From Candidatus Zixiibacteriota bacterium (GTDB taxonomy: Bacteria > Zixibacteria > MSB-5A5 > GN15 > FEB-12): a DNA stretch of 64,000 nt. The position numbers and the translations under genes were made by a program. The notes below the pieces were generated by a model. That model saw only the letters and a program-made list of their open reading frames with translations. It made no database searches and was not told where the DNA came from. The DNA is taken from the NCBI GenBank assembly GCA_040753875.1, contig JBFMDV010000032.1:1-64000 (forward strand), written 5' to 3'. Below are positions 1 through 64,000 of this stretch, in pieces (the stretch's first letter is position 1; every line of letters starts with the position of its first letter).

Positions 1-179
1 TGAAGGGCGGACCTGAGACTGATCACCGAGTCGCCAACTGCGGCCAGGTCCTCCTGAACTCCGCTCTCATGATACACCGGGGGCAAAAGCGGCGGCGCAT
101 CTGAACTTGTCTGAGCGCGAGCCACTCCAGATACGCCAAGTACGATGAATATCAAATTCAATGTTGTTCGAAATCTCAT
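1..179 (-). CDS. secreted protein, N-terminal 59 residues (cut by window edge)
   Basis: An ATG at 177-179 on the minus strand opens a frame that stays open to the window edge. A GGAG sits about 8 bases upstream of it. The translation starts MRFRTTLNLIFIVLGVSGVA and continues into RAQTSSDAPPLLPP, a clear Sec signal peptide with likely cleavage after ARA. The mature part is too short to assign. The gene follows a small Cys/His-rich exported protein (280-702) in the same direction. In other bacteria such small proteins often precede TolC-type outer-membrane and RND efflux genes, so an outer-membrane efflux protein is a reasonable guess, not a demonstrated function. Confidence 0.6.
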   Translation of the reverse strand, partial: MRFRTTLNLIFIVLGVSGVARAQTSSDAPPLLPPVYHESGVQEDLAAVGDSVISLRSAL

Positions 180-279
180 CAACAATTCTCCAAACTAAGG
201 TGTAATTCACCGTGCCATAGAGCACAGCAACGCCTCCGATGCAAATAGGGGGCTAATCACGAAAATTTAGTCTGAAGAA

Positions 280-702
280 TCAGCAGCGAAGAACAGGCGA
301 TGTTAGAAGAAGACCTGTTGAAAAAGGATTGCTGGCAGTTATTAAATGTCTACTTGGCGGGGAGGTAACAAGATCCAATGAGAATAATGCTTGTACAGCG
401 GACGCAGAAGCTACAGTCGCACCGCCAGGGTCGGAATGTCTGGATAAAACAATGCGGTCCAGGATCTGATGTCCGAGAGGTATGTCAATGCAGTTGGCAC
501 AATCATCATGGTGGTCATGACCGGGATTCTCGGCCCCGAGAGTACACGACCTCTCCGGCTCTCCACAACAGGGTTGGCAGGTCGATTCCACCTTTACATG
601 ACTATCCTCCCCGATACAAAGAACTCTCCCGGAGTTTTCGTGTGCAATTCCTGCAAGAAAAACGAAGCTCGTTAGAAGTATTGTGTATATCCTGATTCTC
701 AT
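280..702 (-). CDS. small exported Cys/His-rich protein, possible metal-efflux accessory
   Basis: The product has 140 residues. The frame is open further upstream from a TTG at 756, but the ATG at 700-702 is preferred because it gives a normal signal sequence (MRIRIYTILLTSFVFLAGIA). The mature part has paired cysteines (QPCCGEPERSC), an HDHHDDCANCIDIPLG stretch and a low-complexity tail. This Cys/His pattern resembles short exported proteins encoded beside CusCBA/CzcCBA-type pumps, which is the only functional hint. It is followed 100 bases later by another exported-protein start at the window edge, so the two may form an operon. No named family can be assigned with certainty. Confidence 0.55.
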   Translation of the reverse strand: MRIRIYTILLTSFVFLAGIAHENSGRVLCIGEDSHVKVESTCQPCCGEPERSCTLGAENPGHDHHDDCANCIDIPLGHQILDRIVLSRHSDPGGATVASASAVQALFSLDLVTSPPSRHLITASNPFSTGLLLTSPVLRC

Positions 703-880
703 ACTCGGAACAATATCCTGCAAATCGTCAGGCCCTGGCTTAGTGAACAAGCCCAATCCACGTTAAACTACATTACGTCCCAAGAAGTTCCGCTATTTGA
801 AAATCGCGTCGGCATAAACAACATCAACAGTCTCTAATTGCGTTCTGCGGCTGACGACTATCGTGGATTATTGTATTGTC

Positions 881-971
881 TTGCAACGACTTCCATCGAC
901 CATCATATAGCTCACTCGGATCGCGAACTTGAAGCTCGCAAAAGTTTGGGGAGAGTGAGGTCGGGGCCGCC
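881..971 (+). repeat. 91-bp dispersed repeat, copy 1
   Basis: First of four ungapped copies (others at 11857, 13905 and 17295). The first 60 or so bases are only moderately conserved, while the last 28, from GTTTGGGGAGAG to GGGGCCGCC, are identical. All copies point the same way. This copy fills much of the 703-1046 gap between two minus-strand genes; apart from the terminator at 981 nothing else was seen in the gap. Confidence 0.85.
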
Positions 972-980
972 ATAGACTTT

Positions 981-1008
981 GAAGGCCTCGGTGTACACCG
1001 AGGCCTTC
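981..1008 (-). terminator. perfect 28-bp palindrome, probable terminator
   Basis: Bases 981-1008 are a perfect palindrome (arm GAAGGCCTCGGTG) lying 38 bases beyond the stop of the large minus-strand gene at 1047. It can form a strong hairpin in either transcript. On the plus strand it is followed by a short T-containing stretch, on the minus strand by only a few A/T bases, so the U-tract is weak. Termination of the 1047-4889 transcript is the simplest role. Confidence 0.55.
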
Positions 1009-1046
1009 ACACTTTTCGTATGCTGTTGCCCGAGATCAGCGACGAA

Positions 1047-4000
1047 TCACTTCAGTAGCAGCATCTTCTTCGTTTCAACATGAGTTCCGGCCTGGAATCG
1101 ATAGAAGTAAACACCGGTGGAAACGGTCTCACCAGAAGAGCTGATTCCATCCCATAGGACCGAGTATGATCCAGCTGGTTCCTCGCAGTTTACCAATGTC
1201 CGCACTTTTTGGCCAATGACGTTATACACCTCGATAACGACATGGTTCCGTTCGGGCAAGCTGTATTCAATCGTCGTGACCGGATTGAACGGGTTCGGGT
1301 AGTTCTGCGACAGCTCGAATCGATAGGGCAGGATATCGCCATACTCGTCATCTTCGACGTCTGTTATGATCTGGGTCGTGAACGCGGCATAGACACCTGT
1401 GTGACTAACAGGTGCGTAGATCGTGTTCTGAACGGTGTCGACCATTCCGCCGATCAATGTCCATCCGGTTAGGGCATCAACCCAGTGATAGGCCGACAAT
1501 GTCGCTTCACCTCCCAGGTACTGATCTCCCAGCTTCAGGTCGGCATCGTCGTAACGTATCACAATCTGGTTGGATCCGGTCAGGGGGTTATCAGGATACG
1601 CTGACAGACAATGCGCCTGTCCAGCCTGAACCGCGTTCTCATTCAGGCCGGTTCGGATGACCGGGTAAGGTGAAGACAGGATCATCGCTTTGGTCAAAGA
1701 AATGTTGGCTGAATCTAACTTGAATTCACTCTGCCCCTCGGCTCCAAAAAGCCAGATAAAAACCTGATCGTGGTCCACTGCGGTTGTGGTGTACTTATTG
1801 GGAACAAAGAATGTCTTTGAAGAATCATCGCTTGCCCAGAGCATGAACGAACCTGATATCCCCAAACTATCAGTTACGGTTGCAGAATAACCTTCTCCAG
1901 TGCCGGCAAGAGTATGGTCATAGCTCCCGCCATATGAAGGCCACAACTCCAAACTCGGATCTGCTGGGAACGGCTGAACCGCCATGATGTCGCAGGTTGC
2001 TCCGTCGGCGGTCAGCATTGCCTTGATGATAAAAGGATAATATCCCTGAACTTCATTCAACTCGATAGTGATGCTGTCTTCTGTGCTGTTTGCTGAGAAC
2101 CTGTTGCCGACCTGGCTTACCCCTGATCCGTACGATTCGGCTATGCCATAGAGCCAACCTGTGGTGACGTATAGAGAAGAAGCATTTGATGGTGACGGGG
2201 CCACAGTCCCAAGGCTGTTTCCCTTGCTGGCAAGAATCTGGTAGCTGGCGTCTTTCACCCCCACAACCCAGGCACCGGACGCGTCTGATGATCGACCCTG
2301 TTCGATAATCCTCCCTGTTGCAACGTGTACGTCATTGAACAACTGGACATTGGCGTTATCGCCACCCGTTGAGTGGTGAACGGTAACATGCTTGTTGGAA
2401 TAGCCTGCGACCTGCGGGGTAGCCGGATTCGGAAAGCGAATCATGCTCCCTACGTCGTAGTTAGGGTTGCTCAGGTCATTATTAGGACCGGGGAAGTAGA
2501 CGCCTGGATTGCTTACCACACGCTCCAGCGTGTCGGCTGCATCAGGTTTCAGGATCGGTATAAACAGGTTGTCAGGTCCCTGCCGAACGGCTTCAACCCA
2601 CCGCTCCAGATGATCCCAGCAGGAAAGCGCATGTACCCCCCACTGATTCGTGTTCCGACACCCGGCCAGCTCATAGCGGAAAGAGTTTGACATCTCTGAC
2701 GACATCGAACCACCCCTTTCGTATTGATAATCCATGAAACCGTATCGAAAAACCGTTGTTGGTAAACAGCGAAGGGAATTGTCGGCAACATACTTGCCGC
2801 TGTCTTCGTTCCAAAACAGGTACTCGTCAAAGAAGTTGAGTGCATAATGTCCGAATTCATGGGCTTTGGTTCGATAATCCATCGATGGCACAACAAGGTT
2901 CAGCGGGTAAACGGCATCGGTGTGGTTTCGGGTGCGAGTGGAATCCCCCATCCAGATACGGGGCATGTCAATATAGTCGACTCCGTTTCGCAGAATACCG
3001 GCTGCTGAGGCACGTGGCCATTCCATGTTACTCGCCTTAACAAGAATATCCGCTTCCGAGGAGAAATTGCTGTTGTCGAATATGAACATTGTATCGAGGC
3101 GGATTTGGCCATCAGATACGTCATAAAGATAGTTTGACATGAATCTAAAGTTGTCTTCCAGCATCCAGAGGTATTCTTCGGTGGCTTCCCATTCCACCGA
3201 CACCACGAGATTATAGCGAAGCTCCGTATGGTTGAGCACGATGTTCTGATCACCTGAAGTCAGGGTATCAAAATAAATATGACCGTCAGCGGCAAATCGG
3301 GTGTTGTCCAGGAGCACCGAGTACATCGTACTCAGAACATTCTGATGCTTTACCGCGGGGACGCTTTGGACATGTTTGGCTATCTTGAGGCTATCACCGA
3401 CTACAAGAGTATCAGCATATAAATCAAGATCAACGCGAAACGAATCCGCGGAGATAGGAATAAGTTCCAGTTGACCTTTGTCATCCGTAGTAAAGCTGCC
3501 GAGAGTATCTTCGTCAAACCAGGGCGGATTATTCGTGACTTTAATCAAGTCGCACTCCACATTGGGGATGCTGTCATTTTTGGCGTCGCGGATTGTGAGG
3601 TGTTTAGTGCCCTCTACATACTTGATAGATATCATGGTATATGGCCAGCCGCCGGTATGATCGATAAAGGATACGAATACTGATCCGGAGTCGTCAACCG
3701 CCGCTTCGCTATACATGTCAGAAATACGTCCCTCGGCAACATCGAACTCCTCAATCCAAGTCAGATCGCCCAGGGAATCCACGCGTGCCGTGAAATACCC
3801 TTCTCTGGAGAAATTACCGTAAGAGCCAGTAGTGATAACATCATGACCATAGAGTTTAATATCAGTGACAGTGCACCAGACCAAGGCTGTATCGATCGCT
3901 GGTAGAATATCCACGGTCCACAGGGAAGTTCCCGAAGAATTGTATTTATCAACCTGTGAACCTCTGGCTGTGATTATCACTCCGCTATCGTCAACCAGTA

Positions 4001-4889
4001 ACTCACGAATCCACATGGAGGCGTCCCGTCCCCATAGCAATCCACCGTCCCCCTGAAGCTTGTTGATCTTTGCGCCAGATTCAGGACGAATCGTCATAAT
4101 TGCATTACTTTGATAATCTGCTGCCACGACCGTGAGATCATCGAAAGAATTTGCACCGTAATCGAACTCCCGCATCCAGGTCAGACTGCCGCCAGCGGCA
4201 AGTTTATATAGCCGGGCATTTCTATTATGAGTGACCCATGGGGAATTAGAGCAATAACCAGATAAGTATAGATTGCCGTCTGGAGAAAAGGCGAGACATT
4301 CAGGCCGGTCATCGTAATAATAATTCAGACTATCTGAGAACAGCTCAGATCCCGTATCATTATAACCTCTTACAACAATATCCGACTCGTAACCATGCCA
4401 CCTTAGACTATCATCTACGTATCCATCGGCATTATAATATGAGTAAGCGACAAAGCAACTGCCAAATGAATTGTACTCAACCGTTCTCCCACCATAACCG
4501 TTCCAAACTTGGTTTATGACCGGAACTCCGCTGGAATTGAGTTTAACAAGCATGCCAAGCGTCTCACTCACATCCCACCTGGTACCTGTCATATATGTGT
4601 TGCCTGCCCGATCGATCTGTGCATCGACGATAACTCCTTGAGGGCTCAAATAATTCCATTGAAAGTTGCCGCTGGAATCATACTTCACGGCGGCGTAGCA
4701 GTCGCGCACACCATCCCAACCTCGGAATGCTGTATAACAGTTGCCATCGCTGTCAATGCCGACGGCCATAACCTGGTATGGAGCGAGTGGCGCATAAGTT
4801 CGTACCCAGGCTGTATCCATCAGGGCCTGCGCCGCTCCGGTAAACATAAGCCAGCCACAAAGTGCGATCAATAGTGTATTTCTTGTCAT
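1047..4889 (-). CDS. T9SS-exported surface protein with beta-propeller and CLCA-like zincin domain
   Basis: The product has 1280 residues. The start is the ATG at 4887-4889, with GAGG six bases upstream; a GTG at 4901 is also in frame. A signal peptide is followed by about 400 residues of WVRTYAPLA / DSDGNCY / KYDSSGNFQW repeats, a propeller of the SBBP type. In the middle lies a metallopeptidase motif HEFGHYALNFFDEY (residues about 677-690). It fits the HExxHxxx[GN]xFDEY signature of CLCA-type (M87-like) zincins. Ig-like regions follow, and the last 80 residues are a FlgD-like sorting domain (LSQNYPNPFNP to KKMLLLK). This predicts T9SS export to the cell surface. Proteolytic activity is inferred from the motif only. 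Confidence 0.85.
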   Translation of the reverse strand: MTRNTLLIALCGWLMFTGAAQALMDTAWVRTYAPLAPYQVMAVGIDSDGNCYTAFRGWDGVRDCYAAVKYDSSGNFQWNYLSPQGVIVDAQIDRAGNTYMTGTRWDVSETLGMLVKLNSSGVPVINQVWNGYGGRTVEYNSFGSCFVAYSYYNADGYVDDSLRWHGYESDIVVRGYNDTGSELFSDSLNYYYDDRPECLAFSPDGNLYLSGYCSNSPWVTHNRNARLYKLAAGGSLTWMREFDYGANSFDDLTVVAADYQSNAIMTIRPESGAKINKLQGDGGLLWGRDASMWIRELLVDDSGVIITARGSQVDKYNSSGTSLWTVDILPAIDTALVWCTVTDIKLYGHDVITTGSYGNFSREGYFTARVDSLGDLTWIEEFDVAEGRISDMYSEAAVDDSGSVFVSFIDHTGGWPYTMISIKYVEGTKHLTIRDAKNDSIPNVECDLIKVTNNPPWFDEDTLGSFTTDDKGQLELIPISADSFRVDLDLYADTLVVGDSLKIAKHVQSVPAVKHQNVLSTMYSVLLDNTRFAADGHIYFDTLTSGDQNIVLNHTELRYNLVVSVEWEATEEYLWMLEDNFRFMSNYLYDVSDGQIRLDTMFIFDNSNFSSEADILVKASNMEWPRASAAGILRNGVDYIDMPRIWMGDSTRTRNHTDAVYPLNLVVPSMDYRTKAHEFGHYALNFFDEYLFWNEDSGKYVADNSLRCLPTTVFRYGFMDYQYERGGSMSSEMSNSFRYELAGCRNTNQWGVHALSCWDHLERWVEAVRQGPDNLFIPILKPDAADTLERVVSNPGVYFPGPNNDLSNPNYDVGSMIRFPNPATPQVAGYSNKHVTVHHSTGGDNANVQLFNDVHVATGRIIEQGRSSDASGAWVVGVKDASYQILASKGNSLGTVAPSPSNASSLYVTTGWLYGIAESYGSGVSQVGNRFSANSTEDSITIELNEVQGYYPFIIKAMLTADGATCDIMAVQPFPADPSLELWPSYGGSYDHTLAGTGEGYSATVTDSLGISGSFMLWASDDSSKTFFVPNKYTTTAVDHDQVFIWLFGAEGQSEFKLDSANISLTKAMILSSPYPVIRTGLNENAVQAGQAHCLSAYPDNPLTGSNQIVIRYDDADLKLGDQYLGGEATLSAYHWVDALTGWTLIGGMVDTVQNTIYAPVSHTGVYAAFTTQIITDVEDDEYGDILPYRFELSQNYPNPFNPVTTIEYSLPERNHVVIEVYNVIGQKVRTLVNCEEPAGSYSVLWDGISSSGETVSTGVYFYRFQAGTHVETKKMLLLK

Positions 4890-4990
4890 TGGCATCCTCA
4901 CAAACGCACACTACTACTTGCGATATGTTATCTAGCACTTACTCATGCGGTCGCGACCGACGAGCATACCGATAAAACGCAGATAGCCGA

Positions 4991-5978
4991 TCAGTCCTTT
5001 ACGCACCGAACCGAATGGCCCGAAAACTTGTTGAGATTTCTGTCCGAAATATAATCGAACGCGTTATGCAGGCTGAAAACATAGGCACGGGAACTGGTGG
5101 TGGACTCTGTCGAAGTCCAGAAATATGCCTCCTGGTGGAGAGCGCCGAAATAGCCTTGGTAACCCCGCTCTCCTCCAGGAAGAGCTGTGAACCCAGTCTC
5201 GTTGGTGGCACCCCTCATTGGGACTGAACCAATAGGTAGTCCCTGTGTCTTTCAGCTGGCCACCCGCATTGGGAGCAAGGTACGAATTGAGAGCAATCCA
5301 CTCACTCCGGGTCGGCACATGCCAACCATCGGGAGCAATATTCCGACTGTCGTTCACTGCATGCCAATTATACAGAAGCCCATAAATCGCGGCCGTATCA
5401 TCGCTGTTGCTGTACCGGCAGAGTGCGCCCGTGGTAAGGCCTTCCCAGGTCATACCATCGGTTACGTCCGGTATTGGATCGCCGTTCCGATAATGTGTGA
5501 CCTTAAGATTCTCAGCCATCCACACCTGGGTGCCGATAGTGACAGTCTGATAAACATTACCGTCGATATCTGTGACTGTAGTGGGTGTGGCCACCGTGGT
5601 AAATGACTGAGCACTGCCATAACCAGTCCCGACACTGTTGGTGGCATAGGCTCTTGCGTAGTAGGCAGTGCCGCCCACAAGTCCGACAATGGAACTGGTG
5701 AAACCTCCCGTCCCGGTTCCGTCAGTGGATTTGTTGTCGGCCAGCGTTGGGGTCGCATTCATACCCCAGCATACGCCGCGAGACGTGACCTCGGCTCCTC
5801 CATCAGATGTAACAGTTCCGCCGCACTCGGCGGTTGTCTCCGTTATCGCGCCGACAGCAGCGGTCGATACTGTCGGCGCCTTCGGCTGGGCAGGTCCCGT
5901 TCCATTGTCACTTGAGCAGGAATTCAGAATCAGCAGAACGACTGCCAGGATTCCCGAATATAGCCATGACTTGATTAT
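4991..5978 (-). pseudogene. FISUMP-domain lipoprotein, frameshifted and lacking a normal start
   Basis: The reading frame begins at 5978 with IKSWLYSGILAVVLLILNSC, a lipoprotein signal. No ATG, GTG or TTG is available: the codon placed correctly after GGAGG is ATA (5976-5978). A fibronectin-like domain nearly identical to that of the upstream gene follows. Then comes a Fibrobacter succinogenes major paralogous (FISUMP) domain: DIDGNVYQTVTIGTQVWMAE, LYNWHAVN, APDGWHVPTRSEW. At 5209-5215 one extra base, next to a C4 run on the plus strand, shifts the frame. The domain then continues in the second frame (GATNETGFTALPGG, SGHSVRCVKD) to 4991. Two independent defects suggest a decaying gene, although a sequencing indel could explain the second. 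Confidence 0.75.
5706..5888. repeat. 183-bp near-identical direct repeat, copy A
   Basis: This segment of the broken FISUMP gene matches 6615-6797 with about three differences in 183 bases. Both copies encode the lipoprotein stalk and the first half of the fibronectin-like domain. Similarity drops sharply outside, so recent duplication or gene conversion is likely. Confidence 0.85.
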
Positions 5979-5996
5979 TTGTGTCCTCCGCCGTAT

Positions 5997-6887
5997 TCAC
6001 CTGCTCAAAGGTTCAGTAATGGTAAAATTGTCCAACCCCGATCGGTCGTAGAAATTACCCTGCGGATCCATGAGGATCTGCACTTCGGTAATGTTGGTCA
6101 TTATCGAATCCCATTGTGCCGAAGTTACATTCCAGCTAATTGCATCTAGGGGTGTTGAAAAGGTCGTCCACTCAGTGAGATAACTAGGGTACGGTACAGG
6201 ATTGTTCTCAGCGACCAGCGTTCCCGAAATGATTATAATCTTACCATAGGTGGGGAGTTTTTCGCCGCCGTTGTTAACAGTATTCTTAAGATCAAAGCTG
6301 AGTGTTCCTCCGGAGTAGGCGGAGAGGTTACCCTTGAATTTGTCGGGCGCCAAGAACCCCCCCGGCATGGCTTCCCAATCCTCGAACTCTATGAATCCCC
6401 CCGGGTTACCGTTGCCGCTCTGGTAATACAATCCCCCGTTGCCGAACGCAATCCATCCCTCGGCATCAACGTCGAATGAGCTTCTTATTTGCAGTAAAGA
6501 CACTGTGGTAAACGAGTCAGTGACGCCGTAGCCCGTCCCCGCATCGTTTATGGCATAGGCGCGCACATAGTATTTCGTGCCGGGGGTCAGGCCAGACAGA
6601 GAACTGGTATAACTTCCCGTCCCGGTTCCGTCGGTGGATTTGTTGTCGGCCAGCGTTGGGGTCGCATTCATACCCCAGCATACGCCGCGAGACGTGACCT
6701 CGGCTCCTCCATCAGATGTAACAGTTCCGCCGCACTCGGCGGTTGTCTCCGTTATCGCGCCGACAGCAGCGGTTGATACTGTCGGTGCCTTCGGCTGAAC
6801 GGGTTCAGTAGCCTTGTCATTCGAGCAAGAACAGAGCAACGCCAGAGGCATCACTATGAATCCAAATAATGACAAGATTGTTCTCAT
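5997..6887 (-). CDS. lipoprotein with fibronectin-like and laminin-B-like domains
   Basis: The product has 296 residues. It starts at an ATG preceded by AAAGGAGGAAGCG. A lipoprotein signal (MPLALLCSC) anchors it, probably in the outer membrane. Residues about 30-130 form a fibronectin-III-like domain (SRGVCWGMNATPTLADN; KYYVRAYAINDAGTGYG) of the type found in Bacteroidetes and Fibrobacter surface proteins. The C-terminal half (FDVDAEGWIAFGNGG, SGGTLSFDLKNT, LDNFTITE) resembles the laminin IV / laminin B fold, which suggests carbohydrate or matrix binding. The stop codon TGA lies only 19 bases before the presumed start of the FISUMP paralogue, so both were probably one operon. Confidence 0.75.
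   Translation of the reverse strand: MRTILSLFGFIVMPLALLCSCSNDKATEPVQPKAPTVSTAAVGAITETTAECGGTVTSDGGAEVTSRGVCWGMNATPTLADNKSTDGTGTGSYTSSLSGLTPGTKYYVRAYAINDAGTGYGVTDSFTTVSLLQIRSSFDVDAEGWIAFGNGGLYYQSGNGNPGGFIEFEDWEAMPGGFLAPDKFKGNLSAYSGGTLSFDLKNTVNNGGEKLPTYGKIIIISGTLVAENNPVPYPSYLTEWTTFSTPLDAISWNVTSAQWDSIMTNITEVQILMDPQGNFYDRSGLDNFTITEPLSR
6615..6797. repeat. 183-bp near-identical direct repeat, copy B
   Basis: Partner of 5706-5888. It lies in the same coding position of the intact lipoprotein gene, encoding AQPKAP/VQPKAP TVSTAAVGAITET and the following domain start. See copy A. Confidence 0.85.
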
Positions 6888-6904
6888 CGCTTCCTCCTTT
6901 GTGG

Positions 6905-7096
6905 TTAGTTCAACCGCTGTCCGGCCCTTTTCTTGAGCCAGTCAAAAAGGTCCTTAAGGCTGTCAAAATGAAATTCGGCCGGACCGGAAAAACTGGTGGC
7001 TTTGCCGGCCCAGTCGTCACCGCGTCGAGCCATCTGCAATAGGACCTTTTCGACACGCGCAAATCGACTCCTGCCGGACGGCATTCGCGTCTTCAT
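6905..7096 (-). CDS. small hypothetical protein
   Basis: The product has 63 residues from the ATG at 7094-7096 (a TTG at 7135 is also in frame). It is basic at the N-terminus (MKTRMPSGRSRFARVEKVLL) and ends EFHFDSLKDLFDWLKKRAGQ. This F-x-S-L-x-x-L-x-x-W-L ending is seen in many short conserved bacterial proteins of unknown function. It ends 17 bases before the lipoprotein gene start, suggesting co-transcription. No strong ribosome site is visible. Confidence 0.45.
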   Translation of the reverse strand: MKTRMPSGRSRFARVEKVLLQMARRGDDWAGKATSFSGPAEFHFDSLKDLFDWLKKRAGQRLN

Positions 7097-7277
7097 GGCG
7101 GCAGTATCGATTTGCGAATGACAGGCGAATGACAAAACAGGTCAATTTCTCTTCTTTTTTGTCCCTCATTGGATTATTATTCTGAGAGGTAGCCACGAAG
7201 GCAATTAATGAGGCATTCGCGGCTCCCACATGACACGAGCAAGTCTGCCACGCAGCCATGTTGTCTAGGGTAACCAG

Positions 7278-10200
7278 TTGGTAGTCAATGTCATAGAAAG
7301 CAAGTTGTCCGCTCCGAAACCACTAAGAAATGCAATAGAGCGCCGACTCCTGATTAAGTCTGTCGACGAGGCGAAGGATGCAAATCTCATCCTGTTAATC
7401 GCCCCGGCCGGATATGGTAAGACCACACTGGCGCAGCAGATTCTTGCCTCGAGGCCAAACTCCAGAAACGCTTGGTATCATCTCGACGACTCCGATGCCC
7501 ACCCTGACCAGTTTATAGCCTATCTGGTCGCTGCCCTGCTGAGAGTGTTGCCGAAGTTGAACGCTACGTCGCCCGGATCGGACATCCGACAGACAATCGA
7601 AGATGTTTGCTTTGCGATCGAGCAGTACGAGGGGCCTCGTTCCTATCTCGTCCTTGACAATTGGGAGTGTGTAGATCATAACCGCGACATCGCCTCAATA
7701 CTTCCGCTTCTTGCCCGGAGCGGCCGCGGTCGGTTGACTGTGATCATCGCTTCGAGAATCCCCCCTTCTTTCAAGACTCGAAGGGACCAGACTCGAGGCA
7801 GCATCTTGCGACTCGATGCCGCGCAGCTCGCGTTCAGCTTGCCCGAGTGCCAGGAGGCTTTGCGGCTGCGATTTGGACGGGATCTCGATGATGATGTGCT
7901 GGAGCGGTTCTGGAGAGAAACTTCGGGCTGGTGCGTTTCTGTCGGGTTGCTTCCCAGCACGCTTCCTCGAGACGGATTCGCTGCCGTCAGTCAGTCAAGT
8001 CTGTCGCCGACACACACGGGCGCTTTTCAGGAATACTTCACCGAGGAGGTGTATGAGTCACTGTCCCCTGATTTCGCCCGGTTTCTTTGTGAGACGTCGC
8101 TGTTTGATGTCCTGACTGCCGAGCGCTGCGCGGCGGTTGTTTCGACACCTGAAAGGGTGGAAGAGTCACTTGATGAGCTCAGTCGTTCGGCGATTCCGCA
8201 TGTCGTGCTGGAACAGCCGGCACATTACCGTCTGCATGCGTTGGCAAAGCAAGCGTTTAGATCGCATCTGGCCGATATCGTGAAACCTGTGCAAGTTGCC
8301 GCTCTCTACCGCTCCACGTCCGAGCATTACCTCAAGGAGGGGTTGATCTTTGAGGCCATCGGCCTGCTCATGGAACTGGGAGACTATGATCGGGCTCTCG
8401 ATCTGATGGACACAAAGTGGTCGGATTTGTACGGCCAGCACGGATGGATCAGAGTAAGGCAGTGGTTAGAGGCTCTACCTGCCGAATACCACAACCGGGC
8501 GGCATTTGTCAAAACTTACTCCAACGTACTCAATGTGTCAGGGGACAATAAGGGAGCGATTGCTTTTCTAAAGGACAAGTTATCACCCGAGCGATTCTCC
8601 AATGACATAGAGTCATTCGGCAGTCTCTGGGCAAACTACTGGTGGGCCCGCGTCAACACGGAGCCGGGTCCACACTACGACGCCGCCAAGAAAGACCATG
8701 ACAGCCTGACTTCGGTCAGTCTCGGGTTCAGTCCGACCATGCTCGGCATATTCCAGAATACGCTCGGTATGGCTGCATATCTCGAACTCCGCCTGCGTGA
8801 GGCGATCGCACACGTGAGGAAAGCAGCCGAACTCGTTGAGGAACCCTATCTGCGTTTGAGAATCATCGCCAACCAAAATGAGGCGCTGTATTCTCACCTG
8901 TTGGGAGATTCTATCACGGCTTTGGACGATCTGAAGCAAGTTCGCGATGACTGCCATCGCATGGGTCTGCAGTCGCAAGTTCCGAAAATGTATATGCTGG
9001 AGGCCAATATTCATCTGGCTATGGGATACTACCGCGACGCGCTCCACGACATCGATCAATGCGTCGCCAGTATGAGAGAATTCGGCGGCTATAGCCTGCA
9101 GCTTGATATTTATGTTGGTCGCTTTCGGGGTATCGCTCTCTGGTATTTGGGGGACCGAGCCGAAGGGTTGCGGTTGTTGATGGCAGCCCAGGAACCGGCC
9201 AAGCAGTTCGGCGTCCTGACAGGCACTGAGGTGGCGCTTCTCTGCGAGTATTACAGTCTGTTGGATGGTCATCCGGAGCAGGTTGTGAGTGACCATGATA
9301 TTCCCGATCGACACCAACCGAGTGAATGTCGTCTCATATACCTCGCCCTGAATGCCTTTAGATCCTTTCAAGGCAAGAGCTTCTCTGGGCTGAAACGGCG
9401 CGCAACCCAGATACGTGATTTGGCTACGAGTTGCGAAATGCCACAGTGGGTCGCCACCGGTTCATTCCTGCTGGCCATGTCTCCTACTCGGTCAGCAGAC
9501 AATCAGCGTCTGAAAGACCTACTCCTACAAGCGCTTGGACTTCTTAAGAAACTCGGCTGGCGATCTTACCCAATGAGCAACAACACGATTACCTCCTTTG
9601 TCACAGCCAAAGCGACACGATTGGGTATAGATGCAACCTTAGTCGAACCACTTCTTTCAACCGGAACTGATATCGACCTCACGCCTGCCTTCGACGCCGA
9701 GTTGAAGGATAGCGCGCTCAGCGCAGAGGAGCGTATCCGACTTTGGGAGGCGGCTTCGCGTCTCTCAATACGTGGTTTGTCAACACACGCAAAAAGACAC
9801 ATGGCAACCGTAAACAAGAGAGAACTGCGCGCTCTACGCACGTATCATGAGCTCCTCGACCATTGCCCACTTCCTCCCTTGCATGTTGTCATGCTCGGCG
9901 GATTCTCCGTCAGTGCGAAGGGCCGAATAGTCCGTTTCAATCGGTCCAGTTCTCGACTGCTCTTCCAGCATCTTCTTGTTAACCACCCGCGAAAGATGCA
10001 TGAAGAGGAGTTGATCGAATACCTCTGGCCGGAAACCGACCCCACCAAAAGCCGCGCTAGCCTTCGCACGACCGTCAAGGATCTGCGCAAGGCGCTCGAC
10101 CCGTACGCGGTTCCACGAGGATCCTCCTATGTTGCCTATGCAGAACAGCATTACGGACTCGAATTGCCGCCCGAATCGCACGTTGACTACCTTGACTTCA

Positions 10201-10643
10201 CCAACCTGATCCAGGCATGTGTCAGCAAGGAAGTGTTGAGTTCGGTCGCTATTAGTGATCGTATTGCCGAATTAAGATTAGCGCTGGAGACCTATCGGGG
10301 ACCCCTATTGCCAATGCTTCCATATGAAGCATTTACGATCGAACCTCGAGAACAGCTGCAGGCACAGTACCAGCGTGGATCTCTGGAACTGGCGGAATTG
10401 CTGGCCGCCAACAAGTGCTTAGGGGAGGCCGGTACCGTGGTTGAAAGAGCGCTTGCCTATGATCAGTTGTGGACCGATGGTGTCCGGTTGTTATTGCAGA
10501 TCTATGTTATGCAGAAAGAGTTTTTGAAGGCTATGCGGGTATATCGGAGTTATGAAAAGCGGTTACGGGAGGAGCTCGCCATAGCGCCCGATGAGGACAT
10601 ACGGGACTATTTTGATCTGATTATGAAATCTTCAATGGGATAG
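7278..10643 (+). CDS. MalT-type STAND ATPase transcriptional regulator with SARP/BTAD C-terminus
   Basis: The product has 1121 residues, starting at a TTG with AGGG about 8 bases upstream. The N-terminus matches MalT/LuxR-type STAND regulators: ESKLSAPKP, Walker A APAGYGKTTLAQQ (about residues 42-54), Walker B YLVLDNWE, then a TPR-like superhelix of roughly 500 residues. The C-terminal 250 residues are not a LuxR helix-turn-helix but an OmpR-like winged helix (HVVMLGGFSV; EEELIEYLWPETDPTKSRAS; LRTTVKDLRKAL) followed by a bacterial transcriptional activator domain. This is the arrangement of AfsR/SARP-like activators. It is divergent from the lipoprotein operon and upstream of the oxidoreductase gene, either of which it could control. 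The inducer is unknown. Confidence 0.85.
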   Translation: MVVNVIESKLSAPKPLRNAIERRLLIKSVDEAKDANLILLIAPAGYGKTTLAQQILASRPNSRNAWYHLDDSDAHPDQFIAYLVAALLRVLPKLNATSPGSDIRQTIEDVCFAIEQYEGPRSYLVLDNWECVDHNRDIASILPLLARSGRGRLTVIIASRIPPSFKTRRDQTRGSILRLDAAQLAFSLPECQEALRLRFGRDLDDDVLERFWRETSGWCVSVGLLPSTLPRDGFAAVSQSSLSPTHTGAFQEYFTEEVYESLSPDFARFLCETSLFDVLTAERCAAVVSTPERVEESLDELSRSAIPHVVLEQPAHYRLHALAKQAFRSHLADIVKPVQVAALYRSTSEHYLKEGLIFEAIGLLMELGDYDRALDLMDTKWSDLYGQHGWIRVRQWLEALPAEYHNRAAFVKTYSNVLNVSGDNKGAIAFLKDKLSPERFSNDIESFGSLWANYWWARVNTEPGPHYDAAKKDHDSLTSVSLGFSPTMLGIFQNTLGMAAYLELRLREAIAHVRKAAELVEEPYLRLRIIANQNEALYSHLLGDSITALDDLKQVRDDCHRMGLQSQVPKMYMLEANIHLAMGYYRDALHDIDQCVASMREFGGYSLQLDIYVGRFRGIALWYLGDRAEGLRLLMAAQEPAKQFGVLTGTEVALLCEYYSLLDGHPEQVVSDHDIPDRHQPSECRLIYLALNAFRSFQGKSFSGLKRRATQIRDLATSCEMPQWVATGSFLLAMSPTRSADNQRLKDLLLQALGLLKKLGWRSYPMSNNTITSFVTAKATRLGIDATLVEPLLSTGTDIDLTPAFDAELKDSALSAEERIRLWEAASRLSIRGLSTHAKRHMATVNKRELRALRTYHELLDHCPLPPLHVVMLGGFSVSAKGRIVRFNRSSSRLLFQHLLVNHPRKMHEEELIEYLWPETDPTKSRASLRTTVKDLRKALDPYAVPRGSSYVAYAEQHYGLELPPESHVDYLDFTNLIQACVSKEVLSSVAISDRIAELRLALETYRGPLLPMLPYEAFTIEPREQLQAQYQRGSLELAELLAANKCLGEAGTVVERALAYDQLWTDGVRLLLQIYVMQKEFLKAMRVYRSYEKRLREELAIAPDEDIRDYFDLIMKSSMG

Positions 10644-10834
10644 AGCGCTCGACCCGTTCTATTATTGGTGTGTCACACAGCCCTCGCCCGTCCTCGCGAG
10701 CGAGGCCCGGCACGAAAATACTTGTTTGAGAGGCATATTCGTCATATTGCTTCGCACGGGAATAAGTTATTAACTTTGACTTGAGTTGATACTATTGGGG
10801 GTAAGGAAGCTCGTCTAACCTCGGAGGAATTGTC

Positions 10835-11794
10835 TTGAAAGCAATCGTACGCACGAGATATGGATCGCCCGACATCCTGGAACTGAAAGAAGTCGACAAG
10901 CCTGTTCCGAAAGGACATCAAGTCTTGGTGAGGATCCATGCGGCGTCGGTGAACCCGCTTGACTGGCACATCCTGCGTGGCAAGCCGCTTCTTGTCCGAT
11001 TTATGGGTTTTGGGTTTCCAAAGCCGAAACATCAGATACTTGGGGCCGACATGGCGGGCCGCGTAGAAGCGGTCGGCAGCGATGTAACTCGGTTTAAGGT
11101 AGGTGACGAAGTCTTCGGCGCAGGCATGGGCGGATTCGCAGAGTACGCGTGTCTTCGCGAAGACAGCTTAGTGCTAAAGCCGGCAGCTATGACCTTCGAA
11201 CAGGCGGCGGCCGTACCGGTTGCGGGGCTGACGGCGTTGCAGGCTCTTCGTTATCGCGGGCGGGTGCAAGCGGGACAACAAGTATTGATCAACGGCGCGT
11301 CGGGTGGTGTGGGCACATTTGCGGTGCAGATTGCCAAGGCGCTCGGAGCTCACGTGACCGGCGTGTGCAGCGGGCGGAACCTGGAGATGGTGAGGTCAAT
11401 TGATGCCGACGATGTGGTCGATTACACGAAAGAAGCGTTCTGGCGGAGTGGGAAGAAATATGCTCTGATCCTTGACAACGCGGTATACCATTCGATAGGT
11501 AACTCTCTGCGTGCCCTGACGCCAACCGGGATCTATGTTTTTGTCGGCGGCTCCACTGCCGGTTTCTTGCAGACGCTGATGCTCAAAGCTCTGTTTTCAA
11601 GGAAGGGGGGGCGCAGAGTTGTTTCGTTCATGGCAAGCGTGAATCAGACAGATTTGGCTCTCTTAAAGGGCCTTCTGGAAGCCGGCAAAGTCGTACCCGT
11701 CGTAGACAGGAAGTACTCTTTGAGCGAAACACCTCAGGCGATCCGATATGTTGAAGAAGGACACGCACGAGGAAAAGTGGTAATTGTTATCTGA
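10835..11794 (+). CDS. zinc-independent MDR NAD(P)H quinone oxidoreductase / enoyl reductase-like
   Basis: The product has 319 residues. It starts at a TTG with a good GGAGG about 8 bases upstream. It is a typical medium-chain dehydrogenase/reductase: GroES-like N-terminus (MKAIVRTRYGSPDILELKEV; ILGADMAGRVEAVGSDVTRF), then a Rossmann fold with NGASGGVGTFAVQIAKALGA (about residues 150-170). The catalytic and structural zinc cysteines of alcohol dehydrogenases are absent, which points to the quinone-oxidoreductase branch. A 13-bp perfect palindrome (AAGTTATTAACTT, 10764-10776) lies upstream and could be an operator. The substrate cannot be told from sequence. Confidence 0.85.
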   Translation: MKAIVRTRYGSPDILELKEVDKPVPKGHQVLVRIHAASVNPLDWHILRGKPLLVRFMGFGFPKPKHQILGADMAGRVEAVGSDVTRFKVGDEVFGAGMGGFAEYACLREDSLVLKPAAMTFEQAAAVPVAGLTALQALRYRGRVQAGQQVLINGASGGVGTFAVQIAKALGAHVTGVCSGRNLEMVRSIDADDVVDYTKEAFWRSGKKYALILDNAVYHSIGNSLRALTPTGIYVFVGGSTAGFLQTLMLKALFSRKGGRRVVSFMASVNQTDLALLKGLLEAGKVVPVVDRKYSLSETPQAIRYVEEGHARGKVVIVI

Positions 11795-11856
11795 CGAGAG
11801 ATAGCAGAAAAGGTACTCTCCTTGTCGCTAATCTTTGCTGTTCGCAAGTTACCGTT

Positions 11857-11947
11857 TTCCATCGACTTCCGCTGATTCGAGCATCGTGTAACCGAACCGA
11901 AGATTGGAAACACACGAAGGTTTGGGGAGAGTGAGGTCGGGGCCGCC
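11857..11947 (+). repeat. 91-bp dispersed repeat, copy 2
   Basis: Second copy, between the convergent oxidoreductase (ends 11794) and PIN (ends 12095) genes. It has exactly the same length as copy 1, with its last 28 bases identical. Nothing else was seen in the 11795-12094 gap. Confidence 0.85.
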
Positions 11948-12094
11948 ATTGTAAGTCATTGACAATCAATTGCTTGCAGCGTAAGAAAAATTGCCGACAT
12001 CGCTCTCCTCATACTCTAATCACAGCACCGGTCAGTCAGTCGTTGGCGCAACTACAATTAAATCATCTACAGGCGCACCCTCTGATTGGCAGTC

Positions 12095-12604
12095 TCAGGA
12101 ACGCTTTATCTTCCTGATTTGTTGGCTAAACTCATCGACAATCTTCTGGGTGATGAACGGGTTAACCTTTGATATTTCTTGAGCAACCAAAATAGCGCGC
12201 GCTACAGTCAATTCACTTTGAGCAACCAGTATTTTCATGGGTTCGAGGCCCCATCGTACCTGTACTCCTTCGTTTTGACATTCCCGTCGCAGCGCTTTGT
12301 CGTTCGTGAGACAACACCAGCCGTGTGATTTCGCGAGAAGCAGAGTCTCATGGTCGTCATAGGCAAGGGGCCCCCGTTTCTCAGCAGCCTCAAGTGCCAA
12401 TGCAATGTCTGGAATGACAATTTGGATGTGGATGCGGCGTGCCTGAGTTTCAGAGAGCTGCTTCACATTGTCGAGGGCGGCTTTACCGACATACACAGGC
12501 TGTACAGTTTGCGAGAAGAGCGACAGAATCGACAAGTCGGATTCGCAGTAGTCAATGAGGGCGCTGGAATCAACTATGAGAGACAGCTTCCAGTCTGTTT
12601 CCAC
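12095..12604 (-). CDS. PIN-domain protein, putative toxin ribonuclease
   Basis: The product has 169 residues, starting at a GTG that lies inside the end of the upstream gene (35-bp overlap). PIN-fold acidic positions are visible: IVDSSALIDYCESD near the N-terminus, AYDDHETLLLAK in the middle and LTNDKALRRE later. They are consistent with a Mg-dependent RNase. The tight overlap with an HTH-metallopeptidase gene resembles toxin-antitoxin layouts in which an Xre-ImmA/IrrE protein is the regulator partner. Toxicity is inferred from family and context. Confidence 0.75.
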   Translation of the reverse strand: METDWKLSLIVDSSALIDYCESDLSILSLFSQTVQPVYVGKAALDNVKQLSETQARRIHIQIVIPDIALALEAAEKRGPLAYDDHETLLLAKSHGWCCLTNDKALRRECQNEGVQVRWGLEPMKILVAQSELTVARAILVAQEISKVNPFITQKIVDEFSQQIRKIKRS

Positions 12605-13703
12605 TTTTTTCTTCTGCCCATGACGCGATTCTTTTCCGCATTTCGGGAAGCGGCAAGTCTAAGATCTCGCCCGCCCTGCTCTGAGTAATCTGCTGCTTCT
12701 CCACACCGACCCGCACGAGACGGTCAAGCCAATCAGTGACAAAATCCGACTGCTTGAGACCGTCCGGTTCAAAGGATTTCGGCTCCTTACCCGGATATCT
12801 CTGTTTGATGATTAATGGGATTTGGCTCCAGACCGTCACTTTGAGAATTCCTTGTTCGATCAGCCTATAGATGACCGCCTTGTAGCTGACGTGAAATATC
12901 CGTTTTACCTTGAGAATGCGGTTCCACGGGTCGAGACCATAGGTTTCCTGCCACTCCTGATCAAATCCGTTTTGTGGCATAAGGAAATGGCTTGCGAACT
13001 CGTCAGCTTCTTTCTCCTGCTTGTTGTCTTCCTCAACAATATCAACTTTGTAAGCGTCCAAGTGCATTACAAGATGGCCGAGTTCGTGAGCGGCGCTAAA
13101 TATCCATCGTTCGACAGGAATGCGGTCCCACACGTTTACAACAATCGCCGGGCCGCCGTCAGCCTGGCCGACGGACATACCAAAGAACCCATCGGACGCG
13201 AGCTCGTAGGGAAGCACTTTTATGCCGTTGGCGGCCAATAGCCCGGTGATATCGTGAACCGGCTCCTTTGCGTTCAAGCCCATTCGCTCTCTGACCAATT
13301 CTGCCGCCAGTACTGATCGGCGTTTTGGTGAGACACCTTTGAGTTCGTCAGAAATACCCGAGAGGGCATATGCCACTTTCTGCTTCTGTTCCCCCAACAA
13401 ATAATTGAAGTCCTCAAGCCACTTGGATACTCGTGCCAGAATATGATCTCTCCGTTTGAGCTTCTTCTGAGCACGGAATCTGACCGAGGATAGTTCTCTT
13501 ACTGGGGAAAGTAACTCTTGTACACCGACCTCCATTGCTCCAGCAACTTTGTAGAGGGTGTCCATCCTGGGACTGCCTCTGCCAGACTCAATGTTAGAAT
13601 AGGTCGGAAGTGAAATCTCCGCGCGCTTGGCCACTTCGAGTTGGGTTAGGCCGCGTTCGTGTCTAACTCTCTTAGCGTTTTTCGCTATCACAGCGGTTCT
13701 CAT
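12570..13703 (-). CDS. Xre-family HTH / ImmA-IrrE metallopeptidase regulator
   Basis: The product has 377 residues, with a strong AAAGGAGG upstream of its ATG. An Xre/Cro helix-turn-helix occupies residues about 1-65 (RHERGLTQLEVAKRAEISLP; TYSNIESGRGSPRMDTLYKV). An ImmA/IrrE-type zinc peptidase domain follows, with HELGHLVMHLD and the downstream EKEADEFASHFLMP segment. The C-terminus is a helical region that seems to contain a second DNA- or RNA-binding part. In this family the peptidase often cleaves a repressor in response to stress. Here it heads a two-gene operon with the PIN protein, and the palindrome at 13731-13759 is its likely own operator. Confidence 0.85.
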   Translation of the reverse strand: MRTAVIAKNAKRVRHERGLTQLEVAKRAEISLPTYSNIESGRGSPRMDTLYKVAGAMEVGVQELLSPVRELSSVRFRAQKKLKRRDHILARVSKWLEDFNYLLGEQKQKVAYALSGISDELKGVSPKRRSVLAAELVRERMGLNAKEPVHDITGLLAANGIKVLPYELASDGFFGMSVGQADGGPAIVVNVWDRIPVERWIFSAAHELGHLVMHLDAYKVDIVEEDNKQEKEADEFASHFLMPQNGFDQEWQETYGLDPWNRILKVKRIFHVSYKAVIYRLIEQGILKVTVWSQIPLIIKQRYPGKEPKSFEPDGLKQSDFVTDWLDRLVRVGVEKQQITQSRAGEILDLPLPEMRKRIASWAEEKSGNRLEAVSHS

Positions 13704-13730
13704 CGTACACCTCCTTTCAGCCTTAAAATA

Positions 13731-13759
13731 TATATATCGACACGAAGTGTCAAGATATA
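13731..13759 (-). promoter_or_regulatory. palindromic operator overlapping the HTH-PIN promoter
   Basis: Two 13-base arms (TATATATCGACAC and GTGTCAAGATATA) with two mismatches are separated by GAA. On the minus strand a -35 TTGACA lies in one arm, and a -10 TATTTT follows 17 bases later, just before the ribosome site of the HTH gene at 13703. Binding by the encoded Xre protein would block the promoter, so negative autoregulation is expected. Confidence 0.65.
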
Positions 13760-13904
13760 AATCTCTCTATGTATAATTACAGAATTGGTAGATAAAATGT
13801 TCCAAAATATTCCGCAAATTGACTGGGTTCGCCATAGCTATGCCTCAGCCTCTGTGCGAAATATGGGACTTGTCTGGATAGAAATAACAGCCTAACTGAC
13901 AGTT

Positions 13905-13995
13905 TTCCAACGTGTTCCGTCGACCATAGCATAGTGTAACCTGACAGGGAAGCTGAAGCTCACAAAAGTTTGGGGAGAGTGAGGTCGGGGCCGCT
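13905..13995 (+). repeat. 91-bp dispersed repeat, copy 3
   Basis: Third copy, in the divergent gap between the HTH gene (starts 13703) and the surface-protein gene (starts 14252). It is identical to copies 1, 2 and 4 over the last 27 bases; only the final base differs. The rest of the gap holds the operator at 13731 and the promoter at 14126. Confidence 0.85.
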
Positions 13996-14125
13996 TTTTA
14001 AGACTACTTTAATCCTGTTTACTTCAAGCACTTTCCACTTTGTAAGCGGTGTCCACCGTAGCACGGGTTCCGAATTATCTTTGCAGAGACTTCCGGTTTT
14101 CCCCACTCGGTACCGGCCAATATCA

Positions 14126-14153
14126 TTGACATAATGGACCGCATCAGTATATT
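14126..14153 (+). promoter_or_regulatory. sigma-70-type promoter for the surface-protein gene
   Basis: TTGACA (14126-14131) and TATATT (14148-14153) are spaced by 16 bases, about 100 bases upstream of the ATG at 14252. This is close to consensus and in the right orientation. Confidence 0.5.
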
Positions 14154-14251
14154 TACCATTGCGACGGGTTCGCTCAAACACTTTGGTGTTGTGATCGCAT
14201 ACTTTGCCGCATAACGGGTTTGTTGATATAACCACTTAAGAAGGAGTGAGA

Positions 14252-17224
14252 ATGTTGAGGCGTTTCATTTTGAAAATCGTGCGTTCCGCCGTCTTGGTCG
14301 CATGCACAGCAGGCATCGCGCTTTCTATTCAGAGCGAATGTCTTGCCCAGGGTTGCCTGGAGAATTTCTCCATCTACGGCCGAGTGGTGGAAGTGTCGGG
14401 GGACGGCAATGCGGCAATCCTGTCTACCGACCCAAATAACCGTGTCTTTGTTCATTACTCGCCGGCAAACGGCACTATACCTTGTCCCCTTCAGCGACAG
14501 GACTTCAACCGGACGGAGTCTTTGTCGCCTAACGGCCAGTTCTACGTGCAGGCTTATCAGGTGGTTGGCAACTGGCATATCTGGAGCTTGGGCGATTCCT
14601 CGCTAGTACCTTTGCAGAAGATCGATGATACGACCATTGATCAGCCCATTCGCATCACTAATGGTGGAAACGTGGTTGGCGCGTATGGGCGCTATTCCAG
14701 TTCGGGACAGCTTGTAGAAAACTGGTACTCGAGCGGGCTACAGGTTGTTGCAGCTTCGAATGACATTCAGACACTGGTGGCGGTAGAGGGAATTCCCAAT
14801 TTGGGCGGTCTAAAGGTGTGGCGTCGGACCGGGGGAGGCGGCGACTTCGAACTAATCGAAGGAGTTCCCGACAGCTTCAGAATCTGGTCGGTCGTGGATA
14901 TGTCTCCCAATGGTACCTATATATGTGGAGAAGCGGCTGTCTATGAAAACGATACCATCTTCGTGGATAAGCGTGCTTTTCGCTGGTCGGCTCCCGACAA
15001 TTTCGTTCTCTTGAGCGGAAGTAACAGCCGAGCCGATTACGTAACTGATATTGGCTGGGTCTATGGGATTGTTGAAGACTACTATGAACCGGCTCGTTAC
15101 GCAGCGGTTGTCTGGAAAGGGACATTGTTTGATTTGCTGCCAGAGATCCTGCCGAACTGCATCGGCCCGGATGTCGGGGACACCGATCCTTTCTTCGGGG
15201 GCGATTGGCAGCTCTTGGACGACGGTGAGTCAATTGCGACCAGCGACGGTATCGTCCGGCCAGGGGGGGGATGCCAGGCTACCATCCATTCGTCCTTCTC
15301 GCTTTCCGGTATGGTGCTCACGTCTGGGCAGACATTTCAATACAGCCTGATTATTGGCGGCGCTACATCAGTTTTACAGGTCTCATACAGCGATGATGGT
15401 GGTGCCACCTATGCGCCTTTCGGACAAGTCCAGGTATACTGCGGAGAAGCGGAGTTCTTGTCCAACCTTCCCGAAGTCTCGACTCAGGTCGACTCTGCGT
15501 ACTTCAAATTCACCGGGACCGATGTCGAGCTAGTAGACGGACCGTTCACTATTCTGATTGCTCCGCCGGATCCTTGCGACAGCATCATCAACAATGCCTG
15601 GACGAATGCCGCAGGCGGTGCTTTCGAGGATGCGCCCAACTGGAGCTCCGGGGCACCGCCGGCCACAAATCATGTTGCGCAGTTAAGTACTGCCGGAGAC
15701 TATACGGTTACCCTTTCCGCGAGCCGCACAATCGCGGCCCTGGAGAATGCTGAAGGCGAACACAGACTTGAGCTAGGCAATAGCACGCTTACGCTGCAAT
15801 ACGATACATACTGCCAACCGGCTTTGATGGTAAGTTCCGGCACACTTGTCTTTGATAGTGGCGCCGTTGTTATCTCAGGTACATCTATGGTTGATGACAC
15901 GAACAGTGTTGCCGGATTGAAGATCACAAACAGCGCTTCGGTTCAGTTCAATGATCGATTTGACGTCGCTGAGAATGGGAGCGGCGAGCTGGTGATAGAC
16001 TCAGGGGGGGTGGTATTCGGCACTGCGCAGACTGAAAGTAATCTGTATGTCGCCGAGGTCGAACCGGGTACTCGGGGATCGGTCACGCTCAATGGAAGCG
16101 GCTCATCTTTGCACACTTTGGGAACTCTTGCTATTGGCGGAGCCGGAAATGGTGTCCTGACTGTTAGCGACGGCGCAGGGGTGTTCGATGTACAAAGCCT
16201 CCAGGTCTACGGAGGAGACTCTGCCGAAGTGAGAGTCGACGGTTCGGGCTCCTCAGTTGAGGCGGGTACGATTTCTCTTTACGCAAACTCGCAGGCGTTA
16301 CTGGCAGCAACAAACGGTGGAGCTATTGCCTGTGACTTGCTTGTGCTCGGCGTGAATGCGTTGGTCGAGGGACCGGTTCTGGCAATCACTACAGTTACAC
16401 CGCCTGGCACACAATCAAGGTCGGCATCGAGGATTTCTGAGCCTGGCATTTACTCGGATAGCGTCTTCCTGTTTGAAGGTGCTACAGTTGCTACCGATGA
16501 CTTTGCGCTGGGTATAGGCGGATTTCTTGGACTGCAGGGTCCTTACTTCGGGGACCTTGTCAATGGCGGTACGCTGAGTCCCGGGGGAGTAACGGAATCC
16601 GCCGGTGGATCGAACGTGATCGGAAACTACACTCAAACTGGTACTGGAGCCCTTGAAATAGAACTGGGCGGCTTGACACCGGGAATTGAGCACGATGCTC
16701 TGTTCGTTGATGGCGCGGTTGAACTCGATGGCGAAATTCAAGTGAAGAGGCTCTTCGGCTATACTCCTCAGCTCGGTGACGTCTTTGAGATCTTGACCGG
16801 ACTTGCCATTTCCGGGGAATTCGATACCATCATCGTTGCCAACAATGAGGTTGAGTACGAAGCCACATATGAAGAGAACAGAGTGTTGCTGACGGTGATT
16901 GCTTTGAATCCAACCAGTATTGATGATGAGTCGAACAACCTTCCAAATGCATTCTCATTGGCACAGAATTATCCAAATCCGTTTAATCCCACCACTACTA
17001 TCAGCTTCAGTTTACCCAGAGCTTCGGATGTGAAAATCGAAATCTTCAACATCGTGGGCCAACGGATTGCTTCGCTGATTGGTGGGACCATGCAAGCAGG
17101 TGAGCATCATGTCGAATGGGATGGCCAGACCGACAGCGGGCAATCAGCCGCTACAGGCGTCTATTTCTACAGGCTTCAGGCGGGTAATCTGATAGATACC
17201 AAGAAAATGTTGCTTCTCAAGTAA
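14252..17224 (+). CDS. T9SS-exported surface protein with beta-strand-rich repeat region
   Basis: The product has 990 residues from the ATG at 14252 with AAGGAG upstream; a GTG two codons earlier is also in frame. A signal peptide ends near SECLAQG. The first 350 residues contain propeller-like text (WRTGGGGDFELIEG, SPNGTYICGEA). Residues about 450-850 are a Gly/Ser/Thr-rich beta-helix-like region with autotransporter-passenger character (WTNAAGGAFEDAPNWSSGAP; TLNGSGSSLHTLGTLAIGGA). The C-terminus is a FlgD-like sorting domain (LAQNYPNPFNPTTTISFSLP to TKKMLLLK) almost identical in kind to that at 1047. This predicts display on the cell surface through T9SS. The ligand is unknown. Confidence 0.8.
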   Translation: MLRRFILKIVRSAVLVACTAGIALSIQSECLAQGCLENFSIYGRVVEVSGDGNAAILSTDPNNRVFVHYSPANGTIPCPLQRQDFNRTESLSPNGQFYVQAYQVVGNWHIWSLGDSSLVPLQKIDDTTIDQPIRITNGGNVVGAYGRYSSSGQLVENWYSSGLQVVAASNDIQTLVAVEGIPNLGGLKVWRRTGGGGDFELIEGVPDSFRIWSVVDMSPNGTYICGEAAVYENDTIFVDKRAFRWSAPDNFVLLSGSNSRADYVTDIGWVYGIVEDYYEPARYAAVVWKGTLFDLLPEILPNCIGPDVGDTDPFFGGDWQLLDDGESIATSDGIVRPGGGCQATIHSSFSLSGMVLTSGQTFQYSLIIGGATSVLQVSYSDDGGATYAPFGQVQVYCGEAEFLSNLPEVSTQVDSAYFKFTGTDVELVDGPFTILIAPPDPCDSIINNAWTNAAGGAFEDAPNWSSGAPPATNHVAQLSTAGDYTVTLSASRTIAALENAEGEHRLELGNSTLTLQYDTYCQPALMVSSGTLVFDSGAVVISGTSMVDDTNSVAGLKITNSASVQFNDRFDVAENGSGELVIDSGGVVFGTAQTESNLYVAEVEPGTRGSVTLNGSGSSLHTLGTLAIGGAGNGVLTVSDGAGVFDVQSLQVYGGDSAEVRVDGSGSSVEAGTISLYANSQALLAATNGGAIACDLLVLGVNALVEGPVLAITTVTPPGTQSRSASRISEPGIYSDSVFLFEGATVATDDFALGIGGFLGLQGPYFGDLVNGGTLSPGGVTESAGGSNVIGNYTQTGTGALEIELGGLTPGIEHDALFVDGAVELDGEIQVKRLFGYTPQLGDVFEILTGLAISGEFDTIIVANNEVEYEATYEENRVLLTVIALNPTSIDDESNNLPNAFSLAQNYPNPFNPTTTISFSLPRASDVKIEIFNIVGQRIASLIGGTMQAGEHHVEWDGQTDSGQSAATGVYFYRLQAGNLIDTKKMLLLK

Positions 17225-17249
17225 GCAGCCCTTTGATCCCGATTATCAC

Positions 17250-17278
17250 GGGCGGGTCTTTTGCCCAGCCCTTTTCCT
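17250..17278 (+). terminator. intrinsic terminator after the surface-protein gene
   Basis: A GC-rich hairpin (GGGCGGG, loop TCTTTT, GCCCAGCCC with one bulge) lies 26 bases after the stop codon and is followed by TTTTCCTT. The orientation fits termination of the gene ending at 17224. Confidence 0.55.
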
Positions 17279-17294
17279 TGGTTAAGCCATTATC

Positions 17295-17385
17295 TTCCAA
17301 CGAGTACCGCTGTTTGTGGAGTATGTTGTTTTCACCGAAAAAACGAACTCCACAATAGTTTGGGGAGAGTGAGGTCGGGGCCGCC
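17295..17385 (+). repeat. 91-bp dispersed repeat, copy 4
   Basis: Last copy, between the 3' ends of the surface-protein gene and the hemerythrin gene. Downstream of here, in the remaining 46 kb, no further copy was noticed on either strand. The rest of the 17225-17534 gap shows only the terminator. Confidence 0.85.
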
Positions 17386-17534
17386 AGTTCCGTATTTCAT
17401 GGTCTCACCGTAAGTTGCGATGTGAGTTCGATTCTCAAACATCAAATTCCGAACGCCTCATAGTCGTCGGCGCGACGCGGTTACTTGATGCTGATCTGCC
17501 ATGAGTTCCTCTGAATAACCGGCCTCGGCGCGAC

Positions 17535-18158
17535 TCATTCACGGCCCCCACAATCATGACAGGCAGATGCCGAGACGAAGTCACATTTGTTAGATTGATC
17601 GGGGCAATACTTGCGAAATAGCCGATCAACACGCTTCTCCCATAGTGTCTTGTGTGTTGCCGGCTGAACACACATGTATTCTGCAAGTCCGTCTTTTCGA
17701 ATTAGTACTCTCTCAGCGAGCGGAAAGTACAGATGGTTTTCGTCACAAATGTGGATAGCGAGGAGAGTTTGAAATGCTTTCGCATTATCGATGAATCTTC
17801 GCCGCCATCCTCTCCGCTCAGCTCGGGCATCCTTCAATGCATGCTTCATCTCGCACACGAAGAGGCGACCCAAAAGATGCTGAATCCCCAATCTCTCTTG
17901 CATGCGCTTAAGTTGCCGATTTGCTGTTCGTTCCACTGCCGGGAACAGCAGTTCTTCTTCGCTGTGATGATGAATCTTGTCGCCATATTCGCTGAAGAAC
18001 CGGACTATCGTTTCGAGATATCCTGAAGGGACCAGGTGCCGACCGGCGAGACACTTTCGCATTGACTCAAGAGTCGACAAACTGGCCGTGATATGTTGGT
18101 GTTCTTCGACAAGCATCTGGATGAGAGTCTTGCGGTGCTCGGGCAACCTGTTCATCAC
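17535..18158 (-). CDS. hemerythrin-like HHE protein at the end of the nos operon
   Basis: The product has 207 residues. Iron-ligand positions of a hemerythrin four-helix bundle are visible: EEHQHITASL near the N-terminus, YGDKIHHHSEEELLFPAVE, a middle QHLLGRL, and HICDENHLYFPLAE. Spacing fits a diiron site binding O2 or NO. The start ATG overlaps the stop of the oxidase-like gene by four bases (ATGA), so it is the last gene of the nos operon and translationally coupled. In denitrification clusters such proteins are thought to sense, store or scavenge NO or repair iron-sulfur centres; this role is inferred from context. Confidence 0.8.
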   Translation of the reverse strand: MMNRLPEHRKTLIQMLVEEHQHITASLSTLESMRKCLAGRHLVPSGYLETIVRFFSEYGDKIHHHSEEELLFPAVERTANRQLKRMQERLGIQHLLGRLFVCEMKHALKDARAERRGWRRRFIDNAKAFQTLLAIHICDENHLYFPLAERVLIRKDGLAEYMCVQPATHKTLWEKRVDRLFRKYCPDQSNKCDFVSASACHDCGGRE

Positions 18159-19747
18159 GCTTCCTCCTGTATACGGGGAGTCGGTACATTGGCGTAGGCA
18201 AACTCTCCAACAGCATCCGGCACCACCTCATGAGGTCGTGACACTCCACCCAAAGTGCTCCGTGCCAATAGCCATATCGCACCGAGCAGGCCTGTCATGA
18301 GAACGACGGCACCAGCGGTTGATACCTTATGCATCATTTCGAATTGCGCCGGGTAGACGCTTAGTGCTTTTGGCAATCCACCCAGACCGTTGACGAGCAT
18401 AGGGAAGTACGTAGTCATGATCCCGATGACGATGCAGATGGCGACTGCACGTCCGGCACGAGGTGAAATGGTCCTTTGCATGATGACCGGCCACCAGTGG
18501 AAGAGGCCGGTCAGAAAAGAGAGGAAAACGAGGCCAAGGGCGATCAGGTGAAGATGACCGGTTGTCGTATAGCTGTCATGTAACATCAATCCAGTCGAGG
18601 GTATGGCGAGCATAATCCCCGCGAAGCCGCCTATGACGACGAAAATAGTCTGTAGCCCCGTAATGAGAATAGGGACTGATTTCCAACTTCTCACGCGAGA
18701 CAACATGATGAACCAGCTGAGGAGTATCAGCGAGATCGGGACGACGGTAAGCAAACTAAACAGACTGCCAGCCAGAGCCAGCGGCTCTGAATCTGTCGTG
18801 ACAAGCAAGTGCCTTCCCCACGCGATGAGACTGAACTGTCCCAGCATGATTCCGGCAACAATTAGTGCGCGGCGAGCAAACAGGACCGTGCCGGTGCGGG
18901 CAGCAAGTACCTCAAACGTAATCCCCAGTGCCGGCAGGAGAGTTGCAGAGGTGGCAGGACCGGCGTAAGCCCAAAACAGGTGTTGGTATTGAATGATGCC
19001 GTCACCTTCCAACAGCGAAAAAACAGGCGTCAGGCCGAAATGTTGAGAAGACAGCATGGTCAATGTGAAGAGGCGGATCGGGCTGACAATCAATACCACC
19101 AGTGATGAAACCAAGAAGAACCAAGCCAATATCGGGAGCTTCGACATAGGCAAAGTCCGATGCTTGCGGGATAGAATGGTCCGAGCAACCACGCAGTTGA
19201 CTATCAAAGTCGACGCTGCTACAAAAAACAGGCCGGCTATGAGCAGCTGGTACGTGCCGGTGGCGACAGAAGGTATGGTCATTGTCCAACCCGTGTCATA
19301 GGCGCCCAATTCAACCGCAACCACGACCGCGGTGGAGCCTAAGAGATGCACGATCCAACCGACCATGTTCCATCTTGGCATCGCCATGTCTCGCGCGCCG
19401 ACAGCCGACGGCAGGACAAAGTTGCCAATGACTGCCGGAATGAGAGGGATTAGCACGACGAAGGTCATCACTACCCCGTGCTGAGTTAGAATGTGCCCGA
19501 AGAACTGGCCGCTGAACAGGGTCGACGAAGCGCCCCATAGTTCAAGCTGCATGACCAGAGCTGCCGATGCGCCGACAAGCACGAACGCTCCAAACGTGAG
19601 CAAGTAGAGCAATGCGACTCTTTGTGAGTTGGCTGTTATCAGCCAGTTCACGAGATTCTTCCCGGATTGCCTTAACTGCATGGCTCCTTGTGATCTCCCA
19701 TGGTGAGGTCCTTTGTGTGAATGCTCCGAGCGAACCCGAAGCGCCAT
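18155..19747 (-). CDS. heme-copper oxidase subunit I homologue lacking two CuB histidines, in nos operon
   Basis: The product has 530 residues from the ATG at 19745-19747, right after the nosY stop (the frame is open further upstream). About twelve membrane helices align well with aa3-type subunit I. Low-spin heme ligands H90 (TQHGVVM) and H400, and the high-spin heme ligand H398 (TTTGHLHLIAL), are kept, as is GARDMAMPRWN. The canonical WFFGHPEVY is WAYAGPATS here, so the first CuB histidine is Gly263 and the cross-linked tyrosine is Ser267. The HH pair is R312-H313. The protein should therefore bind two hemes but not a normal CuB. O2 or NO reduction of the usual kind is unlikely; electron transfer between quinol or cytochrome c and NosZ is one speculation. 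No subunit II or NorC gene is present. Confidence 0.75.
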   Translation of the reverse strand: MALRVRSEHSHKGPHHGRSQGAMQLRQSGKNLVNWLITANSQRVALLYLLTFGAFVLVGASAALVMQLELWGASSTLFSGQFFGHILTQHGVVMTFVVLIPLIPAVIGNFVLPSAVGARDMAMPRWNMVGWIVHLLGSTAVVVAVELGAYDTGWTMTIPSVATGTYQLLIAGLFFVAASTLIVNCVVARTILSRKHRTLPMSKLPILAWFFLVSSLVVLIVSPIRLFTLTMLSSQHFGLTPVFSLLEGDGIIQYQHLFWAYAGPATSATLLPALGITFEVLAARTGTVLFARRALIVAGIMLGQFSLIAWGRHLLVTTDSEPLALAGSLFSLLTVVPISLILLSWFIMLSRVRSWKSVPILITGLQTIFVVIGGFAGIMLAIPSTGLMLHDSYTTTGHLHLIALGLVFLSFLTGLFHWWPVIMQRTISPRAGRAVAICIVIGIMTTYFPMLVNGLGGLPKALSVYPAQFEMMHKVSTAGAVVLMTGLLGAIWLLARSTLGGVSRPHEVVPDAVGEFAYANVPTPRIQEEA

Positions 19748-19751
19748 TCCC

Positions 19752-20543
19752 TTAAAGATCCTTGAATCGGAACTTGCGGATACCAATGAACAATGGAACG
19801 ATAATCCAGAGCCCCAAGGAAACCGTGGCGACGGTGACGCCCAGTGATGTTCCGAAGAACCGACTAAACACAGCACCCGTGTAACCCATAAGAGCTGCCC
19901 AATCGGTCTGAATGAGCAGGGTCACTCGCGCGAGGTCGATGGGATTGGCCATCGAGGCCAGGAGCAGCGGAGTCTCAAGCGGGTATTCCGAGAACGACAT
20001 GGCCGCCATGAGTACCAGACCGTCATAAATCAAGGCCGTGAAGAGCCAGACTGCGAGTGCGGAGGCGAGCCCCTTGCCACGATCATCGAAGATGATCGCC
20101 AGCAGAAAAGAGATAGACAGGAATATGATGGTCAGAAGAGAGCCGATCGTCAATAAGAGTGTCACGGAGGTCAATTGGCCGGTCGACCAATCGCCGAGGA
20201 TAGCAGTAGGAATGCCCACGCCCAATGCGAATCCGGCCACCAGAGCGACCGATAGTCCTCCAAACATGCCGAGAAAGACAGTCTTGCGCTCGACCGGTTG
20301 GGCTAACACCAGCTCTATGAATTCGCGTGAATTGTAGAAGTATATCGTGCCGAACACTGAGGACACCAACGGTATGAGGAAAAGGCACACACTCATGAGG
20401 CTGACCGCGACTTTAGCCGACTGTGCCTGCAAATGGAACAGGCCAACGGTCACTACGACAAAAAATGCGGTATAGAGTAGTCCCCAGCGATTCCGCGTGA
20501 GGTCCCTGATTGTATACCAGGCCAGGTGCAGTGTCAGCTTCAT
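19752..20543 (-). CDS. nosY: NosY, ABC permease for NosZ copper-site maturation
   Basis: The product has 263 residues and six hydrophobic segments. It begins MKLTLHLAWYTIRDLTRNRW and contains YFYNSREFIELVLAQPVER, characteristic of NosY/ABC-2-type permeases. It acts with NosF and periplasmic NosD to supply sulfur or copper species for the CuZ cluster of NosZ. Its start overlaps the nosF stop by four bases. It directly precedes the CuB-less oxidase homologue, which begins five bases after its stop, indicating one transcript. Confidence 0.9.
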   Translation of the reverse strand: MKLTLHLAWYTIRDLTRNRWGLLYTAFFVVVTVGLFHLQAQSAKVAVSLMSVCLFLIPLVSSVFGTIYFYNSREFIELVLAQPVERKTVFLGMFGGLSVALVAGFALGVGIPTAILGDWSTGQLTSVTLLLTIGSLLTIIFLSISFLLAIIFDDRGKGLASALAVWLFTALIYDGLVLMAAMSFSEYPLETPLLLASMANPIDLARVTLLIQTDWAALMGYTGAVFSRFFGTSLGVTVATVSLGLWIIVPLFIGIRKFRFKDL

Positions 20544-21250
20544 GCGGCACCCCGCTCAAGAAGGCGTGCCACGGCCACCTCGAGGCGCGGTTCGTCCGCT
20601 GCCAGTTTCAATTCACGGATCGATCCGGCAAAGCGAACTCGACCTTCAAGCAGAACCACCACATTGTCGGCGATTTCATCGAGATCGCTCATGATGTGAG
20701 TGGTGATAAGGATAGTTCGTTCCTTTTGTCTTAACGATTGAAACAACTCTTTGAGGCGAGTATTGGCGACCGGATCGAGTCCGGCAGTCGGTTCATCACA
20801 AATAAGCAGATCAGGATCGTACATACAGGCAAGCAGGACGCTCAGCTTTTGCCGGGTACCTCCTGACATCGCTCGGATGCGCTTCGACAATTCCGACTCA
20901 AGGCCGAACAGGTGAATCAATTCGGACTCCAATCGGACTTTCTCGTTCCGCAGACCTTTGACCACATCGATCGTCTCTCGTCCCGTCAGGTCCAGGGGAA
21001 AGCGGGCAATTTGCGGAACATACCCCAGAAACCTGCGGTAGTCACTCGAACCATTCAAGAGATATCCGTTTATGGTTATGCTCCCCGACGTCGGTTTGAC
21101 CAGTCCAAGCAGCGATTTCATTAGGGTGGATTTACCGGAGCCGTTTGGACCGATGATCCCAGTAACTTTGCCACGTTCAATCGACAGACTGATCTCATGG
21201 AGCGCCACAAAGCGACCATAACGTTTGCGCAAGCGGCTGATTTCAATCAT
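20540..21250 (-). CDS. nosF: NosF, ABC ATPase for NosZ maturation
   Basis: The product has 236 residues, a usual length for NosF. It shows Walker A GPNGSGKST (about residues 34-42), a signature region MSGGTRQKLSVLLA, Walker B LLICDEPTAGLDP and an H-loop TTHIMSD. It powers the NosY permease. It overlaps nosD upstream and nosY downstream by four bases each (ATGA), giving tight translational coupling. Confidence 0.92.
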   Translation of the reverse strand: MIEISRLRKRYGRFVALHEISLSIERGKVTGIIGPNGSGKSTLMKSLLGLVKPTSGSITINGYLLNGSSDYRRFLGYVPQIARFPLDLTGRETIDVVKGLRNEKVRLESELIHLFGLESELSKRIRAMSGGTRQKLSVLLACMYDPDLLICDEPTAGLDPVANTRLKELFQSLRQKERTILITTHIMSDLDEIADNVVVLLEGRVRFAGSIRELKLAADEPRLEVAVARLLERGAA

Positions 21251-22536
21251 GTTACCGGCCTCATGCGCGGTTTGTTGTCGACCAGCGCTTCAGGCGTTAA
21301 TGTTGGGATTATCCGTTCTGCCAAATTGAGAACATCGACCAAGAGACTTCGAACAAGGACCAACGTCGGGGGTTCCATTTCGACTAAGAGACTATACAGG
21401 CTTACCGGACGGAAGGGCTCGTCACCAAAGCCGTCCCGATTGAGATCAAAACCTCGGTATGGGCTCCAGTAATTGCCGGAGAAGCTGCTGAACGTCTGAC
21501 GACTATTGGTCGCCACCTGAAATGTGTTGTCGATAAAGTCATTTTGTTCTATCACGCTTTGCACGCAGTTGGCCATGATTCTGATAGCCCATCCATTGGC
21601 GGTGAAACAATTTCGCTCAATATGAACGCGGTCCGAGCCCTCCATATGGATACCGACAGAGTTGCGGGTGAATCGGTTGTCCAACACGCGGCTATCCTTG
21701 ATGTCCTTCAGGAGTAATCCATAGGACGCACCGCCCCAGTTGTCTTCAAAGACGTTTTCGAGCATTTCGACATCATCTGTATACATTACGGCAACACCCG
21801 CGCCGTTGCGCAGGAACCGATTACGTTCGTACCGGCAGCTGTCTGAGAACATGAAATGCAATCCGTATCTGAGATTCTGCTCGCTTGTGTTGTTCACAAT
21901 CACACTGTTGGTGACAAATTCGAGATAGATACCGTCACGGTGGCCTCGAATGACATTGTGAGTGACATCGATATCGGAGCAGTTCCACAGATGGATCCCA
22001 TTACCGACGGAGGTGAGTTCCTTTGACACTCCGGTGATCTCATTGTCGAGAATGCGGCAGTATCGCGACTTGGCCAGATAGATCGCAAAGAAATTGTCAG
22101 TGAATCGATTTCCTCGTATCTCGCAGTCCGTCGAGTTATTCACGAGGATAGCGGCATGTTCTTTCACAAAACTCACTGGTACGCCGCACAGCACAAAGCC
22201 CGAAACCGATGCGCCATCCGTGCTGAGTTCGAGAATCGGCCCTTGCCCGCGCGCATCAATGACTGGCCAGCCCTGACCGACCAACGTGATCCGGTTTGTG
22301 ATGTGTAGGCCGTACTCCTCATAGCGTCCAGCAGAAACTCGAATGGTATCCCCCGAGACAGCCTGCTCTATCGCGGCTGCGATCGTCTGTACGTGACCGG
22401 TAGGGTGTACTGAAATGACAGCAGCGTTGCCGGCCGAAAAGCAGAAGATGAAAACTGCGCCGCCACGCCGGACGCAGCCGATCAGAAACTGCATAGTCTG
22501 AAGTAAGCGCCAGGGAATGCGCAACCGCCGGTGCAT
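21247..22536 (-). CDS. nosD: NosD, periplasmic beta-helix protein for CuZ assembly
   Basis: The product has 429 residues. The ATG at 22534-22536 shares a base with the upstream stop (TGATG) and has GGAG before it; a longer start at 22560 is possible. A signal peptide (FLIGCVRRGGAVFIFCFSAG) is followed by a right-handed parallel beta-helix with repeated N-x-F-x-x-N/D turns (NRFTDNFFAIYLAKS; NVFEDNWGGASYGLLLKDI; NDFIDNTFQV). The ending SFSGNYWSPYRGFDLNRDG is typical of NosD. It delivers material exported by NosFY to NosZ in the periplasm. Confidence 0.9.
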   Translation of the reverse strand: MHRRLRIPWRLLQTMQFLIGCVRRGGAVFIFCFSAGNAAVISVHPTGHVQTIAAAIEQAVSGDTIRVSAGRYEEYGLHITNRITLVGQGWPVIDARGQGPILELSTDGASVSGFVLCGVPVSFVKEHAAILVNNSTDCEIRGNRFTDNFFAIYLAKSRYCRILDNEITGVSKELTSVGNGIHLWNCSDIDVTHNVIRGHRDGIYLEFVTNSVIVNNTSEQNLRYGLHFMFSDSCRYERNRFLRNGAGVAVMYTDDVEMLENVFEDNWGGASYGLLLKDIKDSRVLDNRFTRNSVGIHMEGSDRVHIERNCFTANGWAIRIMANCVQSVIEQNDFIDNTFQVATNSRQTFSSFSGNYWSPYRGFDLNRDGFGDEPFRPVSLYSLLVEMEPPTLVLVRSLLVDVLNLAERIIPTLTPEALVDNKPRMRPVT

Positions 22537-23645
22537 CACTGTTTCTCCGTCAGCTTCCATGTCTCGGCAACCAGTTTCTTCACTGCATTCCAGTCCAGGA
22601 CGGCACCGCCTACCGATGCAATCAGGGCGACGGCATCAGACTGGGAGGCGACCGCAACCAGTCCGACACCCATTGGGCTTTTCTGTTTTTCGGTAGCGAC
22701 AACCACGGCTACAGACACTTCAAGAAAAGTGCCGGGATGTCCGAAGTCAGTGACCCACCGTGAATGAACCTGCCCTATCGTCTGTTTCGATTTCATATCG
22801 TCAGCTGCAAGACATTCGATTGAATCGTATTTGTATATCTTCCCCTTGCCAGTGATCGATTCCGTGCCGAATTTCTCATCGGCAATGGTCATCTTACAGT
22901 AAGCACACTGGTCCGATCCATATCGTATGGGTGACGGCCCAGAAGGGCTGCAGGAGACAGCCAGACCGAGGAGAAGACATGCCAGCATCCCGGCGGCAGG
23001 GCCGGTCTTCGGCGGAACCACACGGCGCACTCGACTGAATTCATAAAACCAGACCAACCCTCCCAACACAAAGGAGGCCATAGCAAACCATCCCCCGACT
23101 CCGGGAAGAGAGATGGCCTTGAAGTTCAGGAGCTTCTTGGAGCCGATCAACGGGGGCTGATAGCTCATTCCTGGGACCTTGATAATGGCATGGTGGGTAT
23201 CCAGGTTGTGTCCGTAATCGTACCCCCAAAGATAGAAATCAATAAGACCCGCTGTCGCGACTGCCAGAAAGAGCACGAGCCAGATCATCAAAAGCATCCG
23301 TCTCCCCACAGCCGCTACGAGCAAGCCTGCGATCATCACACCGCGCATGATCCACGGCATGATACTCAGTTCCGGAATCGATTCTGGTTTGATCTGTTTC
23401 ATGCCGATGTAGTGATTGAGATTATTGATCTTGTTCAGATCACCAGGGTTCTGTCCCTGCATCTGGTTAATCCATATTTCCAGTCCGAGCCCTTCGGGAT
23501 ACTGGGGAGCATCGAGAGATATCTCCCAGAGAGGGAAGAAGTAGGTGAGGGACAACAGCAAGGCAGCGACCACCAGAAGCAGACGTGACAATAGGTGCAT
23601 GCGGCCTTGCCGTGCTCCAGCAGTACTTTCCTGGCTCGATTGCAT
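22536..23645 (-). CDS. nosL: membrane protein fused to NosL copper chaperone
   Basis: The product has about 369 residues from the ATG at 23643-23645 (GAGG upstream). The frame is open to 23813, inside nosZ, and an in-frame GTG near 23696 is an alternative. Residues about 15-240 contain four membrane helices and a loop (YFFPLWEISLDAPQYPEGLG; NLNHYIGMKQI), resembling the separate small membrane protein seen beside nosZ in clade II clusters, perhaps a NosB counterpart. A fifth segment, MLACLLLGLAVSC, looks like a lipoprotein signal inside the chain. It is followed by NosL proper (DQCAYCKMTIADEKFG; KIYKYDSIECLA), with the C-x-x-C-x-M copper site. NosL carries Cu(I) to NosZ. The fusion is unusual. 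Confidence 0.8.
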   Translation of the reverse strand: MQSSQESTAGARQGRMHLLSRLLLVVAALLLSLTYFFPLWEISLDAPQYPEGLGLEIWINQMQGQNPGDLNKINNLNHYIGMKQIKPESIPELSIMPWIMRGVMIAGLLVAAVGRRMLLMIWLVLFLAVATAGLIDFYLWGYDYGHNLDTHHAIIKVPGMSYQPPLIGSKKLLNFKAISLPGVGGWFAMASFVLGGLVWFYEFSRVRRVVPPKTGPAAGMLACLLLGLAVSCSPSGPSPIRYGSDQCAYCKMTIADEKFGTESITGKGKIYKYDSIECLAADDMKSKQTIGQVHSRWVTDFGHPGTFLEVSVAVVVATEKQKSPMGVGLVAVASQSDAVALIASVGGAVLDWNAVKKLVAETWKLTEKQ

Positions 23646-23713
23646 AGCAGGCCTCACGGAGTCCACGGGATCGCCTTTGGCAAGATCAGGTACCACGTAA
23701 TTCTCTTTCGTTG

Positions 23714-25630
23714 TCAGGTTGACACACGAATCCAGCCCTGCATCTCCTGATGGAGCGCTGAACAGAAATCGGTGCAATAGAACGGGATCACTCCGGCCTG
23801 TTTTGGCTCCCACAGAATAGTGCGCGTCTGCCCAGGCATGATCAAGAGCTCAGAGTTGTTTGCACCCATTACACTGAAGCCGTGCGGCGCGTCCCAATCC
23901 TGTTCCAAATTGGTAACGTGGAAATACACTTTATCGCCGACCTTGATACCCTCAATGTTGTCCGGCGCAAAGTGGGTGCGAATAGTGCTCATATACACAT
24001 GAACGTTCTTTCCATCCCGTTCGACTCTGGCCTGACCTTCGGCCTGAATTGCGAACGGGTTTTTGTTGTCTTCGATCGAATACCAGCGAACGGACTTGTC
24101 CTTGATCAAAGTCACCGGACAGGCCTGTGCGTAGTGCGGCTCGCCAATCGTTGGGAAATCGAGCAGGAGCTTCATCTTATCGCCGGTAATGTCAATCAAT
24201 TGCGCCGACTGAGTCAGCTCCGGACCAGTTGGCAGGTACCGGTCTTTGGTGATCTTATTGAGCGCCACCGCATACTTGCCGTATGGTTGTTTGGTGTCGC
24301 CACCGGGGATCATCAAGTGACCAATTGAGTAGTACGTGGGAATGCGGTCAACTACTTCCCAGGTCCCCAGCTTCCATTTGACGATTTCTGAAGACAGAAA
24401 CATTGACGTATAGCCGAATCCTTGTCCGTCAAACTCCGTATGGAGCGGGCCGAGGCCTGGTTCCTTCACTTCACCGGCCAACACAGATTCGTATTTAACG
24501 ATTGGAATGCCGTCGAGCTCTCCTTCAAATGCTTTGGCCTCAACGGCAGATTTGAATTTGCTGAACGAATGGACGGGAATCAGAGCGGCAAGTTTGCCGC
24601 CAGCAACAATGTACTCGCCCGAAGGATCCACGTCGCAGCCATGTGGCGACTTGGGTGTAGGAATGTAGTAAACCAGACCGGGATTGTCCTTAGCCACCAG
24701 GACCGGGACCTCGGATATTACCTCGCTTTGAGCGACATCAGCATGGTCCATATAATTGTGATAGTGAGGCGCCTTCCAGATCTGGCCTTTCCCCTGCGCG
24801 ATCAGTTCTTCGGCCAGCTTCCAATTGACCGCAGCGACGAAATCCTTGTCGTTTTGCGACGCATTCACTTCGAGCTGGGTATTGGCCTGCTCGGAGTTAT
24901 AGGAGCTGAAGAACGACCAGCCATACGACGGTCCCTTGCCGGAACGTGATAGGTCGTAATTGATCCCTGGCACCAGGATCTGGAATGCGATCTTCATTCG
25001 CCCGGTCGCAGAATCGACTTTGATATAGGAGATTGTCCCTTTGAAATTCTGTTTGTACGAACTGATCGGAACGTCTTTCTGGGGAATCGGAACGCTAAAG
25101 CGGGTCGAGGCCACCACATACTCGGTGTTGGGAGTCAAATACGGAGAACCATGGTTGCCGCCCGAGTTTGGGATCTCAATAGTCTCAACCGTTTCAAACG
25201 TGGTTAAATCGAGTCGCGCGATGCGAGGCGTATTGTTGCCATTGATGAAGAGCCAGCGTCCATCGGTCTGACCGTCAGTTACGGAGAGTTGGGGATGGTG
25301 CGCATCATCCCAGGGAATAAAACCATGTGTAGTCATCAGGAGTGGCTTGGTCTCCTCGGAGTATCCGTATCCTTTCTCCGGGTCCTGGCTGAATACCGGT
25401 ATGACCCGGAAGAGCCGTCCGGAAGGGAGGCCATACACAGATACTTGACCGCTAAATCCGCCCGACATGAAGGCGTAAAACTCGTCGTAGCTGCCAGGTG
25501 CAACGTAGACTTTGGTGGCGGCATCTCCGAATCCGCCGGCCTCCTGCTTTTGTGAGCAGCCGGCTCCTCCTAACACGACGGCTATTATGAGCACTCCGGC
25601 GTTACATAGGAAACGGCTCAGTTGATTCAT
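23714..25630 (-). CDS. nosZ: NosZ, Sec-type (clade II) nitrous oxide reductase
   Basis: The product has 638 residues from the ATG at 25628-25630 with GAGGAGG upstream. The signal sequence lacks twin arginines and ends VLGGAGC, so export is by Sec and lipid attachment is possible. CuZ histidine contexts are present: DDAHHPQ, GGNHGSPY, HYHNYMDHADVAQSE, SPHGCDVD, PLHTEFDGQG, SIGHLM, GEPHYAQ. The C-terminal cupredoxin carries the CuA motif YCTDFCSALHQEMQGW. The protein reduces N2O to N2 with electrons from a cytochrome c, here probably the one encoded 42 bases upstream. No nosR, nosG/H or Rieske-cytochrome b gene is in the window. Confidence 0.95.
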   Translation of the reverse strand: MNQLSRFLCNAGVLIIAVVLGGAGCSQKQEAGGFGDAATKVYVAPGSYDEFYAFMSGGFSGQVSVYGLPSGRLFRVIPVFSQDPEKGYGYSEETKPLLMTTHGFIPWDDAHHPQLSVTDGQTDGRWLFINGNNTPRIARLDLTTFETVETIEIPNSGGNHGSPYLTPNTEYVVASTRFSVPIPQKDVPISSYKQNFKGTISYIKVDSATGRMKIAFQILVPGINYDLSRSGKGPSYGWSFFSSYNSEQANTQLEVNASQNDKDFVAAVNWKLAEELIAQGKGQIWKAPHYHNYMDHADVAQSEVISEVPVLVAKDNPGLVYYIPTPKSPHGCDVDPSGEYIVAGGKLAALIPVHSFSKFKSAVEAKAFEGELDGIPIVKYESVLAGEVKEPGLGPLHTEFDGQGFGYTSMFLSSEIVKWKLGTWEVVDRIPTYYSIGHLMIPGGDTKQPYGKYAVALNKITKDRYLPTGPELTQSAQLIDITGDKMKLLLDFPTIGEPHYAQACPVTLIKDKSVRWYSIEDNKNPFAIQAEGQARVERDGKNVHVYMSTIRTHFAPDNIEGIKVGDKVYFHVTNLEQDWDAPHGFSVMGANNSELLIMPGQTRTILWEPKQAGVIPFYCTDFCSALHQEMQGWIRVST

Positions 25631-25671
25631 TGGAATCCTCCTCGTAGGATTTCTCATTGTGTAAGTTGTGC

Positions 25672-26208
25672 CTAATTGCCCGGCGGAGGTGGCGGCGTGC
25701 CAAACCCCGGCTGCTGTTCGATGGATACGGCCGGCTTGTCAGCCTCAGAGCGCAGGAAGTTCAGCAGCTCTTCAGCGTTTTCCCTCGTAATCCCCTGTAT
25801 GGTCATGTATTGGGCGTATTGGGCGACGAGCTTTCTTCCGTCCGGGTGAAGTTTGCCCATTTGCTCTGGATTCAATATCTGATTGAGTATGTATTCCGGA
25901 GAGCGGCGCTTGGACACGTCGCGAAGCATGGGACCGGTCTTCTTGTGATCGAGATAGTGGCACGTCGCGCACTTCTTTATGAATATCTCTCGTCCGGAGG
26001 CAGCCTTAGTAGGATCAACCGGCACCACTTGGATTTCTTCGATGATAGGTCCAATGCCGTGCTCAGTTTCCCAACTGGTGAGGCGCCCGGTGGCCCAGCG
26101 GGCCTGGCGCTCGACGTCTGTCTCGGGTTTCGACGAACAGCCGCTTACAAACCAGCTCACCATGAGCATGGCAAGCACGGCTATGAACAGGGGAAGCAGT
26201 CTTTTCAT
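25672..26208 (-). CDS. lipoprotein monoheme cytochrome c, probable NosZ electron donor
   Basis: The product has 178 residues, with GAGG before its ATG. A lipoprotein signal (SWFVSGCSS) is followed by a helical spacer and one CxxCH heme site (KKCATCHYLDHKKTGPML). The distal methionine is probably in QYMTIQGI. A Pro-rich tail (GFGTPPPPPGN) ends it. It is the first gene of the nos operon, 42 bases before nosZ. This matches the cytochromes (NosC-type) that deliver electrons to clade II NosZ. The operator-like motif at 26267-26296 lies about 60 bases upstream. Confidence 0.88.
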   Translation of the reverse strand: MKRLLPLFIAVLAMLMVSWFVSGCSSKPETDVERQARWATGRLTSWETEHGIGPIIEEIQVVPVDPTKAASGREIFIKKCATCHYLDHKKTGPMLRDVSKRRSPEYILNQILNPEQMGKLHPDGRKLVAQYAQYMTIQGITRENAEELLNFLRSEADKPAVSIEQQPGFGTPPPPPGN

Positions 26209-26266
26209 GTCTCTATCCTCATGAATTAGTTAGTTGTGACGAACGAGATTTCAGCATACACTAGGT

Positions 26267-26296
26267 GATATTCAGGATTTCGGAGTATGATATCTG
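26267..26296 (-). promoter_or_regulatory. candidate Rrf2-regulator binding site upstream of the nos operon
   Basis: On the minus strand CAGATATCATACTCC continues as GAAATCCTGAATATC. The same motif, with few changes (CAGATATAAGACTCC then TAAATCTGGAA), spans the transcription start of the adjacent Rrf2 gene. The inner 21 bases are an imperfect palindrome (ATAyTCmGrA, w, TyCkGArTAT), as expected for dimeric Rrf2 proteins. This suggests joint control of both units. Confidence 0.55.
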
Positions 26297-26342
26297 AAAC
26301 AGACCAACTTGACCGCCCCATAGGAGTGTTCATTCTGATACC

Positions 26343-26777
26343 TCAGTTGCGAAGTGAGTTCGTTGCTAATTCTTTGGCCAGGCTTGCCATTGTTGTTTTC
26401 TCAAACATTCTATGCAGATCTTGTCTGCGTTTCGCCCAAGCGTCGTGGAGCGGACAAGGTGTCTTTTCGCCGCAGCCAGGGAGCCCCAATGCGCATCCTT
26501 CGAAAAGTGCCATTCCGTCTACGGCTGCTATCACATCCACCAATGTGATCTCCTTCGCCGGTCGAGCCAATCCCACGCCTCCGTTGGGACCCCGAAACGA
26601 TTCCATTATTTTTGCTTCCGTAAGAAGCTGCATGATCTTGGTCAGGAAGTGAAACGAGAGGTCCAACTCTTCGGAGAGCTCCCGAATCGGGATAAATTTA
26701 CGGCCGTCCTTGATTTCCTTGGTGGTCACCAGGAGCGAGGCTCGAATCGCATATGTACAACCCTTTGAAAACAGCAC
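26343..26777 (-). CDS. Rrf2-family Fe-S transcriptional regulator (NsrR/IscR type)
   Basis: The product has 144 residues from the GTG at 26775-26777, which gives the family-typical start MLFSKGCTYAIRA; a longer frame to 26822 would run through the promoter. Winged-helix positions IPIRELSEELDLS and FLTKIMQLLTEA are clear, as is FRGPNGGVGLARP. Three cysteines in CALGLPGCGEKTPC match the Fe-S ligands of NsrR/IscR-like sensors, which respond to NO or redox. It lies next to the nos operon in the same direction, separated by 134 bases containing a motif shared with its own promoter. It is probably a repressor of the nos genes released by NO or low Fe-S status. Confidence 0.85.
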   Translation of the reverse strand: MLFSKGCTYAIRASLLVTTKEIKDGRKFIPIRELSEELDLSFHFLTKIMQLLTEAKIMESFRGPNGGVGLARPAKEITLVDVIAAVDGMALFEGCALGLPGCGEKTPCPLHDAWAKRRQDLHRMFEKTTMASLAKELATNSLRN

Positions 26778-26780
26778 AAT

Positions 26781-26854
26781 CAGTTCCAGATTTAGGAGTC
26801 TTATATCTGTATATATCGACATTTTGGGTGTTCGTCAAGAGTATTTTGACTCTT
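26781..26854 (-). promoter_or_regulatory. Rrf2 gene promoter with two operator-like elements
   Basis: On the minus strand TTGACG (26838-26833) and TATATA (26815-26810) are 17 bases apart. The motif shared with the nos promoter covers 26809-26781, across the expected start site. A second inverted repeat (AAGAGT, 6-base loop, ACTCTT; 26837-26854) touches the -35. This arrangement suits tight autorepression. Confidence 0.6.
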
Positions 26855-27084
26855 TTTTTTATGTTCAGCTGCCGAACGAGAGTCTGCCAAATTCGCGGTC
26901 GCTGACATCGAGAGTAAGCGCAGGCACGGCTGAAGGTCCTTGGAGATTCGACAAAACAACGCGTAACAACTTCTGTCCCAGTCGGTTACCGGAAGATACC
27001 TACCCGATTTTTGGGACGGGTGCCAAACTGACAGATTGCCGAAATGCACGGTCATTGGTTGCGCCAGAGGAGCTTGATCAAGCG

Positions 27085-27129
27085 GCGCTTTCGATCACCC
27101 AGTTGCGGAATGCGTCTCGTAGACCCCGC
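27085..27129. repeat. 45-bp direct repeat flanking the exporter/two-component operon, left copy
   Basis: GCGCTTTC, four variable bases, then a 33-base block (ACCCAGTTGCRGAATGCG to TAGACCCCGC) identical at 32 positions to the copy at 34661-34705. On the minus strand both copies read RGLRDAF-x-NWV-x-ESA-x-stop, so they may be 3' ends of a related short coding sequence. The rest of the 26855-27286 gap shows no convincing gene. Confidence 0.75.
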
Positions 27130-27286
27130 ATTGATTGAAATTCAGGCCCTTTGGCGAGGAGTTGAAGGTGCTTTTTGTTTATGCCCCCTGGGAATGAATC
27201 CAAGTGTAACAATTGAATTGCTTGTCACTTGCCGAAGCCAACAATTTTGCGAGTAGTTCGATTTGCCGGGCCCCGGGCTTGTGGCA

Positions 27287-28591
27287 CTAACGAAGCATTA
27301 TCCGGAATTGAGTGACATCGGAGTCGCTCGTGAGACTAAAACGAAATCCGTGCTGGGTGAGCACTTCGGAAGCAAAGGTCAGGCCAATTCCCTGGCCGCC
27401 AACTTTTGTCGTAAAAAACGGGGTGAACAAATTTGCCGATACTTCCGGGGAAACACCTGCGCCAGTATTCTCAATGCTGAGATACGACCCATCCGGTGAG
27501 GATCCGGCAGCGACGACAATCCGGCCGTCATGACCGATCGCTTCAATCGCATTCTTTAGTATATTGACCAGCACGTGCTCCATTTGACCAATATCTATTC
27601 TCACCGGAAGACCATCACAGTCTATGCGCCATTCCACACGTATTTGGCGTCGCTCCAATTCTGGCCGATGCAGTGCGATGCTGTCACGTACCAATGTCAA
27701 CAAGTCGCTATCCTGCAGCTGCGGCGAAGGAAGCCTGACGAGATCGCCGAATGCTTTCAAAAAGCTGTTAAGATGTTCCGTCCGGGTAATGGCAATATTC
27801 AACGCGCCTTCAAAGTCGGCACGATCTTCCGACCGAATCTGTTCTGCGTAGTTCAGACACGAATGGAGTAACGAAGTGGCCGCGCCAATAGAATTATTGA
27901 CCTCGTGAGACATGAGGCGAATCAATTTTTCATACGATGCCTTCTCGAGGCGGCGAAGTTCTTCGGTCAATTCTTCGAACATCACAAATTCTCGCGGAAA
28001 GCCGCGGTCCATCAGTTGTGACTTTGAGCACTTGATCTGTCGCCTGCCCGACAGAATCACTACCGTTGACTGGTTTATTGGCAGATTGGAAAGCTCCGTC
28101 GCCAACGGTGAATCAATATCAGCCAGCTTGTGTCCTTTCAACTGTTCGGCACTGGCTGTCAGAATGCGTTCTGCGGCCGGGTTAACCAGATCGATGCGGC
28201 GATCGAAATCGCAGGTCAGCACTCCGGCAGGGGATGCATCGAGCAGTTTTTCCAGAAAAAACTCCTGCTCCTGCAATCGTATTCGTTCGTTCTGGAGGCT
28301 TTCAGCAATAGAGTTATAAAGGTGTACGAGGCGATCGACCTCAGGATGTCCCACCGTACGGAACTTGGATTGAAAATCCTGTTCTTTAAGAAATTCGGAG
28401 CCGAGGGCACTCACATTGGGGGGATTGAAGATCCGGTTGTACAGCGCAATGGCTGCCGCCAGCGAGACCAGGAAGCATGCTTCAATTGCGTATAACCAAA
28501 ACCGATTCTCCCGAAGAAGCCAGACCGCGGTCGCAGCCACCACCAGATGAATCAGCACCAGATAGACAATGACCCATCGCCTGAGGGTCAT
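27287..28591 (-). CDS. sensor histidine kinase of the NtrB-like class
   Basis: The product has 434 residues. Two N-terminal membrane helices (WVIVYLVLIHLVVAATAVWL; LYAIEACFLVSLAAAIALY), with almost no periplasmic loop, are followed by a linker. A PAS domain comes next (GVLTCDFDRRIDLVNPAAER). A phosphoacceptor box RLMSHEVNNSIGAATSLLHS (His about residue 227) and a HATPase domain (NILKNAIEAIGHDG; ENTGAGVSPE; TTKVGGQGIGLTF) complete it. The short periplasmic part suggests sensing in or at the membrane, perhaps of an exporter substrate or envelope damage. Its start overlaps the stop of the response regulator gene by four bases; it is the last gene of the operon. Confidence 0.9.
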   Translation of the reverse strand: MTLRRWVIVYLVLIHLVVAATAVWLLRENRFWLYAIEACFLVSLAAAIALYNRIFNPPNVSALGSEFLKEQDFQSKFRTVGHPEVDRLVHLYNSIAESLQNERIRLQEQEFFLEKLLDASPAGVLTCDFDRRIDLVNPAAERILTASAEQLKGHKLADIDSPLATELSNLPINQSTVVILSGRRQIKCSKSQLMDRGFPREFVMFEELTEELRRLEKASYEKLIRLMSHEVNNSIGAATSLLHSCLNYAEQIRSEDRADFEGALNIAITRTEHLNSFLKAFGDLVRLPSPQLQDSDLLTLVRDSIALHRPELERRQIRVEWRIDCDGLPVRIDIGQMEHVLVNILKNAIEAIGHDGRIVVAAGSSPDGSYLSIENTGAGVSPEVSANLFTPFFTTKVGGQGIGLTFASEVLTQHGFRFSLTSDSDVTQFRIMLR

Positions 28592-29961
28592 GTCCGGATC
28601 CCATACTTCTCAAGACGGCGATAGAGCGCCGCCCGACTTAAGCCCAGCGCTTCAGCGACGCGCGTCAAATGGCCATCGTATCGAGTGAGACATTTGACGA
28701 TCATCGTCTTTTCCATCTCCTCGAGCGTCATGCTACCGGGGTCGGCATGCTCGGGACGCATAACCTCTGCTGCCGGCATCTTCATCGCCAGTTCAAAGTC
28801 GGCTTTGTCGAGGTAGGTATGGGTCGAAAGCAGCACGGCTCGCTCTATAGTCTGGCGAAACTGTCTGACATTTCCCGGCCAAGGCTGCCGCGACAGCCAA
28901 TGCAGTGCAGCAGGTGAAATAGTGGAACGGGGACTGTGATATGCTTCTCCAATATTTGTCAGAAAGTAATCAACCAGCAAAGGGATATCACCGATGCGTT
29001 CCCGTAAGGCCGGTAAGTGGAGCGTAATCAGATTGAGGCGGTAGAGCAAGTCTTCACGCATTTGCCCGTCGGCCACCATTTGAGGGATATCGCGGTTCGT
29101 GGCGGAAATTACTCGGACATTGACCGTCCGAGGTTTGCTGGCACCGAGCACCTCATACGTTCTGTCTTGAAGCACTCGCAGCAATTTCACCTGGCAGGCG
29201 GGATCGAGGTCGCCGACTTCATCGAGGAAGATCGTGCCGCCATGTGCCATTTCAAAGCGTCCCTGACGATCCTGCCGCGCATCGGTGAATGCACCCTTTA
29301 CGTGCCCAAACATCTCGCTTTCAAAGAGAGAGGATGATATACCACCGAGGTTCACCTTGACATAGGGTGCTTTGTTGCGGCGGCTGTTGCGGTAGATTGC
29401 CTCGGCTATGATTTCTTTGCCGGTGCCGGTTTCACCCGTTATTAGTACCGAAGCATCAGTGGGAGCGATACGTCCCACCAATTCGAGTATTTTCAGTAAG
29501 TTCGAGTCTTCGCTGATTATACCGGTCAGGTCATAGCGATGATCGAGCTCTGCTCGCGTACAATTCTTCTCCGACCTACCTGCTTCTTGTACAGTCGAGA
29601 CTTCCAAAGCTGTCCGTATCACCTGCAGGAGTTGATGATTGCTCCATGGTTTAGTGATAAAGTCCGCGGCGCCCGCCTTGATTCCCTGGACCGCCAATGA
29701 TATTGAGCCCCAGGCCGTGATAAGCACTATCGGGGTCGACGGCGCATCCGCTTTGATATGAGCCAAAAGGTCCAACCCCTCCTGGCCCGTCGTCTCACGG
29801 GAGAAATTCATATCCTGCAGGACCAGGGAAAAGCGCTCGCGCTTGCACAGCGCACGTGCTTCTCCGGGTGTCGAAGCTGCACGGGTCGCATATCCATGCT
29901 GTTTCAACAGCAGGGTCAGGGAGCTTACTACTGCAGAATCGTCATCAACTATCAGAATCAT
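28588..29961 (-). CDS. NtrC-family sigma-54-dependent response regulator
   Basis: The product has 457 residues. Receiver domain: MILIVDDDSAVVSSL, phosphoacceptor Asp in LVLQDMNFS, conserved Thr/Lys in LITAWGS and ITKPWS. AAA+ domain: Walker A TGETGTGKEIIAEAIY, the sigma-54 contact loop GHVKGAFTDARQDR (GAFTDA rather than GAFTGA), Walker B GTIFLDEVGDLD. C-terminal Fis-type HTH: RVAEALGLSRAALYRRLEK. It should activate sigma-54 promoters, and the operon itself starts at such a promoter (34486-34501), so positive autoregulation is likely. Confidence 0.93.
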   Translation of the reverse strand: MILIVDDDSAVVSSLTLLLKQHGYATRAASTPGEARALCKRERFSLVLQDMNFSRETTGQEGLDLLAHIKADAPSTPIVLITAWGSISLAVQGIKAGAADFITKPWSNHQLLQVIRTALEVSTVQEAGRSEKNCTRAELDHRYDLTGIISEDSNLLKILELVGRIAPTDASVLITGETGTGKEIIAEAIYRNSRRNKAPYVKVNLGGISSSLFESEMFGHVKGAFTDARQDRQGRFEMAHGGTIFLDEVGDLDPACQVKLLRVLQDRTYEVLGASKPRTVNVRVISATNRDIPQMVADGQMREDLLYRLNLITLHLPALRERIGDIPLLVDYFLTNIGEAYHSPRSTISPAALHWLSRQPWPGNVRQFRQTIERAVLLSTHTYLDKADFELAMKMPAAEVMRPEHADPGSMTLEEMEKTMIVKCLTRYDGHLTRVAEALGLSRAALYRRLEKYGIRT

Positions 29962-30052
29962 GACACTTCATTTCGCGAATGTCTGATGCACCACCCATAT
30001 CTACTTCAATGTAAGACGATGTGACACGAGCCCCAAACCTATTTCGAATCTC

Positions 30053-31246
30053 CTAATCCGCGTGCAGCGCCTCAATTGGCTGTATCTGAGTGGCCAGTCG
30101 ACTGGGATAGAGCGCGGCGCAGAGCATGATCATATACATCAACAACAACGAGATCAGTATAGCGACCATATATACCTGCCAACCGACCGACTGAAACACC
30201 CCGAGGAGCGGAAATTGAATTACCACGAGCGTCCCAAGCAACGTTCCCGCCGACGCTATGATTATCAATTCAGCCAGCACCTGACGATAGATATCGTGGG
30301 CGGATGCGCCGAGCGCTCGCCGCAGCCCGATCTCCGCCTGCCGGCGGGTCACGTTTTGCCACAGAACTCCGATCAGCCCCAGCGCCACCATGAGGATCAG
30401 GTTCGCGGCGATAAAACCGCCCGCAAGCAACAGCGCAATCCTCTTCTTGAAATTGCTTTGCCTCATATCTGACAGTGTCTCCACTTCAAACGACCAGTGT
30501 TTAACGGCATTCTGAAGCCGGGACGCAATGTCCTGCTGCACCGAAGGCGAAGTACCCGGCCGCATGCGCAACAGAAAAGTGCGCGGTGGGCGATGGGTCG
30601 TATCGTCCAGGTTGATCCTGAAGAAGGCATAGTTGCCCTCTCCTGAGAGTTCGCCGTCCTTTCGGAAGCCCTCCACTACGCCTACGACGCGCCAGTCGCC
30701 ATCTCCAAGTTCCCCATCCAACAACTGGCCTATCGGGTCTCTCCCGCGGAACAGCTCCGCTGCCAGGCGGCGATTGATGACCACTGGCCGAAAGGTCGAG
30801 GCGTCATCCGACTGCTCAAACCACCTTCCCTGTACTACGTTAACTCCGAGGACCTTGTTCAGGTCGTCCGTCACTTCTCCTCGGGACCACTCTATGGTCG
30901 GGCCACCCCGGTCGATGACGGTAATAGAGTTCCCAAAAGAGTATGGTGGGTAGTTCATGCCGGCAACAGCTTCCACTTCAGGGAAGGAGCGCAGGGCCAG
31001 TTCAACTTGCCGGGCTGACTCTACCATATCGGCCGACCAGTAGTCGTCGCTCTTTTGTTTCACATCGACAGTAACGCTCCAGACGTTATTGAATTCGAAT
31101 CCGAGCGGACGGCTATAATTGCCATACGAATAAACTGCCGCTGTCACCACAGCCATCAATACCAAAAAAGATATAAAGACTTCGGCTATGAGTAACGTAT
31201 TCGACGCTTTTCTTTGCCAGAAGAGTTTGAGTAGATGAGCTATCAT
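30053..31246 (-). CDS. FtsX/MacB-type ABC permease subunit
   Basis: The product has 397 residues. One N-terminal membrane helix is followed by a large periplasmic MacB-like domain (VEAVAGMNYPPYSFGNS; VINRRLAAELFRGRDPIGQL; VVGVVEGFRKDGELS) and three C-terminal helices typical of FtsX permeases (RQAEIGLRRALGASAHDIY). Its ATG overlaps the stop of the other permease by four bases, so the two probably form a heterodimer. Such transporters are mechanotransmitters that expel periplasmic substrates or lipoproteins with a membrane-fusion partner, here the protein at 33209. Confidence 0.88.
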   Translation of the reverse strand: MIAHLLKLFWQRKASNTLLIAEVFISFLVLMAVVTAAVYSYGNYSRPLGFEFNNVWSVTVDVKQKSDDYWSADMVESARQVELALRSFPEVEAVAGMNYPPYSFGNSITVIDRGGPTIEWSRGEVTDDLNKVLGVNVVQGRWFEQSDDASTFRPVVINRRLAAELFRGRDPIGQLLDGELGDGDWRVVGVVEGFRKDGELSGEGNYAFFRINLDDTTHRPPRTFLLRMRPGTSPSVQQDIASRLQNAVKHWSFEVETLSDMRQSNFKKRIALLLAGGFIAANLILMVALGLIGVLWQNVTRRQAEIGLRRALGASAHDIYRQVLAELIIIASAGTLLGTLVVIQFPLLGVFQSVGWQVYMVAILISLLLMYMIMLCAALYPSRLATQIQPIEALHAD

Positions 31247-32484
31247 TGGACTTTTCCTCGCAATGCTTCAACCGGGTGCATGCGCGACATCCGCCACGCC
31301 GGGTAAACTCCGGCGAAGAGGCCGAATATGGTCGTAATGAGCAGGCTGTAGCCAAGAATACGGAAATTGATATGAAACTCGGCGTAGGGAACAAACCCCG
31401 ACGATGAAAGCACCTGCAGCCCGATCGCCGAGACGACCAGCGCAATGGCGCCACCAATGAGCGTCAAGATGAGATTCTCGATTACGAATTGACCTATGAG
31501 GCTTATAGATGACGCTCCAAACGCTTTGCGGACACCTATCTCTGATGCCCGCTCGAGAATGCGACTGACATTGATATTAATCAGGTTAATAGTGGGGAGC
31601 ATCATGAACATGACCATAAGTCCGACAATCAGCGACAAGAGCACTACGGGATGGCTCTCCTGCATTCCCGAGCTGAAGGCCTCTCGCGACAGCGATTCGA
31701 AAAACGTCTCCGGCGCGCCGGCCATCCGGTTGTATACACCCATGTTCGAAAAATCCACGCGCTCCAGGTTAGCAGCGAAATCAGCTTTTATGCGAGGGAA
31801 ATCTGACTTGTCCCGGGCCAGAATCATTGCCTGGAAGCCGCCCATGAGTTGTGACTTATATACATCGTTCTGGGCTGTCCCAATTGGTACCCAGATATCA
31901 GCAAAGGGAGTAAAGCGCAGGGAGGGCACATCGCGTACAACTCCAACTACTCTGAAGGACTGGCCGTCGGCGTCTATACTCTTCCCCAAGGCAGACGGCG
32001 CACCGAAGAATTTATGGGCAGTAGAGGCATTGACAACCGCCACCCGATTGCCGGAATGATCATCCTCCTCGCTGAATGGGGAGCCCTCGATGAATTCAAA
32101 ATCGAGAATCCGCCAGTAATTGCCGTCGGTTTGCTTAACCCAGAGTTTCAACTTCTCGTTTTTCAGATAAGTGGCAACACTTTTTGCTTCTGAGAATATG
32201 GAAACCAGCTCGACATCGGGCAGCGTCCTGACATACTTATTCAGGAAACCATATCCAGGCTCACCTGAGGACCGTTGCTCGGGGCCGCTTATCATCATCG
32301 TATAGACGCCAAGAGTGCGATCAAGCCGTGATTCCGGTGGCTGAGGGCCAAAGACATGGTCTAACAGCGATGTCGCCATGATCAGCATCACCAGGGTAAA
32401 GCTGACCGCAAAGAGGCTGATGAAGGTAAAGAAACGCCGCCGATTCAATACCTTGAGTGCTATGATGAGGTAATTCTTCAGCAT
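31243..32484 (-). CDS. FtsX/MacB-type ABC permease subunit
   Basis: The product has 413 residues. It has the same layout as its neighbour: an N-terminal helix (FTFISLFAVSFTLVMLIMAT), a MacB periplasmic domain (VAVVNASTAHKFFGAPSALG; FRVVGVVRDVPSLRF) and three C-terminal helices (ASEIGVRKAFGASSISLIGQ; SLLITTIFGLFAGVYPAW). The ending MHPVEALRGK is typical. It starts six bases after the ATPase stop. Confidence 0.88.
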   Translation of the reverse strand: MLKNYLIIALKVLNRRRFFTFISLFAVSFTLVMLIMATSLLDHVFGPQPPESRLDRTLGVYTMMISGPEQRSSGEPGYGFLNKYVRTLPDVELVSIFSEAKSVATYLKNEKLKLWVKQTDGNYWRILDFEFIEGSPFSEEDDHSGNRVAVVNASTAHKFFGAPSALGKSIDADGQSFRVVGVVRDVPSLRFTPFADIWVPIGTAQNDVYKSQLMGGFQAMILARDKSDFPRIKADFAANLERVDFSNMGVYNRMAGAPETFFESLSREAFSSGMQESHPVVLLSLIVGLMVMFMMLPTINLININVSRILERASEIGVRKAFGASSISLIGQFVIENLILTLIGGAIALVVSAIGLQVLSSSGFVPYAEFHINFRILGYSLLITTIFGLFAGVYPAWRMSRMHPVEALRGKVQ

Positions 32485-32489
32485 TTGGC

Positions 32490-33155
32490 CTAACTCACCT
32501 GGCGGCCATCAAAGAGCCGGAGTGTTCGTTGTGTCCGATCAGCCATCCGCTGGTCATGTGTCACCATGACCACCGTGGTCCCTTCGTTCCGGTTCAGATC
32601 CAACAGAATATTCATGATTTCATCCCCCATCTGACTGTCGAGATTGCCGGTCGGCTCATCAGCCAGCAGTATGCGAGGAGTCCCGACTATGGCGCGGGCG
32701 ATTGCCACACGCTGCTGCTGTCCACCAGACAACTGCGATGGAAAATGGCGCACGCGCGAAGACAACCCCACACGGTCGAGTGCTTTCAAAGCAAGTTCTC
32801 TCCGTTGAGATCCGGATAGACGGCGATAGAGAAGAGGAATCTCAACATTATCAATCACCCGGAGATCATTGATAAGGTGAAACGATTGAAATATGAACCC
32901 TACATGCTCGTTCCGTATGCGGGCGAGTGCTCTATCGGCGTACGATTCGATCTTCTTGCCATTGAGCGCAATTCCGCCCTTACTTGGCGTATCCAATAAT
33001 CCTATGATATTCAAAAGAGTGCTCTTGCCTGACCCCGAAGGCCCCATGACGGCAATGAACTCACCCTGCTTTACAGTCACATTAATATTGGCAAGGGCCT
33101 GAGTCTCTATCTGATCGGTATGGTAGACCTTGTCTACCCGTTCCAGTCGAATCAT
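32490..33155 (-). CDS. LolD/MacB-type ABC ATPase
   Basis: The product has 221 residues from the ATG at 33153-33155, chosen because GGAGG lies five bases upstream. A start at 33209 overlapping the previous stop (TGATG) is also possible and would add 18 residues. It has Walker [14 protein letters not shown]-loop [12 protein letters not shown], signature [14 protein letters not shown], Walker [13 protein letters not shown] and H-loop VTHDQRM. It energises the two FtsX-type permeases encoded next. Confidence 0.92.
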
Positions 33156-33208
33156 ATCGCCTCCGCTATGTTGATTTTGCATGGATTCACTTTTGAGTAA
33201 CGGTTTCA

Positions 33209-34471
33209 TCAGTCGATGCGCACCGCTTCTAGATGTTCATATTCACGCATGTCAGAGATGAGTACCGTGTCACCCGGATGCAGACCGGAAATTATCTCGA
33301 TATAATCGTAGCCGACCAGGCCAAATTGGACATCGATCTTAACTGCCACTCCATCCCGTTTGACAAAGACAAACTGATGTGTGGTCAGTTCACCTGTTTG
33401 GCCGCGTCGGATGCGAAGGACTGACTGCTTCTGCGCCGCCACGATATACACGTCCGCTTTGAGGTTGGGGTGGAGACGGGCGTCAGTAGGATCGGCCAGC
33501 GCGACTTCGAAAGTCATCACCCCTGACTGGATAGAGGGATTGACCGCAGTGACGATGCCATTCAGGGCGCTGTCATTTACGATGACTCGTGCCGGCAAGC
33601 CAATGGTAAGTTTTCCTGCATGCACATCGGATGCGGTTCCCTGGACATGAAATGACGCCAGGTCGGAGATCCGGGCGATTTGGTCTGACTTGCGTATCGC
33701 AGCCCCCTCCTGGCCGATCACCCATGTAAGCACACCTGCCTGGTCGACTCGGGTTGATGCCGCATGGAGGAGTCGCTGTCTCTCCGCTTGTTCTTTACGA
33801 AGTAGTCCAATTTCGGTTTCGAGGTTGGCCAATTTGGATTTTGCGACTAACTCGCGATTCTGGAAAGACGTCTCAAGTTGCACGAGTTCGATAGCAGCAA
33901 CCCTCTGCTCCAGCTCGGCCTGGCCCACTTGTTCGCCGGAAGCTCCGCCGAGCGTGTACAGCTTGCGAAGTTGATCGGCTTTGCTTGCCAAAAGGTCTGC
34001 CTGCAACTTTTTGATCTCACGGTGGCTGGCGAGGTCACTCCGCTCATTCTGCAATTCCAAGTCGACTTGGGCGAGTTCATTTTCCTTCAGCGTAAGGTTA
34101 TCAGTGGTGCGTTCCAATGCCAGGTGCGCCTCGCTCGTATCCAGGAGCAGGATCTGATCACCAGGAGCAAGTTTGTCGCCGACATGTCGCAGTACTGCTA
34201 TTACCCGACTGTCGATTGGGCTCGTAATGACCTGTTCGTGGGCGGGGAGAATGATCCCCGTCGCGGGGATAGACGCTTCTACGGTTCCGATATCGGCGAC
34301 CGAAGTACGGATTACTGTGCGGCTCACCGAGGGCCGTATTCGCGTGTAGAGCACGTAGCATGCTATGGCGACGACGAGGAGAATGGCGACCACGCGTGTG
34401 ATCGATTTCCAACGGCGGCGACTGAGTACGGCGGGATCAATGAGTCGATCGGTAGTTGCAAGTGGGCACAT
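33209..34471 (-). CDS. HlyD/RND-type membrane-fusion protein of the ABC exporter
   Basis: The product has 420 residues from the ATG at 34469-34471. The frame extends to a TTG at 34501, but that would place the start on top of the sigma-54 promoter. An N-terminal membrane helix (VVAILLVVAIACYVLY) is followed by a lipoyl-like barrel (GIILPAHEQVITSPIDSRV; GDKLAPGDQILLLDTSEA) and a long coiled-coil hairpin (residues about 110-230). A second half-lipoyl and beta-barrel part completes it (GLPARVIVNDSALNGIVTAV). It bridges the inner-membrane permeases to the outer membrane. No outer-membrane channel gene lies in the operon, so a shared TolC is likely. Confidence 0.87.
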   Translation of the reverse strand: MCPLATTDRLIDPAVLSRRRWKSITRVVAILLVVAIACYVLYTRIRPSVSRTVIRTSVADIGTVEASIPATGIILPAHEQVITSPIDSRVIAVLRHVGDKLAPGDQILLLDTSEAHLALERTTDNLTLKENELAQVDLELQNERSDLASHREIKKLQADLLASKADQLRKLYTLGGASGEQVGQAELEQRVAAIELVQLETSFQNRELVAKSKLANLETEIGLLRKEQAERQRLLHAASTRVDQAGVLTWVIGQEGAAIRKSDQIARISDLASFHVQGTASDVHAGKLTIGLPARVIVNDSALNGIVTAVNPSIQSGVMTFEVALADPTDARLHPNLKADVYIVAAQKQSVLRIRRGQTGELTTHQFVFVKRDGVAVKIDVQFGLVGYDYIEIISGLHPGDTVLISDMREYEHLEAVRID

Positions 34472-34485
34472 GGATTGTTTGTGTC

Positions 34486-34501
34486 GCAACCCGTGTGCCA
34501 A
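34486..34501 (-). promoter_or_regulatory. sigma-54 (-24/-12) promoter of the exporter/two-component operon
   Basis: On the minus strand TTGGCACACGGGTTGC matches the sigma-54 consensus TGGCAC-N5-TTGC, with GG and GC correctly spaced. The predicted start of transcription is only a few bases before the ATG at 34471, giving an almost leaderless mRNA. The operon encodes an NtrC-type activator, which fits. Confidence 0.75.
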
Positions 34502-34660
34502 GGTTTTGGTTGTTACGATAGAAGAGGTTACGGGGATTCACCGAGGCCGCGTACGACCACTATCGGGCGATTCGTCCGGAAATGAACGATATGCTCTTTG
34601 TTTGGCGTGTGACCAGTTTCACCGCCGGGGACTTAGTCAGGCCTTTCAGCTGTTCACTCT

Positions 34661-34705
34661 GCGCTTTCCCTAACCCAGTTGCAGAATGCGTCTCGTAGAC
34701 CCCGC
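34661..34705. repeat. 45-bp direct repeat flanking the exporter/two-component operon, right copy
   Basis: Partner of 27085-27129 in the same orientation, 7.6 kb away and 160 bases upstream of the operon promoter. On the minus strand the copy encodes the end of a short frame (STRRGLRDAFCNWVRESAE, stop at 34654). No further gene is convincing in 34502-35042. Confidence 0.75.
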
Positions 34706-34823
34706 CGTGTGCTGGACTCGTCAATAACCATAGTCGTCATTCCGCCGTTGATTTGACGTCTTCTCGACGATTCATCTTTCTGTCTCGAAATAGATAACCT
34801 TGTTTCCGGACACCCGAAGTACG

Positions 34824-34852
34824 TTGACTTATGTGACCATAATAGGTACTTT
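34824..34852 (+). promoter_or_regulatory. possible promoter of the 35043 gene
   Basis: TTGACT (34824-34829) and TACTTT (34847-34852) are spaced by 17 bases and point at the gene starting at 35043. The leader would be about 185 bases long. Confidence 0.35.
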
Positions 34853-35042
34853 GGGACTACGCACCAAGGTAACCGGTGGAGTTGGCAGGCTGAATTCCAG
34901 GGCCGGCCGGCAGGCCTTCGACCCGACTCCGGTAACATGGTCTGAGCAGACCTGCAATCTTCATTCGACAGCATTGTTGGACAGCGCGCGATCATCATTA
35001 GACGCCCGCGTGGCGATTCTTGAGGATTGAAAGGACGCGATA

Positions 35043-37061
35043 ATGCGACTTGAATTACGAATTCTGTTCCTCACCATTGCCGTACTCATCTCTCCAATTG
35101 TCAGCAGCCTTGCGCAACCTTCGATCGAACCGCTTGTAGGGAAAGACGCCGAGCGAATCTGGTTTGACTTCGACGCGCGCGGGCGGCTCGACCCCGACCC
35201 TTACGCGTCCGATTATCGCGGTGGGAATGTTTCTTTCCGCGTCTCAGGTCTCCTCGAACCGACAGAGTATGATGATTCATCCATGATCGGCTATGGCAGC
35301 TGGGAGCTCCCCTTTACGCTGTCCATTGAACCCTGCAAAGTCATCGACCCGACCGACGGTTCCGTGACGACCGAATCGAGTTGCCGCCGAAATGCGCAGG
35401 GAAAGATTATCATCAACCTCCGCTTCAATCTCGAAACCGGTTTGGGCGAGCTTGCCCTCAATTCCTCTGGTCTTATGTCCTGCGTCGCCGGAAAACCTCC
35501 GGATCGTTATAATCCAGAAATAATGTACTATATAGGAAGCATCGAAGACCGCGAAATACACCCAAATCCTCCTCTGATGCTTACTCGGGCCGACCTTGAA
35601 GCCGAATTCGAGAAGAATTGGTCATGGGATATGGAGAGTATGGGCATGGCCCGTTTTACCAACTGCCCGCTGCTCTGGAATATCAACATGACTCTCAGCT
35701 CCAAACCGCCAGAAAAGGCCAAAGTCTCAATTGCCGGTTGCGCTAATATTATGATCGGCGTCAGCGCCAACCTGACCGCCACCGTCGAGCCCGAAACTGA
35801 GGGGACCTACACCTGGTTCAGCGAGCCATCCGATGTTTTCGATATCTCCGGCTCCGGCTCATCTGCCACCGCCGCTGGCAAGAATGCCGGACATGCCACC
35901 ATTCGGGTCGAATTTCAACCAAAGAAGGGTAAGAAAGTAGAGGGGAAACTATCGGGAAGCGTCGTCGAACTCTTATCCGTCAACGGTGGGGCCGACATTC
36001 CTGTAATTGGCATATATGATGAAAACGGCGTCGAAAAACCTCCCGTTCAAGTCCCAATTCAGCAAGATCCGCCCGAAGGCGACCTCCTGAGTTTTCCGGT
36101 TGCCGATGCTGCCATCGCCTCCGTTCAAAATCTCGGAACTTCGCTGGCGATTCAGGGAGTCAAGGAAGGGGTGACCTCTGCGCGCGGCCAGACTGGATGC
36201 GGAGATCAGGATGAGCATCTGATCACTATTCAGGTTGTTCCGTGCGACAAGGAGACTATCCAGAAATTGAGAGATCGGTTGAAAGAGCTCAAGGCCCAGT
36301 GGGACGAGCTCCGCGCGGAAAACGATCGACTTCTCAAGAGCCCCGAGTTTACCCGAGCCAAACACGAATTCGACAAGAATCTGACGAAATGCTGGGTAAA
36401 AGTATTCAGCATATTGGCGTCGGGCCTGGGGGCGGTCGAGGGGGCGGTAAGTGGCGCCGCGCCGGGTGTGACCGACCTCGATAATATCGCCGACATGCTG
36501 GGGGATTTCTATGACGCTACAGAGGAGGGGACGTGGGAAGGCAATTGGTCGCTGTGGAACATGTACAAGAACTATCAGATCGGCGCCGCGAAGAAAATGA
36601 CGCTCGGAATCGCCAATGACGTCATCGAGTACGGCGAGGCCTGGTTTGCGGTAGAGGACGCCCTTCAGGTGATTAAGGAAGTCGTCAAGACTCTCCAGGA
36701 AAATCGGATGAGGTACAAAGAGGTTCGGAACCAGCACGATGAAATCGACCGCCGGCTGGTGGAGCTCTGCAATGACTTCGGCGACGGTAGCGAGGAGCCG
36801 GGAGGATCGGAGCCGGGCCAGCCGCAGCAACCCCCGACCGAACCGAAGGGTGGCGAGCCTTCCAAACCATCCGGCGGCGCACCCCCCCCCACTGAACCGG
36901 GTAGTGATCAACCTCCGACCGATCAGCCATCGGGCGATGGCGATCAACCGCAGTCCCCAACCGACGACGACAGCGGCGGCGGGGACGAACGATATCTTTT
37001 GGGATCCCCCTTTCCCGCCTGGTTCGCCACCAAGCTCCGGCGGATTCCCGATCGACTGTGA
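35043..37061 (+). CDS. secreted protein with Ig-like and coiled-coil regions, probably frameshifted near its end
   Basis: The product has 672 residues, with GAAAGGACG before its ATG. The signal peptide is LRILFLTIAVLISPIVSSLA. The middle has a Big-2-like segment (VSANLTATVEPETEGTYTW; ATAAGKNAGHATIRV) and then a coiled coil (KETIQKLRDRLKELKAQWDE). A Pro/Gly/Asp-rich linker ends it (GSEPGQPQQPPTEPKG). After about 36981 the frame becomes unnatural (ERYLLGSPFPAWFATKLRR) while the +1 frame becomes protein-like (NDIFWDPPFPPGSPPSSGGF), so a single-base shift in the GGCGGCGGGG or nearby C-run region is likely. No family is recognised; function unknown. Confidence 0.7.
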   Translation: MRLELRILFLTIAVLISPIVSSLAQPSIEPLVGKDAERIWFDFDARGRLDPDPYASDYRGGNVSFRVSGLLEPTEYDDSSMIGYGSWELPFTLSIEPCKVIDPTDGSVTTESSCRRNAQGKIIINLRFNLETGLGELALNSSGLMSCVAGKPPDRYNPEIMYYIGSIEDREIHPNPPLMLTRADLEAEFEKNWSWDMESMGMARFTNCPLLWNINMTLSSKPPEKAKVSIAGCANIMIGVSANLTATVEPETEGTYTWFSEPSDVFDISGSGSSATAAGKNAGHATIRVEFQPKKGKKVEGKLSGSVVELLSVNGGADIPVIGIYDENGVEKPPVQVPIQQDPPEGDLLSFPVADAAIASVQNLGTSLAIQGVKEGVTSARGQTGCGDQDEHLITIQVVPCDKETIQKLRDRLKELKAQWDELRAENDRLLKSPEFTRAKHEFDKNLTKCWVKVFSILASGLGAVEGAVSGAAPGVTDLDNIADMLGDFYDATEEGTWEGNWSLWNMYKNYQIGAAKKMTLGIANDVIEYGEAWFAVEDALQVIKEVVKTLQENRMRYKEVRNQHDEIDRRLVELCNDFGDGSEEPGGSEPGQPQQPPTEPKGGEPSKPSGGAPPPTEPGSDQPPTDQPSGDGDQPQSPTDDDSGGGDERYLLGSPFPAWFATKLRRIPDRL

Positions 37062-37146
37062 GTGCGACCAATGGAGTAAGTCGTCATCAGGCAGTCGGAC
37101 CGGTTTGGGCCCGGTCGGCCGCGGTATCGATATACTCAACTTCTGC

Positions 37147-37446
37147 ATGAAGCGGTTTGAGCAGGAAACGCTGAATCCGCTGAAAGCCGTCAATGACTCG
37201 ACTCAACTGTTGCTGGTTGAAATCGAAAACTGCCTCGAACTTCCGGAAAACCAGCGGGCCGAGCTGTTCCGCGGCCTGCTGCCCCGCATCGGGCAACTGA
37301 AGGAGCGATTTACCGGTCTCGGTAACGATGTGATGACGTTCTCGACCGAATCATCGAAATGCGGCGGCGCGCCGAACGGGATGGCCGACGCTATCGAGCA
37401 AAACGGAACGCTGGAAAGCTCCGGTCAAGGAGCGATGACCAAATAG
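37147..37446 (+). CDS. C-terminal continuation of the 35043 protein in the +1 frame (or small separate gene)
   Basis: The first usable ATG in this frame is at 37147, but the frame is open well upstream. It reads as natural protein from about 36985 (FPIDCECDQW, GIDILNFC), with no ribosome site before 37147. The encoded part (MKRFEQETLNPLKAVNDSTQ; GLLPRIGQLKERFTGLGND) is helical. It is best explained as the displaced end of the preceding gene, so the intact product would run from 35043 to 37446 (about 800 residues). Confidence 0.5.
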   Translation: MKRFEQETLNPLKAVNDSTQLLLVEIENCLELPENQRAELFRGLLPRIGQLKERFTGLGNDVMTFSTESSKCGGAPNGMADAIEQNGTLESSGQGAMTK

Positions 37447-37483
37447 CATTTTCAATAGTGCTCGACTAATCAAGGAGTCTGTT

Positions 37484-37897
37484 ATGAAGATCAGAACTAC
37501 CCTTTTGGTGATCCTGCTCGGACTGGCGATGGTCTTTCCGGCGGCGGTGTGTGCGCAGGAAGAGGAAGAATCCGTGCCGGTGGCCAAAGACACGCCGTAT
37601 TTTTCCGGGATGCCGAACTACCAAATCACCGACGCCTATGACAAGGCATTCGATGACTACCGTTTCTATGACGGCAAGGACTGCATTACGGTGGAAGGAA
37701 GGAAGTCGCATCGGGCGTACACGTTTGGCGGTGACGGTGAGTCAGCAAGTGAACTCCAAATCGCACGCAACTATGTCAACGCGATCAAAGAGATGGGTGG
37801 CACCGTCATCTTCGACGGAATCTGCGAAAATGCCGATTGCGCCGAAAACTGCGGCAGTCGTATGGTGGTCAGCAAGATTGTCAAGGGGGGGCAATGA
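37484..37897 (+). CDS. OmpA-family protein, N-terminal part (frame broken at a G7 run)
   Basis: It starts at an ATG with AAGGAG upstream. A signal peptide (TLLVILLGLAMVFPAAVCAQ) is followed by the N-terminal domain seen in a subset of OmpA-like proteins (YFSGMPNYQITDAYDKAFDD; RNYVNAIKEMGGTVIFDG). Translation reads through AAG followed by seven Gs (37885-37891) and stops at TGA, giving 137 residues. With six Gs it would continue directly into the frame below. The break is either a sequencing or assembly indel or a slippage-prone switch. Confidence 0.7.
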   Translation: MKIRTTLLVILLGLAMVFPAAVCAQEEEESVPVAKDTPYFSGMPNYQITDAYDKAFDDYRFYDGKDCITVEGRKSHRAYTFGGDGESASELQIARNYVNAIKEMGGTVIFDGICENADCAENCGSRMVVSKIVKGGQ

Positions 37898-38693
37898 ACT
37901 GTGGGTCGAAGTCGTGCCGTTCAATGGCGGCGGTGATTACTATATCACGCTAATAGCCAAGGAATCGATGAAGCAGGAGGTGACAGCGAGCGGCATGCTG
38001 GATGCTCTTAATCGGGACGGCCATGTAACTCTGTATATCAATTTTGACTTTGGCAAGTCGGTTATCAAAACCGAATCTATGCCGATTGTTGAGCAAATCA
38101 TACAAATGATGAAGGCCAACGAATCCCTTGAACTGAATGTCGAGGGACATACTGACAGTGTGGGAGATTCGAAATCGAATCAAGTCCTCTCGGAGGGCCG
38201 GGCCAAGGCGGTGGTCGGGGCAATCGTCTTCGGCGGTATCGACATGAAGCGCCTGAGCGCCGTCGGCTTCGGCGAAGAGAAACCGATCGCGAGCAATGAT
38301 ACGGAAGAAGGCCGAGCCAAGAACCGGCGGGTCGAGCTTGTCAGGCGAACGATCAATCCCTACACCGATACGACTAGCCGCAACTCTTCCGAGCATTTTG
38401 GCGTTCCGGTCTATCCCGGAGCGACACTGGATGTAGAACAGACTGAATTCGCCAAGTTCCACCTGGGGATTGCCGTGTTCGTGTATCGGACGGGTGACAA
38501 GCCGGCTGCGGTGAGCGCCTTCTATATGAAATCAAGCGGACTGAAGCCCCTTGGAGCCGATGAGACTTCCGCCGTTTTTGTGAAGGATGAGGAAGGCAGT
38601 TCGGTTAGAGTCGCCATATCAGGTCCCTGGACCGATCCCAAGACCGGCGAATCTCACTCGGACACTATGATACAGATATTGAAGGGCGAATAA
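37893..38693 (+). CDS. OmpA-family protein, C-terminal part with peptidoglycan-binding domain
   Basis: This is the second half of the gene starting at 37484, in the +1 frame. Residues run NELWVEVVPFNGGGDYYITL, then an OmpA C-terminal domain (VTLYINFDFGKSVIKTESMP; VEGHTDSVGDSKSNQVLSEG; RLSAVGFGEEKPIASNDTEE; NRRVELVRR). A tail of about 110 residues (PVYPGATLDVEQ; SSGLKPLGADE) resembles a small periplasmic module. The OmpA domain should bind peptidoglycan non-covalently and anchor the envelope. Without the frame break the whole product is about 402 residues. Confidence 0.75.
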   Translation, partial: NELWVEVVPFNGGGDYYITLIAKESMKQEVTASGMLDALNRDGHVTLYINFDFGKSVIKTESMPIVEQIIQMMKANESLELNVEGHTDSVGDSKSNQVLSEGRAKAVVGAIVFGGIDMKRLSAVGFGEEKPIASNDTEEGRAKNRRVELVRRTINPYTDTTSRNSSEHFGVPVYPGATLDVEQTEFAKFHLGIAVFVYRTGDKPAAVSAFYMKSSGLKPLGADETSAVFVKDEEGSSVRVAISGPWTDPKTGESHSDTMIQILKGE

Positions 38694-38792
38694 CGCGATC
38701 TGGCGTGATAAGTGGTCCGGACAGCTGTGCCGAGCTGTAGTGCGGAAGTGGCCGGGCCAGTTTTTCCAGGCCACGTTTCTCCCGTTCTCTTA

Positions 38793-38845
38793 ATAACTGA
38801 AGCTTGAAGGGACTTTCGCGACAAGCTTCGTTCACGAGTAGTTAT
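38793..38845 (+). ncRNA. structured leader element upstream of the cysteine-synthase-family gene
   Basis: Two nested perfect stems are visible: ATAACT (38793-38798) with AGTTAT (38840-38845), and inside it GAAGCTTG (38799-38806) with CAAGCTTC (38822-38829). A terminator-like hairpin follows 100 bases later (38944). Bases CTCCCG near 38780 could pair with CGGGAG of that hairpin, offering an alternative fold. It does not match a riboswitch class that I recognise; it may be an attenuator or a small RNA. Confidence 0.35.
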
Positions 38846-38943
38846 CTTCCGTTCCGTTTCTCCAGCCACCCAATAGTCCCACACCAGGCTCTTGAAAGCG
38901 ACATGAGGTTTGGGACGGTGCCATCAGCCATACCAATCTCATT

Positions 38944-38965
38944 CTCCCGAGCGGGAGATTTTTTG
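38944..38965 (+). terminator. intrinsic terminator ahead of the cysteine-synthase-family gene
   Basis: CTCCC, loop GAGC, GGGAG, then ATTTTTTG. This is a classic plus-strand terminator, 250 bases after the OmpA gene and 97 bases before the next ATG. It could end the OmpA transcript (a weaker hairpin, GTGGCC/GGCCAC, is at 38748-38774) or act in attenuation of the gene at 39062. Confidence 0.6.
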
Positions 38966-39061
38966 TTGGCATCTTGCCGGATATTTTCGACATAATTGCA
39001 AAACATGGTTGTAGGGCGTACGTTCTGTGAACGTCATCGATAAATACGGGAGAGAATCACA

Positions 39062-40012
39062 ATGAGTCTCGGGAGCAATATACTAACTGCCGTTGGGAAT
39101 ACGTCATTAGTGCAGCTGCACAAGGTTGTCCCTCCCGGTTGTGCGAAGGTGTTTGTCAAACTGGAGTGGGAAAATCCGACCGGCAGTATGAAAGACCGCG
39201 CGGCCCAGGCAATGATCGCACGGGCTGAAGAAGCCGGCCGACTTAAGCCGGGCGACACAGTTGTGGAGTACACCGGTGGCAGCACGGGCATTTCGCTTGC
39301 CTTGATCTGTGTAGCGAAAGGATATCATCTTCATATTGTCTCCTCCGATGCCTTCAGTCATGAAAAGCTGCAGCATATGGCGGCTTTCGGTGCCGAACTC
39401 GCGCTGGTACCAAGTGAAGGTGGCCTCACGACAAAGAAATTGATTCTGGATATGATTGAAGCTGCCAGAGAGATCAGTCATCGACCGCACACCTACTGGA
39501 CTGACCAACTCAATAATCTCGACAGTATCTCAGGCTACTTCCCTTTGGGCGAAGAGCTCTGGAGCCAAACCAACGGCAGACTGGATGCCTTCGTTCAATG
39601 TGTTGGTACGGCCGCTTCATCGCGGGGCGTAGCGACGGTGCTGAAGCGATACAATCCCAGGCTAAAGATGATAGTCGTGGAGCCCGGCGAATCCGCAGTG
39701 TTATCGGGCGGTCAGGCCGGACCTCATAAAATTGAAGGGGTGGGTATAGGATATACTCCGCTACTTTGGGATCCAAGCCTTGTCGATGAAATTATTGCGG
39801 TGAAAACGGAAGACGCCAAGGCCATGGCCAGGCGATTAGCCCGTGAAGAGGGTCTGTTTGCAGGAACGTCATCGGGAGCAAATGTCGTTGCCGCCATTCA
39901 GGTCGCGAAGAGATTGGGACCACATGCAAGCATTGCCACGTTGATGGTGGATTCCGGTCTGAAATACCTGAGTACGGATGTCTGCGGAAAAAGACCGACA
40001 GCTTCGCCATAG
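39062..40012 (+). CDS. PLP-dependent cysteine synthase / cystathionine beta-synthase family enzyme
   Basis: The product has 316 residues, with GGGAGAG before its ATG. Fold-type II PLP enzyme: the Schiff-base lysine is in ENPTGSMKDRAA (about Lys44), the substrate loop is YTGGSTGISLA (usual form SGNTG), and the PLP phosphate loop region QCVGTAASSRGV replaces the usual GTGGTxxG. The ending AGTSSGANVVAAIQVAKRLG is typical. It is of usual length for O-acetylserine sulfhydrylases, but the altered loops mean the substrate may differ. The gene stands alone, convergent with the barrel gene at 40197, and is preceded by a structured leader and terminator. Confidence 0.82.
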   Translation: MSLGSNILTAVGNTSLVQLHKVVPPGCAKVFVKLEWENPTGSMKDRAAQAMIARAEEAGRLKPGDTVVEYTGGSTGISLALICVAKGYHLHIVSSDAFSHEKLQHMAAFGAELALVPSEGGLTTKKLILDMIEAAREISHRPHTYWTDQLNNLDSISGYFPLGEELWSQTNGRLDAFVQCVGTAASSRGVATVLKRYNPRLKMIVVEPGESAVLSGGQAGPHKIEGVGIGYTPLLWDPSLVDEIIAVKTEDAKAMARRLAREEGLFAGTSSGANVVAAIQVAKRLGPHASIATLMVDSGLKYLSTDVCGKRPTASP

Positions 40013-40196
40013 CATGGTTCACTTGCGGCTGATTCAAACGAATGATGAGTCGATTCCTCTGTGCTCTCCGCGCTGCGCGTTGTTCAGAGCCGGGTGCAGG
40101 GTACAATCATAATAAACCCGAACACGCGTATTGCGAAAGCAGTAGAAACAACGAACTACTAAGCCCAAATTCGTTTTTCACGCAAGCAGAGTCGGC

Positions 40197-41324
40197 TCAT
40201 CGCTTGATCGCAATGCCCACGCCGGCGGTCAGGTCGCGGTAATCGAAATTCGGGTCGTTGGAGACCTTGTTGTAGTTCTTCAGATACGCGGTTACTGCAA
40301 ACAGCTCGCTGACGTGATAAGTGTCTTCAATATCGAACGTGGCATAGTCTATGCCGACCCGGTTCAGTCGGCCGATATTGCTGGTCCAGTAATTGGGGTA
40401 GTCCTTGTTACGGAACTCCAGCGACATCTTCAGCTCGTTGTGTCGAATGGGCGTCAGCTCCAACTCCGCCTTGTACTCCCACTGACGGAAACCGTAGAAG
40501 TTCTCGAAATTGTCCGTACGCTTGGTGTACTGTACCAGTCCGGAGAGGCCCACCGACGGTACCGGCTGCGTTTCAAGAGTGAATTCCGTGACCCGCTCGG
40601 TGAAACTGCGGATCTCGTACGGACGCCCCCGGAACGAGCCGAACGCCACCGTGTAAGTCCGCCGCTCGGCATAATCGCGATTTTCCAAACTCAGCCGCAC
40701 GCGGGCGCGCAGATTGCGGTGGAAACGGTAGCGACCGTCAATCTCACCCCCGAAACTGCGATAGTTGTATGATGGCAACCGAACGCCAACGCTGTCGTAG
40801 CTGTCAGCATAATTGCTTTTGTCGAACAGAAACGCCTGCTCGGTACGGAAAGCACCAAAACTCAATCGGTTCGTCGCTTTCACGTCAAACTGCCACTTCT
40901 GGAGAGTACGAGCAAGCAACTCACCGGCGTCGGACAACACATCTTTGTTCCGATGAGAGAAATCGACATCGAGCCCAAATGTCCCTCGCCGGCTGTACCT
41001 GAGCGTCGGTTCATACACGACACCGAACGCTGTCCGGTTCCGATTGCTGTAATTGGTGTACAGTGACATGTCGGCGTAGGCACCCAGGGTCTGGGCGAAC
41101 TTTCGAGATGGCTGCATCACCCAGTCCAACTGTCCCTCGATGATGTTCAGTTGCGCTCCAACAGCCTGTGTGTCAAGATAGGAGTGGTAAATGTTCGACT
41201 CGTAGCGTGCACCGTAGGCCAGCTTGTATTCGACCGTATTGCCGAGCCGGGTCGGGGCTGCCTGTGTGGTCATGCCGAAGGCGGCGACCGCCAGAATGGT
41301 GATGATACATTTCCTTGGGTTCAT
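40197..41324 (-). CDS. outer-membrane beta-barrel protein
   Basis: The product has 375 residues from the ATG at 41322-41324; a GTG six codons earlier is in frame. A signal peptide (IITILAVAAFGMTTQA) is followed by alternating amphipathic strands rich in Tyr, Arg and Phe (VEYKLAYGARYESNIYHSYL; GEIDGRYRFHRNLRARVRLS; NELKMSLEFRNKDYPNYW), ending DYRDLTAGVGIAIKR. This is typical of a 14-18-strand barrel. It is the last gene of the operon with the TPR, ATP-grasp and transglutaminase-like genes and may be its outer-membrane component. No named family. Confidence 0.7.
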   Translation of the reverse strand: MNPRKCIITILAVAAFGMTTQAAPTRLGNTVEYKLAYGARYESNIYHSYLDTQAVGAQLNIIEGQLDWVMQPSRKFAQTLGAYADMSLYTNYSNRNRTAFGVVYEPTLRYSRRGTFGLDVDFSHRNKDVLSDAGELLARTLQKWQFDVKATNRLSFGAFRTEQAFLFDKSNYADSYDSVGVRLPSYNYRSFGGEIDGRYRFHRNLRARVRLSLENRDYAERRTYTVAFGSFRGRPYEIRSFTERVTEFTLETQPVPSVGLSGLVQYTKRTDNFENFYGFRQWEYKAELELTPIRHNELKMSLEFRNKDYPNYWTSNIGRLNRVGIDYATFDIEDTYHVSELFAVTAYLKNYNKVSNDPNFDYRDLTAGVGIAIKR

Positions 41325-41338
41325 ATCTGTACTGTCCC

Positions 41339-43072
41339 TCACTGATTCAGAAGCAGTTTATCGTATTCCTTGTTGAACTTATCGGACGGTGGATTTGTGG
41401 CTGCGGCCAACGCATACTCCGCCTTGGCATCGGCGGCCCGTCCCATCTCCAGATATATCTGTCCGAGTTTCCAGTGGCTTTTCCAGTTATCGGAATCAAA
41501 CTGAATGGCTTTCTTGAGCAATTCGACGGCTCGATCCTGATGATTGAGTTTTTCTTCGAGGATAGCCAGGTTGTGGTACGCTTTCGCGTAATCCGGTTTC
41601 AGCTCGATCGCTTTCAGGTAGTCCTGTTTGGCCGATTCCAGACTATCGAGTTCCTTGCGGGCATCCGCCCGATTGTAATATGCCTCCGCGCTGTGGGTCA
41701 GGCCGACCAGCCGGTTGTAGAAGATGAGCGCGGAGTCATTCTCACCCAGGCGCGAATAGACGGTGCCGAGGTTGTTGAGCGCTTTGAGATTGACCGGCTC
41801 CTGGTCGAGAAGGCGGTGATAGGCCTCGGCAGCCTGGGGCAGTCGTTCCGCGCGCGAATTGGCGATACCCAGGTTGAACAGCGCCCTCAGATTCTCCGGG
41901 TCAAGCGTGGTGACTTCCTCGAGGTGCACGACGGCAGAATCATACAGTGCCCGTTCGAGAAAGATCAACGCCAGGTTGTAGTGCGCTTTGGAGAAGCTGG
42001 GGCGTTGTGCGATCGCCCGCTGATAGTGCAGCATGGCGTTCGCCGTGTCTCCCTTGTCAGCGTACAGGAGCGCCAGGTTGAAATACGCCTCATAATAGGT
42101 TGTGTCAAACTGTATAGCCTTGCGATACGCGTCAATTCCCTCATCGCGGCGGCCCAGCTTGTTCAAACTGATGGCCAGATTGAACCATCCTTTGGGGTCG
42201 TTCGGCTCCAGTGCCAAAGCCTGTTGATAGGCCGCCACGGCTTCATCCGGTTTGCCGATGCGACTGTTACAGATTCCCAGATTTGAATACAACTGCTTCT
42301 TTTTGAGTCCCAATGATGCCGACCGCGTGAACTCCCTGATGGCATCGTCGTACTTCCCCTGGTCCATGCGAGACAGCGCGAGGGCGTAGCGAGCCTCGAT
42401 ATGACTCGGGCGCAGACGAAGGGCGCTGCGGTAGGCAGCCTCGGCGCGTGGAACATCCCCCAGATGTTTGTATGACAACCCCAGCATATAGAAGGCTGCG
42501 GCTGCTTCCTCGGTCCGCTTGACCTCAGTTGCGCGAGTCAGCCAGTTGCGTGCTTCGTCGTATCGACCGATGTCATAGTACTGCCTGCCGAGGCTGTAGA
42601 GCGCACGGAAGTAATTCGGGCGAATTGCCGCGGCGCGACTGTACTCACTAATGGCATCTTTGACACGACCTGCCCGGTGATACGCAATACCCAGATTGTA
42701 ATGTCCGCGGGCATACGCGGAATCCAGCACGAGGGATCGTTTGAACAAGGTGATCGCGGAATCCAGATGCCCTTCTGACAGCTGTACCACACCCAGGTCG
42801 TTGAGTCTGATGGCTTCGGGGGGTACACCTGTCGTGTCGGCAATTTCCGTATCTGCGACAACATCCGTGTCTCCAACGGCTGCCGGCTCCGGATCCGCAG
42901 CCGAATCACTCAAGGCAACCGGTGCCTTCGCGGGATTCGCCATTGGCGCGGAACCGTCGATGCGAACGATCTCTGTTCTGGCGTCCGCTACCGACCCTTG
43001 CCGTACGACGGCTATCGTAACAACTGTGGCGCATATCAGCCACGCGGCTATCTGGAGCAGTGTGTATTTCAT
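41339..43072 (-). CDS. periplasmic tetratricopeptide-repeat protein with 13-14 TPRs
   Basis: The product has 577 residues. An N-terminal membrane anchor (LLQIAAWLICATVVTIAVV), an acidic Ala/Pro linker of about 70 residues and then consecutive 34-residue TPR units fill the rest (YARGHYNLGIAYHRAGRVKD; PKGWFNLAISLNKLGRRDEG; YAKAYHNLAILEEKLNHQDR). TPRs bind partner proteins. Its start overlaps the ATP-grasp stop by four bases, which ties it to the ligase and the 7TM protein; it is a likely scaffold on the periplasmic face. There is no enzymatic motif. Confidence 0.85.
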   Translation of the reverse strand: MKYTLLQIAAWLICATVVTIAVVRQGSVADARTEIVRIDGSAPMANPAKAPVALSDSAADPEPAAVGDTDVVADTEIADTTGVPPEAIRLNDLGVVQLSEGHLDSAITLFKRSLVLDSAYARGHYNLGIAYHRAGRVKDAISEYSRAAAIRPNYFRALYSLGRQYYDIGRYDEARNWLTRATEVKRTEEAAAAFYMLGLSYKHLGDVPRAEAAYRSALRLRPSHIEARYALALSRMDQGKYDDAIREFTRSASLGLKKKQLYSNLGICNSRIGKPDEAVAAYQQALALEPNDPKGWFNLAISLNKLGRRDEGIDAYRKAIQFDTTYYEAYFNLALLYADKGDTANAMLHYQRAIAQRPSFSKAHYNLALIFLERALYDSAVVHLEEVTTLDPENLRALFNLGIANSRAERLPQAAEAYHRLLDQEPVNLKALNNLGTVYSRLGENDSALIFYNRLVGLTHSAEAYYNRADARKELDSLESAKQDYLKAIELKPDYAKAYHNLAILEEKLNHQDRAVELLKKAIQFDSDNWKSHWKLGQIYLEMGRAADAKAEYALAAATNPPSDKFNKEYDKLLLNQ

Positions 43073-43947
43073 ATCAACCTGTCTCTCAAACCGGCCTGGT
43101 TGGCAATCTGTATATTCAGACCTGGTCGGGCATTCACCTCGAGTACCATGGGACCGTGATCACGGTCACACACGAAATCGACGCCGATATAGCCAAGGCC
43201 CACGATATCGCTGATTCGCGCACCGTAGGTTAGCATGTCCCGAAAGAACGGCACCGGTCTTCCTTTGAGCGGTTCGTGTGTCTCCGGATGATGCGTTATG
43301 ACGTTGTTTCGGTGCGATCCATGAAGTGAACATCCGGTGTCCAGATCGATACCGACGCCCAGTCCGCCCTGGTGCAGGTTGGCCTTCCCGCCGGACTCAC
43401 GGGTCGGCAGGCGGAGCATCGCCATGACGATCTGTTCCTGGCGATAGATGAGCCGAACATCCCCCACTCCTTCTATCTCCGGGGGAATGAACGCCTGGAT
43501 ACCGGGATGATTGACCAGTTTGTGCTCGAAAAAGGCGGTATCGGCCAGGTTGTCGAGCGAAAACGCGCCGTTCAAAATTTGCATGATATGGAAGTCGATA
43601 TCCTCCCTGGTGACCGGCTCGCCGGAAATGTAATACCGGCCATCACGTCTGGTCACCAGGACGATCCCGTTGCCGCCGTAGCCGGTGTTTGGCTTAACAA
43701 CGAAATGGTCAACGCCGGCCAGTTTGTCTTCCCAGTTGCGGAGCGACGGTGGGTCCGCCACAACATGATAGGTGACAGCGGTCGGAATGTCGTTCTGCTG
43801 GAGCAAACGTTTGCACAGCAGTTTGTCATCAACGTTGGGAAAGCAGTTCCGGCGGTTGTAAGGATAAATCATATCCAGGTTGCGAGCGTTAATGCCCATC
43901 ACACCGATGCCCGAAGGTATGGGGAAGAGATTCTTAGGCAATCTCAT
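43069..43947 (-). CDS. RimK-related ATP-grasp ligase (alpha-L-glutamate ligase-like)
   Basis: The product has 292 residues. ATP-grasp features: phosphate-binding loop VVKPNTGYGGNGIVLV (about residues 84-99), GVGDVRLIYRQEQIVMAMLR, SGGKANLHQGG and the metal-binding end VLEVNARPGLNIQIAN. This matches the cytoplasmic RimK-like group that is usually encoded next to an inactive transglutaminase fused to seven membrane helices, as here (four-base overlap). By family it should join an amino acid, often glutamate, to a peptide or peptide-like acceptor. The acceptor is unknown. Confidence 0.87.
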   Translation of the reverse strand: MRLPKNLFPIPSGIGVMGINARNLDMIYPYNRRNCFPNVDDKLLCKRLLQQNDIPTAVTYHVVADPPSLRNWEDKLAGVDHFVVKPNTGYGGNGIVLVTRRDGRYYISGEPVTREDIDFHIMQILNGAFSLDNLADTAFFEHKLVNHPGIQAFIPPEIEGVGDVRLIYRQEQIVMAMLRLPTRESGGKANLHQGGLGVGIDLDTGCSLHGSHRNNVITHHPETHEPLKGRPVPFFRDMLTYGARISDIVGLGYIGVDFVCDRDHGPMVLEVNARPGLNIQIANQAGLRDRLI

Positions 43948-45551
43948 CGCGATTCCTGTCTGAGAATATGCCTAAAACGGAGCAGTTCCATCAGGCGGAA
44001 ACCGCTGTAACGGCCAATATAGATGTACAGCGCGACCACCAACAGGATCGTCTCGGGAAAACTTATCACTACGGCCTGCAGGAATCGGGAGGCCATCAGA
44101 GCAAAAGCACAGGTGGCGACGAGAAGAGTAAAGAAGGCCATTTTTACGGCTTTCATCATGCCGGACTCTTCGGCGATGAGCGAGAATCGCTCGACCGTAA
44201 GGGTCATGATGACCATGGGGAAGAGAGCCACACGCGCCAGATCGAGAAACCCCATCGAAACTCCCAGTCCAGTCAGCAACAGGATGAACAGCACGACGGC
44301 CGAGAGTATCACCGCGAGCCGCGGCGTATGGAGCAGTTGCAGCCGGTTGAGGAAGTACCTGACCCCGGCTCCGAACAAGACGATGAGGGTGAACAAAACG
44401 GCTCCATTCAGAAGCCCGGTGTCGCGCCAGCCGATGGCTATCAATGCCGGCATGAAGGTGCCGAACGTTTCTATCCCGATGATATTTCGGAAGAGTACCA
44501 CTGCCAGTACGCCGATCGGAAGCATGATGATGATCCGCAGCAGCTCCAATGATATGGCGGATCGTTTGAAGGTCGCCCAGACGTTCAGGATGTCGAGCGG
44601 ATGGCTTTTCAGACCGGTCAGGCCGGCCAGATTCGAAACGAGCCGTTTGCGAAGATTGAAATAGAATTTGAAATTGATGTCGCGGGTGTGTGTGATGAAC
44701 GGCTGCTCATTGTAATACAAGATGAGGTAGTTCGACGGTATCTCCGCGAAATACTTGTTCGTCGGGCAGAATGGCACCCAGTACCCCCGAACATACAGGT
44801 CTACCCAGATATGGGTAGCGGTGGATTGCCCGGCTTCGAGTATTTTCCCGCCGACGAGCCGTGCGGGAATGCCGGCATGCCGAGCCAGTGCGACCATCAG
44901 ACGTGATTTGCCGCCGCATGACGCTTCACCGATATGATAGGCAGTGAGGGCGTCAGTCTGACCGGAGTAGTTCACGTAGCGGAGCCCGTAGGTGACGAAC
45001 TGATAGATCCGGTCGATGTTGTCCAACAGGGTCCGGCTTTCGGCAATGCCGAGTGAATCCGCCAGTGCCGCGATCTCCGGACTGTCGGCCTGAATGGCCG
45101 AATCGGCCAACAGAAATTGCGCCACGCTGTCTGGTATCGGCTGCACCGCGGGAAGAGTCGAGTCAATCAGGAAGCGCTGATTGCGCGTCATGACGGTGGC
45201 CGTGTAACCAAGTCGCCGCCGGCCGACCGTCCCCTGACTTGCCCAGGAGCCGCGCCGATTTCCGCCCTCCTCGACGACCTCGAACTTGAGATCGGCCGAA
45301 TTGAACGCTTCATCGCTCACTGTCTGATTCGGCAGGCTCTGTGGCAGCGCCATGGAGACTTCCACTGGGCTGCCGTGACCGTCGAATTCCAACACCGTCT
45401 CCAACAAATAGCTCTCGCTCTGGATCACGGCATTCAGATTATAGCCCAGGTAGGTGATCTTATAGAACGCCATGACTGAGGCCGCGATCACCAGCAGAGC
45501 GGGGATGACGGCGACAGCCAGGCGGGAGCTGTGGCGTACGATCACGGGCAT
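43944..45551 (-). CDS. transglutaminase-like domain fused to 7TM helices
   Basis: The product has 535 residues. One N-terminal helix, an extracytoplasmic domain and then a transglutaminase fold follow: Cys in GEASCGGKSRLMVALARHAG and His in TATHIWVDLYVRGYWVPFCP. The position normally occupied by the catalytic Asp (DPT) is Cys (CPTN), so the triad is incomplete. The last 200 residues form about seven membrane helices. Families of this type (inactive transglutaminase-7TM) pair with RimK-like ATP-grasp genes and are thought to bind peptides made by them. It overlaps its neighbours on both sides. Confidence 0.87.
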   Translation of the reverse strand: MPVIVRHSSRLAVAVIPALLVIAASVMAFYKITYLGYNLNAVIQSESYLLETVLEFDGHGSPVEVSMALPQSLPNQTVSDEAFNSADLKFEVVEEGGNRRGSWASQGTVGRRRLGYTATVMTRNQRFLIDSTLPAVQPIPDSVAQFLLADSAIQADSPEIAALADSLGIAESRTLLDNIDRIYQFVTYGLRYVNYSGQTDALTAYHIGEASCGGKSRLMVALARHAGIPARLVGGKILEAGQSTATHIWVDLYVRGYWVPFCPTNKYFAEIPSNYLILYYNEQPFITHTRDINFKFYFNLRKRLVSNLAGLTGLKSHPLDILNVWATFKRSAISLELLRIIIMLPIGVLAVVLFRNIIGIETFGTFMPALIAIGWRDTGLLNGAVLFTLIVLFGAGVRYFLNRLQLLHTPRLAVILSAVVLFILLLTGLGVSMGFLDLARVALFPMVIMTLTVERFSLIAEESGMMKAVKMAFFTLLVATCAFALMASRFLQAVVISFPETILLVVALYIYIGRYSGFRLMELLRFRHILRQESR

Positions 45552-47083
45552 GTCGGGTTGGTCGTTGCGTCGAGTTGAGTTTGGGCAGCGGCCGCCTTGC
45601 TGCAGTTCGGGAATTGCATCACCACCGTGCAGTACTCCGCGTGAGCCGACGGGTCATTCACACCGAACAGCTTCTGATCGCTCTTGCCGGCCCAGTAGTG
45701 CGCCTCGCCGGCCTGTTTGTCGTTCGGATACGTGGTGTAATAGGTCACGTACTGGTTCTTGGCGTTCACGTAGTCGGCATCGTTGTAATATGCAGAGGCG
45801 ATACGGTAGGTCGCATCAGGTACGAAGTCGTTGGTCGGATAGGCGGCGATATACGCCTGGTACATGGTAACGGCGGTTGGAAAGTTGTCCATGTTGTACT
45901 CACAGCTCGCCGCATAGAACCTGGCATGGGGAGCGAGGGTGGAATTCGGAAACTTGATGTACACGGAATCGAAATCAGCCTGCGCCTGCGTATACGAATA
46001 GCTTTCCACATTGTACTTACAGTGCGCCCGATAATACCAGGCATCGGCGAGCTTGTCACCCGTTGGATAGCTGGTAATGCTGGTTGAGAGTGAAGCGAGC
46101 GCCTGCACGTAATCTTCCTGATTGTAGTAGCTCATCCCTTTGTAAAAGCTCGCCTTGGCCGCCTCACGGGTCGTGGGATATGACGTCAGCAGCTTATTGT
46201 ACTGGGTCAGAGCGTTGGTGTACTGGTCATGCACGTAATACAGGGATGCGGCATTGTACAAAGCACCGGGGATATCGATCGAACCCGGGTAGTTCGTTTC
46301 CACCGCCAGGTAGGCGTTGATCGCCGGCGTGACGTTTCCGAGCGCTTCATTCTCCACGCCGACGCGATATTGCGCCTTGGAACCGACGTAGGAACTTGGA
46401 TAATTGGTCACCACGAACTGAACATCCGACAGCGCGCCGGCATAATCAAGCTTCTGATCCTTGTAATACCCGCGCCAATAGTACGCATCCGGCACCAGCG
46501 TGTCTGCGGGGTACGCGGAGACCAACAGGCTCAGGTTGTTGATGGTAGAATCGTATTGGTTAGTCTGCCCGAAAGCGAGTGCGATGCGATATCGCGACGA
46601 CGCGGCGTACTTACCGCTGGGGTTGGCCGTGATGAGCGATCGAAAGCGGGCGATCGCCGAATCAAATTTGTTATACGTGTAGAAGCGCATCGCCTCGCCG
46701 AAGAGACGCCCCTCGGTGTCGGCGCTGGCCGGCAGGGTTAGAAGCGGCGCCGCAATGCTCTGTCCGGCCGAAGTGATCGAAATCCCACCGGCAGTCTGGT
46801 CGGTGTAACCGGCTTTCGATGCGGTCAGTGTATAGGTGCCATAGGGAACCCCGACGATCGTATAGTTGCCTGCGGCGTTGCTCGCGCCCACAATGCTTGT
46901 GCCGGACACGAAGATGAAGACACCCGAATAGTTGCCCGTACCGGCCAGATGTACGGTACCGGAGATCGTGCCTGAGGGGACCAGGTCGATGTTGACGAAA
47001 GTAGTGTCAGCCAGTGCGGAAACGGCAAGCACCATCAAGCCGGTGAGCACGACTGCGAATTGGATGGAACGACGGTATAACAT
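45542..47083 (-). CDS. secreted carboxypeptidase-regulatory-like plus tetratricopeptide (YbgF/BamD-like) protein
   Basis: The product has 513 residues from the ATG at 47081-47083 with AAGGAGAG upstream; a longer frame to 47230 has no signal peptide at its start. The signal peptide is FAVVLTGLMVLAVSALAD. Residues about 25-110 are a CarboxypepD_reg-like beta-sandwich (SGTVHLAGTGNYSGVFIFVS; YTLTASKAGYTDQTAGG). The rest consists of tetratricopeptide-like units with the YP-x-S/T pattern of outer-membrane lipoproteins such as YbgF (FRSLITANPSGKYAASSRYR; AGEAHYWAGKSDQKLFG). It is probably a periplasmic scaffold for the operon. Confidence 0.82.
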   Translation of the reverse strand: MLYRRSIQFAVVLTGLMVLAVSALADTTFVNIDLVPSGTISGTVHLAGTGNYSGVFIFVSGTSIVGASNAAGNYTIVGVPYGTYTLTASKAGYTDQTAGGISITSAGQSIAAPLLTLPASADTEGRLFGEAMRFYTYNKFDSAIARFRSLITANPSGKYAASSRYRIALAFGQTNQYDSTINNLSLLVSAYPADTLVPDAYYWRGYYKDQKLDYAGALSDVQFVVTNYPSSYVGSKAQYRVGVENEALGNVTPAINAYLAVETNYPGSIDIPGALYNAASLYYVHDQYTNALTQYNKLLTSYPTTREAAKASFYKGMSYYNQEDYVQALASLSTSITSYPTGDKLADAWYYRAHCKYNVESYSYTQAQADFDSVYIKFPNSTLAPHARFYAASCEYNMDNFPTAVTMYQAYIAAYPTNDFVPDATYRIASAYYNDADYVNAKNQYVTYYTTYPNDKQAGEAHYWAGKSDQKLFGVNDPSAHAEYCTVVMQFPNCSKAAAAQTQLDATTNPTCP

Positions 47084-47138
47084 GAATCTCTCCTTATTGC
47101 CTTTGTACTTGGGACCCCGACACTTGCTTTCTCGTGTG

Positions 47139-47651
47139 TTAGAGCGGACAACTGGGTATCCCAGAGCCGAAAAAGAGGAAATCGATAAGAACCTGCAGAT
47201 CCGATATGTCCACGGAACTCGAGAGGTCAACGTCGTTTTCCGCGAAACACGTGGAAATTGTGCCCCCGAAGAACAGGAAATCGACCATCAACGACAGATC
47301 GCCGATATCCACCACGTCGCCCGGGTCGCCGTCGACATTGCCGGTCGTGCCGGCACAACAACCGAGAGCGACACGAACCGACGTCTTGATATTTGGTACA
47401 TAATTGGGTTCACCGGTCATAAACGTATACAGACCGTCCGGGACATCGGCAAACAGATAGACGCCGGAGCCATTGGTCTGTGTGCTGTCACCGGTTTGGA
47501 GAATTTTCACCACGACATTGGCCAGCGGAACCCCAGTAATGCTGTTCTTGACCACGCCTTTGACCGGTCGCGCCGACGCCGACGACACCATGGCAGCCAC
47601 GACGGCAAGAGCGAACATGATCTTTCGAATTCTTGGACTGAGCATACGCAC
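47139..47651 (-). CDS. secreted carboxypeptidase-regulatory-like protein with dockerin-type repeats
   Basis: The product has 170 residues. A signal peptide (MFALAVVAAMVSSASA) is followed by a carboxypeptidase-regulatory-like sandwich (VKGVVKNSITGVPLANVVVK; YLFADVPDGLYTF). Two dockerin/EF-hand-like segments come next (GNVDGDPGDVVDIGDLSLMV and DVDLSSSVDISDLQVLIDFL). The Asp-rich loops predict calcium binding. This dockerin style is common in Zixibacteria secreted proteins and supports the taxonomic guess. It is the first gene of the downstream minus-strand operon, 55 bases before the tetratricopeptide gene. No cohesin gene is in the window. Confidence 0.8.
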   Translation of the reverse strand: MRMLSPRIRKIMFALAVVAAMVSSASARPVKGVVKNSITGVPLANVVVKILQTGDSTQTNGSGVYLFADVPDGLYTFMTGEPNYVPNIKTSVRVALGCCAGTTGNVDGDPGDVVDIGDLSLMVDFLFFGGTISTCFAENDVDLSSSVDISDLQVLIDFLFFGSGIPSCPL

Positions 47652-47954
47652 CTATATCGTAAAATGTAGTCTGATCAATGGGTTTGAAACGCTGACCACG
47701 TCAACCACGTTCCCATTGTTTCGGATTTCCTGGACAATTGTTCCGTTGGCGAAAGGCAGGCGACCGGGAGCGCGGAGATAAGAGTCTGTAACCATCGAGG
47801 ATATTCCTGTCTTCGCACACACCAACAATGTCTTTTCCTTCAACTTGTTTTCCGACCTGCCGGAGATGGACCCGCTTGGCGGATGCGTTTACGGGCGAGA
47901 ATCACCGCATCTCGGACCGGAAAACAGAGTCAGAAATAATCTCCGTTCGTACAC
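47652..47954. other. intergenic gap between the two long minus-strand operons
   Basis: About 300 bases with no convincing gene, repeat or terminator. It presumably holds the promoter of the dockerin-like gene, but no clear -35/-10 pair was found. Confidence 0.4.
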
Positions 47955-49043
47955 TTATCGGTAAAAAATGGTCTGAAAAGAACCAAGATCTGGCAGGCGC
48001 GGGCCGGGGTGCAGTTCCCGGGGCCACTCGAGGAGCATGTAGGCAAGGATATTACGATGTTCGCCAAGGTCGAGGTCGGTGTTGCCAGCAGGGGACGGAA
48101 CAATACCTGAACCCGGGTCGAACTCGTCCAGAACGATCTTCCGGCATTGGTCGACAAGCAGATGACGGTCCTGTCCCGCCAGCAGGAAACAGAGTCCTAC
48201 CTCGGCCACGATGTCGGCCTTCAGGTTATGAAGGATCCGTGCCTGACGAAGCTCAAAATAACCGAGGATCCAATTGAATTCGGCCGAATCCACGGGCTTC
48301 TGGTAATAGTTGCTTGCAGCTGTCACGAAATGGGTGAGCCCGTATATCTTGTCGCCGAATTCCAGGTCCGATAACTCGGCATCCCTGTCGTCGGGGAAGG
48401 TCTGGCGAAACGCCGATGCATACTCGGTTCGAAAGTCCCCCAACCTCAATTGATACATATAGTAGACGCCGTTGACGGCCTGTGCCGAATAAACCCGGAT
48501 GACCGCCGTGTCCAGGAGGAATAACGGAAGATCAACTTTCCCGAGTTCCACAACGGCCTGCCCGCAGAGTCCCAGACTGCCCGTGCTGCAAACCCCGTAG
48601 TCTTCAAGGGCATATGCTGCTCGCAGCATTTCCAGATACAGGGCCATGTCACCGTTGTGCTCGAACATCTGCCGGCGCAACCGCCCCTTTCTGCCGCCGT
48701 CGTCCATTCGGTCGAGAATCCGGCTCATCTGGCGGTCAACCCATACCCGATTGTGAAGGCTGTCCAGTGTGGCCTGGAGGTTTTTTTCGAGTATCAGGTA
48801 ATCCAGGAAGAGGGGGTAGGCGTATCGTTCATCACCCGTTATGCGGTACATCCGTTGCGCAAAATGGCGCTGCATGCCCGGCTCCAGGCGATACAGATCG
48901 CTTTCGAATGTCTGTCGGATACGCCGAGCCACATCCTGCGGGTTCCGGTTTCCAGCCTCCGAAATAGTCGATATGAAAAGCAGACAGAAAAGCAGCATCA
49001 AAGGAACTGTAACCGTGTTCGCACGTTGGTTCATGGAATTCAA
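47955..49043 (-). CDS. secreted protein of unknown function (possibly DUF3541-like)
   Basis: The product has 362 residues. A signal peptide (VPLMLLFCLLFISTISEA) is followed by a mostly helical domain (RRIRQTFESDLYRLEPGMQR; IYGLTHFVTAASNYYQKPVD; LKADIVAEVGLCFLLAGQDR). The YGLTHF-x-x-A-x-x-YY section is reminiscent of DUF3541 proteins, but I cannot confirm this. It is the last gene of the signalling operon, 53 bases after the histidine kinase, and has no catalytic motif. Confidence 0.65.
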   Translation of the reverse strand: MNSMNQRANTVTVPLMLLFCLLFISTISEAGNRNPQDVARRIRQTFESDLYRLEPGMQRHFAQRMYRITGDERYAYPLFLDYLILEKNLQATLDSLHNRVWVDRQMSRILDRMDDGGRKGRLRRQMFEHNGDMALYLEMLRAAYALEDYGVCSTGSLGLCGQAVVELGKVDLPLFLLDTAVIRVYSAQAVNGVYYMYQLRLGDFRTEYASAFRQTFPDDRDAELSDLEFGDKIYGLTHFVTAASNYYQKPVDSAEFNWILGYFELRQARILHNLKADIVAEVGLCFLLAGQDRHLLVDQCRKIVLDEFDPGSGIVPSPAGNTDLDLGEHRNILAYMLLEWPRELHPGPRLPDLGSFQTIFYR

Positions 49044-49096
49044 GAATGAAGGGTGGCAGGCAACTTGTCAATCCTGAACGCGAGACGGAGACCCGC

Positions 49097-50755
49097 TCAG
49101 GCGGTATCGGGCTTCGTCGGATTGAGCGGGAACCGAAACTCGAAGGCGGTTCCGAAACCGATCTGGCTGCTGATGGCAAAGCTTGCGCCGTGATGCTCGA
49201 GTATCCGTGCGCAGGTAACCAGCCCGTACCCGTGCCCTTTGGGTTTGGTGGTGAGATGGGTCTTGAAAAGCTGGTCCTTCACTTCCGGCGTCATACCCCG
49301 GCCGTTGTCAGAGACGGACAGGGTGACTGACTCCCCTTGCCGTGACGTTGACACGATGATGACGCCGTCCCGTCGGCCGGTTTCAGCGATTGCATCGGCG
49401 GCGTTGTTCAGCAGATTGATGATTACCTGAGCGATCTGGTCTCTGTCCATCTCGAATGCGGGCAAGCGCGGCGCCAGGTCGGCCTTCACGGTTATCCGGC
49501 TGAAGCGTTTCTGGGCCATGGCGAATGACAGCACATCGGTGACGACGTCGTTGATGACGGCCAGCTGTTTCTGGGCATTGACGCGCGCGAAATCCATCAG
49601 GCCCGCCGTGAACCGTTCCATACGCACCACGTTCTCCCTGAGCTTGTCAAGCGTCGACGTGAGTTTCTCCTGGTTCCCCCGGTTGAGATTGGCCAGCGCC
49701 AGTTCGATGCCGCCAAGCACGATTCCAAGATGATTGTTCAACTCGTGAGAGATTGACGATGCCATGATCCCCTGTTCGGCGAACTTCTCGAGCTCGAACA
49801 TTCGTCGCTCGTTGTCATGCTGGATGGTAATATCCTGCAAGGTGAGGATGGACTCTTCGTCCGCCGCGCCCGATGCGGTCGGCACACTCATGCGGGCGCT
49901 GAATATCCGTTCCATCTCACTATCCTTTGCCACCAGCATGGACAAGAGTTTTCGCTCGGTGTCCTGCCGGGCAGCTGTCAGCCGTTCGACCCAGCCGGGA
50001 AAGATCGCCTCGGGAAAGATCGATGCCATCGGAAGACCTACTATGTGACCGGTGGGGCCTCCACCCACCAGTGATTCCACCAGCTCGACCGCCGTCCGAT
50101 TGGCCATGAGGAGTATCCCCTGGGCATCAAAGACCAAAATCGCCTGTTGTACACTGTCCAACGTCCGCAAATGTCGGGCGCTCTGATATGACATTTCGGC
50201 AAACAAGAAGGAGTTGGCAATAAGGGGTGTAATAGTGGCGATCAGGGTTTGCAGCAACTCGAGGTCATGGTCCGTGTAGGGCGCGTTGCCGATACGCTGT
50301 CCGAGCAAGAGCAATCCGATTGTCTTGCCGTCGATGACGAGGGGCGCAAGAAGTCGCGCGCCTGCCTGACGCCAATCGGCCAGGAATGCCGAGCCACCCC
50401 CCTCAATGGCCGGATCATCGATGAGATGCGGCCGGGGCGTAGGCAGGATCGCTGGAAAGCAATTCTCCAGGGCGTCGAGATCACCTGTCGATTCGTGGCC
50501 GCGAAATCGTCCGGTCGCCGCCCTGATAGGCATATCGGAGCCGGGCTGAGGGTCTCGGGTGATGACATAGGCGCTGGTGACGCCGAACTGGCCCGCGACC
50601 GTAAGTGCCAGTGCGTCGATAAGACCCTGTAGATCTGGGTCGCGGGCAAACTGCTCGGCCAGATGGGAGAGCGCCTCCAGCGCCAGGACATCCCGGCCGT
50701 GGTCGACGGCACCGGGTCTCTGGTTCGCACGTGAGTCGGTGGTGGTACGGTTCAT
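49097..50755 (-). CDS. cytoplasmic GAF-PAS sensor histidine kinase
   Basis: The product has 552 residues and no membrane helix. A GAF domain (residues about 30-190: GVTSAYVITRDPQPGSDMPI; LVIDGKTIGLLLLGQRI) is followed by a PAS domain (AILVFDAQGILLMANRTAVE). The phosphoacceptor box is ASSISHELNNHLGIVLGGIE (His about residue 340). The ATPase domain has N box INLLNNAADAIAE, G1 VSDNGRGMTP and G2 TTKPKGHGYGLV. It has no partner receiver in the window. It lies 17 bases after the STAS gene, so it belongs to the partner-switching operon and may feed it a second input. Confidence 0.87.
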   Translation of the reverse strand: MNRTTTDSRANQRPGAVDHGRDVLALEALSHLAEQFARDPDLQGLIDALALTVAGQFGVTSAYVITRDPQPGSDMPIRAATGRFRGHESTGDLDALENCFPAILPTPRPHLIDDPAIEGGGSAFLADWRQAGARLLAPLVIDGKTIGLLLLGQRIGNAPYTDHDLELLQTLIATITPLIANSFLFAEMSYQSARHLRTLDSVQQAILVFDAQGILLMANRTAVELVESLVGGGPTGHIVGLPMASIFPEAIFPGWVERLTAARQDTERKLLSMLVAKDSEMERIFSARMSVPTASGAADEESILTLQDITIQHDNERRMFELEKFAEQGIMASSISHELNNHLGIVLGGIELALANLNRGNQEKLTSTLDKLRENVVRMERFTAGLMDFARVNAQKQLAVINDVVTDVLSFAMAQKRFSRITVKADLAPRLPAFEMDRDQIAQVIINLLNNAADAIAETGRRDGVIIVSTSRQGESVTLSVSDNGRGMTPEVKDQLFKTHLTTKPKGHGYGLVTCARILEHHGASFAISSQIGFGTAFEFRFPLNPTKPDTA

Positions 50756-50772
50756 TGGCGTGGTCTATTCTC

Positions 50773-51123
50773 TCAAGCCCCGCAGATGGCGAGGGCTTCG
50801 CTTCGGGTCTTCTTGACCTTCAGAAAATCCAGCAGATCCAGCACCTGCAGGACATGGGCGGTGGTTTCGGACACGTTGCACAGAATGATATCTCCGCCTT
50901 GATCCCGTGAGGTCTCAATCGTGCCAAGAATGGCCCCTACGCCGGCCGAGGACAAAAACTCCAGTTGCTCGCAGTCCATGATAATGAATGTGTAGCCGCG
51001 GTCTTGTGCCTGTGTGATCGTCCGGACCATCTGCTCGGCATTGTTATTGTCGAGCATGCGGCCAAGCGTGATCAGGAGCACATGGTCGGCGATCGTCTGC
51101 TCGGTGAAACTCAGCGGATCCAT
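50773..51123 (-). CDS. STAS-domain anti-sigma-factor antagonist (RsbV/SpoIIAA-like)
   Basis: The product has 116 residues from the ATG at 51121-51123, directly after the upstream stop; the longer frame to 51315 overlaps that gene and is not protein-like. STAS fold: LLITLGRMLDNNNAEQMVRT, IIMDCEQLEFLSSAGVGAIL (phosphoacceptor serine in FLSSAG) and GGDIILCNVSETTAHVLQVL. In partner switching the unphosphorylated form binds the RsbW-like kinase; the SpoIIE-type phosphatase encoded nearby should reactivate it. Confidence 0.88.
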   Translation of the reverse strand: MDPLSFTEQTIADHVLLITLGRMLDNNNAEQMVRTITQAQDRGYTFIIMDCEQLEFLSSAGVGAILGTIETSRDQGGDIILCNVSETTAHVLQVLDLLDFLKVKKTRSEALAICGA

Positions 51124-51124
51124 G

Positions 51125-51892
51125 CTATCGCCGCCATTTCTTTCGAACCGTGAGTACGTTGCGGTCAGTTGTGTCACGCGTGTACCTGACCCGGTCGGCC
51201 AGTTTGGAGACCATGAGCAATCCAAAGCCGCGCAGTTGGTGGTTCCTGGCGGCGTCGGCGGCACTCCATCGCACGGTCGTGGCGGTGGGATCAAAGGCGC
51301 GTCCGCTGTCGGCAATGGTCATTTCAAGCTGTTCAGATTGGGCGGTGACCTCAACCGTGAATTCGTCGTCGGACCCCAACCCGCTGTGGATACGGATATT
51401 GGTCGCGATTTCGTAGAAGATGGTCCGCAGTTCGAGAATCGTCGTTGCGTCGGCCCCTAATGAATTGAGAAACGACACAAACCGCCCGATGGCCATATCG
51501 ATGCGGGCTGTGTCGATCTTCACCCGCTCGGCGTGCGTTTTTGGGAAGGTGGTGGCTTGGATGCTCTGATCGGGTCGGTGGAAGTTGTCGACTTCAATTC
51601 CTTCGAACGTAAACAAATGAGTCAGGTCCAGCACATACAGCACACGCATCAGGCTGATCGGGGGATTGACCAGCCGCAGGCCGATCGCGGCTTCCCGGCA
51701 GCGCGCGTTGGCTTTCCAGAGCAGATTGACGTGGCTCGATACCACATGCGTGAGCGCGGAACAATCGAGCCGGAGTTGCTGTGGCTGTTCGGCGATGAGC
51801 TCCGCTATTTCCTGCTCGAAAGCGCGACCGAAAGCCGAAGCCGGATCGGACGGCACTCTCACGGTGCGATGGTGATCAGTGACCTGCGACAC
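51125..51892 (-). CDS. STAS domain fused to RsbW-like anti-sigma kinase domain
   Basis: The product has 255 residues. The N-terminal 110 residues read as a STAS domain (LRLDCSALTHVVSSHVNLLW; AIGLRLVNPPISLMRVLYVL). The C-terminal half is a GHKL ATPase of the RsbW/SpoIIAB type: ELRTIFYEIATNIRIHSGLG (N box with IATNIRIH), IADSGRAFDP (G1) and RGFGLLMVSKLADRV (G2). Usually these are separate proteins that bind each other; here they are one chain next to a free STAS protein. The start overlaps the phosphatase gene by 17 bases and the stop abuts the STAS gene. Confidence 0.82.
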   Translation of the reverse strand: MSQVTDHHRTVRVPSDPASAFGRAFEQEIAELIAEQPQQLRLDCSALTHVVSSHVNLLWKANARCREAAIGLRLVNPPISLMRVLYVLDLTHLFTFEGIEVDNFHRPDQSIQATTFPKTHAERVKIDTARIDMAIGRFVSFLNSLGADATTILELRTIFYEIATNIRIHSGLGSDDEFTVEVTAQSEQLEMTIADSGRAFDPTATTVRWSAADAARNHQLRGFGLLMVSKLADRVRYTRDTTDRNVLTVRKKWRR

Positions 51893-53480
51893 CAGCGGTT
51901 TCTCCCTGTTGCGATCTGTAAGTCATGGGGCGTTGCCCGGTCCATTTCAACGCCAGAAGTGTCATGTCATCGGCCTGTGGCGCACCGCCAACGAAGCTCT
52001 CGACATCTGTCATAACGTCCCGCGTCAATTCCACCGGCGCCTTGACGGCAGAACCTGTCAGGACAGTGAGCAGCCGGTCCATCCCGTATTCGCTCTGTGA
52101 GTTGTTCATGGCTTCGTTGATACCATCTGTGTACAGCACCAGCCAATCGCCGGGGGCAAGCGTGAGCTGTGCGCCTTCGATCCGCTTGTCGAACGATGCA
52201 GCATCCATCATACCGAGCGGATACCCTTTGGTCTTGATCAACCGACATTCGTTGCTGACACATTGGACATGTACTAGCGGATTGTGCCCGGCCGACGCGA
52301 AATCGAATCGGCCGTTGCTGCCGTCGAGAAGGCCGTAGAACATCGTAACGAACGTGCCCTTTCGTATCTCGGGCAGCAGTTCCCTATTGACGGCTGAAAG
52401 CAGTTCGGTCGGCTGCGTACACCTGCGCGCATGTTTGATTACCAGGTCACGGGTGAGGAGCATCACCAGCATCCCCGGCAGCGATTTGCCCGACACGTCG
52501 GCAATGACCACGCCCAGCTTGCCCTGGTCGGTCTCGATAAAGTCGTAATAGTCGCCCCCCACGGTTCGGGCGCTTCGATAGGTGCCGGCGAACTGGAAGC
52601 CGTCACCTGTGGGATATGTCTTTGGCAGGATGTTCGACTGGATCTCGCGAGCTATCTCGAGTTCGCGGGTCATCCGTTCCGTCTCCACCATCTGTTTCTG
52701 AGCCTGGTCCAGCCGCGACCCCATGACGCGCAACGTTTCTGCCAGGTAGCCGAACTCATTGGCGCTGGTGACAGCCAGATCGAAGCGGATATGGCCGACA
52801 TCAACCTTCCGCAACGACTCCGTGATCAGTTGGAGCGGTTTCAAACGGCGGCGCAGAATGATCATGGTCAATGGAACGCCCACGACGATCATACCGATGG
52901 TGATCAGAGACACGGTGACGAGCGCAGACCGGCGGGCAACCGCGATCTGGCGGGTTGAGGCTCCCATGGCGAGAGTCCCGAGTGTCACACCCTGTTCGGC
53001 AATGGGGACCGCCACGACGATCGAATCATTGGTGATATGCAGAGCTTCGCCGGTGCGCAAGCGGCTGAGATAGCGCCCGGACGGTGTGATCGACAGCGCC
53101 GAGGCTGACACGACCTGCTTCATGTCCGAATGCGCCAGATAACGGCCGTCGCGGTCGGCGATACCGGCCCAGCCGCAATCGGGGTTTTCCGACATGAGTC
53201 GCTTGCAGATGTCGGTCAACATAAGCGCATCCGGGCCATCGGCCGCTATTACCTGCTTGGCAGCCGCCCCGGCGTATGACCGGGTCTGTACCAGGAGCTT
53301 GTCGATGACGTTGTCGGTGACCGTGGCGACGAGTTGGTTAGTGACCATCAGTCCGGTGACGATCATGAGCAGGAGGACCAAACCGCCAAGATACAGCGCG
53401 AACTCCCGGCGGATAGAGCGGTTGAACCGTGAGGGGGCCGGCCACTGTGAAAGCATGTCCTGGTTCGGCTCAATTGTCAT
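51876..53480 (-). CDS. membrane SpoIIE/PP2C-type serine phosphatase with sensor and HAMP domains
   Basis: The product has 534 residues. Two membrane helices (ALYLGGLVLLLMIVTGLMVT; LITIGMIVVGVPLTMIILRR) flank a periplasmic single-Cache-like domain of about 140 residues (WAGIADRDGRYLAHSDMKQV). A HAMP linker, a short coiled coil (ELEIAREIQSNILPKTYP) and a PP2C/SpoIIE domain follow. The metal-binding acids are in VGGDYYDFIE, VVIADVSGKSLPGMLVM, LVLYTDGINEAMN and PQADDMTLL. It should sense an extracytoplasmic signal and dephosphorylate the STAS partners encoded next. It overlaps the PorV-TPR gene by 11 bases. Confidence 0.92.
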   Translation of the reverse strand: MTIEPNQDMLSQWPAPSRFNRSIRREFALYLGGLVLLLMIVTGLMVTNQLVATVTDNVIDKLLVQTRSYAGAAAKQVIAADGPDALMLTDICKRLMSENPDCGWAGIADRDGRYLAHSDMKQVVSASALSITPSGRYLSRLRTGEALHITNDSIVVAVPIAEQGVTLGTLAMGASTRQIAVARRSALVTVSLITIGMIVVGVPLTMIILRRRLKPLQLITESLRKVDVGHIRFDLAVTSANEFGYLAETLRVMGSRLDQAQKQMVETERMTRELEIAREIQSNILPKTYPTGDGFQFAGTYRSARTVGGDYYDFIETDQGKLGVVIADVSGKSLPGMLVMLLTRDLVIKHARRCTQPTELLSAVNRELLPEIRKGTFVTMFYGLLDGSNGRFDFASAGHNPLVHVQCVSNECRLIKTKGYPLGMMDAASFDKRIEGAQLTLAPGDWLVLYTDGINEAMNNSQSEYGMDRLLTVLTGSAVKAPVELTRDVMTDVESFVGGAPQADDMTLLALKWTGQRPMTYRSQQGETAGVAGH

Positions 53481-55482
53481 ACGACAATTCCTTCAGCTTG
53501 TCGATCTCATTTTGGGTCCGGCGCGCATAGGCGGCGATCTCAGCGTTGTCAGGTGCGATCGCCAGTGCTTTCTTCCAGATCTCAAGGGCCTCGGTCAGAC
53601 GGTTCCTGCTGTACAGGTCCACCCCTACGAACCGATATGCCTTCACGAGATACTCGCGAACCGACTGATATCCCGGCGCCAGGCGCTGTACTTCTTCCCA
53701 CTCGGCGATAGCTTGATGCAGGTCTCCGCGGCCAAAGGCATGTTGCGCTCGTTCGTACATGCCTTGCACCTGTTTCTGCAGATCACGGCTTAATGGTGCG
53801 GATACCGGCGCTTTGGCCACTTCCGGCATCTGGCTCTGCTTTAGAGCTACTTGGCACTGCTGCTGGAGCTCTAAACAGCGGCCATGACCCGGGAAGCGAG
53901 CCAGCGCCGAATCAAGCGCGGCGAGTGACGCGACATACTGCCGGTTTGCCAATTCCGTCTCGGCGCTGGAGCGGAAAGACTCGAATTCGGCCTTTCTCAG
54001 GGACAGCCGAACCGCCGGGTTGTCCGGCGCCATGCGGTCAAGCGATTGGGCGGCGGATAGAGCCTGCTCGTAGGCCCCGTAGCTGATAAGTGAATCGACC
54101 TCGGTGAGTTTCTGCTGAACGAATTCCTGACTGCGGCTCAGTTCTGCCGAAGCGTACACCGCCTGGTTGCGCAAGTCGACCGCTTCAGCCGAGCCGGGAT
54201 CGAGCCCCAACGCCAGTCCCGCAAAATACTGGCATCCGAGATAGTCTTGTGAGCCAAGGTGCACCCGAGCCGAATCAACATATGCAGCCAATCGAGCAGC
54301 ACGATCCCAGTCGGTGATCTGCTTTCGCACATCAGCGGCCAGCGTAGCGTATGGCGTGGTGTCAATACCGCTGCTTCTGGCCAGGAAGAGGGCGCGGTCG
54401 AAGTCGGCATCAGCAGCTTCCAGGTCGCCGGCCCCCATGGCGAGTTTGCCGGCTTCCAGCATCTGGGACGCCAACTCACTGTTCTTCTGAGCCAGGCGGT
54501 CGCTCATGGCCTGGTTGAATGCCGCCTCGCGTCGTTCGGCGCGAAGCTGTCTGCGTTCGCCCACCGGTTTGCCAAACGCGGTGTTGAGCGTGATCAGGTG
54601 CAGCGCGCCGAGTTCGCGATCGACCCAGGCGTAGTCAAAGCTGATGCCATGATATGCCAGACCAGTGCCAAACGACAATTGGTCTCCTCGGAGACCTCCT
54701 CTCAAGTTCAACATGTCAAACATCGAATACTCGAGCCCGAATGCCCCGACCGCTTCGGCCGGATCAGGCTTTGATAAGCTGCCGGACAGGTTCAGCGTGT
54801 GATGGCCGTCATGACTGACCGCAAACTGGAGGCCGAGACCGGCCTGAAGTTCAAAGGGGATATCGATAGTTTCATCGACTAGTCGCATCGAAGGTGTAAT
54901 CAGATTGCGCCCGACCAAAGAAAGCGTTGCCTGTTCGCATCGCCAGAATGGGGTCGTGATGCGCCGTGATAGAGCCAGGTCGAGACCGGGTGATGACGTC
55001 GCCTTATAGGTGTCAAGGGAGTGCGTCTCTAATGACAGGGCCAGCCCCAGGTCTACCGACCCGACAGTCCGTCCATAGCCAAGACGAAACGCCATCCGGT
55101 TGTCGTCGATCGTGCCGAGAAGCGAATTGCCGGCATCTCGTTTTTCGATGTTATCGATGCCAAGTCGGAACACGCCAAACCCTACCGCGCCCCAGTCGAG
55201 CGTTGGAAACACGATGCCGAGATATTGGTACGCGATATCCGAATCGTAGAGGCGGGTGTGAAAACCCATGACTCCATATTGTTCGCTTTGTGCCAGCCGG
55301 GCAGGATTCCAGAACGCGGCGGTCGCGAAATCGCTGGTGGAGATATTGGCTCCCCCAAGCGCCAGGTCTCTTGACCCGGCCCCGAAAGCGAACGGTGAGC
55401 CTGTACCGCCAGTTTGAGCCGTAGCCGTCAATGCGGTGAACGCCCATAATATAGAGATATGTACGACACGCCCAATGCTCAT
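53470..55482 (-). CDS. PorV-like outer-membrane barrel fused to tetratricopeptide region
   Basis: The product has 670 residues. A signal peptide (ISILWAFTALTATAQ) and a PorV/PorQ (UPF0164-like) N-terminal barrel follow: SRDLALGGANISTSDFATAA, FWNPARLAQSE, then paired strands to about residue 310 (LNLRGGLRGDQLSFGTGLAY). The remaining 350 residues are helical repeats of tetratricopeptide kind (LEAADADFDRALFLARSSGI; AIAEWEEVQRLAPGYQSVRE; ALEIWKKALAIAPDNAEIAA). PorV-type proteins shuttle T9SS cargo at the outer membrane. The four-base overlap with the giant T9SS cargo gene argues for a dedicated pair, and the TPR tail in the periplasm could contact the phosphatase sensor encoded next. Confidence 0.82.
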   Translation of the reverse strand: MSIGRVVHISILWAFTALTATAQTGGTGSPFAFGAGSRDLALGGANISTSDFATAAFWNPARLAQSEQYGVMGFHTRLYDSDIAYQYLGIVFPTLDWGAVGFGVFRLGIDNIEKRDAGNSLLGTIDDNRMAFRLGYGRTVGSVDLGLALSLETHSLDTYKATSSPGLDLALSRRITTPFWRCEQATLSLVGRNLITPSMRLVDETIDIPFELQAGLGLQFAVSHDGHHTLNLSGSLSKPDPAEAVGAFGLEYSMFDMLNLRGGLRGDQLSFGTGLAYHGISFDYAWVDRELGALHLITLNTAFGKPVGERRQLRAERREAAFNQAMSDRLAQKNSELASQMLEAGKLAMGAGDLEAADADFDRALFLARSSGIDTTPYATLAADVRKQITDWDRAARLAAYVDSARVHLGSQDYLGCQYFAGLALGLDPGSAEAVDLRNQAVYASAELSRSQEFVQQKLTEVDSLISYGAYEQALSAAQSLDRMAPDNPAVRLSLRKAEFESFRSSAETELANRQYVASLAALDSALARFPGHGRCLELQQQCQVALKQSQMPEVAKAPVSAPLSRDLQKQVQGMYERAQHAFGRGDLHQAIAEWEEVQRLAPGYQSVREYLVKAYRFVGVDLYSRNRLTEALEIWKKALAIAPDNAEIAAYARRTQNEIDKLKELSYDN

Positions 55483-58400
55483 CGCACCACCGCTATTTTC
55501 CGTCTGAACGATTCAATACGACCAGTCTCGTACGTTGCCGTAATCCGGCAGAAGTACACGCCCGGCTGGACTGTCCGCCCAACTCCATTATTGCCTCCCC
55601 AGCTATCTGACTGATAAGCCCCTGCCGCTCGGAACTCATGGCGCACGACGTTTGTTACCGGCTCACCGGTGACGGTGAAGATGTCGATATCGATGGTGGC
55701 AGCCTCATTAAGCACAAAACCGATTGTAGTGGCCTCGTTGCGCGCGGGATTAAAAGGATTCGGATAGTTGGTGAACGAGGCCCCCAGGTCGGCTGCAACT
55801 ACCGAAATCTCACCTGCGTCGACAGGATATACAACTCCAGAGAGAACAGGATAGACGGTGGTCGCGCTGCTCCGGTCAGTAATCTGCAAGAACGACGAAT
55901 CTGCGAAGATGACCACGATGTTTCCGACCGGGGCTGATTCGGAAAGGTCGCAGGTCAATCTGATACTGACCATGTCTCCTCGGCTGACCATGAGCGGAGC
56001 GGCCATAACGATGGAGATTGAATCCTGAGCCAGCAGACTATCAGTCCCGACCTCAAGGCCGTTTATCTCGAGGTGGACGACGTCGATCGATGCACGGGCA
56101 GGCTCAAGGGAACCGTTACCGCTCGGACGGCGCTTCAGCGCCGCCGTCAAACCGCGGACCTCGATCTGTCCGACCGGGGAAGCAGAACTGTATGTCAGAG
56201 AGCCGTCAAACAGCTCAACTCCCCGGCTTCCGGCTCCGGCGATTCTCACCGGCAGATCCGAGCGAGTAGCCTGTGGGCGGCCGGCAGGCAGAACGATCGA
56301 AGTAAGTCCAGCCGTGAACGGGAACGATTGAGAACAGCCCGGGGCTGTCGCCAATCCCGGCCGGTTTGTCGTATCGCTCACGTCGATTACATCAAATTCG
56401 ACGGCACCCGTGACGCTGAAGGCGAATTCGCTGTATGGCGCCTCTAAGCGAAGGTCGCCTACGATCTGAATGGTGAGACTGTCGGCGGGGGCGAGCACCA
56501 GGCCGGTGTCTCCGAGCATCAGGGTTAGTTCACCGCTGGCGACCGTCAGAGATGGCGCATACCATATCGGACCTGTACCGACCCGGTATCCAATTCTGTC
56601 CAGAAGCTGATTGGGGTCAAGCGGTGTGCCGCCACCGTCAACAGGGCGCATCCCGACGCGCGTCAATCGCACGTTCGAGTATGCAGCGGAGGCAGAATAG
56701 GTGACCGAATAGGCGAAGAGTGGTACGGAATCGGCGCCACCCGAAACCGAGGGGATTGCGATATCGGCTAAACACAGTAACGGAGCCTGCGCCGGCATCC
56801 GGAAAGATGTCCAGGCCGAGACAATGGGAAAGACGGTCCCGCTGGCGAGCGCAGTGTCCGGCACTGTGGGGACAGCCGCTCCGGTATTGAGATCGCGTAC
56901 CGTCAGGTTGGTGCTGTCGGCAATGATCAGACTGAATCCGGGTTCGCCGGTAAACGGTTTGACCGTGACAGCAACGTACATGGAGTCTAACTCCAGCGGG
57001 TTAAGATTTACCGGCGTGGTCAATGGGATGTCGAGACGGTTGGTGTCGTTCGGCAACGGGACCACGCTACCGAGGATATTCCCCGGTTTGTGGAGTTCGA
57101 TCTCGCTGAACAGATCACCGGCGGCAAGAGCGACGCCATTCGAATCGACCACAGCCAGTGCGAGTCTGGTCAGTTGTACCGACGAGTAACCCAATGCCCC
57201 GGTATGACGTACATAGAGCTTGAGAATGTCCACGCGCTGCTGCGCGTAGTTGATAGTCGGGAGTGCGCAGGAAACCGCCGAGACGGCAATCTGCTCCGCC
57301 GGTGAATCAATGCGCGTCACCTCCGATCTGAGCGGGTAGACAGTGGCTGTGCCGGTCGGGATCAACTGTCCGGTGTTCGCGTCGAACCACGGCACCCACG
57401 AGGCACTGTCGATCGCGATCATGAAGCCAGCCGGTACGGCGTTTGAATCGACGTCAACAACGAGCATCAGGTTCTGTGAGGCTCCCGGCACAACGACCAA
57501 TGGAGTGCCAAAAGAGAAGACGATATCGGTCTGGGCCGGCACAACCGTGATGACGCCGAGGATATCCAAACCAGTGGTGAGCACCATACGACTGAAAACG
57601 GAACTGGCTGGTACATCAACTCCCTGACCGTCCACTACTTTCACATGAAAGCTCTCGAGGGCCATGGCCGCCACCGACGGGTCCGAATCCGGATGAGGGC
57701 ACTTGAGCGTCATGCAGAATATATTGGTCTGCCCCCGTGTCACCGCTGTCGGGCTGGTGTTCAGGAGCTGAAGGTTGACGGGAGAAATCGCTCTTTGAAT
57801 TGTTGTCGGCGCCGTCTGAATCACAGGCGACGAATCTGCCGACGCTTGCGACACCGACCTTAACTGCCACCACACAGCGCCTTGGCCGACGGCTGTGAAA
57901 TAGAACCGACTGGTGAAAGTCTGGCCGGCCCCGAGATCGAGCGGGCCGGCGATACTGCTGTCCAGACGGACCAGTTGCGAATCGGAAATATTCACGATCT
58001 CCGTGGCGACGGCGCTTATAGTCCCACTTGTGACGTTGGTGGTTGCGATGCTTACCTCGATAGACTGCCCGACAGAATAACTGGCACGAAGCGTATCCGG
58101 TGCTACCCGGAGCCCTGAGGTGGAGACCGTGAAGACGCCCGCCGCCGCTATGGAGGAGTCGATCGGCCCGTCGTTCGCAGAGCCATACGCGCAGGCCGTC
58201 AAAGGGATCTCGGCCCGGAACGTAGCATCGGGCAACGCGCTGATGCTGATATCACCGACCACCAGCAGGCCGGGAGGAGTTGGAGGAACAGGTATTGAAA
58301 GTCCCTGCGCAGTGTACACGCCACCATCGTACACGAAGGCGCCAACGAGCGAATCCCCTGTGCTTAATCCGCGATTGGCATCCGTGTCCAGCCAGAGCTC

Positions 58401-61400
58401 CAGATTTGCAAAAGAGGCCGTATCGCCGCTGCCCATGTTTACGAGGGCGATCTGCTGGAGTTCATCCATACGATCACCATTGGCGGCCGGAGAAAAGGCC
58501 AGGAACACGACATCGCTATCCCCTGGTGTCAGCGAGCGACCAACCGGACCGAATTGCCGATACTGGCGGCGGACAGAACCGTCGACCACCAGACTTCCAC
58601 CACTCGACAACGGCAAATCCCCATTGAGATTGACAAGTTCGGTAAACGCCAGATCGGTCGGTTGTTCGATGACCACAAAGAGACTGTCGGAGTCGATCAG
58701 ATCTGTCGGCAAGGTTGCCGCGACAAAGAAATACGCGAGTGACTCCGAAGGCAACGCGGTAGAGAGTCCCTCGAACCTGAGTTTGCCCTGAGCGAACAGC
58801 CCTGTCCCGATCACACTGTCGTTGTCAAAGACACGGTTCTGATTCATATCAAGATACAGCGACACCTGGCCGAGTTCGTGGTCTGCAAAGGCTGTTGAGC
58901 TTGCCGAACGTGACGCATTCGTAAGTGTTACCTGTGCGAGCGTTTTCGTCTGGCCAAGGTAGCCGTTATACAGGGCGAACGTCATGAGTACGTTTCCGGT
59001 CGCGCCGGGGTAGACTGTTGTCGTGTTGATCGGTATCGATATGGCGGTGACACGGTTGGATGGAAAAATGACAAAGGACGACGGGTTGACCACGCTCTGA
59101 TCATCAGGCCCTGTCGAGCCGGAGGCGAACCGAACCCCTTGAACCGGTATATCGAAACGAATGGTGCCGCCACCCAGCTGTTTGTCGGAGATCGACACAG
59201 TGACAAAGAACCGATTTGCGACCGAATCGAGCGCGGCTTTCTGACCGTCCAGCCGCCAGAGATTCCCCGAAGCCGTGAATTCGCCGAGCAATGGATCATC
59301 GGGAGTGAAACCGTCGCCGGTCTCATCTTGCCACAGCCGGACATTTTGCAGGAGGTTGTTGTCGGGCAGTGAGCCACTGTTGAGCAGATTGAGCTGCGAA
59401 AGTAAATCGGCGGCATAGCCGTTACGCGGCAGCTCAAAATCGAAGACCAGTTGATCGGTCTGTCCAGCGTAAAGATTAACCGGTGGCAGTACATGCACGG
59501 TGACGGACGCCGCAGGAAACGCATCGATAATGAACGGCGCCGCGTTTGTCAGCGGGAATGTCCCGTTCACGCGTACCGGGCGGTCACAGATGAAGGCGGT
59601 GGAGTCCACCGCGCGAAACGCCACCGTATTGCCGTTTTTCGCGTTCGTCAGACTGAGCTTCGCCGTAACGAACACCGTTTGGGTCCCGCCACTTCCGGCC
59701 AGCGGGAGGCTGCTGGCATCAAAGACCGCAACGCTGTTGACCAGAATGTCGACAGCGATCAGTGAATCGGCCGATGAAACGGACGTAATATCATTGTCCT
59801 TATCGAGGTACAGGAAAACGGAATCGATCTGCCCGGCAAGCTGCGCGTCGATTGCTCCCTGCGGGTCGATGCCGACGAACGAGAATCTGATGGTATCGAT
59901 TGCGATGGTCTCGGCATAGCCGTTGACCAACTCTATTGCCAGCACCGGTCCGGTATTCTGACCTGGAGTGCAGCTGTGCGAGGGTATTGGTACACTGCTG
60001 GCGAGGAGCGCCTGGCGGCCCTGTATCGTGATCGTATCAGGGGACGTAACCAGCGCATCGAGCGGGCCGTCGTTGTTCGAGCTCACACGCACGCCGTTTA
60101 TTGGCATACCCAGGATGATGGTGGCGCCGTCATGCGGGAAACTGGCCGGTCGAGCCGTCACGAAAAAACGAGCGGCGATATCCGGTAACGGATGTGAGAG
60201 ACCACCCCGTGACCACGTTTCTCCGTTAAACACCAGACTCCCAAGCGAAATCTCGGCACTCGGTCCGCCCCAGACTGCGTCGCCGTTGTCGGCGTAGAGC
60301 GCGAACTCCGAGATATCGGTCTGGACCGCCGATCCGCTGTTGATGATATCCACAGCTTTGAGTGTGTCCGGCTGATAGCCGTTGCGCGGCAGGTCGAATG
60401 CAAAGCAGAGGACAAGACTGTCGTCCGGTCTGAGCGCGTTGTTCCCACCTGACACTACCCCGATCTGTCCGGCCACCATCCCGTCAATCTCCGTGATCCC
60501 TCGAGAATTCGATAGGGGCGGTCCCGCGACAATCGTCAGGTCTGCGGTCTCGATATCCAGACCCGGGATGAGCGCAACGTCAACCGTGTCGCCGTCTCGT
60601 GCAAGCGCAGCGGATGTCGCCGTCACGAGAAAGGTCATACCGCTGTCGGCCGGGATATCGATTGACGATATGGCCAGTGTCATGTGTCCTGAAAGATAGG
60701 GAGTTGTGCCCAAGAGCGAGTCGACGCCGGTAAGAGTCGAATCGCTGTTGAGGTCCGCATAGACAGATGCAGTGGTCATGTTGGCGGCGAGCTGAGCTGA
60801 TGAACCCGCACCTGAAGACAGATCGTTAACGGCTATCGATGTCACTGTTTTCGTAGTGGCGTAATAGTTCTCCAGCCGGAACGCCTGCACCGTTGTCGCG
60901 TCACCGTTCGGTCTGATCGTGCCGTCGCCGAGTGGAATAGTGGAAAAGAACAGCTCTTCCACGCGCAAACTGCCGGTAGTGTCGGCGATTCCGGCAATAC
61001 TGTTGGTTGCGCTGACTGCGCCTGTACCGGGAGCTTCTGCAATATATCGCCCGTCCGCATCGATATTGCCGACCCGTCCCAGTGCCAGCCAGGTGACAAC
61101 GCCGGGATCCGTCACGTTTCCGGCGCTGTCGAGACCGATAGCCGTAAAATAGACAGTATCTCCGATGCCAACTGTTACCGAGTCAGGTACGACGTGAATG
61201 CTGCTCAACTGGCCGGGTGTTACTTGGATTGGCCCACTCGAATCCACAAGAAGGCCTGCTGAGGCAACAACATACCCCTGCCCTACATTTAAGCTGGTGA
61301 ACATGCCATCGACTGTGATCGAACCAATACTATCGGTAACAGACCAGCTCACCACCGGCTGAGGTACCGTCACGTTCCTGTCGACGTCCCGAGCGATCGC

Positions 61401-63440
61401 ACTGAACCCGAGTGTCGCACCGATGGCCACGGTGGCGGTATCAGGGAACACGTCGAGCGAAACCGGCTGGCCGGTAACGATAGTAAGGACACCCGTGGTG
61501 TCTACAGGTCCCTCCACATGCGTCGCCGACACGCGTATGTCGCCGGGTCGTTTGAGCACGAGTTTCGCGTTTGTCCCCACGGCCGGTACGATTCTGTTGT
61601 TGGTATCAGCGCCAACGATCGTCCAGTCGACCGAAACGTCCCCGATCAGGGCGTTAACGGCGCTATACCCTCTGGCATAGAAGCGAGTCGTGTCGTTGTC
61701 AGTCGATAAGATCGTCGCACCCACCGGTGTACCGTCAAAGTACTCGACCCGTATGTGGTCAAGGCCGCCCCCGAGGGTGACCATCACGCTGCCGGAGTCC
61801 CTGATGATACCTTCTGCAGCTTTTATCCAGTAAGTTCCAACCGGCCCGGCGGAGTACATGCCGGTCGCGGTAATGCCCCCCACCAGGTCAGTGGTCGACC
61901 AGATAACCGAATCCGTATAGTCGGCAATGAAATTGGAGTCGCTGTCGTATCCAATGGCCGTGTACTGGTACGAGGTGAGGGTAGGAACGATGTTGACGGC
62001 CGGGAGAACATCGAGATAGACCACAGGTCCGGGCACTACCAGTATCTGTCCTGAGACGGCCGTAAATCCAAGACTGCTTTGTGCCTCAATTGTGCCCGTA
62101 CCCGCTACATGGGCAACAAATAGTCCGGTCGAATCGATGGTCCCAATTCCACCATTCACAGTCCAATTGATTTGGCCAAGTTCGACGACTTGGTTCCCTT
62201 GCAGGTCGTACGCCTTGAAAGCGAATGTCTGGCTGTTCCCTGATGCAATCGTCAACGTGTCCGGTGCCACCGAAAACGACACGGGAGATCCCGGACGAAT
62301 CGTCATGAGGCCGGTCTGTGCCGAGATGCCGTTGAGATCTGAATTAACTGTGACTCTGCCGGATGCGGTACCGACAGGTGTGAACAGACCGGTGCTGTCT
62401 ATGATGCCCGTCGGAAACGTGTGCGACCAGATCAGGTTCCCCGAAGCAGCCGCCAGGTTGGCACTGTCGTACGCGAGGGCGCTGAACTGATAGGCCGAAT
62501 CGGCGGATAATGTGTCGCGAACCGGGAAGATCTCTAGGCGGGCCAGTTCACCGCACTCCAAGGCGCCGATGTCCGGCGCAAGACCATTGAAGGAGTAGCC
62601 AAGATCGACACCGGCATCGATTGCCGGCGAGCCGAAGTTGAGTCGAAGGTCATGGTTGGTCGTGTCGAGAAACATCGGATCGGCAATCATACCGCCCGCC
62701 GAATCGACTACGCCTCCGAAATACGGTCCGGCCTGATTGTTCCACAGAATATTAAACGCGCAGACATTGCCGGCGACCCCGGAGATGCCATGGACGCAGT
62801 CGGTAATAATGTTGTTGAAGATGCGCGCACTGCTTTCATTAACCTGGATATCAATTCCGGTATTCGTAGCATGGATCGTGTTTCCGAAGTAGCGGTTTGA
62901 AAGAGCCCCTTTCTTGTTGAATATCCCGGCGTTGCCGGTGCCCAGAAGGATCGTTCGCGTTACCAAGTTGCCGGAACTTTCGATGCTGATACCCTCGGTG
63001 CCAACATCGTGAATGTAGCATTCATGAACGACACAGGAGTCCCCCTTTACCATGACCCCAACTTTCGTTGAACCCGTAAACTCCAGATTCTGCACTTGGA
63101 CAAAGGAGGCTGAGACGGTCACTAGGTCGAACGAACCGGATTGACCGTCAATAACGGGTCGTCCATTTAAACCACGATAGAGTATGGGGGCGGTACCTGT
63201 GCCTGATGTTTTGAGATCGACTGACTGTGGGATAAGGTAATTCCCCGGGAGTATATTAACCGTATCACCGGGAACCAGAATTTCTTTGGCGGCGCCGTTG
63301 TCAATCGACTGCCAAGCCTCCGCAGGTGTCAAACCCGTATAGGCATCGTCGCCTGAGGGCGCGACATAGTACTGGGTGGCGTTGGTAGAAACCGCCAGAA
63401 GCAGAACTGACCAAAGAGCTCGTCGCGTCGCTGTCAACAT
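55479..63440 (-). CDS. giant T9SS-exported surface protein with beta-helix and many Ig-like domains
   Basis: The product has 2653 residues (about 280 kDa). A signal peptide ends near TNATQ. Residues about 25-290 are a right-handed beta-helix of pectate-lyase type (YYVAPSGDDAYTGLTPAEAW; NTIHATNTGIDIQVNESSAR). Five to seven Big-2-like Ig domains follow (LDVFPDTATVAIGATLGFSA; IHVVPDSVTVGIGDTVYFTA). Then come some 1700 residues of repeated beta-sandwich modules with the pattern LARDGDTVDVALIPG / FLVTATSAALARDG. The C-terminal 95 residues are a FlgD-like sorting domain (NYPNPFNPARNEATTIGFVL). It should be displayed on the cell surface. Overlap with the PorV-TPR gene marks it as first in the operon. 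Confidence 0.87.
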   Translation of the reverse strand: MLTATRRALWSVLLLAVSTNATQYYVAPSGDDAYTGLTPAEAWQSIDNGAAKEILVPGDTVNILPGNYLIPQSVDLKTSGTGTAPILYRGLNGRPVIDGQSGSFDLVTVSASFVQVQNLEFTGSTKVGVMVKGDSCVVHECYIHDVGTEGISIESSGNLVTRTILLGTGNAGIFNKKGALSNRYFGNTIHATNTGIDIQVNESSARIFNNIITDCVHGISGVAGNVCAFNILWNNQAGPYFGGVVDSAGGMIADPMFLDTTNHDLRLNFGSPAIDAGVDLGYSFNGLAPDIGALECGELARLEIFPVRDTLSADSAYQFSALAYDSANLAAASGNLIWSHTFPTGIIDSTGLFTPVGTASGRVTVNSDLNGISAQTGLMTIRPGSPVSFSVAPDTLTIASGNSQTFAFKAYDLQGNQVVELGQINWTVNGGIGTIDSTGLFVAHVAGTGTIEAQSSLGFTAVSGQILVVPGPVVYLDVLPAVNIVPTLTSYQYTAIGYDSDSNFIADYTDSVIWSTTDLVGGITATGMYSAGPVGTYWIKAAEGIIRDSGSVMVTLGGGLDHIRVEYFDGTPVGATILSTDNDTTRFYARGYSAVNALIGDVSVDWTIVGADTNNRIVPAVGTNAKLVLKRPGDIRVSATHVEGPVDTTGVLTIVTGQPVSLDVFPDTATVAIGATLGFSAIARDVDRNVTVPQPVVSWSVTDSIGSITVDGMFTSLNVGQGYVVASAGLLVDSSGPIQVTPGQLSSIHVVPDSVTVGIGDTVYFTAIGLDSAGNVTDPGVVTWLALGRVGNIDADGRYIAEAPGTGAVSATNSIAGIADTTGSLRVEELFFSTIPLGDGTIRPNGDATTVQAFRLENYYATTKTVTSIAVNDLSSGAGSSAQLAANMTTASVYADLNSDSTLTGVDSLLGTTPYLSGHMTLAISSIDIPADSGMTFLVTATSAALARDGDTVDVALIPGLDIETADLTIVAGPPLSNSRGITEIDGMVAGQIGVVSGGNNALRPDDSLVLCFAFDLPRNGYQPDTLKAVDIINSGSAVQTDISEFALYADNGDAVWGGPSAEISLGSLVFNGETWSRGGLSHPLPDIAARFFVTARPASFPHDGATIILGMPINGVRVSSNNDGPLDALVTSPDTITIQGRQALLASSVPIPSHSCTPGQNTGPVLAIELVNGYAETIAIDTIRFSFVGIDPQGAIDAQLAGQIDSVFLYLDKDNDITSVSSADSLIAVDILVNSVAVFDASSLPLAGSGGTQTVFVTAKLSLTNAKNGNTVAFRAVDSTAFICDRPVRVNGTFPLTNAAPFIIDAFPAASVTVHVLPPVNLYAGQTDQLVFDFELPRNGYAADLLSQLNLLNSGSLPDNNLLQNVRLWQDETGDGFTPDDPLLGEFTASGNLWRLDGQKAALDSVANRFFVTVSISDKQLGGGTIRFDIPVQGVRFASGSTGPDDQSVVNPSSFVIFPSNRVTAISIPINTTTVYPGATGNVLMTFALYNGYLGQTKTLAQVTLTNASRSASSTAFADHELGQVSLYLDMNQNRVFDNDSVIGTGLFAQGKLRFEGLSTALPSESLAYFFVAATLPTDLIDSDSLFVVIEQPTDLAFTELVNLNGDLPLSSGGSLVVDGSVRRQYRQFGPVGRSLTPGDSDVVFLAFSPAANGDRMDELQQIALVNMGSGDTASFANLELWLDTDANRGLSTGDSLVGAFVYDGGVYTAQGLSIPVPPTPPGLLVVGDISISALPDATFRAEIPLTACAYGSANDGPIDSSIAAAGVFTVSTSGLRVAPDTLRASYSVGQSIEVSIATTNVTSGTISAVATEIVNISDSQLVRLDSSIAGPLDLGAGQTFTSRFYFTAVGQGAVWWQLRSVSQASADSSPVIQTAPTTIQRAISPVNLQLLNTSPTAVTRGQTNIFCMTLKCPHPDSDPSVAAMALESFHVKVVDGQGVDVPASSVFSRMVLTTGLDILGVITVVPAQTDIVFSFGTPLVVVPGASQNLMLVVDVDSNAVPAGFMIAIDSASWVPWFDANTGQLIPTGTATVYPLRSEVTRIDSPAEQIAVSAVSCALPTINYAQQRVDILKLYVRHTGALGYSSVQLTRLALAVVDSNGVALAAGDLFSEIELHKPGNILGSVVPLPNDTNRLDIPLTTPVNLNPLELDSMYVAVTVKPFTGEPGFSLIIADSTNLTVRDLNTGAAVPTVPDTALASGTVFPIVSAWTSFRMPAQAPLLCLADIAIPSVSGGADSVPLFAYSVTYSASAAYSNVRLTRVGMRPVDGGGTPLDPNQLLDRIGYRVGTGPIWYAPSLTVASGELTLMLGDTGLVLAPADSLTIQIVGDLRLEAPYSEFAFSVTGAVEFDVIDVSDTTNRPGLATAPGCSQSFPFTAGLTSIVLPAGRPQATRSDLPVRIAGAGSRGVELFDGSLTYSSASPVGQIEVRGLTAALKRRPSGNGSLEPARASIDVVHLEINGLEVGTDSLLAQDSISIVMAAPLMVSRGDMVSIRLTCDLSESAPVGNIVVIFADSSFLQITDRSSATTVYPVLSGVVYPVDAGEISVVAADLGASFTNYPNPFNPARNEATTIGFVLNEAATIDIDIFTVTGEPVTNVVRHEFRAAGAYQSDSWGGNNGVGRTVQPGVYFCRITATYETGRIESFRRKIAVVR

Positions 63441-63461
63441 ATTTAGAGATTGCCCTATCTT

Positions 63462-63490
63462 CTATTATCTGTCTTATCGACTTTTTCCAA
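63462..63490 (-). promoter_or_regulatory. sigma-70-type promoter of the giant surface-protein operon
   Basis: On the minus strand TTGGAA (63490-63485) and TAATAG (63467-63462) are 17 bases apart, about 22 bases before the ATG at 63440. It is well placed to drive the operon down to about 47955. Confidence 0.5.
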
Positions 63491-63747
63491 TGGGAGCTAA
63501 AGGCCTGCATGCCTGAGCTATAGGCGGAATCGCGACTTTGAATTGTCAGGATATGTGAGGTCAGTTAAGCGCGAAGATCGGGGCGAGTAAATGTGAGAGG
63601 CGGCGTTCGCCTTGCATAAGTCATTGTACGACAATGTCTTTCGGATGTGCTAGGTAGACCCCATCATTTGGCTTACCTCTCACGGATTATCGCTTTCGGC
63701 CAAAGATCTCCATAACGACCAGCCGGTTTCCGTCAAAGCTATTGCTT

Positions 63748-63776
63748 TTGGGCATCCGTTGAGACTACATTAATAG
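63748..63776 (+). promoter_or_regulatory. possible promoter of the gene at the right edge
   Basis: TTGGGC (63748-63753) and TAATAG (63771-63776) with 17-base spacing, 45 bases before the ATG at 63821. Nothing else is evident in 63491-63747. Confidence 0.4.
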
Positions 63777-63820
63777 TGTACTCTGTCCAATTTCACTGAC
63801 CATTATCGAGGGGTGCAGAC

Positions 63821-64000
63821 ATGGGTCATCTGGTTGGCAAAGATCTCTATCGAAAACTCGGTAAGAAAATCGACGGTCTCACCGCCCGCGCTCCATGGAA
63901 TGACACCCTATACGCAATCCTGAGGGAACTCTATACACCGGCTGAAGCCGAGTTAGTCGTGCGCATGCCGTACGGTTTGTCCGATATTGCCCGGATTCAG
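63821..64000 (+). CDS. 4Fe-4S ferredoxin-family protein, N-terminal 60 residues (cut by window edge)
   Basis: The ATG at 63821 has GAGGGG seven bases upstream. The 60 visible residues (MGHLVGKDLYRKLGKKIDGL; RAPWNDTLYAILRELYTPAE; ELVVRMPYGLSDIARIQ) match the conserved N-terminus of a group of anaerobe proteins that carry 4Fe-4S clusters further on. The clusters themselves lie outside the window, so the assignment rests on N-terminal resemblance only. Confidence 0.65.
   Translation, partial: MGHLVGKDLYRKLGKKIDGLTARAPWNDTLYAILRELYTPAEAELVVRMPYGLSDIARIQ

Follow-up and report, generated by a model that had tools for sequence, protein, structure and literature searches.

A family of oxidase subunit I homologues without a canonical CuB site, encoded in clade II nos operons

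In the biological N2O sink the key enzyme is nitrous oxide reductase (NosZ), whose CuA domain is homologous to subunit II of the oxidases. We know of no described family of the oxidase superfamily that keeps the heme ligands while losing the metal of the B site as a rule. The closest described systems depart from the canonical site in other ways. Putative NO dismutases, which are qNOR-like, have one of the FeB histidines replaced by Asn (PMC3413370), and eNOR is recognized by a diagnostic Gln at the position of the Tyr, with a cupredoxin subunit II alongside (PMC8756737). These two groups show that the site can be altered in enzymes that are still presumed to be catalytic. Here, we describe a protein that keeps the hemes' ligands, has lost most of the CuB site, and is encoded together with NosZ.

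The gene lies in a window of 64,000 nucleotides, by which we mean the whole stretch of DNA that was analysed, in a nos operon whose genes are all on the minus strand. The operon is headed by an Rrf2-family regulator (26343..26822; PF02082, 5.9e-26), followed by a lipoprotein cytochrome c (25672..26208; PF00034), nosZ (23714..25657; TIGR04246, 928 bits), a gene in which a NosB-like membrane part is fused to NosL (22536..23813; PF05573 at residues 300-413), nosD (21247..22560; TIGR04247, 401 bits, above cut-off), nosF for the ABC ATPase (20540..21250), and nosY for the ABC-2 permease (19752..20543; PF12679), an order that is conserved in the relatives. The N-terminal part of the nosB-nosL fusion aligns with separate NosB-like genes of these relatives. 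A Sec-type nosZ accompanied by nosB, nosL, and nosDFY identifies this as a clade II nos operon. Its NosZ is probably a lipoprotein and has an intact C-terminal CuA ligand motif, CTDFCSALHQEM. Behind nosY come the oxidase-like gene, encoding a protein of 530 aa that we call P0001 (18155..19747), and a translationally coupled gene for a hemerythrin (HHE) protein (17535..18158; PF01814, 4.5e-15), which has a homologue in G064. The P0001 reading frame (ATG at 19747, stop at 18155) begins 4 bp past the nosY stop codon, and its last codon overlaps with the hemerythrin start codon (TGATG), which places it within the nos operon, near the 3' end. We found no gene for subunit II or III in the operon, where the CuA domain is carried by NosZ only. 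Elsewhere in the window, there is a toxin-antitoxin-like pair made of an HTH/IrrE-peptidase gene and a short downstream partner that is PIN-like by eye and has no Pfam match (12095-13703), a cluster encoding 7TM-transglutaminase, sugar-transfer ATP-grasp, DUF3541, and TPR proteins (41339-49043), and, further along, an ORF of 2653 aa without Pfam matches (55479-63440).

P0001 matches the full length of the COX1 model (PF00115, E 1e-72) and the chains of solved COX1 structures (E 2e-46). Its AlphaFold2 model, built on an alignment of 22 sequences (pLDDT 80, pTM 0.83), aligns over its whole length with mammalian and bacterial oxidase subunit I (TM 0.87, 8d4t_N). P0001 is, as modelled, an oxidase subunit I of 12 helices with the full COX1 fold. 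We mapped the ligands by alignment to mouse COX1 and to 71 canonical COX1 sequences, and these alignments bear out the residues that had been predicted. All three heme ligands are kept: the low-spin ligand H90 (bovine H61; 19478..19480), the high-spin ligand H398 (H376), and the low-spin ligand H400 (H378), the last two at 18548..18556. Two of the three CuB histidines are gone, with G263 (18959..18961) at the position of H240 and R312-H313 (18809..18814) at that of H290-H291, so that only H291 is kept, as H313. The cross-linked Tyr244 is S267 (18947..18949). The K-channel Lys K319 is also lost and the propionate arginines are changed (R438 is K460 and R439 is A461), while D91 (D120) and N98 (N127) are retained. 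All 71 canonical sequences keep the heme and CuB ligands, Y244, K319, R438, and R439. One detail had to be corrected: the substitutions had been read against GHPEVY, and the nearest ordinary oxidases of P0001 read YSHPAVY, so that P0001 probably descends from an oxidase that lacked E242. As possible replacements for the CuB histidines we considered H196 and H473, which are invariant in the family and lie outside the heme sites; neither of them falls in the CuB pocket in the alignment.

P0001 therefore lacks several features of a functional O2 reductase, namely the three CuB histidines, the cross-linked Tyr, K319, and an operon-encoded subunit II with CuA. Where the metal site of NO reductases or NO dismutases has three FeB histidines, or two histidines and an Asn, P0001 has a single His. 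Judged from its residues, it is strongly supported that this subunit I homologue has no workable CuB site and no longer reduces O2 or NO.

The loss of CuB recurs beside clade II nosZ. Searching 132 genomes of the phylum for such copies, we found six more, each in the corresponding slot behind nosY (G008, G030, G007, G028, G064, and G084). The seven nos-linked copies thus come from seven genomes and seven genera, all in clade II nos operons of the same type. G064 belongs to another family of the class and shares the whole operon, with a NosZ 87% identical, and the copy of G084 is very divergent. In the order window, G008, G030, G007, G028, G064, and G084, the residues at H240 are G, G, N, N, N, G, and H; those at H290 are R, Q, Q, Q, Q, Q, and Q; those at H291 are H, N, H, H, H, H, and H; and those at Y244 are S, Y, L, L, L, L, and Y. 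Hence, no copy keeps all three CuB ligands and none keeps H290. K319 is missing from all seven, and R439 is lost too. The low-spin ligands H90 and H400 are invariant in the seven copies, even at 27% identity, and the high-spin ligand H398 is kept in six, with a Gln in G064. More broadly, of the 127 positions fixed in the 71 canonical oxidases, only 20 are unchanged throughout the seven copies; positions of structural Gly, Pro, and Trp are kept while the metal and proton sites drift. A homologue with the canonical motif at the same operon position, which would have pointed to a single decayed gene, was not found among these genomes, and COX1 matches at other loci of the phylum keep the HH pair wherever the motif was checked. 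Two of the loci have additional genes: in G028 a gene for a TonB-dependent receptor separates nosY from the CuB-less gene (L035:8528-10420), and in G084 the CuB-less gene is directly followed by genes for a second Rrf2 regulator, a hemerythrin, and a qNOR of the ordinary kind (L136:12339-15640).

Six of the copies, all except that of G084, form a clade in the tree (support 100/99). Its sister (97/91) is a CuB-less protein of G013 that is encoded outside any visible nos operon. A single origin of all seven nos-linked copies is neither rejected (AU p 0.30) nor established, because the branch of G084 is very long. Since G084 keeps two of the three CuB histidines and the Tyr, it may stand at an earlier stage of the loss or have been recruited separately. 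The G013 protein (G013:C70, L105:7810-9309) is COX1-like, has S and E-H at the CuB positions, and is encoded beside a ferritin-like gene; a fragment of nosZ lies on a different contig of the same genome.

A CuB-less protein was found in 8 genomes, all of them within the 14 of 132 that have nosZ or a fragment of it (hypergeometric 1.6e-9; counted by genus, about 3e-8; both values without correction for kinship), and the CuB-less form was not found in any of the searched genomes of the phylum without nosZ. Among the nos operons of this layout complete enough to be judged, 7 of 8 have the gene, the one without it being that of G063. Three operons with Rieske, cytochrome b, and cytochrome c genes (G053, G111, and G116; genes named by eye) have no COX1-like gene. 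They belong to a different group of NosZ, so this complementary pattern is confounded by ancestry. Outside the phylum, we found no COX1-like gene near nosZ in 40 nos loci of Bacteroidota and Gemmatimonadota, in a search that recovered 6/6 control loci and included a few loci that were truncated or had no recognized nosY. Across 1107 genomes of Acidobacteriota, Gemmatimonadota, Bacteroidota, and Planctomycetota no score exceeded the canonical level, in a scan that scored few candidates and would miss a divergence like that of G084. A scan of viral contigs gave no match, and two degenerate patterns run against a genome collection matched mainly canonical oxidases. A Phycisphaerales cox operon (L100:9965-11095) encodes a subunit I that reads HPLIW and GGQH, with a CuB His and the Tyr replaced; the sequence of this gene is interrupted by a stretch of N. 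We found no prior description of a CuB-less, nos-linked COX1 family in the literature searched, which lay mainly outside subscription journals.

Is the gene a functionless leftover? The CuB-less protein does evolve faster than the compared nos genes (50% identity to G008, against 62-86%), as expected if it were the decaying remnant of an oxidase. Yet it is intact in seven genera, and its position and coupling are conserved. Furthermore, fourfold-degenerate sites are saturated between the window copy and its relatives (26-35% identical), and codon positions 1 and 2 remain 43-68% identical, a combination that indicates purifying selection on a protein without CuB. Given this selection and the recurrence, we reject the decayed-gene reading, to which we give almost no credence. 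We are highly confident that a CuB-less, selected, nos-linked family exists, and the best explanation of the gene is a selected, repurposed oxidase subunit I, a pseudo-oxidase on a scaffold of the diheme type.

Which function is being selected is less clear. The low-spin heme ligands are the most tightly constrained residues and the CuA domain of NosZ is a homologue of subunit II, so that, from the residues kept, electron transfer or redox docking would be the simplest reading. Hence, we tentatively propose, with a probability of about 0.4, that the protein is an electron relay serving NosZ as an auxiliary route. The pseudo-oxidase would lie in the membrane beneath NosZ, which is probably lipid-anchored, and the lipoprotein cytochrome c. 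Electrons from this cytochrome or from the quinol pool could enter it and reach the CuA domain of NosZ by way of the low-spin heme, either for turnover or for re-activation of the copper centres. Such a relay fits the invariance of H90 and H400, the constant slot after nosY, the intact CuA of NosZ, the lack of subunits II and III in the operon, the restriction to genomes with nosZ, the loss of CuB, K319, and R439, and the absence of the gene from the operons with Rieske and cytochrome b. The loss of R439, which in ordinary oxidases lies at the contact between CuA and heme a, also counts against it, as does the fast evolution of the protein. The electron supply of the carriers is a further difficulty. 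The host encodes an ordinary aa3 oxidase (C27), 28% identical to P0001, beside an alternative complex III cluster (ActC/D/E/F), and the same arrangement is present in the five other carriers checked (six of six with the host). Electrons should thus pass from quinol to cytochrome c without the CuB-less protein. Since the gene is moreover dispensable in G063 and in other phyla, as the 40 nos loci indicate, the pseudo-oxidase cannot be the sole electron input of NosZ. The original prediction of a conduit that replaces a missing quinol dehydrogenase therefore holds for the membership in the nos operon and is weakened for the replacement. A bolder version, in which the CuA domain of clade II NosZ takes the place of subunit II in a membrane-bound NosZ-oxidase hybrid complex with subunit I as its dedicated relay, is possible and somewhat unlikely.

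Other roles must be weighed against the relay. The hemerythrin-domain genes that recur beside the CuB-less gene may point to a role as a nitric-oxide guard: an open high-spin heme could bind NO or O2 as a sensor or scavenger and, together with the hemerythrin-type protein, protect the copper sites or signal. H398 is kept in 6/7 copies, and a hemerythrin-domain gene directly adjoins the CuB-less gene in the window, G064, G030 (of the ScdA/RIC type), G007, and G028; in the last two it is a convergent DUF438-HHE-PAS gene, with a short ORF between in G007. In G084 the hemerythrin gene is close by, with the qNOR and the second Rrf2. However, G064 has a Gln at the high-spin heme ligand and yet keeps its hemerythrin gene, G008 has no adjoining one, and the invariant feature of the family is the pair of low-spin ligands rather than the high-spin one, so we regard a guard as unlikely. 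The constancy of these ligands also exceeds the needs of a scaffold or assembly factor, whose subunit I surface would dock the CuA domain of NosZ at the membrane and aid its anchoring or copper loading, the heme being structural. The subunit I fold retained in the model, the proximity to the NosDFY maturation genes, and the persistence of structural Gly, Pro, and Trp while metal and proton sites drift would all suit a scaffold, but NosZ is probably lipid-anchored already and related nos operons mature it without the CuB-less protein; this role, too, seems rather improbable.

Finally, the protein could be a reductase or dismutase of gases whose B-site metal has changed and is held by the remaining His and by Gln or Asn, as in NO dismutases. 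The single His-to-Asn change of the latter (PMC3413370) comes close to breaking the rule, assumed in the original prediction, that all reductases of the superfamily need three CuB/FeB histidines, and G084 departs from the canonical site at H290 alone, which is Gln, and keeps H240, H291, and the Tyr. Against this, the window copy offers only Gly, Arg, and His, and G008 only Gly, Gln, and Asn; the family has no invariant residue aligned there that could serve as a substitute ligand, and K319 is lost in 7/7. We consider a changed metal very unlikely.

If the pseudo-oxidase is a relay serving NosZ, this family would be a case in which evolution has parted the electron-transfer half of an oxidase from its catalytic half, and it bears on how electrons reach the clade II N2O reductase. 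It is also an annotation trap, since the protein reads as a cytochrome c oxidase. Compared with the subunit I of aa3-type oxidases (A-family, YSHPAVY), such as that of the host, P0001 has the same 12-helix fold and the same three heme ligands at 28% identity, but has neither the CuB ligands, Tyr244, and K319 nor adjoining subunits II and III, and sits in a nos operon. The Rieske/cytochrome b/c module of G053, G111, and G116 is likewise a membrane electron-transfer module in a nos operon, which is the role proposed here for P0001, but its proteins are unrelated, and no operon of the phylum was seen to combine it with the COX1-like gene. eNOR, likewise a protein of denitrification, resembles P0001 in that its subunit I is oxidase-like and has the Tyr replaced; the nos-linked family differs in having S, L, or Y at this position and in the loss of CuB histidines. 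The NO dismutases resemble it in that they, too, are superfamily members of nitrogen-oxide metabolism in which a ligand of the B metal is replaced, but they belong to the qNOR branch, have a single His-to-Asn change and a proposed catalytic role, whereas the nos-linked family mostly loses two of the three ligands.
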